NCBI GenBank assembly: GCA_949825025.1
Contig: OX463784.1
Span: 7,447,431-7,511,430, forward strand
Source: Siphlonurus alternatus
Lineage: Eukaryota > Arthropoda > Insecta > Ephemeroptera > Siphlonuridae
Length of the DNA stretch: 64,000 nucleotides
Direction: 5' to 3'
A program made the translations under genes and the position numbers. This document shows positions 1 through 64,000 of this stretch, one piece after another (within the stretch, counting starts at the first letter, position 1; each line of letters begins with the position of its first letter). The notes beneath the pieces were generated by a model, which worked only from the letters and a program-made list of their open reading frames with translations, did no database searches and was not told the origin of the DNA.

Positions 1-289
1 CCTAAACAATGCATGTGGATTAATAAAGTGTCACTATGCAATCTTTACTTAAATAATGTCTAGAAAAACGAAACTCCCTATCGTGATGGATTGTGACACG
101 ATTCACGATTGGGTGTTAGGATTCTAATATGTGTGGAAGCCAGATACGCAAACGCTGTATAATTTTTTGAATTAAACAAATATTTATTAAAAAAAGAAAA
201 ATAGAATGATCGAAGACTCGAATCAGAGAAAAGAGAACCTATACTTTTTTCCTCATCAAATTCACGACCCTCAGAAAGCTTGACATTTA

Positions 290-606
290 ACCCGTGATAT
301 CATGGAGCATCGAATTAAAGAGATAAAAATTTATAAAAACTTTAGACTACATATGGGTATTCAAACTCATGCCCCTGACTCGCTCCCAGAGGAATCATGG
401 AGCGTCTAAATATTTGTAAAAACTTTAGACTACGCTAGGATTCGAACTCACTCCCAGAGGAATAATGGAGCATTGATCTAAAAATTTGTAAAAACTTTAG
501 ACTACGCTGGGATTCGAACTCGCTCCCAGAGGAATAATGGAGCATTGATCTAAATATTTGTAAAAACTTTAGACTACGCTGGGATTCGAACTCACTCACC
601 AGAGGA
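290..606. repeat. Tandem repeat (about 70 bp unit) at the exon-10 donor of GLDC
   Basis: Four units, the leftmost degenerate, with the shared AGAGGAAT(C/A)ATGGAG segment at about 388, 456, 528 and 601, so the spacing is 68-73 bp. The rightmost unit is the true end of GLDC exon 10 with its GTGAGT donor; the others are copies of exon end plus intron start in which the GT has become GG. Each unit also holds a GAGTTCGAATCC stretch that resembles a tRNA B box. Confidence 0.85.
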
Positions 607-3600
607 ATCATGGAGTGCACGAGCGACACGTCCTTGTTCTCCAGCATCTTCATGTAGCGGACAATGCGCGACTCTGAGTGGTAGGAGTTGAACACAGGGT
701 GGGTGAGGAAGGGCGAGGTACGTCTGAAGGGAGAGCTCAAGATGCTCGTGTCCTGGATCTCTTGGGCGCAATCCTCGGACAGCTGGAAATAAAGACTTTT
801 CTATAAATTGCTGATAAACAAATTGAAATTTTGTTGTAAAATAATAAACTATTTATTCAATCACTGGCTGCATAAGTATGACATGGATTACGTCAATCAG
901 CAATAAACCAAAGTTACATAAATAATTTGAACATAAAGGTGCGTTTCCATGGAGCGGAGAAAGCGAGAAAGTCACGTGCTGCAGTCAATCAGAGGCTCGG
1001 AATTTCCTCTCCTTGCAGGGAGTGATTTTATCGCCAACATGGCCGCCATATGGGATTGAAGCAAGTGCGCTTTTCTCGCCCCACCAAGCCCCGCTAGACA
1101 TCGCTCCATGAAAATGCACCTTTAAGGTGTCAAATAGTTCATTGCTAATGTTAATATTGAAAAAATTCCACTAACTTGTTAAGATTAATCAGTATGGAGA
1201 CTATGAAGTAAAAATATGACAACCATTTGTAATAATTTTGATTGTGGATATTAATATTTAATGTACATTTTTATTAGGTTAATATGGATTACAACATCTA
1301 TGAAATTTGTTAGTACAATAAAAAAGATTAAGCAGAATAACTTAGCATATTATATCTTTATTATTTTGTACTTATTCACGGAGATTTTACCTCCTGCGCA
1401 GTGCCCTGGTAGCCAAGAATCCACAGCAAGTCTTGGACGTCCTGAACTCGTACAGTCTCGTCCAATGCAATGCCGATCTGAAATAACATTTAAATAAATT
1501 GGAAGCATTTTTGTAATATGTCCAACAGTTATATGAAATATTTACATCAATTTTATAGAATACTTTTATTATTTTTTAATTCAATACTGCTGAATTCAAT
1601 CATTGTAAAGTTACATCAGGTAATAGTAATGACATTATATTATTCATATTAAATTTATGGTTAATTTGTCCAATATTCAACCCATTTAATAATTAGGCAA
1701 TGCGAAACGACCATATGCAAAAGGCAAATATTTATTGTGAAATTAATATTGATGAGTGAAATCTGATAATATATATAATAAAGTAATGCGAAAATATAAT
1801 CATTCTTATATTTAAAGCAAAAAAATATACATTAAATTTAAATGTTATTAATTTATATATTTTAAATATAAATTATTTAAAAAAAATTTAAAATCATAAT
1901 TTTTTTAAATATTTTTTTATGTTATTTAGTTTGTAACTGATTATAATATTATATATAAATCAACAAAAACAAATGAAGTATTATGAATACACTGATTGTT
2001 TAAAGTGACTGAGGGAAGGTGGAAACTACTTACCGAGTCGTCGGGGAAGTACCTGAGGTTGACCTCCTTCTGCCTGGCTCGACTCTGCACCACGGACAGA
2101 TCGCAGGCCAGGGAGATACGGATGGTGTCGAAGAACTGAGGGGTGGTGACCGTGTGACCGGCCTTGCGAGCACCTGGGGGTCAAAGAACTCAATCAGCGA
2201 GGATATTTGTTACCAAGATCGGCACCGATCCAGGCAGACTCACGCCCAGACCCTTCAGCGCTCACCGGGGTTTTACAGTGAGCAGCCGAAGCCACCCACT
2301 TTCTGCATGTTTAGATTATTAATGGCGAGGTTAAGACAATAATGTCTTTTCTCCACCTTACCATACAAAAATATTGTTATATGATATACATTTTTATGAT
2401 TTCATGTTGTTACATAGATCTCAAGACAACTTAAACTTTATTTACCTCTTCTTAATGTGGTTACCCATTCAATTACTATAATACATACACATCATGATGG
2501 TATTTAATACGTATTTGTTGACGACGAATAATGTTATTCTTATGAGGCGTCATCAATAAAATACTATCATGTCAACGTAGTGAATGTACCCATTACCCCC
2601 CCCCCCCTCGAGCTCCAAGCTCATAGGGGTGTATCCTTTAAAAAAAAAAACAAAAAAAAAAACGTGAACATGATTTTGAGATGGCTACATTGAATGCTCT
2701 CTTAACTACTCCCAAATTTTCAAATCCGTCTATAATTTTGTTTCTTTGCGATGCTGGAGGCAGAGGTTAAGTTTTGTGTACACTGGAGAATGTCCTTCAC
2801 GAAAAGTGATAAACACAACTGGACTCGAGACGGTACAAACTTAATTTTTGATTTATATGATGAAATGGCAGCTCCAAGACACAAAAATAGTAGATTTATT
2901 ATTTTGAGTGGTCATAAAAGCTTGTAATCACCTCGCTCTTCTGTTAACGTGATGAAAATAGAGCAGGGGTGTGACACCAGAACCATATTAAAATTATAAG
3001 ATTATATCTTAATATTCGATTATTTGAACTGCCGTTGGTAATTCGTTACACGTTACACATATTTCTCTCTATTTTTTTTTCTTATTTTACAATTGGGGAT
3101 AATTTTTTTCAAATTGACCAATTCCGTGAAAATCTCAAGGCAGCAGTCGAAGTAAGTCATCCTGAAAATATAATATCCGTCATATTCGGTTGCCGCCAAG
3201 AAAAGCTTCTTTCTTCCTCTTTGTTGGAATTTTTCGTCTAGACGGAATCTTTTTTTTTTTTTTTAGCACGAAGTCTGGGCGAAACAATGAAAGCTTGCAA
3301 GCAAACCTCGAAGACCGGAGAATCAGAAAAAGGCATTACGAAGCTCTTCTCGTCCAAACCAACAAAAAATAAGGGCATATCCTATGTAAAAAGGAATTAT
3401 ATTATACTTATTACAAATTAATAAAGTATAATTCGTATGTTGAATTCGTCTAATTTAGTATAATTTCTGAATGATTAATATACTAAATTACATGATTAAT
3501 TATACTAGTTTAATTTTATTATACTAAATTATAGAAATAGTATACCTTTTTAAATCATTTCGAGTCAATCATATAGGATTCAATATGTCACTTATTATAT

Positions 3601-6600
3601 ATATATTTTTTTTACTTTGGAAAATGCTATTTTTGGAAAAATGCTTTTCTATAATTTTTAGTATAATAAAATAAAAACTAGTATAGTTAATCTGTGATTT
3701 AGTATTATATATATTAATCATTCAGAAATTATACTAAATTAGACAAATTCAACATACGAATTATACTTTATTAATTTGTAAGAAGTATAATTCCTTTTTA
3801 CGAGGGATGTCTACAAAAAAAATCAACGTTGCTGGTAAAAAACTTGATTGAGCTGGCCCTGGAGAACTCCATCCCAATGAAGTCTGATTCAATCGTCACG
3901 TCTGCTGTAAAGGGTGGTGGAAAGGTCACCCAGTCTTTGAGGACAGCTGATGGCACTGTAACCATGGAGATATCAGCCTCAGTCAAACGCTCCACTTATG
4001 GGGAAGATCAAGCCTTGCTCATGGTAAGCCTGCCAGTGAGCGTTCAAGTCACTGATGCAGTTTTTCAACGACAGAGTACAAGTCATCGATATCTGGGTCC
4101 AGAAACATTGATCAGATTGAAACTCCCAATGACATTGAATCATATGGACCAGTCTACAAGCCGAGGTTAATTGAGTCGCTACACAAATTGGGAAATATAA
4201 TATATATTAAGTACACGAGTGTTCAATAAAAAAACCAGGGATCGGATGCACGCGTTTTTTTCGTGCATCTGGGATGCACGGATGTGGATGCAAGCCCATT
4301 TTTGCGCATCCGTGTGCATCTTGCATCAGCATCCGATCCCTGAAACAAACTATAATAACTGGGGAAAAAGCATCCATGCTGATTTGCTGAAAGACAAAAA
4401 TGAGAAAGTTCACAACACAGAGAAAAAAATAATTGATGCACAGAAAGAGTGCTTGAAAAATGGTATGTGGAGGCAGCAGAGCTCTACCAAGAAGTTTTAT
4501 ATATTATTTTTGGTGTCGCTTTGCTGTAAACATTTTCACTGCAAATTTTTAAATTTATAGAAAATATAAAAAATTAAATATTACAAATTATTTAAATGCA
4601 AATTTAATTTCTTTTAAGCAAATAATTTTTAATTTTTATTATTTTAAAATAAAAATAAATAATAAAAGTATTATAATATTAATTTAAATATTTATTTCTT
4701 TTTGTATTATTTTAAAATTACTTTAAAATATATATTTTTATTAGCTGTTTTTTTGTATGAAAAGATAATGTTTGCAAGAGCTGAATTACACAATAAATAA
4801 AATAAGCCAAATTTTGAAAAGTTTAAATTATTGCTGAACTGAATCCTGGATGAATTTACAATTAGTGCAACTTAACCCTCCAATTCTATTAGTCTATTTA
4901 GATTATTTAGTCCGTAAATATACTACAATATAATATATAATGGGTTTATCTTATCAGTCTCGTTAGATCACCGAAGTCAATCAACACCGAGCATGGTTAG
5001 TAGTTGGACGGGTGACCATTTTCAACAAAAACCACGTTTCTCACCCAGGGGTAAATCGTTACGCTTTTCCACTATGTGGTTTTGGACCATTGCACATCTG
5101 GTTCATTGACAAAAGCTGTAGCGTCCATCCTGGCTGAGGTTTCCACGTTTCCCTCAGCCGCAGGCAAATGCCGGGATGGATTTGCAAGGCCATGACCGAC
5201 CCCTTTCCGGAAGAGCCCGCGAAACGCTCAAGTTAGGGCTTTGGAAGGTTCGGGGTTTCAAACTTAGTGAGTAATTAGTAAAAGTAACAGTACCCAATTA
5301 GGGTTTGATTAAAACAATAATTCAATAAACTTGCTCTCAGGATGGAAAGTTTCTTTGATCATGACTATACCTGCTGCTAACAAGAGCGCCGCGTCATGGA
5401 CCCTGATGGCTATATCCTTTAGTCCATGTGGTCCGTGGTAGACTGCGTACATTGCAGACATGTTGGCGAGCAGCGCCTGCGCAGTGCAGATATTGCTGGT
5501 GGCTTTGTCACGCCGTATGTGCTGCTCACGAGTCTGTAAGGCCAGGCGGTATGCGTCCAGACCATTCGCGTCCCTGGAAGTTGAAAATATTCGTCTTAAA
5601 CTCATCCCGCACACGTCTAAACCTAATCTTATTACGTATTTTTACCTGAAAAAAATAGTCTTATTTCTTTTTTGCTCAAAGTGAGGATATAATGGAAACA
5701 AAAATTTTTACATTTCATACTCAATAAGAGAAAGGATTTCAGTAAATAAAATACCCCCCCCCCATATGGATATGGATTATGGGATAATTGAATTATAGTA
5801 TATAAATTATAGTTTTAATATAGGGTGGTAAATCTTGACTTTATCCCTATTTTTGTCCTAAAAAAGTGTGCAAAATAGAAGGAAAAAAACAAGGAGAGAC
5901 GTTAAAATCAAATAAAAATGAATGAACTTTATTTCAACTTCCTTCTTTTTTTCTTTCTTTTTTTTTTTTTTTTTTTTTTTGCATAAGATAATTTGATACA
6001 AAATTGGAAGTCAAAGATGTATATTATAGTAAAATGTATATATTTATATATAATAGATCTCTATCCGTCTCACGGCTAATAAGTGCTATATATATCTCTA
6101 AGGTACATCACCCACCCACCTGGTTACTCCGATCATCCGACCAGGCATGAGTCTCACAAGGGACTGTCTGCACGCGAAGAACCCGGCGTGAGGTCCTCCA
6201 TAGCCGAGAGGAACTCCGAACCTCTGGCTGGTGCCCACCGCCATGTCGGCGTCGAACTCGCTCGGGGGTCGCAGCAAGGTCAGAGCCAGGAGGTCCGTGG
6301 CGCACACCACAAGCGTCTGAACAATGGAGAACATGTTCAAGGTCATGTAGAGGTCAAATTAATTGGAAGGTCAGAGTAAGGTCAGGGCCAGGAGGTCCGT
6401 GGCGCACACCACAAGCGTCTGAACAATGGAGAACATGTTCAAGGTCATGTAGAGGTCAAATTAATTGGAAGGTCAGAGTAAGGTCAGGGCCAGGAGGTCC
6501 GTGGCGCACACCACAAGCGTCTGAACAATGGAGAACATTTTCAAGGTCATGTAGAGGTCAAATTAATTGGAAGGTCAGAGTAAGGTCAGGGCCAGGAGGT

Positions 6601-9600
6601 CCGTGGCGCACACCACAAGCGTCTGAACAATGGAGAACATTTTCAAGGTCATGTAGAGGTCAAATTCTCTGAGAGTTACAGTGGCTAGGTGTAAAAAATA
6701 ATTTTTATTAAATGTTAATTCTAAAATTCAAAATGTGTAAATAATACTATTTATACAGTAAACTATACATATATGATTGCGTCTTAAAATTTTGCTTTAT
6801 GTACTAAATTGTATCACAGCATTTCGTTTTGCAGCATGATTTCAATTATGTTAGGCTAGAGAGGACTGCCAATAAGCTGAAAATAAGGTCCTTTATTCAA
6901 ATACATGCAATTCTAAATTCATGCATGATTCCATACTTTAATTTGTAGCTAGTTGAGGAATTTCGATAATTTACTCACTCCGTTTGCATGTGCATTCTTC
7001 GTCATCGTCTCAAAGTCGAAGACTGTCCCGTAAGTGTCCGGGTACTGCAGCAGGACACCCGCGATGTCCCGTCCGGAGAAGTCGGCTGTGAGGACCTCCC
7101 CACGAACCACCTCGAGGCCTAGCGAAGCTGCCCTCGTCTCCACCACACTCGCCGTTTGGGGGTGGAGGTTGTGGGAAATTAGCAGGCGACGTCGCTTGTT
7201 CTGTCTGGAAAATTATCACGTGACTGAGTGGCAAGCTGGGGGGCACATAATGGAGTGGGAAATTAGCAGGCGACATCGCTTGTTCTGTCTGGAAAATTAT
7301 CACGTGACTTAGTGGCAAGTTGGGGGGCACATAATGGAGTGGGAAATTAGCAGGCGACGTCGCTTGTTCTGTCTGGAAAATTATCACGTGACTGAGTGGC
7401 AATGCTGGGGGTCACATTATGGAGGAGGGTTAAGGTTGCATGATGTTAGGGATAATTTTATTTCTAGATTTATACAATGTAATTTATTACAGAAATATGA
7501 ATTGTAAATCATGAGATATGGATAAATATTTTTAAATTGATACAAAAAATAAAATGCAGTTGCATTGTTTTATTAATTCGTTTTCTATTTCATTTTAAAA
7601 AAGGAAAAAATCAAGACTTCATTGAATTTCATTCTTGTGGAAATTTTTAACAAAAAAAATCATTTATATTTATACCATACATTATTTTATAAAAATATTT
7701 CTAGTTGTATTTAATTTTAATTAATTTTAAACATTAATATTAAAACTAAAAAAATTAATAAAAAAAATATAAATAAATTAAATGCCATTTAACATTTCAA
7801 AATTAAAAAAAAAAAAAAAATATAACAAATTTTCTAAGAACTATATTAGTGCATTACATTTGAAATAAAAATTAATTTTTTAGAAGAAGGAAATTATAAA
7901 CGTCATTAAGGGAGTTTTTGTTCAAGTTGTATGATGCTAGTCATGTTTACAGTGTATAATTTAAAAATAATTATGTAAATTATGATAATTTATCAATAAA
8001 ATTAGAGCCAAGAGCTTTAATTAATAGTAGCGAATTAATTATTAAAATAAAATCTGTTTCACTTTCTCAACGATGGTTAACATTTAACATGGTTGATTCA
8101 TTTTCTGAAATCATTTCATTCTGACATTACTACATACAAATTAATTTGATATTCCCTCCGAAAGTAGCCGTAAATGTTAATTCAGTATGTTATTCACTTT
8201 TCGGCTCATCCATTTATAATTCAACTTTTAAGCTTGGTTTGCAGAAAAAGTGCACAAAATAAAAATTATAACACTGAAACATGTTAACAAGAATAGAAAT
8301 AACCCTATACTTCTGCATGCTGTGAATATAAAAATAATTGGATTATTCACCTGTAACAGAGACTCATGGCCTCTGCTGCGGCTGTTCCTTCGTCCAACAG
8401 AGACGCATTGGCGACCTCCATTCCTGTCAGGTCAGAAACCATCGTCTGGTAGTTAAGGAGACCTTCCAGTCTACCCTGAGCGACCTCCGGCTGGTAAGGA
8501 GTGTACTGAGTCGTCCTGAAAAAATACACAAATTGAAATCATTTCCATCTTTTAATGTCTGTATTTTTTCCTCTTATTTTGTATCATTTCCGAGGAAAAA
8601 ATATGTATTACGTCTTCTTTATATATTTTCCCTTATTGAGCATAAAATGTTAGAACATTTTCTTTTTTCATTCTCACTTCAAGCGAGGAAGATGTATTTT
8701 TGAGGTACCTCTCCAAACACCATGAATTTAACTCCTTCACTTGTTAAAGCTGGAGCTTCAATAGACAGAGAGATGAAGATTTGAAATTTTGGGAGATGTA
8801 AGAAGAGCGCCCAGTCTATCAATTTCAAAAGAGTTTTGGTTCACCACGCCTCCATAGACTGCGTGGTAACGTCTACAAACAAAGCAGGAGTAACGTTCGT
8901 GGTGCCCAGAAGTGTACACGTAATTAAATCATATTTAGACGTGTGAAGGATGAGTTGAGAAAGTCATATTTCAACTAGGGTTACGTCATTGGGGTGAGGG
9001 AAAGACATCATTACCTCAAAAAAATTTAAATGATTCACATTAAAATAATAGTGAAAATCTCCCATTGCGCGAACATTAAATCAAGGAATAAATAAAATAT
9101 TTCACAATTTTTTTTTCTGGTTGAATTTTGGAGTTCTACGGATTGCATCTTAATTTACGTATATTACCAGTGTTAAATTTGCTTTAATGATGAACTCATT
9201 TAGAGGGAGTTTCAATTGATGATTCTATATTAATTATTTAAAAAAAAGTAATAATCTTTCGTAACGAAACATATTTATAAAAGTTATACTAATAATTTTA
9301 AATATTTTCTCATTAATTTTGAACACAAAAAAGTCAAAAAAACAATTTTTAGAACACATTTTTAACATTCAAATTATATTTTAAAATAAGTATATATATA
9401 TATGTTTTAAAAATAATAACAAAAAATTAATTATTATTTAATTCAGCATTTAAAAATAAGCAAAAATAAGCTTTAAAATGTTACTCAATTGATAAGATTT
9501 CAATTAATGTTCTGCTGTACGTAGATTTTCTCTATCAATTATTAGGAACCAAATTTCATCATTGAATAGATAGTTAAAAAGTAGGTTTGCTTGGTCGGGA

Positions 9601-12600
9601 TTCGAACCGTGGACCTTCTACTCACCAGCCTGGGTTCTCAAAGATGTTCCTCATGATGGTGTGCGGCACGCAGCAGTTGTGGTAGCCCATCCCGATATAG
9701 GACCGCCACAACAGGTTCCTCTCCGCGATCTTTCGAATCCTCAGCATTAGTTCATATTCGGCTGGTACAAAAACATGACACTTAGGTATATTGTGAGAGA
9801 ATATGTCTAGCTAATACAGAAAAATTATGACAGTAAGCTTGATAACAATGTGATCCATTGAATTTTTTTATGGGAATAAGGGGTAAGATTTTGCATTCTA
9901 CTAACAGGGATGGTGTAGTTAGTATTTATAATATTATGTCCAATAAAGGCTTCAAGTCAGCTGATTTTGTGGTGTTCCCACGATCCTTGGAAAAAAAAAA
10001 CTCGAAATTGCTTTTTTTAAAGAAATTTTTAGAGAAGAACAGATCTTTATTCATTATCAGAGGAACCATTAGTGGAGGGTTTTTCAAACTGATTGCTTTA
10101 CTAGCATACTACAGGGAGAAAAAAAAATCTAACATGGAGGCTTAAGGGAGAAAATTTCCCCCACTGGGGAACAGTTGAAGCCTCTATATAAATTGAAATG
10201 TTTTAAATTTCAGGGTGTCCCCCTCCCCCTTCCTTCCCACCCCCCCTTCCCTTCTTTAATGATGATTAGCAGCTTCAATCGAATTTTCAGTTTTAATGGA
10301 GTATTGTCCTCAATTTTTTTTTATTGCAGAAATGGATAGAGGGTGCAAAGTTATGCTACCCTGATTTTTTTCAGATTTTTTTGAGACCTGGAACTATTTT
10401 TAAAAAATTATTGAAAGTCCTTTTTGTGACGTCACGCGGCGGCAAGTCCTATCTTTTTCTTAAGGGCATTGGGTGTAGCACCGGTAGTTGGCAACACTGA
10501 CCTATCTTCACCATGCTAATTTTTGGTTATTGCTCCTCGGAGTAATTTTTATGCTAGAGCTAAGCTGATTGATGTAGTATCAAGATAATTAGTAGCCCAA
10601 GTGCACAATTTGGCTAAATAAAGCCTGATTTAAAGAAAAGTATTTTTTAGTAATTTTTTAAATTTACATGCATTTTTCTAAAATATAAAAAAAAATACTT
10701 TTCTTTAAATCAGGCTTTATTTAGCCAAATTGTGCACTTGGGCTACTAATTATCTTGATACTACAGCAATCAGCTTAGCTCTAGCATAAAAATTACTCCG
10801 AGGAGCAATGACCAAAAATTAGCATGGTGAAGATAGGTCAGTGTTGCCAACTACCGGTGCTACACCCAATGCCCTTAAGGAGCGGCGTCTCGTGACGTCA
10901 CGAAAAGGACTTTCAATAATTTTTTAAAAATAGTTCCCGGGCTCTAAAAAATCTGAAAAAAATCAGAGTATCATAACTTTGCGCCTTCTATCCATTTCTG
11001 CAATTAAAAAAATTGAGGACAATACTCTATTATTAAATTTCTTTTAAAATTAAAACTTCACTAAAAGAAAACCATCTCATGAAGTCAATACCAATGAAGT
11101 TGACTAAAATGTGAAATTACATTATTTTAATATTACACAATATATATGATACTACGTCTAAACAATCTAACATAAATAAAAGTTATGACTTATAATGATA
11201 TAAATCTTATCTTAATCTTGTTTTAGTGTGAAATTTGGTGTTGTGTATTATAATTATGTAATCTAGTACTGTCGTAATTTTTCTAAATATTAAGAATTAG
11301 AAAATACATGCCATCTTGTCAGAATATATGGGCAATATAGGCATTTCTCCCACTCCATTTTTTTTTTTTTTCTTAACATTGGCCTTATGAAGAGGGCCTC
11401 CCCGAAATTTGTTTCTGGACCCGCGCCTGAATCTTGTGGTTTATTGTATGTACAATTTATTATATGTAATTTCATATACTGATATCCGCATCCTTTTTAC
11501 AATATATATTTATTTTTTTGAGATTAAGGTGAAATAAAAAATTAAATAACGCACGTTTATTTTATTCTGAATAACTGAATAAACATAATAAAAAATAATA
11601 ATATATGAAACAAGAACAATATGAATAATTTATTTTTTTTGGCAAAGAGAAAAGTATTATCGACAGACTTTGACTATATGATGGTCATCATGACGTCATG
11701 TAATTTCATAGTGATTGAGATTATAGATCATTATTGTTACGAAGTGTTTAGGTCAACTGGCAGGTCTCGTGACGTTACAAGTCATTACAACAAACACAAC
11801 AGATTATGTTTACCACTATCATACGTCAGTTGAGCAAATGTAATGTAACTCACAATTAAATCAACAAGTCTCATGGTTTGAGTCGTACTGTTCATAAATA
11901 CATAATCAGAAATTTTTAATTATTATTGATGGACCTTATGTTCTATGTTCAAAAGGTTCATAAAAAATAATCGATTATTTCTGTTTGTGTATTTACGAAC
12001 AGACCTATAGATACATATTTCTTTATATTTGGAGGGGAACTACAAAATCTTTAATAAGCAAAGCCAAAAGGTTGGGTCCGTAAAAAGTCTGAAATTTTCG
12101 AACAGTTATTTGTACTCCAGTACAAGTTAATGGTGAAAAGCCGCAAAAAGAAATTTTCCTAGAAGGCGACTGTAACTAGACATTAAATTCTTAATTTCTT
12201 AATACAAATTCAAATAAATTTCACTGCCAGCTTCTATAATTTTACATTCAGCTGCTTTTAAATGATTCGCACATTTTTTTTTTTTCCATTATAGAATTTT
12301 CATGGGCATAATTATAATTGTATTAAAATGAAGTTAACTTGACTTTTTTCTAATACCAAATCAGATGATTTATTTTGTAAATTGTCAAATATCTCTGAAT
12401 ATATTATTATTTATATTAATACATATTAATTTAATAAAAATTATTATGTTTTAAGAAAAAAAAATATTTTTTTGGTCAAATAAACAAAAAACTTAAAAAA
12501 ATTATTTAAAAAATCATAATTTTATTTAATTAAAAAAAAACATTTTTAAAATTATTGCATTATTTTTAATATCAACATTATAAGAAATATCTTTTTTATT

Positions 12601-15600
12601 TCTTTTTAATAATGCAAATACTACAATTAAATTCTCAACTATTGACCAATTCTAGTTGACCCAGTAAAGTAAATACTCGATGAGTTGCTACACATGCTGA
12701 CCTTGCGACCTATTGGTCAAGATTCAAGACCCCCAGCAGGGAAAATTATCTTAAGAGGTCAGGCATGATAAGCCGGCAGGCTACTGCCCTCACAATATCA
12801 ATCAATAAAGCTCAATTTAAGATATAAAATTAATAAGATATGAACCTTAAAGTGATGTAATTTATATAGTGTGCAAATACTATGGTATATAAAGTCAAAT
12901 TTAATAAGTAAATATATTGAGAAATAGACCTTAAAGTGTTTTGCTATCACTTTATTCTAATCTTATCTGTCAATATCACATGCAAGATATTTTGGAAGTG
13001 AATATTTCACATGACTATAATAATTTAAGCACGTATCAAATATATCATATGTTAAAATCACAATTACAATTGAAATCAAAATTAAATCCCCACTTGGTAA
13101 TTTCTTATTAATTTATGCTTTTAATTTGTGGAAAGTTATGATTATTTAATGTACATTGTATACTCCTTACCCTAGAAATTATCTGTTGGCCAGTATTTTT
13201 TTTTAAGGGACGTCAAAGTATATAGCACAACATATTATTATTTATAAATTATTATTGTTTTTATGGTACGTTTCTTAATAATTTTATTTTTGCAATTTAC
13301 TCATTTTAAAGCGTGTATTATACAGGGCTGAAACTACGAGCTTTCTGTTTTGCGCCTAAACAGAAGTCGCAACTCCAAAGTCGCAACTTTTAACCCTGGC
13401 AGAGCCAGGCTAAGTAAGTGGAGGGGGTTTGGCTCAGTGACGTCACGGCCAATCAGAGAGGGCGTTACTGGTTTTGCGACTTCTAGAAAAAGCTCGTAGT
13501 TTAGGTTTCTCATGATCACAGTTTCAATATTATTTTTATAATAATTTCTTTGTCATAACAATTTATACATGTACTTCTTTTAAACACTTAAAATGTATTG
13601 TACATAAATAATACAATTTATGTGACGTATATATTAAAATTTTCACTAAATTTGTATGCTACATTTTCAAAAGCTTTCTTAAATAATGTAAAATATTTGG
13701 AGATCGTAGAATCTTTTTAATATTAATCGAGTATTCTTAATACACTATATAAATATACTAATTAATTAATACGTATTTCTATTACTGAATCGTATGTAGC
13801 GGTTGTGGAAGTTGTAGAGATAATTATTTAATATATATAACATTAATAATTTTGGATTTGATAATCATGGGACACCGTTTAACATCATGATTTTTATATG
13901 AAGTGTATAGAAAGGTCAATTAGCGGTCTGAAATTCTAATTTTAACACATTAACGTTAAGTGCAGCACAGGGTCAGCTCAATATTTAGTTGGTGAGATGA
14001 TGAAAACATTTGCTTTCTCTGTTGACTTACTATCAATTATCAATAATACTTAGGGACGGTTTAAAGTTCTCGCTTAACTTTTTGATTTATTTAATTTCAA
14101 GAAATCGACTTAACAATTATTCAAATTAAATTTTGATTTTTTATCTGTCGTTGGTGACTTGTATTCTGATAGTATCAAATTAAATCTTAAATTTTCCAGT
14201 TGTCGTTGGTCATATGATGTATTCTTTAAAACCTTATAAAAAATTATGCAAAACAAGTGCATTGTGTTGAAAAATTTTCAGCTTCAAAATAATTTAAAAA
14301 AAATATATATAATATTGAACAAAAATGCATATTTTTATGAAATCAAAACTGCAGTTATTTTGTGGAAGTAAAAAATTTTTTTATGTGTAAACATGAAAAA
14401 TTTAAAAAAAATATAACATACAATACAAATTTTAACTTTTTATTTTATGGTTTATATTGTATTATTTTCTTTTTACAATGAATAATTACTATATTTTTAA
14501 TAATTAGTTCTTGAAAAATAAAAATATTAACTTTATTGTACGTAACTTAGCTCCAGACGTGTATTATTATACATTATTTATAAAGATTTTTTGTAATTCT
14601 ACTTCTGGTTGGATACCGTGATTAAAGAATAATATTTGTCTTCTTTTTAGCTTTAGATATAAAATATCGATTCTTGATAATGATCCAATAACAAACATAG
14701 ACTTCACATGATGTTAATAATACCGCACAGAGCAAACTAAAGACAACACACCTGTTGGTTCCTCGATGTTCAAGTCCCTCTTGAGACGTATCGTGTCAGG
14801 AACTGCCTTGTCTGTCATCTCCTCCAATGTCTGCAGTAACAAAAACAACTTAGAGCAGTTTAGGGAGTTCGGTTTCAGAAATAATTAAGGAGCAGTTTCA
14901 TCTTTGTATGGGCTCTGTTAATTAATATTTCAGAAGCATAATAGAGGGAGCTAGTATCACATTCTTTATTGACCATCCTGAGTGAAGTTTCCAGGGTCCC
15001 TTAGTCACACAAAAGTTAAATCCTGCAGTAACATTTGTTTCATAACGGGTTTTGAAAAGCTAAAAACTCCCATTATTTTTTGTTACATAATTATGTTTAA
15101 AAAATTAGTAACCCCATGTCCCAATGATATCGCTTTTTGGTAAACTTAATTTTATAGAATCATTCTTGAAACATGAATATTATATTGATAGCAGAAGATT
15201 CTGAAAGAGAAGAAACAGAGTGCACATAACTTTAGTTATATCAACATTTTAATTTGACATTATTTTTATTATTTAGTTTTGTTGAACTTAAAATTAAATT
15301 CATTCAATTAAAACTACAATAATTTATTAAAAATATTTCACACAGGATAAATTAATTATATTAAAATTTACAAATAATAATTTTTGTGTATATTATTTAT
15401 CATTTTAATTATTGTTTATAATTTTAAAAAGCTAAAATATATATTTATGTATTTAAATTTGATTTATTGTAATTAACAATTTAATGCACTAAATTTTTTG
15501 AACTTACCCTAAATCCCAAAGTATCCAACATTTCGATTTGTTCATGCTCCCTAGGTCCTATATGTCGTTTTGGAAAATCTGCATTATTTTGAAAAAACTT

Positions 15601-15696
15601 CTGAATACTCGTAACATTACTACTACATCTTACGATATTTTTAACACTAGAAATCTTATGTAGATTTTGTATCACACTTGAACTTAGCTTGAACAT
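600..15696 (-). CDS. GLDC: Glycine dehydrogenase (decarboxylating), mitochondrial P-protein, N-terminal half, 10 exons, 3' partial
   Basis: P-protein of the glycine cleavage system, which decarboxylates glycine with PLP and passes the aminomethyl group to H-protein in the mitochondrial matrix. Coding exons in gene order: 15508-15696, 14752-14830, 9626-9761, 8351-8515, 6979-7204, 6120-6316, 5371-5573, 2034-2173, 1391-1477, 600-782; all have GT-AG borders, and phases close to 535 codons. The start Met precedes a basic, Ser/Asn-rich leader like a transit peptide, then family motifs [73 protein letters not shown] and [17 protein letters not shown]. The last exon ends at VHSMIPL with donor GTGAGT. 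Animal P-proteins have about 1000 residues, so the half with the PLP lysine lies beyond position 1. Three splice junctions adjoin tandem repeats. Identity is secure from established family motifs. Confidence 0.95.
935..1125. mobile_element. Foldback MITE, AAAGGTGC / GGAGCG family, copy 1
   Basis: Inverted ends AAAGGTGCGTTTCCATGGAG and its imperfect complement ending GCACCTTT, with a GC-rich middle (GAAAGCGAGAAA ... TTTCTCGCC). Lies in a GLDC intron. Relatives are at 20845-21024 and 34468-34682. No coding capacity. Confidence 0.75.
3388..3802. mobile_element. AT-rich foldback element, about 410 bp
   Basis: The left arm (AAAAAGGAATTATA onward, including ATTCGTATGTTGAATTCGTC) returns as a complement at 3725-3800. 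The arms are about 170 bp and very AT-rich, with no ORF. It sits in the GLDC intron between exons 7 and 8, directly left of the unrecognised ORF at 3829. Confidence 0.7.
3829..4170 (+). other. Unrecognised 113-codon open frame in a GLDC intron
   Basis: This frame is richer in GC than its surroundings and looks protein-like ([16 protein letters not shown], then [19 protein letters not shown]). It is antisense to GLDC and abuts the foldback element at 3388-3802 on its left and a hAT-like MITE on its right. I do not recognise the product. It could be a captured exon, a relic of a transposon ORF, or chance. No splice sites or poly(A) signal connect it convincingly to anything. Confidence 0.25.
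4236..4342. mobile_element. hAT-like MITE, 107 bp
   Basis: Terminal inverted repeat CAGGGATCGGATGC / GCATCCGATCCCTG; the CAGGG start is typical of hAT elements. The flanking octamers AAAAAAAC and AAACAAAC match at 7 of 8 positions, as expected for an 8-bp target-site duplication. The interior is a second, imperfect palindrome of GGATGC/GCATCC blocks. Confidence 0.6.
4957..5260 (+). mobile_element. SINE derived from 5S rRNA (SINE3-like)
   Basis: The head (4957-5018) reads as the 3' half of animal 5S rRNA: GTCTCGTTAGATCACCGAAG, then CACCGAGCATGGTTAGTAG and TTGGACGGGTGACC, which includes the internal promoter region. An unrelated GC-richer body runs to about 5260, where the GC-rich sequence stops. 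No open frame. It lies in the intron between GLDC exons 7 and 8, opposite to GLDC. The exact 3' end and target-site duplication are not visible. Confidence 0.75.
6306..6665. repeat. 102-bp tandem repeat at the exon-6 acceptor of GLDC
   Basis: AAGCGTCTGAACAATGG occurs at 6311, 6413, 6515 and 6617, exactly 102 bp apart. On the minus strand each unit is the end of the intron, the acceptor TTGTTCAG, and about the first 43 nt of exon 6 ([12 protein letters not shown]). Only the copy nearest exon 6 continues into the full exon; in the other three the frame meets TGA soon after L-A-L-T-L-L. Confidence 0.92.
7171..7425. repeat. 84-bp tandem repeat at the exon-5 acceptor of GLDC
   Basis: GTGGGAAATTAGCAGGCGAC starts at 7171, 7255 and 7339, 84 bp apart. 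On the minus strand each unit contains the acceptor TTTTCCAG and the start of exon 5, encoding [12 protein letters not shown]. Only the copy starting at 7204 reads on into N-L-H-P-Q-T; the two upstream copies run into the next unit and a TGA. All three acceptors look equally good. Confidence 0.92.
10294..11034. mobile_element. Large foldback MITE, TGGAGTAT family, copy 1 (741 bp)
   Basis: Ends TAATGGAGTATTG / CAATACTCTATTA, with arms of about 350 bp that continue unbroken inward through GTGACGTCACG and GGGCATTGGGTGTAGCACC to a 70-bp AT-rich loop near 10660. Smaller members (about 310-330 bp) with the same outer arms are at 28613, 31295, 39822, 56016 and 58926, so this copy has about 200 extra bp per arm. 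Lies in the intron between GLDC exons 2 and 3. Confidence 0.85.
11035..13330. other. AT-rich GLDC intron sequence without recognised genes
   Basis: Low-complexity AT-rich DNA with poly(A) and poly(T) runs. Around 12700-12790 there is a short GC-richer patch (CATGCTGACCTTGCGACC ... CAAGACCCCCAGCAGGG) that may be a SINE remnant; I could not assign it. Confidence 0.5.
13331..13502. mobile_element. Foldback MITE, 172 bp
   Basis: Ends AAACTACGAGCTTT / AAAGCTCGTAGTTT with further pairing of GAAGTCGCAA with TTGCGACTTC inside. The middle is GC-rich and holds a GTGACGTCAC block. Non-coding; in a GLDC intron. A single copy was seen here. Confidence 0.75.
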
Positions 15697-17320
15697 GTTG
15701 AAGTCCTATCCTAACCGCACGTGATGCCAAAGTGACCAAGTGCTATGTCTTGTCTCTTACGGAGACCATGCAGGGTTAAGTATTCAAATTAGTACTACAG
15801 AGCGATCTAGTGTCGTGGATTAGAACTATTATCAATTATAATCTTATCTTGTTTAAATGGAGTATTAATAAAGTCTGATAACAATTTATTGCTGAAAATT
15901 AAAGGTGGAACAATTTCTGGACAGATAAAAAAATTGCCACTGAAATTTAACTATTTCGCTTTTCTCTATATAACATTTCAATACTGTATCTCAAAATTTT
16001 CTATAGAAGCTCTAGCAAATTAGGAAGAAATAACATTTTAGTTGTTTCGAAGTGTAGTGTATTTTCCTGAATACAAATAGCATTTTGAAAACCACCAATC
16101 ATATTTAGACGAGAAAAAGCTGTTTCTCCGGATGTACATATTATGTTTTTTATTTATCCCTGACCCAATTATGAAGTAACAAACTTATTAAAAAATTGTC
16201 GACGCTGCATTGCACATTATTAATTATTGTTAATAAAAAAAAACATGGCAAAAATAATAAAAAAAAATAATCATATGTACAGACGTCGCCTCGGAAAATT
16301 TCCCTTTGCGGCCATGACCCGTTTATAACACAGAGGGTATGGTGATTAATATGACAAGGTTGCAAGTGGGAAATTTAATAAGGCGATGAGTGTACATAAG
16401 GGGAAACGGCTTTTTCTCGTGATTGGAGGTATCCAAAATGCTATTTACATTAAATTAAAAAAAAAAATACAATGTTATAAACAATTGAACTGTTAATGTT
16501 TTACTTGCATGAAAATATAAAATAATTGAATTTTAATGAAATTTTGTTGAATGTAATGCATCTAAAATCTTTTTATTATTGATAAAAATATTATATTACT
16601 AAAATACATATCAAAATACAGTATTAAAATATAACTTGCATCATCTGAAACTCCCTACCTTTAAATTAAACTGGATAAACTGCGTGTTAGTACTCCGATT
16701 ATTCTCTAAATCTCACAAATTTAAAAACAATTTAACATTAATAATAAGAATACAATAAATAATACACTACTATATAATTATATATAAATATATTTACAAC
16801 AGAGAATAAAGCAAATAAGAATGTACTAATTGGAATTGGACCCTTAATTGGGCTATCTTGTTAATAGCCTGTGCTGAATCTATACATTAAAAAAATATCT
16901 GCATTACAATTATTTAATAACTATAATATATAATATATTAATGAAGAAATTTTTAATTTGTATGAATTAATAATAGCATTTGTCCATATTTCATTATTTG
17001 TAAAAATATAATTTTCAGATTGTTCTTCAATCGAAAATTACCATTTTTAGAAACTCCCCCCTTCCGAGTTATTTAAATTCACGATTTTCAAATTGACCCC
17101 CCTCTCCCTTTTTTTCCCCTTTTCATCAATAATATTTTCAAAATATTTCTTTAACTCACAAAATTTGACAAAACTTATGACGAACTCCCTATAATAATAT
17201 ACTCTATTAACTTATGCAATAAAATGTACCATGTTTATCATTGAACTATATATACAATTTTATATTTATATTTTCATATCACATTTTCATCAAATGAAAT
17301 AGCAGTGACATCAACATTGT
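15697..17320. other. Intergenic region upstream of GLDC and the micropeptide gene
   Basis: The two genes diverge from this 1.6-kb stretch, so it should hold both promoters. GC-richer sequence just upstream of the GLDC start (15700-15780) may be its 5' UTR or promoter; no TATA box stands out there. It also contains the foldback element at 16275-16396. The rest is AT-rich without supported features. Confidence 0.4.
16275..16396. mobile_element. Foldback element, TGTACA / GGAAAATTTCCC family, copy 1
   Basis: Ends TGTACAGACGTCGCCTCGG and an imperfect complement finishing AAGGCGATGAGTGTACA, with GGAAAATTTCCC near the left end. Related sequences are at 57457-57597 and 59703-59813, both inside gene B introns. 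Confidence 0.6.
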
Positions 17321-17345
17321 TATAAAAACATTCCTGCGCCGCTCA
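17321..17345 (+). promoter_or_regulatory. Probable core promoter of the micropeptide gene
   Basis: TATAAAAA at 17321-17328 is followed about 24 nt downstream by CTCAGC at 17342-17347, which fits an arthropod initiator. The start codon follows at 17364, giving a 5' UTR of about 20 nt. The call rests on motif spacing only. Confidence 0.5.
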
Positions 17346-17363
17346 GCAACAATACTAACAACA

Positions 17364-17495
17364 ATGAAGTCTGCAGTCATGATAGACTCGTTAGCTACCA
17401 ACGTTCCTCTCCAAGCGTTTCTCATCCAGAGTTTCTTCTTGGTCCTCGTTCTTCTCCTGTTCCTCTACGTCATCAAACATCTCCTTGGCCTCTAG
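17364..17495 (+). CDS. 43-residue single-pass membrane micropeptide, possibly regulin/sarcolamban-like
   Basis: A 44-codon frame (M-K-S-A-V-M-I-D-S-L to I-K-H-L-L-G-L, stop TAG). About 20 polar residues precede a hydrophobic helix (FFLVLVLLLFLYVI, residues about 24-37) and a short basic tail. A TATA box lies 43 nt upstream, and a good donor (ATC|GTAAGT at 17502) follows the stop, with a matching acceptor at 18128 (TTTTTCCCCAG), so the frame looks like part of a spliced transcript. Length, one C-terminal helix and the LFLY-type core recall arthropod sarcolamban and other SERCA-regulating peptides, but the resemblance is general. Alternatives are another small membrane protein, or chance in a non-coding RNA. 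Confidence 0.5.
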   Translation: MKSAVMIDSLATNVPLQAFLIQSFFLVLVLLLFLYVIKHLLGL

Positions 17496-18128
17496 CCCAT
17501 CGTAAGTTTTCTGTTTTATAATGAAAAATTTTGATTTTTATCGGATCTTTAAAAACTTATTTTGAATAAGACCCTCGTCCGCAATAATCTGCCATCCGGC
17601 AGTCCTTCATTTTTTTGTTTCTTTTCGTGTCTTTTCCCCCCCACTCTATTGCAATACTTAACCCAATAAACAATTATAATTAATTTATTATTAACCAAGA
17701 TTTTGTTGTAATAATGAAATATCTGAGCGCAGCAATGAATTTGAAGTTATACCGATTTATTATTTATTACAGCTCATAATTGAGCAGACAATTCATTATT
17801 GCAACGAAATCTTGATAAGCAAATATAACTAATTATTCCGGATGTCCTACATGTACAAAAATTTGATATTCTGTTTAAAGTTATGTATGAGATTATAAAT
17901 TTGATAGGAAGCAAGTTTTTTTTTTCTAGAAATAAATGGAGTTCCAGCACTTAGAAAAATAGTAAAAATAAAACAATATAGTTTTTCAAATCCCATATAT
18001 TATATCAAACATTATATTCTTGTTTATTTTAATTAAATTTCTGAGAGTAAATTTTACGAATTCTAGCTCATATAAAATAATTCACAATATTTATTTTCAT
18101 CCCACTAAACATACATATTTTTCCCCAG

Positions 18129-18331
18129 GGTATAAATTACAGGTCGCCTCCTTGAACATCTCAGTTTATGGACCTGACGCTGACCTGGTTACCTGACGTG
18201 AACGAGGAGCACAGCTAAAGTCGTCCAGTAAAGATGTCAAGATTTAGCACATTAATTTGTTATTTTATTAATTTTTTTGTATTTAATATTTATTGTTTTA
18301 TTGAAAAATTTAAATTTACTTTTCAAATAAA
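18129..18331 (+). other. Probable 3' UTR exon of the micropeptide gene
   Basis: Begins after a polypyrimidine tract and CCCCAG acceptor at 18128. The first 110 nt are GC-richer than the flanks and have no long frame. AATAAA-type signals follow near 18326. Linked to the 17364 frame only by compatible splice sites. Confidence 0.4.
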
Positions 18332-19353
18332 TAATATTATATTTTATTAAAAATAAATATTTTAATTTTATTTTTTTATAATGACAGTTAAAAATTAACT
18401 CATATATGTATAATATAAATAAAATAAATTATTATACATATATATTATAATAGATTTATTTTTAAATTTTTATTAAGTACAATAAATTACAAATACATAT
18501 TATTTGCTTTATAATTTTCCAACAATTCTCATGCAGCTCATGCTTGACAAAGAGTGTCTACCTTTTAGAGAGAATTAGTAATATCATATCATTAAAAATA
18601 AAATAAAATAATTAATTACTGACGGAGCGAACTCAATATAGTAAAAGTCTTCGAAAGTTTTTAATGTAATTACTACGCAAAATATTGTTGTTATTATTAT
18701 TATTACTACTATATTGTTATGTTGTTCATGAAATTATAACATAAATCTATAATTTATAAAATTAATTTTGATAAAGCGGCGGCATAATTAGTGATTATGA
18801 ACACGAGGAAAATGAAACAAAAACTCAACCAATGGTAATTCAATAAAAAAAAAAAAGATTGCACTTGACAAAGAGCTGTGCTATTCTCCTCCCCTCCCCC
18901 CTCCTTTATGACGTAATTGGCGCTCCCATCGCAGTCGAGTAGGCGTTGGCTTTGTATGATAAGTGCATGAAGGGTACTAACTAAACTCAGAAAACACTAA
19001 ATTTGAAAACATCATTGATTTTTACGGTAATTTGTATTTAATAGCATTTGACTTCAGATGGAAAAATTGCAACATTTTTTTTTTGCAATGATTAGATAAT
19101 TCTAATATTTTTGCATAAATTAAATGTGCAAAAATTGTAATATAAATATGAAAAAAAAATAAAAGTCAATGTTGAAATTCATTTATATTTTACACTGTAT
19201 AATGATTACAAAAAATAATATATATATGTACCTTCGTTGACACAAAAATCTAACAAAATGTAAACAAATCAACTAAATAAAGGTACTAACCTCCCGTATA
19301 TGCCTTATATGGTGCATTGTTTGAAGGAATTAAGATGTTTGTCGGATTTTAAG
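18332..19353. other. AT-rich intergenic DNA
   Basis: Mostly A/T runs. A GC-richer patch at 18880-18960 (CTCCTCCCCTCCCCCCTCC then TGACGTAATTGGCG) may be a mobile-element remnant. No gene supported. Confidence 0.4.
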
Positions 19354-19516
19354 CAGGGGCGGATCCAGCCCGCGACTCTGGGGGCTGGGGGCAGTGGGGG
19401 CGGTGCCCTATCCCGCAGGGAGGGGGGGGGGCGACGGGTGGTGGGTAGTAATACTTTCAATGTATTTTGGGACCTTTTCGCCCCCATCGCCCCCCCCCCC
19501 CTTGGATACGCGCCTG
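19354..19516. mobile_element. hAT-like MITE, 163 bp
   Basis: Imperfect terminal inverted repeats CAGGGGCGGATCCAG / TTGGATACGCGCCTG, the classic start of many hAT MITEs. The flanking octamers ATTTTAAG and GTCTTAAG agree at 6 of 8 positions. The interior is G-rich on the plus strand (GGGGGCTGGGGGCAGTGGGG) and ends in a C run. Open frames across it are by-products of the biased composition. Confidence 0.65.
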
Positions 19517-20508
19517 GTCTTAAGATATCTGCTAATTTTCTTATCGAAAGATTATACCCTCTGAAATCTACATGCTCTATTCTATTCGTTGCATGGATTG
19601 TGCGAAAAAATAACTTTGAGATGGATTTTTCACAAGAAATCGGTTGATTTTCTTGTCGGTTTTCGATTAGGATGTGAGTTTCTATATTTATATACAAGTT
19701 CCTATAAATCGTGTTCACTGTGCTGTAATATTCATTGTAAATTGATATAATTGTGATTTTAATGATGACTGGCAAATTTCTCAACAAGGGAGAGTATTAC
19801 AGAACTTAATTAAGGTAAATTAAGTGATTGCATGCTTATTTTTCTTAATTATAATTTTCAGTAATATTTTGTAATACCTGTTGCATTTAGAGGCAATTAA
19901 TTCAATTTATTTAATTTAGGATTTAGTTTTCATTGTGACTCGTTGTGACTCGGTTTGGCGGTTTTATTTGAAAATTTGAAACGAGCAAGACCCATGCAGA
20001 ATGCAGCTAGAGCACTGAACTATGTGTATAGAGATGATCTCCTAGGCAGATACTTCTCAGTAAAGACCATGTCCGACTCTTACAGACAGAAATTTGATTA
20101 AAAATTGCAGTCGTTCAGTATTTTTAGCACATAAATTTTCATTACTAAATTTAACATCAACTTTTTGTATTATACATTATTATGTCTTATATACATATAT
20201 GTAATTATATAATTAAAATTGCAATTTAAACTATATACTAAAATGTATGGTAATTTTATTGTGCTCAATATCTCTATTGTGTCCATGCAGGTACAATATA
20301 TTATGTACAATACAACTGGTGTAATTTTGCCACTAAACAAAATATATATTAATTAATCATATTTTTATAACATATATTATTTTGATTTCAAAAAGTAAGA
20401 AATTAAGTAAAAATATGCAATATAAAAAATAATAATTACAATAATTATGACAATGTAATCTTATATTTTAATTATTCTTTTTAATTTAAGGAATTAATAA
20501 ATTAATAT

Positions 20509-21450
20509 ACAGGGTGTTTCATTACATTTGAACGATTTAAAGGGATAATTAAGGGATGAAGTTCGATGGTAATATAGATAGATGTGTCATACATCAAATT
20601 AAAGCTTACATTTTTACAAGTTCAAAATTCACATCATAAATGACAAGTGTGGACTTGCCTTTTTTTGAGACAAAAAGGAAACAAAAATGAGTCGTTTTTT
20701 TTTTTAAGAATCGGCGGTAACATGAAATTAGTGTCCCTATTAAATTCCTCGTGGAGTGCAAGGTTTATGGGAGTGTTAAAAGTAATTAATGCATTCGACC
20801 AGTTTTCGTTAGATCACCAAAGTAAAGCAGCGGAAAAGGCTGCATAAAGGTGCATTTCCATGGAGCGATGTCGAGCGGGGCGAGAAAAGCGCACTTGCTT
20901 CAATCTCGTATGGTAGCCATGCTGGCAAAAAAACACTCCCCGCAAGGCGAGGAAATTCCGAGCCTCTGATTGGCTATGGCACGCGATTTTCTCGCTTTCC
21001 ACGCTCCATGGAAATGCCCCTTGAGAGTAAATCGTCAGAGACGGTCAGAGAGAGCTCCATCAGAGCAATTTTTAGCTCATCATGCCGGATGATGCCGGAG
21101 AGGATAGCAACGTGTTGTGAACTAGAGGTGCATCTGAACCTATGCCAGGGTATCAATGGTGCTCATGAGCAGAACCTTGAGTAAATTGGTGTAATTAAAC
21201 TTGTAATCAAGCCAGGATTTTTATAGGGACAGTTAATTTCATGTTACCACCGATACTTAAAAAAAAATCGGCTCATTTTTGTTCCCGTTTGGTCTAAAAA
21301 AGAAACAAGTCCACACATGTCATTTTTTATGTGAATTTTGAACTTGTAAAAATGTAAGCTTTAATTTGATGTATGACACGTCTATATTACCATCGAACTT
21401 CATCCCTTAATTATCCTTTTAAATCGTTCAAATGTAATGAAACACCCTGT
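20509..21450. mobile_element. Long-TIR non-autonomous DNA transposon with a nested MITE
   Basis: Ends ACAGGGTGTTTCATTACATT and its complement. The arms stay complementary for about 200 bp (through ATGAAGTTCGATGGTAATAT and GGTAACATGAAATTA). There is no transposase frame. A different foldback family (20845-21024) is inserted in the middle, so two insertion events are layered. Confidence 0.8.
20845..21024. mobile_element. Foldback MITE, AAAGGTGC / GGAGCG family, copy 2 (nested)
   Basis: AAAGGTGCATTTCCATGGAG at the left and CTCCATGGAAATGCCCCTT at the right, with CGGGGCGAGAAAAGCGCACT inside. It shares most of its length with the copy at 935-1125 in inverted arrangement. Confidence 0.75.
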
Positions 21451-21820
21451 ACCCTGTATACTGATTGTGTTTTTTCTTTTTTTTTTTTTTTTTTCCACAT
21501 GGCATCTCGTATGTTGTATTGTTGACTTTATTATATTTGGTGCTTTGGTTTTGGAACTGTTGCCGAATAAATAATAATTTGAATTTTGAAATTTAAAAAC
21601 CCGAAAATTTTTACAATTTGGAAGCCCGATGGCAATATTTTCTGCCATATATTTACTGAACCCTAACATTTGTTGTAGAGTACTGCAAACGGTCACAAAT
21701 AACTAAAAAATTTAATTTCATGTATTTTTGTTAAACCAGGTCTAGCAATACTTAGGATTTTGTATTATAATAAATCCCTGCATATGGCACATATAATTAT
21801 ATAATGTAGGGTCACTCCTG

Positions 21821-22135
21821 TTAAGCATTTAAGTATAGAGATAACGCCAATCAGCTGTTCGACGTAGTCCCCTTTGATTAAATATATATGTAAACCTTAG
21901 CAATACCACAAAAATTCTGAAATTTTTTTTAGAAGCAGAGTGCCTACAAGACCAACTAAAAACTGAATTAAAAAAAAATTGGCTCGTTTAATTGTTTTGA
22001 AACTTTTTCTATGGCTTTTAGGAACTAATAGCTGCCTCTCAAAAAAAATTCAGGATTTTTGTGAATTTGCTAAGGTTTACATGTTAATCAAAGGGGACTA
22101 CGTTGCACAGCTGATCGGTGTTAACTCTACCTTAA
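21821..22135. mobile_element. Foldback MITE, GTAAGGTAACACG family, degenerate copy
   Basis: CAATCAGCTGTTCGACGTAG at the left pairs with CTACGTTGCACAGCTGATCG at the right; inside, CATGTAAACCTTAGCAA-like and GCTAAGGTTTACATG blocks pair. Same family as 50695, 54329 and 62629. Ends about 190 bp before the gene A start codon. Confidence 0.7.
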
Positions 22136-22322
22136 GCAACCGATATTTATGGAAAAATCCGGCGTTTCCTACTTCCAACTTTAATTATTTACAAACTCAA
22201 ATTATTACTCTATAATTTATAAAAAAAAAAGTGATGGTTATCAATAATTTTATACAACCAGATAAATGTAACTTATATGAATTCTTATTGACAGGTAGTT
22301 GAAATATTCTTCTTAAAATATC

Positions 22323-22923
22323 ATGGGGAACACGCAATCATCAGAAGCCAACAGGTATGTATTGGTCGTTTGGAAAATTTAGCATGTCATGAATATTGAA
22401 TCACTATCAGATCATAATATGTCAAATTAATACATTAATAATTATTTAGCCTTTCACATAATTTGAATATAAGAATGCAAATTAAAAATCGATCAGATTT
22501 GTATTATTTATACAATACAAACACACAACTCAAATAATCAATCAACTTAAATAATTAATTAACTCAATTTACTCAAGTAAATTGTTTCATTCATTTTCTT
22601 TTTTTTTTTCATTAATGTATAATTATTTTTAAGAGAAAAACATCTGTTCTGGTAATGAGCTAGAGGTTTCGCAAGTTCCACCAACACTCACACGTTCTGC
22701 TGTTCCAGTTGTTCCAGACACGTCCTGATTCTGAGTCATGATGAGTTCCCTGGCCGCGAAGATTTTTTACCATCTCGCAATGGTAACAGAAAGGACGTGG
22801 AGGACCTTGAAATTTCACTAAGAGCTCGAGGTTTCGAGGTGGTCACGTGTCACAACCTCACCACGCAGCAGGTCAAAGATCAAATCAACTTTGGTGGGTA
22901 CCTGCCCTGAATTTGTTCAAATA

Positions 22924-23015
<92 letters not shown>

Positions 23016-26000
23016 ATGTTGTCATCTTTATTTTATAGTTTTGGAATAAATTGTCCCAAAACTTAAATTTTTTTCGTTAAATATTATGTTTGAAATATCT
23101 GCGTAGTTTTATTAATTCGGTAAAATTGAAGATAGACAGGGTTCAGAAGGATTATATATATATATATATATACCAGGCCAACTATTTGACAAAATATTAG
23201 CTCTAACTGCTCTAAGACTACATGATACAATTTTGCATGTATATTATATAGTTTTCCCATACAAGAAAAATATATTTCCATACAAAGAAATGACGTTTAT
23301 TATAATATTGTCTTTATTATGGAGGCATAATGCCTCAATGGTATGTTTTTTTGTAAAGATGTATGCAATAATTAGAAAAATTGTATCGTGTAATATATTA
23401 AGCTTTTAATTTTTTTTTTTTTTTATTTGACCTTAAGTTTTACAGTAGTGTCCAGAAAAGGCAGAGCCTTATATTTCTAGTTCACATTACATTAATCTAT
23501 TGTCAAAATATAATATTTTTTTTACAAAAAATTATTTAATATTTTAAATTTATTGTAGAAATGGTTTTTATAAATATATATATATATTTTTTAATTCTCA
23601 ATAGTTGAAATTAATTTAAACCAATAATACAAGTTACATGATAACAATTTTTTAACCATTCCCTAAAATTCTAAATACAATTTGAAATTATTTACACATA
23701 TAGCTGAGACAAATTGAAAAACAAAAAACAAGACACAAAATAAACATATTCGATGTTCATATCTGAAACAGAAGATAAACCCAACTGCATAGACAAGGCC
23801 CAACCCCATACCAGACCCGGACCCCATCCATGCAATCAGGTGTTTGATTTTAGTATTTTGTACTTTGCCAAAACATAATAGAAATAACCCCTGTATTTTA
23901 AGATAGTAATTAAATCATTGAATAAAGCTAAGAGAAGATGTTTATATAGAAAGTAAGTTACTATTAATATTTATAATATTTAATTTTAATATAAGAAAGA
24001 GTAAAGGATATTTTATAAAGAATTACTATTGTTATATTAAGTAGTTGCTAATATAATTTATGATCAACATTTTTTTCCCGTTTTTAATATTATTTTTAAA
24101 CAGTTGAATTTTTATATTAAAAACAACAGTTAAATTTATTTGAATTAATTAACTGCAATTTAACCATTATTTCCCTTTAAATTACAGAAAATGAGTAATG
24201 TGTGAATATTTATATTGTAAATTTAACATAATACCTGAAAAAGAAGAAAAAAAAAATATTAGCTGCAAAGAAGAGTTTTATTATGTATTATCTAGGAACC
24301 ATCTTTTTAATTCAATTTTAACTTTAGCTTTCGTATCAAAATGTTTAAGGGATGGCGGTAGAGCATTCCAGAGTCTTGGCAAAATATAATTACTGGTCCT
24401 CTCTCCAAATCTATTTAAGCTTCTAGGGGCTATGAGTGGATTATTACCAGCAATTCTAGTCTCATATATATGAACTCTGGGGAGGCCATGCGACTCATCA
24501 AAATATCTTTCTACTAATAGTAGGTACTCAGAATTTTTCTTTAAAGGCAATACACCCCAATATTTAAATATGTTATCATTTGAGTTAAATTTTACCCCCT
24601 TTTTCATATTTTTTAGTATTCTTTTTTGCATTTTAGCGAGTGCAGTAAATGCCCCAGAAGGAACAAAACCCCATGACGTTAAACCATAAATTAAATGAGA
24701 ATGAACTAATGAAAAATAAACAGATCTTAGGGTCTTTTCATCAACATATTTTTTAATTGCAATAATTTGAGAGAGTGCCGATCTTAGTTTTTTAATTAGA
24801 TTATTTACATGAGCATCCCATTTAAAATCTTGATCTATAATGACCCCCAAATATTTATGTTGGTATACTTCTTGAAGAACATTACACATACAACCCAGCT
24901 GAAAGTTATGTAAACATTCATTAGTGTGAGCTTTCAAAGTTAATAATTCTCCAGCCCTTAAAAATTTATTAAATATATGCATAGCTTTGGTCTTTTGTAG
25001 ATTAAGCACTAATCCTCTATCATGTGTAAATTCAGAAAGTAAGTCTATATTGCATTGCATTATGTTCTGCGCTACTTCAAAATTAAGGTGAGAGCAAATA
25101 ACAAGTAAATCATCGGCAAACATATAAACTTTACAGTTTTTTAACAAAGAAAAAATTTTATTTACATATATTAGGAAAAATTTAGGTGCCAATATTGATC
25201 CTTGTGCTAAGCCAATGTATATATTTTTAATATTACTAGTTTCATCATTAACTTTAACAGTAATTTTTCTCTCCCTTATTAGTGAGGACAATAATTTTAA
25301 TACAGGACCTCGTATTCCGATTTCTTCTAAATCTTTTATCAAGATATCATGGTTAACAGTATCGAAAGCCTTCGAAAAATCAACAAATAAACAAATTACA
25401 TGCTTATTTTGACTCAGTTCATTGTTTACATGGTTAAAAATCTCACCAATTAACTGAGTTGTATTTTTGTTTTTTTGAAAGGCATACTGATTTTTATGAA
25501 TAATATTAAATTTAGATAAGTATGTCGCCAAATGCATATCAATATATTTCTGTATAATTTTATCAACAATAGGAAGAATAGCAATAGGACGATAATTAGA
25601 AAACTCATTAAATTTACCCGATTTATAAATAGCACGAATTATAGCAAGTTTAAGTTTCATCGGATACTTCGATGTTTTTAAACATAAATTTATAATATTT
25701 GTTATACATTTAATTAAATTTTCTCCTCCTGCAAGAATATCTTTAACTGTTATTTTATCATACCCAGGTCCTTTATTTATGTTCAAATTGTTAATAATAT
25801 TTTTGGTGACCTCATATGTAATTGGAGGAATATAAATAGATTGAGGTTGGCTGCAGTTATTATTGAATTCACTTAATTTTACATCACAATTATGTATTAT
25901 GTTTTCTACTCCCTCCACAAAAAAATTCGCAAACCCGTTCACAATATTTTTTATGCTATATTTATTTCCCATATGACGCAATATGATTTCATCGATATTG

Positions 26001-29000
26001 CTTAGTTTTCTTCCAAGAATATCATTTATAATTGACCAAGTAATTTTTATATTGCCTTGTGATATTTGGAATTTATTTCTGAAATAGTTTATTTTAGCAT
26101 ATTTAACTTTTTCATTTGCAATATTTCTATATTTTTTATACAAATTTTGGTAATTTTTGTTAGTAGGATTATTATTTGATCGTTTAAACCAATAATCTCG
26201 TGTATTAAAATGATTCTTAAGTTCATCCGTCACCCAGCATTTATCAACAATTACATTTTTTTTCTTATAATCTAATTCTTTTACATCATTTAAAATAGTA
26301 CAATTAGTTTTAATATCATTGAAAACATTTACAATATTATTATACAATACATCTACACTTTTTTCATCTGAATATTGTTGCCAGTCAAAACTAGAAATTT
26401 TATTTAAGTATTTTTTATAGTTAAGTCTGTTTACATTTTTTTTTATAACATCATAATTTGAGTTGTTTATTACCGATAAACTAGCAGCAATCATATAGTG
26501 ATCAGTTACTTTTGTTTGGATTACAGATGTAATACAATCCATTTTATAAAGTTTAACAAAAATATGGTCAATGCACGTGGATGATTTATTATTACTACGA
26601 ATTTCTTCTCGTGTCGGATGATAAATTCCTTTTAAAAAACCATATTTGGCCATATTATTTTCATATTTGTCCTTATTATCATCCTCTACAGCAAACAGGT
26701 TAATATTAATATCCCCAACCAACATTATATTTTTCCGCCATGATTTTATGAGAATTTTATTTTTAATTTCAGTAATAAATAATTTTTTATTTTCTGATGG
26801 GGGTCTGTATAATGCAAACAAGGTAATGTTATTATTTATATCAACCCCCACACATTCTACTGAGTCTAATAAAATGTCAATTTCTGTATATTTTATGTTA
26901 TGTTTAATGAATATTATTATTCCTCCCCCTCTATTTATATTTCTAGGCTTGAAAATCTTTGAGTATCCAGGAATGTTATACCTTGTTCCCTCTTCTTCAT
27001 ATATGTAAATTTCAGTTAGTACAATTACATCGATGTTTTGTAAATTATTTTTAATTTGAGCAAAAAAGTTATCAAAATTTTTTCTTAGAGATCTTATATT
27101 TTGATGAATTATATTAATTTTATTCTTATTTGTCTGATCATTTAAGTTAAAAAAATCATTTAAAGATTCAGTTTTTTCACATTTAATTAGTTCTAAATTT
27201 TCAAAGTTATCTAACATAAATAGTTAGAAACATATAATTAAGTCAGCAACATTAAGTTCTTTTTGGATTTATTTTTTTTATAATATCTCTTTCATTGAAA
27301 ATTCGTACAGTTCCCTCATCTTGTCTCTTTTTAGCAAAAATTTTTCCATTTTTAGCCCATGTAAAATGATAGTCTCTCTCGCGAGCTGCCTCACGAGTCA
27401 TCCACAACAGCTTACGGTAGTAGGGCGTCAACTGCTCAAATACCTTAACTCTGTTCATACTCGCCGTCCCCAGCACAGCACCCGCCGTCAAATTCCTGGT
27501 CTGTTGACGGTCGAGCCAGGTCGCTCGAGCCGCTGCAGCCTTGAACTTCACAACAAGCACTGGCGGTTGGTCTCGTAGTCTAGTGTTGCGCGTGTTTACA
27601 GGCATGCGGTATGCGTCCTCCACTGAGTCTGCTGCAGGCGGTGCACCGATCTTTTCTGCCAATAACTGCACGGTGTGCTTCACATTCTCGTTTGGTGGAG
27701 CCTCTAGTCCGTGCACTTCTACAAACTTAGCAAGATTAGCCTGTTCTAACTCATGCACCCTGTCCGTTAGATTGAGTATCACTTCATCTTTTTCTTTGTC
27801 TTTGGTCGTCAGAATATCCACTTTATTCAATAATTCATGCACTAATTTATTTTGTTCCTCCTGTTTCATTTTTATATCCTCGTACTGAGCTGATATAAAT
27901 TCAACAGAATTTTTTATGTCAGGAATGTCACTTAATTTATTTTCAATACTCATAAGATGTTTCAATAAGTCTTTATTTGAGATATTAGAGTTATCGTCCT
28001 CACCAGAATTATCAGCATTTTCACCAGCTTTATTGTAACATAAGCTGCACTTCCATTTTAAGTCCTGTCTTGGCTTGTTACGCGACGCTCTTTGTATGCA
28101 GTTTACGTGAACACCCACTGTCTTGCAAGTTGTGCATTTGATCGTGTCTTCTGCCTCTTGTAATGTTCTTTTACATACATCACACACCATTTCCACAGAA
28201 TTTGTATAGCACTTCTTCAGTAAATAACAGTAAAGACAGTGTAAAATTAAGTAAAAACATATTTTATTTCGAACAATTTCGTAAAAAAAAAATCAATATT
28301 GATAAAAAAAACTATTATTTTATGTTAAATATAGTTTTCAATCAGTAAGTGTAAGTTAAAGAAAACTGATTTTTTTTTTATTTTTTTTTTTTTTACACAG
28401 TCGACTTATCTTATTATTATGCAGTGCAAGAATAAATTTGAAAAATTGCTATCTTTTTAACTTTTTTAACCACCGAGAACTTACACAATTAAAAAAACAT
28501 CAAAACTGTTTACTTACTTTTAATTTGTCTACCAATTTTTTTAGTGAGTACGTTAAATTAAAACTCAATATTTCATAAACACTACTCCAAATTTTCATTT
28601 TGTATACAATGAGATATTAGAATGTGAAAATTTTAGTGGCTTAATCGAAAAAAGGGGTAAAAATATGATACTGTGAATTTTTTCAGACTTTTTTGAGACC
28701 GGGAACTATTTTTTAAAAATCATTGAAAGTCTATTTTGATGACGTCACGGGCAGCACTCCTTAAGAAAAAGGATAGGGCAGTGCCGCCCGTGACGTCATA
28801 AAATAGACTTTCAATAATTTTTTAAAAATAGTTCCCGGTCTCAGAAAAACCTGAAAAAATTCGCAGTACCATATTTTTACCCCTTCTTTCGATTAAGTCA
28901 CTAAAATTTTTACATTCTAATATTTCACTGTCTTATTGACAGTGGCGAACGAGGGCGACTTCTCGGACAGCTCGTGCCTCGTGATCGTGGTGGCGACGCA

Positions 29001-32000
29001 CGGCAACCAGGGAGGCGTGCTCTACTCCAGGGACGCTCATTACCTCACGAGCGACGTCTGGGGACCTCTGGTGGGGAGCAAGAACTTCAGAGACGTGCCC
29101 AAGATCATCGTCTTTCAGGTAATAATAGTCGTCATTAATTAAAATGTTTATTTATTTTCTATGGAGCAAAGGCTTAATTTTCTCAGCCCGGCCAACGTTA
29201 TACATTATTTAAATGGGTAAAAATTAATACACCTGCAAACTGATTTTTTCCCCCTCTTCTCCCTCATTTTAAATTCTGAAACTCTCATGGCCCGGATCAA
29301 TATATGAAGTTATGCCATACAATGTGTAACAAATAAATAAATATTGCAAAATTATGTAATTTGTTGCATCTATAAGAAAAATATACTAAATATTTAAAAG
29401 TTACTTTATTATTTAAAGTAAACAGTGGGGGGGCATTCACAAAGCACTTTAACCCCAACTTTAGCCCCAAGTGTTATCCCTGGTACTAAACATGGTACTA
29501 AACCAGGGGCTAACCATGTTTAGCTCCTAGTTTAGCACCATGTTTAGTACCAGGGATAAAACTTGGGGCTAAAGTTGGGGTTAAAGTGCTTTGTGAATGT
29601 CCCCCAGTGTGTAATATTGAACTTTAATGTAAGTAAATTTTCAGTAATATTGTTAAAATGCGACTAAATTTAAATTCACGTGATTGCAAGCTATAATATC
29701 TAATCAACTATCTAATATTGCAGGCTTGTCGTGGAGATGTCATAGAAGCCATCATGGAGTCCGGCACGATCGAATCCTCCAACTCAGAGTCAGAAAACAC
29801 TCAGGATTGTTACCCGAGACTGCCACACGATGCAAATTTCATACTGGCTTTCAGCACCGCCGAGAGTAAGTATTTGCTTATTGAGGAGTTTCATTAAAAA
29901 ATACCACGAGTTATTATAAGGGGCATTCACAAAGGCTTAAGGCCACATTTAAGGCTCAATAATTTAAGACCAGAAATTTTGGGTCTAAAAGAAACGTCTA
30001 AAATAAAGCTTTAAATTATCGAGCCTTAAATGTGGCCTTAAGACTTTGTGAATGCCCCTTTATATGTTTTATTTTCACTGCTATAAATTGAGACAAGGAA
30101 AAATAAGTTTAAAATTTAACCACGTTTAAAAATATTTGTAGTCGTTCAAAAAAGAGTTTACGTCTAAAAATGTCAGGAAATTTCATAGTTTCTACTCGCT
30201 TACGATTGTAAGCGGTTATACCATATCGTAAACTAAATTAATTGAAATACGTAATTAGTCATTATTGACACATTTTTAGACGTAATTTCTCGTTTAACAG
30301 ACTGTGTAAGCATCAGTATTATTTTCTTGAATATTTATATCAAACTATCAGTCTAATTATTAATGGACAAAATAAACATAATGCAGCAATGAATAGAGGA
30401 CATACAATTATTATATTACCCTGATTATTTCAGATTCTTTAGAGGCCAGCAAGTATTGCTAATTTTTTTTGCTGAGATCGGGTTTGAACCTACGCCTCTT
30501 TTAGGTCCTATCCTTTTATTAAGGTTAGGGACGAAAAGAATTGATGCAACCTCTTAATTTACTTTAAATAATTTTTAAAAAATAGTTCCTGAGCTCTAAA
30601 AAAAAAATCGGAGTATCATGACTTTGCATTCTCTATTCATTTGTGCATTCATGCAGATTATCTATAGAGGGGATTGCGCTGACGTCACGCGAGGAGAGCC
30701 AGAATGCACGGACTAGCATATAAACAAAGTGTGCAATAATTTTTTACTTACCTTAATAAAATAAATAAATTTTAAATACTTCAATAATACTTTAACAGTA
30801 CACGATAGAACTCATAAAAAAAATCTCACCGCCAAAAAAACCGTTAAAAGTATTTTTTATAATTTTTTTTTCGTCATTTTGCCTATGCTCACTGTATAAT
30901 CTGGCCTGCCAAAACTTTCTCTTTTCCCTCCCTCCTGCGTCTCCTTCGCAATGTATTATTATAGGGAAACCCCTCTCCCGCCTCACGTAAACATAAACAG
31001 AAATCAGCTCTATATATAGTAGTTAAGAACATTAAGACAGTTTTTATAAATAATTTTCTGCCACAGATCGTTTGTCGGTTCGCAACAAGAACTCTGGTAC
31101 ATGGTACCTCCAGTCTTTGTGCACGGAGCTCAAGTTGCTGAAGGAACCCTCAGACGACCTCCTCAGCATGCTCACCAGGGTCACTTACTACGTCACAAGT
31201 CAGGGTATGAAGGGAAATGCCCAGACACCCTCCGTCATATCCTTCCTGCCGTACGAGATTAACATGCAGTGAGTATATAAATTCAAGAAGAGTTATAATG
31301 GAGTTTCGACCTCCATTTTTTTTTTTACTGAACCCTGATTTTTTTTTCCATATATTTTTTTTTTTCAGATTTTTTACAGCGTTTGGAAATAGTTTTAAAA
31401 AATTATTGAAAGTCCTTTTTGTGATGTCATGAGGCGGCAAGTCCTATTTGTTTTCTTAAGGAGCGACGTCTCGTGTCATCAAAAAAAGGACTTTCAATAA
31501 TTTTTTAAAAATCCTTCCAGGGCTGTAAAAAATCTGAAAAAAATCATGCAGGGTAGCACGCAATAAAAATTTCTGCAATAAAAAAAATTGAGGTCGATCC
31601 TCCATTAACAAAGGTCTATATGTGCAGTTTGTTCATTTGAAATTTTTACAACAATGGATATATTTAACTATTAGTCAGTTCTTTCTTTTTTTTTTTTACT
31701 TATTGTCGGCTACTTTGACCTTAAAATTTTCAGGGAACATTTCAACTCTCCATTCGCTTGTATTGAGAAGAAAAGGTATTCTAGTAAGAAAAAATTTAAT
31801 TTAACCAATAAAATAATGGTCATCATGTAATACATGCTTTATATGGTATATAACAATATACTGTATAATATTCTTTTAATGATATTTTTTAATAAAACTT
31901 ATGAATTAGACGAGAAGTTTTTGTACTGTATTTTGTGTACAATGTCACATAAATTCAAAATATATTTATATTTTATTAAACGTTATATTTAGTTTCGAAT

Positions 32001-33456
32001 TCTGAAATAGTCATCTTCTATTATTTGTTTACTAGATTGCAATTTCAGGAGCATCATTGCACCAGGGACCGACGACAGATCCTTGGTGCCTCCTCAGACC
32101 CAAAGGGAGGACTTGGAGACGGTGTCAATGCAGACTCAGAGCACCGACAGAACTTACGATCTAGTAGCGGAAATCTCTGCCCAGGATCTCACTACCGAGT
32201 AAGTTATTAATTATTATTCTATTGTTTTGTTTTATGTTATTGGCTGAAGATGTACTACATCATTTATCCAAACTTATACAAATATTACACTATATCGTGA
32301 GCTCAAGAATGGAAAACCTGCATGATTTTTTTTTTTTTTTTCATATTTGGACAAAATACCTCAAGTTATGAATTTACATTTTCTCTGTGTCTTTTTTTTT
32401 TATCTGTAATATATATCTTTCGACACCCTTAAAATCTTATTGCCTAGATAATACGTCATTGCTAGTCATACAGCCTTTTTCTATTATGCTTGCGTGTTAA
32501 ATATTTTTAAAGTGCTTGTTGGGTGCATTACTAATTTTAACATATAAGTCTCTAAAACATAATAAGTTTTTTTTTTTTAATTTGTACATTTTTTACATGA
32601 AAAAAAATATCGGAAAATTATTGACATTTCATATAACTCGAAGTTCTTTATCCAAATATACAACAAGAAATAAAGCAGGTTTCAAATATTTGTCTTCATT
32701 TTATTTTACATGTATGCCAAAAAATCATATAAACAAATTCAATGAATGATCATAATTCAAGATGTTTGATGTTACAGTGGTTCTCCCGATAAGTCAAAAG
32801 TGAAACCCCGACAGACGCACTACGACTGGGCGTGCTTTTGCAGAGGCTGGGCGCTCATTTTCTACACAGACCTTCACACTGCAGATGCTGAAAAACTTGA
32901 GACAAGTTTGAGTAGCTTGCAATACAACACTGAACTGACGAAGCTAAAGGATTGCAGCACATTCGATGAACTTGACAAAGGTATTACAAAATTTATTAGA
33001 TTTAATTTTTTACTGATTAAATTTAATTCATTTTTACGAACAATTAACAAGTATTAAAATGAAATAAAATGGAAGGCCAATCTGTAAAATTCTCATTTTT
33101 TTTTTCTGCTATATTTCTTTTTTATAGCCGTGTATTTTCTAATTAAAAAAAAATGCAGGAAAATTGCTGCCAGAATTTTGCTTAATTATGCCTCTCTAGA
33201 TCACCCTGAATTTTTTTTTTACATGTTTTTGTATAGAATTGAAGAAAAATAAATAGAAACAGGATGCATTATACTTAAAAATTATGAATATAATACTGCA
33301 TATTAATTACTTTTAAATTATGCATATTAAGCTAATATTATATAGTATGCTTAATAATTTACACTTATGCCAGTATAAAAATTAATTTTTAATTAACATT
33401 GAAATAAATAATACAAAAATACAACAAAATAAAAATTTAAAACATAATACACAACC

Positions 33457-33487
<31 letters not shown>

Positions 33488-36400
33488 AATATTTTAAGGG
33501 TAAGGTAACGCCACCAATGTTAAAAAAAATCCCTCACACAAAAATTCTGAAAAAAATTTAAAATGTTCTCCTCTACACCCCCTATCAGTAGCTAAAATAT
33601 CAGGTGTACAAATTCGATCTAGTTTTTGAGTTATGAATTTTTAAAGTTGACTACTTTTTAACATGGAGAAATGGAAATCCCATGTTAAATTAGTCAACTT
33701 TAAAAATTCATAACTCAAAAACTAGATCGAATTTGTATACCTGATATTTTAGCTACTGATAGGGGGGGTGTAGAGGAGAACATTTTAAATTTTTTCATAA
33801 TTTTTGTGTGAGGGATTTTTTTTTTTTAACATTGGTGGCGTTACCTTACCTTTAAGTGGTTTCCCTTTTATATTTGAAAATTATCAATTCCACCAGACAT
33901 CTCCAGTAATAATTAAAATTAAGTCGTTTATTGAGAAAGTGGACACAAAATAATAATACTTTTAAATTAAATTCATTGATATAAAAGAGAAAATTCAAAT
34001 CATATATATAAAAAAAATCATGTAAAATCTTCGTCACTAATATAATATAAACTAGGTACGTGACAAGTAGATTTTTTTTTCCTGTAATTTTTTAGGGCAA
34101 CGTCTTAAGGGTAAGGTAACGCCACCAATGTTAAAAAAAATCCCTCTCACAAAAATTCTGAAAAAAATTTAAAATGTTCTCCTCTACACCCCCTATCAGT
34201 AGCTAAAATATCAGGTATACAAATACGATCTAGTTTTTGAGATATGAATTTTTTTGACCAATTTAACATGGGAGTTTCATTTCTCCATGTTAAAGTAGTC
34301 AACTTTAAAATTTTATAACTCAAAAACTAGATCGTATTTGTATACCTGATATTTTAGGTACTGATAGGGGGTGTAGAGGAGAACATTTTAAAAAAATTTC
34401 AGAATTTTTGTGAGAGGGATTTTTTTTAACATTGGTGGCGTTACCTTACCCTTAATTCTAAGATTCTGAAGTTGCTTTTCCACGGAGCGATGTTGAGAAA
34501 GGCTTGGAAGGGCGAGAAAGTCGCACTTGCTTCATTTTCATATGGCAACCATGTTGGTATAAAATAATTGCATCGGGATTTGACCACTGGGGGAAAGGGA
34601 TTTTTCTAAGCCAACATGGCAAACATATGACATTAAAGTAAATGCGCTTTCCTCGCCCCTCTCGCTCCATGAAAAAGCAACAAAAAACAATTTTGTGTTT
34701 CCACAGTGGCAACAGATGCTAACTTAGAATATGACGGGAGCCTCCTGGTGGCAGTTTTGGCAACTATAGAGGAGAACAAACAACACCGTGAGACCAACTT
34801 CTTGATCGGTAATACGTTGTACCCCATCAAGAGGATCTGGAGGCCCTTCATCGCATCGAAGTGCCAGCACCTCCACGAAAAACCAAAAATATTTTTTTTC
34901 TTGGACAACGAGGATAGGCAGGACTGTGTCCAGAAACAACCGAGAGTACGTATTTTGCAGTCGAGTGTTTTAATATTGTCGCAGCTAGGGTAGATGAGCG
35001 TCCTGAGTTGGGCTGGCCAACAACGGGTGGTTCAACTTAGGACGCTCTACCCTAGACGCGACAATATTTGAAATGAAATAATTTATTACACACAAATTTT
35101 AGAAACTCCAAACAGCAGGTGAGACGTTAGTAGCTAGATATATGTTATGAGGGGTCATACATGACCAAAATGTGTCAATTGCCCCAAAATACCAACTAAT
35201 CAATCAATCAGAGCTGTAATGAATTGTGATCAGCAGGTCCAATGCGCACAGTAGTGGTGGATTTATTTTGAGCTATTGGTGAAAAAAGGTTTATTATAGA
35301 GAAATTTTAAATAAGTATATTTAGTGAGAAATTTCAATATAACATCTATAGCACATCTATTTTTCGTTCATAGGCAAGATGTTGTCTTTTTCGATGATGT
35401 TTTTATTAATTAATGTAAATGTGTTTTTTCCTTCATCGGTACGTATCCTACAAATCCAAGAATAAACGTTCGAAAGAAAAGAGTTAACTCAGCAAAGGGT
35501 CCACTCTTTTATTTTGAATAAACGTTTGTACTTGGATTAAATTTGTATGATACGTACCGATGAAGGAAAAAGCGCAATTAAATAACACGAGTTGCAAAGA
35601 GAGCATGTCTATACATAGATTCTTCCATATAATATATATATATATATATATAAGGTGTGCACAAAATTTGTGACATTTCTGAAAAAATGCACCTAAAAAT
35701 GTCAGAAACTTTGTGTGCACCCTGTATTTATATATATAATATATTTTACAAATATAATGGGACATATATAATATATATGCAAAAATAGCTTTCTAACTAT
35801 AGATATGTTATATATAATGATGTTAATGATATTTTAATGCACGATTGGCCTAGCGACAACATTGCTAAAATAAAATAAAATTGCCACAATAATATTTCAG
35901 TTACAAGAAAAAACTATATTTAACTTAAAAAAAAAAGACAAAAAAAAAAAAGATGAAAAAATATTTTTCTCCGTTAATGAAATTGATCAAATTTTTCTAT
36001 AACTTCTTGTTAGGTACGCGTATTATTTGATAAAGGTGTTCTCCATTATAATGCTGACAAATTTCTCCAGATCCTCTACCACGATGGGCCACAGGATCCT
36101 GCCACTCTAGTGACAGAACACACAGACTTCTTCTTAGTTTACGGCTATGGCAAAGGTAAAATAATACTTACTACAGTATTAGTCATATTATGTTGCTTTT
36201 CCGCTCTGTGGTGTAGTGGTTAGTACCTCTGACTCTGGTCCGAGAGGTCCCCGGTTCAATACCCGAATCCGGCAGACTTTTCGTGTCTTGGGATGGGTGT
36301 GACTGACTACTATATGATGGAGTGGTAGGAGGAAGGCAGTTTACGACTGTCTATACTCCGCTGCCCTGCAGTCTTGCACTGCTAATGCAGGCTGCACAGA

Positions 36401-39400
36401 TCTGGTAGTAGGAGCCCAGAAAAGTGCAGAAAAGGGTTCTGGGAGCCTGGTAAGCTCCAGCTCGGTCGCAAGATAACTCCTACTGGAAAGGCTAAAATAT
36501 CGGCCTGGCCACACTCGAAAGTGTAATAACGGCGTCAAGGATATTTATTTATTTTTATGTTGCTTTTCATCCTAAATGTGGTAGAGATAGTGGATTACTT
36601 TAAGACTGCTGTGATCCTGTGTTACAAAGAGCACTAAATTAACTAAGCAAATTACAATCACAATTATAAAGTAATAACGCCATTGGGGGTTTTAATCAAT
36701 TTTTTACTTACCATAGAGTACATACACATACTTTTTAATTTTAAATCTAGAAAATTTATATAATCTACAAGAAAATTCTGTTCACGTAATCCTGATATTG
36801 CCAACCTATCCAAGGTTTCCATGTTGCTTAATATATACTGTGAAGTGTGCTAGGATGAAAAAAAAATACATATGTAAATTAAAATTGCAACTGAATTTTG
36901 TTTGGCTCAAAAAAATAGTAAATAAAAAACTCTAAAATCTTATATGAATTACAAAGCTTGCAAATTTTAAATAAATTTTAAATAAAAAATAATATATTTT
37001 TTTTATTTGTTTACCTTTTAACTAAATTAGGGATGTTGTCCTCACAAGGATTTTTTTTAATATTTTTATTCATAAAAACAATAATACAGTCCTGCAAAGG
37101 CCGGAAGCCTTATAAGTAGGTGCTGTTTTACAATCATCTTAATATTCAATACTGGGCAGTTTTAGTACTTTGATATTTTTTCCTAAACAAATGTCTGTTT
37201 TTCAGAATTCATCACTTCGTTAACCAACACCCTGCAGCATAACGGTGACAAGCAAGAGCTACACAAAGTTATCACAAAGGCAGTCAAACACACCATCGAG
37301 AACTCTAAAAGAGAGGAAATTTCAAACCTGCCCCACTTTGAGAGCAGTCTTAAACTGCAACTCAAATTCCAATCCATTGATGTGAATCAGAAAACTGAGA
37401 AGATGAAACAAATTTGCAAGAAAATGCTAGCAGCAGACCTGAATCCTTTTGAAAACGGAGGAAACTATAAAGCCAAGGACAAAAATGGTGCAACTGCACT
37501 GTTTTTATTTGCAGAATCAGGGGCACTCAATGTTGTGTCTTGGTTACATGAAAATGGAGCTGATATCAGAGAACAAAACAAAAAAGGAGAACGAGCTTTA
37601 CATGTTGCATCTAAAAACGGTAAAGTAACCACAGTAGAATGGTTACTTGAAAATGGGTCAGACGTAAATGCTAGGAATTCTAGCGGTGGTACAGCGTTAC
37701 ATTATGCTACTTTTTCTGGTGAAATAAACATTGCTAAGTGCCTTTTAGATCACAATGCTATTATTAACGCAAAAGATGCAGTTGGAAATAGCCCTCTTCA
37801 TAATGCTGCAAAAACTGGAAATCTCGATCTTGTTTCTTGGTTAGTAGAAAAAGGTGCAGATGTAAATGCTGAGAATAAAATGGGATGGAGTCCACATTTT
37901 AAAGCTGCATATTTTTCAAATGCAAATATTACCCAGTATTTCTTGGAACATGGTGCTGAGGTTAATTACACTGAGAGCGATGTAAAAACTCCATTACATA
38001 ATGCAGCACTTATGGGATCATTGGAATTGATTCAAGCTTTCATAAGCGATGGAATACAAGTTGACTGTAGAAATGACTCTGGACAAACTGCCTTACACGT
38101 GGCTACACAGCATGCGGAATTAAAAGTTATGAAGGTGTTAGTGGAAGCTTATGGGGCCGATGTAAATGCAGTGGATGGTAGAAGCATGACTTCGTTGATG
38201 CTAGCAGTAGAAGAAGGAGAGACAGCAGTAGCGAAGTGTCTAATAGAGCTTGGAGCCAATATCAATGTAAAAAATAGATCCGGTAACACAGCTTTACATT
38301 TAACGGCTGATCGTGGTGAGTTAGATATATTAAAATGGCTTATAGAACAAGGCTGTGATGTAAATAGTAAGAATGAAAAAGGAGAAACACCATTACATAC
38401 TGCAGCGTGTTCTGATGAAAGAGATATTGCCAAATATCTTGTAGATCATGGGGCTGATATCAACGCCAAAAAGGACAACGGAAATGCAGTATTACATGAC
38501 GCTGCCTGTTTTGATGCAGGAAATGTTTGTAAATACCTGTTACAAACAGGTGTTGATTTTAATGTTGAGGACAACACTGGAGGTACAGCCTTACATACTG
38601 CTGCATGGGCTGGTGCAATAGATATTGTTACATATCTTCTAGAATATGGCATAGATATCAATGCTATGAATAAAATTGGATATTCAGCATTACATAATGC
38701 TGCACATTCCAATACAATAGATGTTGCTAAATATCTTGTAGGCAATGGGGCTGATGTAAATGCTCAGGACATAAGCGGGAATACAGCATTACATATCGCT
38801 GCATCTACTGGAGCAATTGATGTTGTAATATATCTTGTAGAAGAGGGCATTGATGTAAATTCTATGGATAACAAAGGATCTACAGCATTACACAAGGCTG
38901 CTAGTTCTGTTGAACTAGATGTTGTTACCTATCTTCTAGAACAAGGTGCTGACATAAATGCCACAGATGAAAACGGAATGACAGCATTACATAATGCTGC
39001 TATTAAAGGTGAAATTGATGTAGCTCATTGCCTTATAGAGCACGGTGCTGATATCAACGCTAAGATTGACAATGGATTGGCAGCATTACAAATTGCTCTA
39101 CGTTTCGGGAATCAAGAATTCGCTGCATTTCTTCTAGAAAATGGTGCTGACATTAATGCCAAAGATTCAATTGGAGATAATGCTCTTCATTATGCATCAA
39201 GAAATGAGAAATTAGATCTTGTTGCTTGGTTAATAGAAAAAGGTGGAGATATTAATGCGAAAAATAATATGGGATGGAGTCCAATTTTTTGGGCGTCATT
39301 ATTTTCATACACAGATATTTTTCAGTACTTGTTGGAACATGAGGCTGAAGTTGATTATACTGAGAGTGATGTAAAAACTGCATTACATAAAGTTGCTTCA

Positions 39401-39745
39401 ATGGGATTATTGGACTGGGTTGAAGTTTTCATAGAAGATGGAGTTGAAGTTGATAGGAGAAATGACTTAGGAGAAACTGCCTTACATGTGGCTACACAGT
39501 GCGGACAGCTAGAAGTTGTGAAGAATCTAGTAAAAAAATGGAAGGCTGATGTTAATGCAGTGGACAACGAAGGTAGGACTGCACTGCTTGTTGCTGCAAG
39601 TCTCGGCATGTGGGACATGTTCAAGTTGTTACTGGACTTAGGAGCGGACATTGGTGTAAAAGATAAGAATGGAAAAGACGTGACTGATGTCGCTACGAGA
39701 GAAGATGTGATAGCTTGTTTACAGGAACATTATTCAGCAAAATAA
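22323..39745 (+). CDS. Gene A: myristoylated caspase / pseudocaspase / ankyrin-repeat protein (1314 aa, 10 coding exons)
   Basis: Exons: 22323-22354, 22718-22893, 28943-29118, 29724-29865, 31067-31268, 32049-32198, 32778-32980, 34707-34945, 36071-36155, 37206-39745. All introns are GT-AG and the joined frame is 3945 nt. Residues 1-10 start MGNTQSSEAN, an N-myristoylation motif (Gly2, Ser6). Residues 11-242 are a caspase domain with His89 in THGNQGG and Cys130 in QACRGD. Residues 293 to about 530 are a second caspase-like domain without catalytic residues. Residues 559-1314 are ankyrin repeats. There is no CARD or DED. An acceptor-like TTGACAG at 22294 suggests an untranslated first exon upstream. 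Intron 2 holds a LINE. Paralogue: gene B. The exon model is inferred from splice sites and comparison of the two paralogues. Caspase and ankyrin identities are secure; function is not known. Confidence 0.87.
22924..23018. repeat. (AAAT)n microsatellite
   Basis: About 23 uninterrupted AAAT units in intron 2 of gene A, 30 bp after the exon-2 donor. Confidence 0.95.
24281..27217 (-). CDS. LINE ORF2: AP-like endonuclease and reverse transcriptase (978 aa)
   Basis: The N-terminal endonuclease/exonuclease/phosphatase domain (residues about 35-245) shows NIIHQNIRSLR, VIVLTEIYI, LVGDININLF, CIDHIFVK and TDHYMIAA. The reverse transcriptase (about 480-760) shows NYRPIAILPIVDKIIQKYI, NQYAFQKNKNT, FVDFSKAFDTVNHDI near 611, LAQGSILAPKFFLIYVNKI, and the catalytic box MFADDLLV near 698. 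The C-terminus has the usual post-RT region (YLGVIIDQDFKWDAHVN, HLIYGLTSWG). Its job is to nick the target DNA and prime reverse transcription there. Frame intact from Met to stop. ORF1 lies 34 bp upstream. Confidence 0.93.
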   Translation of the reverse strand: MLDNFENLELIKCEKTESLNDFFNLNDQTNKNKINIIHQNIRSLRKNFDNFFAQIKNNLQNIDVIVLTEIYIYEEEGTRYNIPGYSKIFKPRNINRGGGIIIFIKHNIKYTEIDILLDSVECVGVDINNNITLFALYRPPSENKKLFITEIKNKILIKSWRKNIMLVGDININLFAVEDDNKDKYENNMAKYGFLKGIYHPTREEIRSNNKSSTCIDHIFVKLYKMDCITSVIQTKVTDHYMIAASLSVINNSNYDVIKKNVNRLNYKKYLNKISSFDWQQYSDEKSVDVLYNNIVNVFNDIKTNCTILNDVKELDYKKKNVIVDKCWVTDELKNHFNTRDYWFKRSNNNPTNKNYQNLYKKYRNIANEKVKYAKINYFRNKFQISQGNIKITWSIINDILGRKLSNIDEIILRHMGNKYSIKNIVNGFANFFVEGVENIIHNCDVKLSEFNNNCSQPQSIYIPPITYEVTKNIINNLNINKGPGYDKITVKDILAGGENLIKCITNIINLCLKTSKYPMKLKLAIIRAIYKSGKFNEFSNYRPIAILPIVDKIIQKYIDMHLATYLSKFNIIHKNQYAFQKNKNTTQLIGEIFNHVNNELSQNKHVICLFVDFSKAFDTVNHDILIKDLEEIGIRGPVLKLLSSLIRERKITVKVNDETSNIKNIYIGLAQGSILAPKFFLIYVNKIFSLLKNCKVYMFADDLLVICSHLNFEVAQNIMQCNIDLLSEFTHDRGLVLNLQKTKAMHIFNKFLRAGELLTLKAHTNECLHNFQLGCMCNVLQEVYQHKYLGVIIDQDFKWDAHVNNLIKKLRSALSQIIAIKKYVDEKTLRSVYFSLVHSHLIYGLTSWGFVPSGAFTALAKMQKRILKNMKKGVKFNSNDNIFKYWGVLPLKKNSEYLLLVERYFDESHGLPRVHIYETRIAGNNPLIAPRSLNRFGERTSNYILPRLWNALPPSLKHFDTKAKVKIELKRWFLDNT
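27252..28196 (-). CDS. LINE ORF1: PHD-finger coiled-coil protein (314 aa)
   Basis: Residues 5-53 form a C4HC3 zinc finger (C5, C8, C21, C24, H30, C33, C50, C53) with Trp48 two residues before the seventh ligand, as in PHD fingers. Residues about 85-155 are heptad-like and charged, suggesting a coiled coil for trimerisation. The C-terminal third (PPVLVVKFKAAAARATWLD, then RVKVFEQLTPYYRKLLW) resembles the nucleic-acid-binding part of other LINE ORF1 proteins. Likely an RNA-binding chaperone for the element. PHD fingers occur in ORF1 of CR1-group elements. Confidence 0.85.
   Translation of the reverse strand: MEMVCDVCKRTLQEAEDTIKCTTCKTVGVHVNCIQRASRNKPRQDLKWKCSLCYNKAGENADNSGEDDNSNISNKDLLKHLMSIENKLSDIPDIKNSVEFISAQYEDIKMKQEEQNKLVHELLNKVDILTTKDKEKDEVILNLTDRVHELEQANLAKFVEVHGLEAPPNENVKHTVQLLAEKIGAPPAADSVEDAYRMPVNTRNTRLRDQPPVLVVKFKAAAARATWLDRQQTRNLTAGAVLGTASMNRVKVFEQLTPYYRKLLWMTREAARERDYHFTWAKNGKIFAKKRQDEGTVRIFNERDIIKKINPKRT
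28613..28926. mobile_element. Foldback MITE, TGGAGTAT family variant, copy 2
   Basis: Arms from GATATTAGAATGTGAAAATT to its complement, passing through GAGACCGGGAACTATTTTT and GATGACGTCACGGGC and meeting near TTAAGAAAAAGG. The outer 60 bp differ from other family members. The right end is only 16 nt before the exon-3 acceptor of gene A. Confidence 0.8.
29429..29606. mobile_element. Foldback MITE, GGGCATTCACAAAG family
   Basis: Nearly perfect 85-bp arms starting GGGGGCATTCACAAAGCACT, with TTAGCCCCAAGT and GGTACTAAACATGG blocks. In intron 3 of gene A. Related ends at 29921-30062 and, weakly, 58115-58257. Confidence 0.85.
29921..30062. mobile_element. Foldback MITE, GGGCATTCACAAAG family, second copy
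   Basis: Ends GGGGCATTCACAAAGGCTTA and a complement, with CTTAAGGCCACATTTAAGGC repeated inverted. It shares its outer 14 bp with the 29429 element but the interior is different. In intron 4 of gene A. Confidence 0.8.
30400..30660. mobile_element. Degenerate foldback remnant related to 52740-53115
   Basis: GAGATCGGGTTTGAACC followed by TACGCCTCTTTTAGGTCCTA recurs in altered form at about 52805. The flanks resemble the TGGAGTAT family (TTTTTAAAAAATAGTTCC, TTTGCATTCTCTATTCATTT). The TTTGAACC block looks like a tRNA B box, which suggests a composite origin. Confidence 0.5.
31295..31607. mobile_element. Foldback MITE, TGGAGTAT family, copy 3
   Basis: TAATGGAGTTTCGACCTCC at the left and GAGGTCGATCCTCCATTA at the right, with AATTATTGAAAGTCCTTTTT and complement inside. 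In intron 5 of gene A, 26 nt after the exon-5 donor. The flanking TA on both sides could be a target-site duplication or part of the ends. Confidence 0.85.
33494..33855. mobile_element. Foldback MITE, GTAAGGTAACGCCACC family, copy 1
   Basis: Near-perfect arms of about 170 bp beginning TTAAGGGTAAGGTAACGCCA and including CTCCTCTACACCCCCTATC and GATCTAGTTTTTGAGTTATG. In intron 7 of gene A; a second copy follows 250 bp downstream. Confidence 0.9.
34104..34455. mobile_element. Foldback MITE, GTAAGGTAACGCCACC family, copy 2
   Basis: Closely matches the preceding copy end to end (TTAAGGGTAAGGTAACGCCA to its complement). Same intron of gene A. Confidence 0.9.
34468..34682. mobile_element. Foldback MITE, GGAGCG family, copy 3
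   Basis: TGCTTTTCCACGGAGCGATG at the left and CTCGCTCCATGAAAAAGCA at the right; interior CAACCATGTTGG / CCAACATGG. Lies between a MITE copy and exon 8 of gene A, ending 24 nt before that exon. Confidence 0.7.
34974..35075. mobile_element. Short foldback element after gene A exon 8
   Basis: AATATTGTCGC, CTAGGGTAGA and GCGTCCTGAGTT pair with AACTTAGGACGC, TCTACCCTAG and GCGACAATATT. About 100 bp, starting about 30 nt after the exon-8 donor. Confidence 0.7.
35408..35571. mobile_element. Foldback element in gene A intron 8
   Basis: TTTTTCCTTCATCGGTACGT at the left pairs with ACGTACCGATGAAGGAAAAA at the right, with ACAAATCCAAG / CTTGGAT further in. About 160 bp. Confidence 0.7.
36202..36554 (+). 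mobile_element. tRNA-derived SINE with 14-bp target-site duplication
   Basis: The head has an A box (TGGTGTAGTGG, 36209 on) and a B box (GGTTCAATACC near 36253) of a tRNA promoter, then an unrelated body of about 270 bp ending GGCGTCAAGGATATTTATTT. The flanks repeat TTATGTTGCTTTTC exactly at 36188-36201 and 36555-36568, which fixes both ends and shows a fairly recent insertion. In intron 9 of gene A, sense to the gene. Confidence 0.88.
37472..39745 (+). other. Gene A ankyrin array: 22 repeats plus a terminal partial repeat
   Basis: One exon encodes uninterrupted 33-residue repeats with the usual pattern (G-x-TALHxAA-x-G-x-x-DVVxYLLExGADINAK). Repeats 7 and 21 have one extra residue. The array ends DVTDVATREDVIACLQEH, a helical cap. 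Repeats 4-7 resemble repeats 18-21 more than their neighbours (shared NKMGWSP/NNMGWSP and ESDVKTPLH/ESDVKTALH), so a block was duplicated inside the array. Ankyrin arrays bind protein partners; the ligand here is unknown. Confidence 0.93.
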
Positions 39746-39821
39746 TTACTTGGTACAGTTGAGATGATGGCACCTAAATCTATTGATATTTATTTATTTC
39801 ATTTTCAAAATTTTTTATGGG

Positions 39822-40145
39822 AATGGAGTACCAACCTCAAATTTTTTTATTGCAGAAATAGATAGAGGGTGCAAAAATATGTTACTCTGAATTTTTTCAG
39901 ATTTTTCTGAGACCGGGAAGTATTTTTAAAAATTTATTGAAAGTCCGTTTTATAACTTCACGGGCGTTTATGTCCTATCCTTTTCTTAAGGAGAGGGGCC
40001 TCGTGACGTCATCAAAATTGGACCTTCAATAATTTTTTAAAAATACTTCCCGGTCTCAGAAAAATCTGAACAAAATCAGAGTAGCATATTTTTGCACCCT
40101 CTATCCATTTCTGTAATAAAAAAATTTTGAGGTCAGTACTCCATT
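39822..40145. mobile_element. Foldback MITE, TGGAGTAT family, copy 4
   Basis: ATGGAGTACCAACCTC at the left and GAGGTCAGTACTCCAT at the right, with GAGACCGGGAAGTATTTTT in both arms. Begins 77 bp after the gene A stop codon, so it may lie within the 3' UTR. Confidence 0.85.
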
Positions 40146-42329
40146 GCACTTCAAAATTTTCAAATTGCATTAAAAGCAGATGAGTAGTTGTGCAATTTTT
40201 TTTTATTTTGTTGGTACTTTTTCCTGTTTCAATAATAACTAGTTTTCATTTTTAATATAATTGTGGTTGCATGAGAATATAAACAAAACTTCAGAGGAAG
40301 CAGAACATAAAAAAGTTCAACCAAAGTTCAAAATAATTAAGTACAAAATAATGAAGTACAAAAAATTGCATATGTTATAGTATTTAACCATTGCAGTAAA
40401 TACAATCAGTACTATAAAAAATATGTTAAAAAGGTATATAATTATACTGTAAAAATAAATTTAGGGGGAAAATTCCAACATATAGTTGGAAAACTGTAAT
40501 TTTAACAGTTTTGCCTCCTATTGTGCTTTAATTGTTTACAAATTCTTCACTTAAAAACCTTCTATTATTTAAAGGATATTTTTAAATTTTGCTTTTTTTT
40601 TATCAAATAATTATATAATAAAGAAATAATGTACAATTTAATATAATTAATATATTTTTAATTCTATGAATAAATGTACAGTGCAAATAAGAATTTTATT
40701 CCCTGAAATTTTAAGAATAATTGTAATATAATGTGATGTTTAATTATATTTTTATGTTCTATTAATTGTATGCTTAATTTTATCAATAAATGGAAAATGA
40801 AATATATATATATATACATAATATATTTTTTTACGTTTGTTTCAACTTACATAAAAAGTATAACATAGAAGTGCATAACTTCTATGTAGAAGTGTATAAC
40901 TTCTATGTACATCAAACCCGTGTTTATCACAAAATTGTAGAAATATTAAAATTATAAAGGCGATTCTATAATAAAAAATTAATTAATATCTCCATATTTA
41001 TATAACATTTTTTTGTCAATATATAGAGTTAAAAATATGTAATTTTTGTTCTGTTGATACTTCAATTTCGGAAATAAATTCTAAATTTGATAAAAAAAAA
41101 AAAAAAAAAATTGCTATTAAAAAATCTAAATTAAAATTTCAGGCAGAAATATTTTACACGGGGAAAATCTCTTTTAATCATTCCCATGTATGAAATTAGG
41201 ATTTTATATTTGGACAAAAAATATAAATCATAGAATAAATTCAATATAGAACAAATAATATATTTATATAACAAAAAAACGTTTTTGGCACTCATTTATA
41301 ACATCATTAAATCATTATTTATTTCCATTATTCTGAACAATGAAGATCGAGTAATTATCAGAAAGAATAGGGTCCGAGCTAATTTTTTAACTTTCATGGG
41401 ATTTTTGCCATCAGCGCCTCTACATTCTATCAGGTCTATCAGGAGAACTATTTATAGGGGAAAAGCGGAGAGGGGAACTTAATTCCTTATCCACTTATAT
41501 ATCGGCCTGGTAATTTTTCTATTTTAAAATAGGTTCATTTGTAGATTTATATAATTATATATATATATATATTAAGTTTATAACACATTGTAAAGATAAT
41601 TTATGTGCATGCATGCATGTGCACCAATCAGTAATCAAGGTTTAAAATTTTTAACGAGTTCCACAAACCAATCACAGAGTAGTTTATTAAAAAGGCAGAA
41701 GATTGATAAAGATTTGATTTTTTTTTTCTTTAGCTAAGATAAGACTGTTTTGCCTACTACCGCAACGTAATACAGTATAATTTTTTATCCGCTGCTATTT
41801 TTAAAGTACGTGCTACGTGTTTACTTCATCTTTATGCATGTTAGACCAATCTATTAATAATTTAAGTATCCCTCAATGCATGTAAGACTAAAAGTATCAG
41901 AGTGTGCAATAGCTAAAACGAATGGCAAATGAAAATTAAATTAATTATAAATTTTCGACTCAATGTTCAGCAATCACATCCGGAAAGCAAACAAGATAAT
42001 TTCGGTAAGTAGAAAAATCTATATAACACGTATAATTAAAGTAATCAGTAATCACACATATCATAATATTAAATTTATAGTTTCATACGTATCCATATAT
42101 ACTTATATAAGTGCTATCAGTTTATATAATACAAACTGCATGATTCTCTATATTATGTATATTATATATGGGTTGTTTATTTTATTTTAATAAAATTTCT
42201 TAAAAAACTAATTTTCACAAACTTATTTTATATAATATACATGTGTAGTGCTCTTATTCTTTATAGTTATAACACTGTGCTGTACATAATATTAACTTAG
42301 TAAATAACTTTTTCGTGCAAAGGGTATAT
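40146..42329. other. AT-rich intergenic DNA, including possible gene A 3' end
   Basis: No gene supported. Candidate poly(A) signals include AATAAA near 40787. A small direct repeat of CATAACTTCTATGTAGAAGTG-type sequence lies at about 40864-40910. The rest is low-complexity. Confidence 0.4.
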
Positions 42330-42662
42330 TCATATTGAATTTTATTTCACTTTCGGACTTTTACCTTTGCCGGTGTTCGATGTAATTCTTCTGTATGCAG
42401 TATGTTGCGATGGTCACTTAGTGTTCGTGCACGTCACTAACACTTGCATGTACTACACATATCACTACGTTTCGAGAGTCAACCGCTAGTCTCAGATCAC
42501 CTGAGGAAGAGAGCGGTTGACTCTCGAAACATAGTGATATGTGTAGTACACATGCAAGTGTTAGTGACGTGCACGAACACTAAGTGACCATCGCAACATA
42601 CTACATACAGAAGGATTACATCAAATACCGGCAAAGGTAAAAGTCCGAAAGTGAAATAAATA
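42330..42662. mobile_element. Near-perfect 330-bp palindrome
   Basis: Arms of about 155 bp run from TTTATTTCACTTTCGGACTT to its complement and hold GTTCGTGCACGTCACTAACA and CGAGAGTCAACCGCT. The centre is CTAGTCTCAGATCACCTGAGGAAG. Only a handful of mismatches. Ends 25 bp before the GC-rich tandem unit. Confidence 0.88.
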
Positions 42663-42686
42663 ATACATTCAATATAATATTAACTA

Positions 42687-45600
42687 CTAGGGCGGGGGGG
42701 GCCTTTACGAAAAGGCCCCAAATCAGTGTGCAGTGATCATTTACAATGCCAGTCTTAATTTTTCAAAAAAGTTTCAACGGGTTCGAAGAAATTGCAGGGA
42801 TTTTAATAGGGTTCATGGATTTGATAATAATCGGATGGGGAAAATATTTGCATCAATAAAAAATAAATAAAAGTAATAATTAAAAATAATAAATAAACTG
42901 AAAATAAAGCACCTCTGAATAGAGCAGGTCTACTTTCTTTTGTCACGATTCATTACAAAACTGTCAGCAACAGCGAAGCGAAACGTAGAAGTTAGGGCTT
43001 CTTAATCGGATGAAACCGGGAAAGCGGAATTCGGAAGGGGGACTTTTTAATCGGATGAAACCGGGAAACCGAAAAGCGGAAGGGGCTTATCAGAAGGAAC
43101 CTGGTAGAAAACAATGATTTAATATAAAATCAGTAACCATTTACATTTTACCTTGCAAGTCTTGGTATCTGAGTCAACCTCGCTAGTCGGCGGTCAGAGA
43201 ACGAATGACTGTTGAGAATGTCAACGACAGTCTCAGAAATTTTGAAATCATGTCCTGTCGCCGTTCCCAACAATGCTTGTTTACCCGTTGCCATGGCAAC
43301 GATGATCCACAAGCTGTGACGTCATGCGCATTACGGGGCCGCTCAATTATTGGCGGCAATCCGTTCAAACCGCGGTTCACGCGCGATTCAATATGTATGA
43401 AACGTGTTTCCCACCCAATAAAGATCGCCAGCAGCTTTAAATATTGCCGCCCGCTTTATTTTTTTGAATTTCCCCCCTTCCCCGTTCATTTCCGGTTCTC
43501 GAAAGAACTAAATTCGAGTTTCTGGCATAATTTAACATGAAACTGGACTGTAGAGGGAAGTTTGATATGGCTTGCAACGCGTAAGATTAAAAAACATGCG
43601 CGCGTTCGTCACGGGTCCGCCATTCATAAGCAGCTCGGCTCCTTCGGAGACCTCGCCTAACCATACAATGGAATAAGATAGTGTTGGCCTTTCGAAATAC
43701 AGCTCGGCTCGTTCCTCGCCTCGCTTAAAATTCTTGGATAGATGCGTGCGGGCAACGAATAACATTGCCAACTCATACGCAGCTCGGCTCGTTCCTCGCC
43801 TCGCTTAAAATTGAATATAAAATAAAATATTGATCTGAGCGTTAAATAGTGGTTATTTTCAAACTCCAGGGATGTTTTTACCTATAGAAAGACAATTTAA
43901 TATTTTATTTACCCTTAAATAACACCTGTACAGCGAAATCATGCATGAAATCCCAGCATAATATATATATAGTGCATATACGAAAAATAGGTATTTCGCC
44001 CGCCGCCATCTTGTTTTTCGAGATAGGTAAAATCCGAGGCCAGATTCGTGATCAGCGTGGTCGATATAGTCAGAAACCGTCGAAAACTCAATTTCGATTT
44101 TTCCCCCTATCTTCCCCATGTATAAGCGGTGAGAGAACCCCTTCTGAAATTTTTGTCAAAAACATAAAAGTCCAAAAATCTCGAGAACTATAGGTCGCAG
44201 CTTAAACCTGAAGACTGCATCTTGTCCGGCTCGAAAAACTGGTCTAGAAAAGTTGGACCAATAATTTTTCGGAACAAACACTTTCCCGAAATCGGGATTT
44301 TGGATATCGAAAAGTTTGTATCTTGGATCGGGCCGCGTGGGCCCCCTATGTGCCGGAAAATTCCCAAATTTGGTTTTTGGGCATTGTTTTGGGTCCCCTA
44401 CAACCTCCCGTCGAGAGTTTGCTCGAAAAAAAATTCCTTCCCCGAGTTTGGCGCAACCCGTAAAAAATGGGTATTTTGGCCGGCAGATCCGCCCGCAATG
44501 CTAATCAAATGGCCCCATGTTATTCTTATGGGGATTTGAGACCAGGCTTTCGTTTCCAAAAAAACGCATTTCCGGTGGTCGCAGGGGGTCGAGTAAGGTA
44601 TCAAATTGAAGGGCACATGGTGTAGAGTCCATAAAATGTCACAACAAAGTTGTGGGACGTTGCGCTCGGCCGCCATATTGGATCCAAAACGCGTACTTTG
44701 AAGGGGGGGCCCTGCGGGCCTCGTAGGACCCACATTCTTGAAACGCATATTTTTAGGCGTGGGAAGCTTAGTTTTAACAGGATTCGACGAAAAAACACCA
44801 TGTCAATAACGTAAAAAAAAAAGTTATTCGGGAAAAGGATGCGTTTCCTATGTTATCCTTATGGGAGGAGGTTGTTTTGCATTTCCCGCTTGCCTGGGCT
44901 AATTATCATAGTTGGCATCGATTTGAAAAAAGTTTCTGAAAGAAGAAGAGTGTGGACAACTTTCATACTGCGCGAAATTTTCGAATTCAGGTGTGCTCAA
45001 AAGTTATTCGAGGGGAAAAGTGGTCCATTTTTAGCATGCGTAAACCCTATGTTCCCATGCGATTTTTTGAGTTTTTTGAAAATCGAAAAATCAAGCCGTA
45101 GAAAAGTTAGGACTCGTCAACAGCTTTCAGAAAAAGTGTATAACTCGTTCCTAGCCGAAAAATTGCTCAAACTGTTAGGGGGGTTCACCAGATTGAAGCT
45201 AGTGAAAAAGCTTTTGAAAACCCCCCCGCTGGAGGGGGCCCAAGGGGCCCCAGGGGCCCAAATCAACAATTTTCGGAAAGCACGTTAAATTTGAATTTTG
45301 ATGGATTCCAATATAAAAACAAGGGGCCCCTTCGGGCCCCCGTTTTGGGGCCCGAAAATAAAAAATGCACCCCTAGGGGGTTTTAGTGCCATACTGTACG
45401 GATCCGGCCAAAGCAAGGTAAGTATGCCTCGGAGGTGCCATGTTTGTATTTGGCGAAGCTGCGTCGTCTGTCGGGACACACTTTTGCTGTGGGGACCTCC
45501 GCCGTAGCTCTTCAATCTAATGATTTAAGGCAAGGGCCGTAAAACACCTTTTTTTCGAGGTTCCAAACTTCCTGGGCCCGCAGCCGTTGAAGCAAAATAG

Positions 45601-46198
45601 ATAGGAGGGAGCTCACATGAAGCTAAAAGATGCCTGACACAGTCCTCTAAACGATTCGACCAAAAAAAGTTTGAATTTCCAACTTTAAAACGTTTTTCAG
45701 CGAAAACCGCAAAAACAGTGATTTTTTTTGAAAAAAACACTAAAAGGGCGATAAAAAATATTCTGGGCAAAAATTCGAAAAACAAAAAAAATGACTTTTG
45801 CGCATTGCTTTGAGGTACATTTCGGCCATTGGGACTTAAGCTGTAACTCATACACAGTGTCCTGGAACCGAGTGCAAAGTTTTTAACATTATCGCTTATG
45901 GCGGGCGAACGGTGCGCCGGACGCCATCTTTGAAGGCAAAAAGTAGGGGTAACGCATGTTACCTAAAGCTGTTTTTGGGGTCAAAACGTCATTTTTCGGA
46001 AATTTTTGAAATTTCGGGAATTTTGGAAATACCCCCGGGAATTTTCGGGAATTTTTGGATTTTGAAAATGACGGGTGGGGCCCTTCGGGCCCCACCCGGG
46101 ACGCGCCCTGCGGGCCCCGCGGAGGGCCCTCCGGGCCCCTTAAAGATTCTTGACCATGCATTTCAAATCAGAGATTTAGTGCTTTTAATATAATATAA
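42687..46198. repeat. GC-rich tandem unit, copy 1 (about 3.5 kb)
   Basis: Begins CTAGGGCGGGGGG and ends TTTAGTGCTTTTAATATAAT. Copy 2 follows directly. The unit has its own direct repeats (CAGCTCGGCTCGTTCCTCGC at about 43699 and 43781, with a partial one at 43630), and several GGGCCC-rich hairpins (near 45230, 45330 and 46080-46140). Open frames of 90-149 codons exist on both strands, but the two copies differ mainly at amino-acid-changing sites, so I do not regard them as genes. Nature unknown: possibly a large non-autonomous transposon or a macrosatellite. Confidence 0.75.
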
Positions 46199-46700
46199 CT
46201 AGGGCGGGGGGGCCTTTACGAAAAGGCCCCAAATCAGTGTGCAGTGATCATTTGCAATGCCAGTCATCATTTTCCAAAAAAAGTTTCATCGGGTTCGAAG
46301 AAATTGCAGGGATTTTAAAAAAGGTCATGGAAATGAAAATAATCATGTGGGGAAAAAATTGGCATCAATAAATGTAGATAAATAAAAAATAAATAAAAAT
46401 AGTAAAAAAAAAAATAATAAATAAAGCGAAGATACAGTACCTCTGAGTCGAGTAGGTCCACTTTCTTTTGTCACGATTCGTTACAAAGTCGTCATCAACA
46501 GCAAAGCAAAACGTAGAAAGTGGGACTTCTTAATCGGATGAAACCGGGAAAGCGGAATTCGGAAGGGGGACTTTTTTAATCGGATGAAACCGGGAAACCG
46601 AAAAGCGGAAGGGCTGGGGCTTATCAGAAGGAACCTGGTAGCAATCAGTGATTTAAAATAAAATCAGTGGCCATTCACATTTTACCTTGCAAGTCTTGGA

Positions 46701-47056
46701 ATGAATGCCAATACACAAAAATGCACACTAAACACATTATCGATTGTCAATTTTTTGAAGTGTTGACGCCATATTGACACTAACTGTTGTCTCAATTAGC
46801 GCAAGTGTTCAAGTATTTGAAGTGTTTGAAGGGTCTAGTATTTAGTGTTTGAAATAGCAACTTCAAACACTAACACAGACACTAAATTTTTTAACATTGA
46901 TCAGCTGATGCAAATGTTTCCAAATTTTGACACTACGAAGTGTTGGCGCTAGTTTACAGTAAAGTTGTCTCATTTAAAATAAGTATTTATACTAAATTAG
47001 TGTTTGAAGTGTATACACTTTTAGTTCGCATTCTTTAAATGAGACACGGCCTTGGA
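46701..47056. mobile_element. 356-bp insertion in tandem unit copy 2
   Basis: Absent from copy 1, where CTTGG runs straight into TATCTGAGTC. The hexamer CTTGGA flanks it (46695-46700 and 47051-47056), as expected for a target-site duplication. It contains scattered inverted and direct copies of AGTGTTTGAAGTG-like sequence and no frame. Confidence 0.7.
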
Positions 47057-47396
47057 ATCTGAGTCAACCTCGCTAGTCGGCGGTCAGAGAACGAATGACT
47101 GTTGAGAACGTCAACGGCATTCTCAGAAATTTTGAAATCACGTCCTCTCGCCGTTCCCAACAATGCTTGTTTACCCGTTGCCATGGCAACGACGATGCAC
47201 AAGCTGTGACGTCATGCACATTACGGGGCCTCTCGAATGTTGGCGGGAAACCGTTCAAACCGCGGTGCACGCGCGATATAATATGCATGAAACGTGTTTC
47301 CCACCCAATAATGATCGCCAGCAGATTTAAATATTGCCGCCCGCTTTATTTTTTGAATTTCCCGCCTTCCTCGATCATTTCCGGTTCCCGACAGTA

Positions 47397-47516
47397 GGCC
47401 TGTTCGTAAACCCTGCTCGGTGTACACTTTCTACACCCAATCGACCTTATGTACATGAGATATAAGGTCGATTGGGTGTAGAAAGTGTACACCGAGCAGG
47501 GTTTACGAACAGGCCT
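47397..47516. mobile_element. 120-bp near-perfect palindrome MITE with empty-site comparison
   Basis: Arms GGCCTGTTCGTAAACCCTGC ... and complement, centre TTATGTACATGAGATATAA. Flanked by AGTA on both sides (47393-47396 and 47517-47520). Copy 1 of the surrounding unit (near 43510) lacks it, giving a natural empty site. Confidence 0.85.
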
Positions 47517-50491
47517 AGTACTAAATTCGAGTTTCTGACATAATTTTACATGAAACTGGACTGTAGAGGGAAGTTTTATATGGCTCGCAACGCGTAAGAA
47601 TAAAAAGAATAAAAAACATGCGTTCGTCACGGGTCCGCCATTCATACGCAGCTCGGCTCCTTCGGAGACCTCGCCTAACCATACAATGGAATTAGATATT
47701 GTCGGCCTGCTCAAATACAGCTCGGCTCGTTCCTCACCTCGCTTAAAATTCTTGGATAGATGTGTGCTGGCAATGAATATCATTGCCAACTCATACGCAG
47801 CTCGGCTCGTTCCTCGCCTCGCTTAAAATTGAATATAAAATAAAATATTGATCTGAGCGTTAAATAGTGGTTATTTTCAAACTCCAGGGATGTTTTTACA
47901 TATAGAAAGTCAATTTATTATTTTAATTACCCATTAATAACACCTGTAGATTGAAATCATGCATGAAATTCCAGCATAATATAGTGCATATACGAAAAAT
48001 AGGTATTTCGCCCGCCGCCATCTTGTTTTTCGAGATAGGTAAAATCCGAGGCCAGATTCGTGATCAGCGTGGTCGATATAGTCAGAAACCATCGAAAACT
48101 CAATTTCGATTTTTCCCCCTATCTTCCCCATGTATAAGCGGTGAGAGAAGGGGTTCCCCTTCTGAAATTTTTGTCAAAAACATAAAAGTCCAAAAATCTC
48201 AAGAACTATGGGTCGCAGCTTAAATCTGAAGACTGCATCTTGTCCGGCTCAAAAAACTGGTCTAGAAAAGTTGGACAAATAATTTTTCGGGACAAACACT
48301 TTCCCGAAATCGGGATTTTGGATATCGAAAAATTCGTATTTTCGATCGGGCCGAGTGGGCCCCCTATGTGCCGGAAAATTCCCAAATATGGTTTTTGGGC
48401 ATTGTTTTGGGTCCCCTACAACCTCCCGTCCAGAGTTTGCTTGAAAAAAAATTCCTTCCCCGAGTTTGGCGCAACCCGTAAAAAACGGGTATTTTGGCCG
48501 GCAGATCCGCCTGCAATGCTAATCAAATGGCCCCATGTTATTCTTATGGGGATTTGAGACCAGGCTTTCGTTTTCAAAAAAACGCACTTCCGGTGGTCGC
48601 AGGGGGTCGAGTTGGGTATCAAATTGAAGGGCACATGGTGTAGAGTCCATAAAGTGTCACAACAAAGTTGTGAGACGTTGCGCGCGGCCGCCATATTGGA
48701 TCCAAAACGCGTACTTTCGAGGAGGAGCCCTGCGGGCCCCGTGGGACCCACATTCTTGAAACGCATATTTTTAGACGTGAGACGCTTAGTTTTAACAGGA
48801 TTCGACGAAAAAACACCATGTCAATAGCGTAAAAAAAAGTTATTAAGGAAAAGGATGCGTTTCTTATGTTATCCTTATGGGAGGAGGTTTTTTTGCATTC
48901 CCTGCTTGCCTGGGCTAACCCTCATAGTTGGCATCGATTTGAAAAAATTTTCTGAAAGAAAAAGAGTGTGGGCAACTTTCATACTGCGCGGAATTTTCGA
49001 TTTTAGGTGTGCTCAAAAGTTATTCGAGGGGGAAAGTGGTCAATTTTTAGCATGCGTAAACCCTATGTTCCCATGCGATTTTTTGAGTTTTTTGAAAATC
49101 GAAAAATCGAGCCGAAGAAAAGTTAGGACTTGCCAAAAGCTTTCAGAAAAGGTCTTAAACTCGTTCCTAACCGAAAAATTGCCGAAACTGTTGGGGGGGT
49201 TCACCAGATTGAAGCTTGCAAAAAAGCTTTTGAAAACTACCCCTCTGGAGGGAGCCCAAGGGGCCCCAGGGGCCCAAATTGATATTGGTCAGATAGCCCG
49301 TTAAATTTGAATCCTGATGAGTCCCAATACAAAAACCGGGGGCCCCTTCGGGGCACCTTTTATGGGGTCCAAAAAAAAAAGTTGCACCCCTAGGGGTTTC
49401 GGGTGTCATACTGTACAGATCTGGCCATAGCACGGTAAGTATGCTTCGGAGGTGCCATGTTTGTATTTGGCGAAGCTGCGTCGTCTGTCGGGACACACTT
49501 TTGCCGTGGAATCCTTCGCCATAGCTCTTCAATCTAATGATTTAAGGCAAGGGCCGTAAAACACCTTTTTTTCGAGGTCCCAAACTTCCGGGGCCCGCAG
49601 CCGCGGAACCAAAACAGATAGGAGGGAGCTCACATGAAGCTAAAAGATGCCCGACACAGTCTTCTAAACGATTCGACCGAAAAAAGTTAAAGTTTCCAAC
49701 TTTAAATGACTTTTATGGCAAAAACCGCAAAAACGGCGATTTTTTTTGAAAAAAACACTAAAACGGCCATAAAAAATTTTTGGGGCAAAGATTCAAAAAT
49801 AACACCTCCCATATAAAAGTTTACGTCCCGGGCTACATTTCGCCCATTGGGACCTAAGCTCTAACTCTCAAAACCGCTTACCGGTGTTTTTTTAAAAAAA
49901 TTAACATTATCGCTTATGGCGGGCGAACGGTGCACCGGACGCCATCTTTGAAGGCAAAAAGTAGGGGTAGCGCATGTTACCTAGAGCCGTTTTTGGGGTC
50001 AAAACGTCATTTTTCGGAAATTTTTGAAATTTCGGGAATTTTGGAAATACCCCCCGGGAATTTTTGGGAATTTTTGGATTTTGAAAATGACGGGTGGGGC
50101 CCTTCGGGTCCCACCCGGGACGCGCCCTGCGGGCTTGGCGGGGCCCTGCGGGCCCCGCGGAGGGCCCTCCGGGCCCCTCAAAGATTCTTGACCATGCATT
50201 TCAAATCATAGATTTAGTGCTTTTAATATAATATAATAAAGGAATAAACATGAACAGTGAAACTTGTCATCATGTCATGGAAAAACGAAAAAGGACGATT
50301 AAATGTTTTATAAACCAGGGTATAAATAGTAACTTTAAAAAATTATTGATTCTACAATCTGAGAGCTTGTTCCTAAAATATTGTTTCACAGCTAATTCAT
50401 GAAAGAAATACTATATAATTAATATGGAAGTAATAATACCTCACGAATTCTCTTTGACAGGAAATAACGGAAAGATTGCAACAAAAATATC

Positions 50492-62583
<12,092 letters not shown>

Positions 62584-62628
62584 GAAATTATAAACATGAC
62601 AGGAGGTAGTTTTGTTTTTATTTTATTG

Positions 62629-63001
62629 TTAAGGGTAAGATAACACGGATTAGCTGATCGACGTAGTCCCATTTGATTATCATGTAAACCTTAGTAAAAT
62701 TCTTTTTTTTTTTTTTTAGAGAGACAGTCCTTAGCACCAAGAAGTCGCAGAAAAAATTTCAAGACAATTGGAAGAGCTGACTTTCTTTAAATTAAGTTTT
62801 TAAGTTTCCAGTATAGGGCTTTTCCATGGAGAGCCAACTCTTAAAAATGAATTAAAAAAAATAAGCTCGTCTAGGATTTTTTCTGCAACTCTTTGGTGCG
62901 GACTGTCTCTAAAAAAAAAATAGAATTTTTTTGATGTTGCTAATGTTTACATGTTAATCAAATGGGACTACATCGATCAGCTGGTCGGTGTTATCTTATT
63001 C
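62629..63001. mobile_element. Foldback MITE, GTAAGGTAACACG family, copy after gene B
   Basis: TTAAGGGTAAGATAACACGG at the left, GGTGTTATCTTATTCATAA at the right, with AGCTGATCGACGTAGTCCC / GGGACTACATCGATCAGCT. Begins 46 bp after the stop codon, so it may be part of the 3' UTR. Confidence 0.88.
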
Positions 63002-64000
63002 ATAAAAAAATAATATGTTGCTACCCAGGATATACCAAAGATATAAAAACGTAATATAAAATGCATAAAAATAAAAAAAAAAGTAAAAAAGCTTGTTTTG
63101 TTATCGAAAGTTTGTAATTTAGCCAAAGTTTTGTGATATATTTCATAAAATAAGACAAAAAGTGATATCATTTTACATATGCAAAGAAAAAAAATGTGTA
63201 CATTATTTAAAACTAAATGTACAATTATTATAATAGTATATTTATATGTTATATGTTATGTAATATATCCAACACTACAAACAATTAAAATTATATCAAT
63301 TAAATCTCAAATTAATTTTGATTTTTTTTATGCATTCCTTTCATTTTACAAAAAAAAAAAACGTCACAAAAATTATATCATTACTATGCAAAATAAAAAT
63401 ATATGAACATTTTAACTGTGCCATGGTTGCTAAAAAAAAAGTGTACTAGAGGCTTTTTTGAAGTACTGACCATTTTTACTAAAGTTTCACATAGTTCCCT
63501 TAGTCATGATAATTGTATCAACAAATAAATTCTATTTAATGATATTTGCTTCACAATATGAAATTGATTTTAAATCAGATACACAATTTTTTTACATTAT
63601 GTTCAAGAATTAAATTACCACTAGAATCAAGTTGAATTAAGTATAATAGAAGATGTATATAAAAATAAGATATAAACACACTTTTTAAGATATTTAGTAA
63701 GTATTTATTCAGCTTGTTAAAATGTGACAAAAATTACATCATAATTAAACCATGATAGCCCAACATAATTAATTACATAACCCAAAACTTGTAAAATATC
63801 GGTTAGTTTACATATTTTATATTCAAACTTCTTACATAATATTTTTCATATTATAATAATATTATACTTTGAGCAATAATTAGAGAGAATTAAAATATAG
63901 AACCACATCCATTTTATTCTTTATAGGAATTATATATCTTTCTTATTATTACCCCAATTTTCTGCATAGTTTTTAATAAATCACTATGATTATTTCCTAA
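63002..64000. other. AT-rich DNA after gene B
   Basis: Low-complexity sequence. AATAAA at about 63524 is a candidate gene B poly(A) signal. No other feature supported. Confidence 0.4.

Follow-up and report, generated by a model that had tools for sequence, protein, structure and literature searches.

A tandem gene pair predicted to join a live caspase, a dead caspase and ankyrin repeats in one chain in Siphlonurus alternatus

Described caspase pairs and ankyrin-repeat proteins

Caspases are normally activated when other proteins bring them together, and ankyrin arrays commonly serve as binding scaffolds. In excerpts of the work on coral caspase-X (Acropora), a single polypeptide is described that carries an active caspase domain and an inactive one without His and Cys; a pairing like that of caspase-8 with FLIP(L) was proposed, cells were killed more effectively by the isolated active domain than by the whole protein, and the family is small and, according to its authors, apparently restricted to corals (PMC4715348). 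The two linked gene models reported here, genes A and B, likewise hold a dead and a live caspase domain in a single chain, but the coral order is dead then live whereas that of genes A and B is live then dead, and the word 'ankyrin' is absent from the main text on caspase-X. Mammalian caspase-16 is described, in the excerpted text, as having a dead N-terminal prodomain derived from a duplication of caspase exons within the same gene and lying beside the live domain (PMC12292325, PMC12198278). An exon-duplicated dead domain adjoining a live one in one gene would be common to caspase-16 and genes A and B, although the latter carry the dead domain second rather than as a prodomain; 'ankyrin' does not occur in PMC12198278. 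According to part of a further source, four mussel caspases have two CASc domains each (PMC10967218), as genes A and B have two caspase domains, and the words ANK and ankyrin are absent from its main text.

In other systems the partners are separate proteins. The heterodimer of caspase-8 and FLIP(L) is favoured over the homodimer, so far as the excerpt of PMC7586951 goes, and places a live caspase under a pseudocaspase partner, an arrangement that is proposed here for genes A and B. There, two proteins are joined via tandem death effector domains, whereas none is found here by Pfam: a scan of genes A and B at E 0.001 gave no DED, no CARD, and no NACHT or NB-ARC. The Aedes pair CASPS18/CASPS19, in which a decoy caspase is said to enhance a live one, is an arthropod pairing of dead and live caspases, but consists of two separate proteins with no ankyrins described in the excerpt (PMC4840389). 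Caiap, according to its abstract, is an adaptor with a CARD and 16 ankyrin repeats that bind active Caspa; it resembles genes A and B in the long C-terminal ankyrin array, which in Caiap acts on an active caspase in immunity, but has an N-terminal CARD where they have a caspase domain, and its authors found no invertebrate homologue (PMC5662874). Among fungi, PMC12881547 in part describes sensors that also fuse a protease to superstructure-forming repeats (WD40, ANK or TPR); they are mostly serine proteases, with some cysteine proteases (e.g. CHAT), and have no animal-type caspase pair. No caspase–ankyrin fusion was seen in the available parts of PMC8195603 and PMC4833078.

The earlier note on this DNA knew of no named family with this architecture. 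The live/dead pair does have precedents, in caspase-X, caspase-16 and the mussel two-CASc proteins; no such pair fused to ankyrins was found in the published literature searched, among the matches listed. So far as these sources extend, a live and a dead caspase in one chain were already known, and the opposite domain order and the ankyrin tail are what differs here.

Gene A and its second copy, gene B

The window, the whole stretch of DNA that was analysed, is 64,000 nucleotides long. Rebuilding gene A gave a model of ten exons at 22323-39745 (+), with GT..AG borders in all nine introns, that forms a single frame of 4002 nt including the stop. The continuous ten-exon frame of the earlier note was thus recovered, but with 1333 residues and not 1314. 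The exon borders of both genes are those of predicted models with splice sites placed by hand. The features of gene A are as follows.

22323..22354, + strand: exon 1, MGNTQSSEAN, N-myristoylation-like start; the region matches the start of gene B
22718..22893, + strand: exon 2, first part of caspase p20, aa 11-69
24281..28292, - strand: non-LTR-like retrotransposon in intron 2, with an RT frame at 24281-27223 and a second frame at 27252-28292; outside the protein-coding part
28943..29118, + strand: exon 3, caspase p20 with catalytic His89 (codon 28999-29001)
29724..29865, + strand: exon 4, ACRG of QACRG with catalytic Cys130 (codon 29727-29729), and intersubunit linker
31067..31268, + strand: exon 5, caspase p10 with SVRN loop; donor read-through leads to a stop
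32049..32198, + strand: exon 6, linker joining the live to the dead caspase, ending AQDLTTD
32179-32198 plus 32778, + strand: AQDLTTD, candidate cleavage site
32778..32980, + strand: exon 7, first part of the dead caspase
34707..34945, + strand: exon 8, middle of the dead caspase; no conservation at the positions of the catalytic His and Cys
36014..36155, + strand: exon 9, dead caspase; substrate loop seemingly absent near the exon end
37206..39745, + strand: exon 10, last part of the dead caspase followed by the 22 ankyrin repeats, a single unspliced frame with its stop

The start MGNTQSS, of the MGxxxS type, resembles the N-myristoylation consensus, and the model retains this start as previously noted. 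The scan with an ankyrin consensus also returned the 22 repeats counted before, compared with 6-7 in gene B; the predicted fold of exon 10, a weak model with a mean pLDDT of 61.9, showed paired helices.

Gene B (50492-62583, +; 753 residues) contains a live caspase, a dead caspase and ankyrins in the same order.

50492..50520, + strand: exon 1, MGNTQSSVT
52489..52667, + strand: exon 2, caspase p20
54113..54288, + strand: exon 3, caspase p20 with catalytic His (54169-54171)
56410..56560, + strand: exon 4, ACRG of QACRG with catalytic Cys (56413-56415)
56718..56934, + strand: exon 5, caspase p10
57282..57311, + strand: exon 6, linker exon ending AQDLTTD
57649..57839, + strand: exon 7, dead caspase
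59338..59436, + strand: exon 8, dead caspase
59490..59653, + strand: exon 9, dead caspase, preceded by an extra 53-base intron absent from gene A
60605..60686, + strand: exon 10, dead caspase; does not reach the length of gene A exon 9, and its acceptor is assigned with less certainty
61290..61498, + strand: exon 11, last part of the dead caspase; reading through to a stop at 61552 would give a form without ankyrins
61849..62583, + strand: exon 12, 6-7 ankyrin repeats, stop included

The locus is therefore predicted to be a tandem gene pair, each member with all three parts in one chain, and because the paralogue repeats the whole architecture, that of gene A is more than chance. The junction between the dead caspase and the ankyrins of gene A lies within the unspliced exon 37206-39745 and is thus independent of the gene model, which rules out separate caspase and ankyrin genes at this point; for the remaining caspase parts separate genes are unlikely, since gene B repeats the layout. 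The single protein of the earlier note accordingly remains the better reading of the sequence. The stretch around exon 3 of gene A (28933..29133) showed 97.5% identity to that of gene B (54103-54303), and is probably a gene conversion tract.

Searches of a protein collection (6330, 109 and 2398 candidates) gave no match at E 0.001; ordinary caspases were also unmatched there, and the collection is apparently poor in animal proteins, so that a missing match carries little weight. Pattern matches in viral contigs (65 and 42) and in genome contigs (65) were rejected as prokaryotic or viral relatives of genes A and B, because tblastn confirmed none of them. Rfam at the gathering score found one tRNA only.

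The live and the dead caspase domain

The domain search of the predicted protein that the earlier note had called for gave two stretches of Pfam Peptidase_C14 (PF00656) in gene A, with 161.6 bits in total and the best stretch at aa 11-234, and two stretches with 165.5 bits in gene B; NCBIfam gave no match to the caspase domain. The catalytic His and Cys of the first domain of gene A, where the earlier note had placed them, its QACRG and its SVRN-loop Arg aligned with PDB 1m72 'Caspase-1' (4e-29), which presumably comes from Spodoptera, and ATHGN and QACRG aligned with both 1m72 and 3sir in the first domain only. In addition, R31 (SRxG), Q128 (QAC) and R181 (SxRN) aligned with the three solved chains compared, and correspond to the residues that form the aspartate pocket of caspases. 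The SxRN loop of caspases usually carries a tryptophan, at the position of which the live domain has Val. These data suggest that the first domain is a caspase that retains its catalytic residues and is predicted to be an active protease. Intersubunit processing is not conserved between the genes, since gene A has TQD where gene B has TQE.

The second domain alone scored 41.5 bits (gene A) and 43.6 bits (gene B) against PF00656, for which the cut-off is 21.4, confirming the second caspase fold reported before. That of gene A also matched PDB 3sip 'Caspase', which we take to be of fly origin, by sequence (6.6e-5), and in a PDB profile search with the dead domain no single stretch reached 0.001 (best 0.0012). 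In the alignments the catalytic His and Cys positions differ, as in a pseudocaspase, and the substrate loop is apparently lost. Comparison of live and dead profiles gave an E of 1.3e-4 over 189 columns, with a probability of only 54%, and in shuffle tests of the four live/dead pairings the observed score was reached by 0, 0, 1 and 0 of 500 shuffles. Together with the Pfam scores, these comparisons rule out a chance resemblance to caspases. The live and dead domains also share the intron phases 2,1,0,1; the first internal intron lies in the same alignment column in all four caspase-domain sequences, whereas, of the dead domain's three internal introns, two agree with those of the live domain only in phase and not in column. 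Because the phases are shared and the profiles align, the dead domain is probably a tandem duplicate of the live domain within the gene.

Between genes A and B, dN/dS was 0.285 for the live domain (171 codons, exon 3 left out) and lower, 0.199, for the dead domain (229 codons), whose dS of 1.36 is near saturation. Both caspase domains thus look constrained between the copies, an estimate that rests on two linked genes with at least one probably converted exon, since none of the collections searched gave a homologue outside the window.

Proposed control of the predicted chain

The two genes are read here, with about an even chance of being right, as encoding a single-chain caspase/pseudocaspase pair controlled by an ankyrin array. 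The N-terminal caspase would probably be myristoylated and hence tethered to a membrane, and the live and dead domains would pair within the chain, like caspase-8 with FLIP(L), into a single-active-site unit in which the dead domain governs activity. The ankyrin solenoid may bind a partner, either a host regulator or a foreign protein, and would either keep the pair inactive or cluster chains upon binding. Cleavage of the conserved linker at LTTD|G/A would be the last step of activation and would release the caspase from both dead domain and ankyrins. AQDLTTD is identical in the linkers of both genes while the remainder differs, exon 6 being 150 bases in gene A and 30 in gene B.

Ankyrins that instead form a substrate-docking arm, on a constitutively paired caspase whose array recruits substrates or anchors it to cytoskeleton or membrane and senses no ligand, are a serious but unlikely alternative: the strongly different repeat numbers of the two genes fit different client sets, and the Caiap abstract treats an ankyrin array as a binding scaffold (PMC5662874), but the conserved LTTD between the caspase and the rest is more in keeping with a caspase that is set free than with one permanently tethered to substrates. 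It is rather improbable that the locus makes two products, with polyadenylation in intron 5 yielding the caspase by itself, and the dead caspase plus ankyrins being made separately or as a rare long form acting in trans in the manner of FLIP(L). Because read-through of the exon 5 donor meets an immediate in-frame stop after the end of p10 in both genes, and intron 5 of both contains AATAAA/ATTAAA words, the caspase on its own could be what the genes chiefly produce, and the read-through stop of gene B exon 11 is a further point in favour of two products. However, a GTGAGT donor in the phase of exon 5 yields a stop automatically, and the two genes retain exon 6 in corresponding phase, complete with its two splice borders and AQDLTTD; this would scarcely be expected if exon 5 were not joined by splicing to exons 6 and 7.

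The loss of catalytic residues and apparently of the substrate loop from the second domain, together with the shortened exon 10 and extra intron of gene B, would also be expected if the genes were a decaying pair in which the dead caspase and the ankyrins are functionless leftovers. This is highly improbable: the frames are open and the splice sites intact in both genes, dN/dS of the dead domain is below that of the live one, and the low values for the caspase domains make pseudogene status unlikely.

A single-chain caspase/pseudocaspase pair under ankyrin control may have a role in immunity, receptor signalling or cell death. More tentatively, and with only a modest chance, it would represent a new class of animal sensor, in which a membrane-tethered caspase and its own pseudocaspase form an inflammasome-like circuit in one chain that is gated by a changing ankyrin array binding foreign or host proteins and fires once by self-cleavage at the conserved linker, within a tandem, gene-converting family that diversifies its ankyrins. 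With its own partner and a binding array in the chain, such a caspase would offer a compact and testable system for studying how pseudocaspases control caspases, and the 22 versus 6-7 repeats of the two linked copies offer a natural comparison for the role of the array.

Anatomy of gene A

Gene A was rebuilt from the DNA as ten exons in a single frame between 22323 and 39745 (+), with GT..AG at 9 of 9 introns and a coding length of 4002 bases including the stop. This bore out the one continuous ten-exon frame of the earlier note but not its length, the protein having 1333 residues rather than 1314. Exon 1 encodes MGNTQSSEAN. A Pfam scan of the protein, the domain search that had been proposed, placed Peptidase_C14 in two separate regions and returned numerous ankyrin hits, and a consensus scan counted 22 ankyrin repeats, as claimed for the long array; one exon holds all 22 together with the end of the second caspase domain. 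Within the array (37206-39745), repeat blocks 5-8 and 19-22 of 22, about four repeats each, share 72 of 130 residues, a sign of block duplication.

At E 0.001 the solved structures that match the first (live) caspase domain comprise 206 distinct sequences, and the top match among the best 60 of these was 1m72 'Caspase-1' (4e-29). His89, Cys130 (in QACRG), R31, Q128 and R181 align with catalytic and aspartate-pocket residues of solved caspases, the roles that we take them to have here. The second (dead) domain on its own matched Peptidase_C14 (41.5 bits, Pfam) and 3sip 'Caspase' (6.6e-5), and the positions that hold His and Cys in active caspases carry other residues; its substrate loop also seems to be missing. 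Both assignments of the earlier note, a live caspase with His89 and Cys130 and a second caspase fold lacking both, thus agree with these comparisons.

Gene B, a second copy in tandem

When the window was searched by tblastn with the gene A model, a further set of matches appeared between about 52496 and 62628, its parts arranged as in gene A, along with a weak match to exon 1 at 50492. The gene so defined, gene B (50492-62583, +), stands in tandem with gene A, outside the region that the earlier note described. It is modelled as twelve exons in one frame (753 residues), with GT..AG at 11 of 11 introns and the same order of parts: MGNTQSSVT, a caspase with ATHGN and QACRG, a dead caspase and ankyrins. 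Peptidase_C14 scored 165.5 bits over the whole protein and 43.6 bits for the dead domain alone. The ankyrins, 6 by consensus scan or 7 by Pfam Ank stretches (E up to 1), have an exon of their own, joined in phase 0. Gene B departs from gene A in having one more intron (53 bases) and less sequence in both the linker and exon 10; the acceptor of this exon 10 is placed with less certainty.

DNA comparison of the two genes gave 36 matches, 11 of them exon to exon with order kept; all ten gene A exons are represented among these 11. For exon 10 the sole match was a 59-base ankyrin piece, and its dead-caspase end was matched at the protein level (47% over 70 columns). The remaining 25 are intronic or flanking; most break the order and several have more than one counterpart, the pattern of dispersed repeats.

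Other elements observed in the window
5309-5641 (-): exon-like frame, glycine cleavage system P-protein match, 126.7 bits
24281-28292 (-): retrotransposon-like insert in gene A intron 2; its RT frame is open over 980 aa, and PHD and Baculo_FP matches fall in a second frame
33494-33856 and 34103-34455: repeat copies, inverted halves by eye; further copies near 51200 and 53129, within introns of gene B
43504-46198 and 47517-50236: two directly repeated copies of ~2.7 kb with 90% identity, lying between genes A and B where GC is higher
52179-52255: tRNA-Ala (TGC) like sequence in gene B intron 1, Rfam score 33.2 (threshold 29)

Constraint and origin of the dead domain

dN/dS between the two genes was calculated by Nei-Gojobori, exon 3 being left out of the live-domain figure. 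The live domains are 62.6% identical (dN/dS 0.285, 171 codons) and the dead domains 62.4% identical (dN/dS 0.199, 229 codons, with dS at 1.36 near saturation). In the linker between them only 13 codons align once gaps are dropped (46% identical, dN/dS 0.78); the identical codons are those of the motif AQDLTTD, which also contains both aspartates found in the gene B linker. Exon 3, which carries the catalytic His, has a protein identity of 96.6% and a dS of 0.079, and the near-identical stretch is 201 bases long:

28933-29133 (gene A) and 54103-54303 (gene B): near-identical exon 3 stretch, 97.5% DNA identity

Since this identity runs slightly beyond both exon borders, compared with 64-77% DNA identity in the remaining live-domain exons, exon 3 has probably undergone gene conversion between the two genes.

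Intron phases at the entry to and inside the live domain are 2, 1, 0, 1, and the same series occurs in the dead domain, the extra intron of gene B aside. When the live and dead domains of both genes are aligned together, the first internal intron occupies one common column in all four sequences; the other two agree in phase and lie columns apart in a poorly aligned region. Profile alignment of live against dead domain covered 189 columns (E 1.3e-4, probability 54%), and the observed score was reached by 0, 0, 1 and 0 of 500 shuffles in the four pairings. From phases, profile alignment and shuffles we infer that the dead domain is a duplicate of the live-domain exon block, which has phase 2 at its start and end, so that duplication could have left the frame intact.

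Possible mode of action

Live and dead caspases in a single chain, as in genes A and B, are recorded for coral caspase-X (PMC4715348) and mammalian caspase-16 (PMC12292325, PMC12198278); proteins of a mussel are on record with two caspase (CASc) domains in one chain (PMC10967218). Ankyrins joined to such a pair were not found in the literature searched, which is weak evidence, as most subscription journals and animal genome collections lie outside it. Phrase searches for caspase-ankyrin fusions yielded a single paper, by its title on human disease variants, those for two caspase domains yielded three, and a broad search had 749 matches, 40 of which were covered.

Read-through beyond exon 5 meets a stop in both genes and the intron that follows contains polyadenylation-signal words, so a stand-alone caspase product is possible, against a simple single-chain reading. 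What the sequence establishes is the anatomy, the kinship of live and dead domains and the constraint. In the single chain, the two domains would pair with each other, the linker may be cut at LTTD, and the protein might be tethered to the membrane and take part in sensing. The active domain of coral caspase-X alone is reported to have killed cells better than the full form (PMC4715348), and this is the nearest functional hint for a chain of live and dead caspases.
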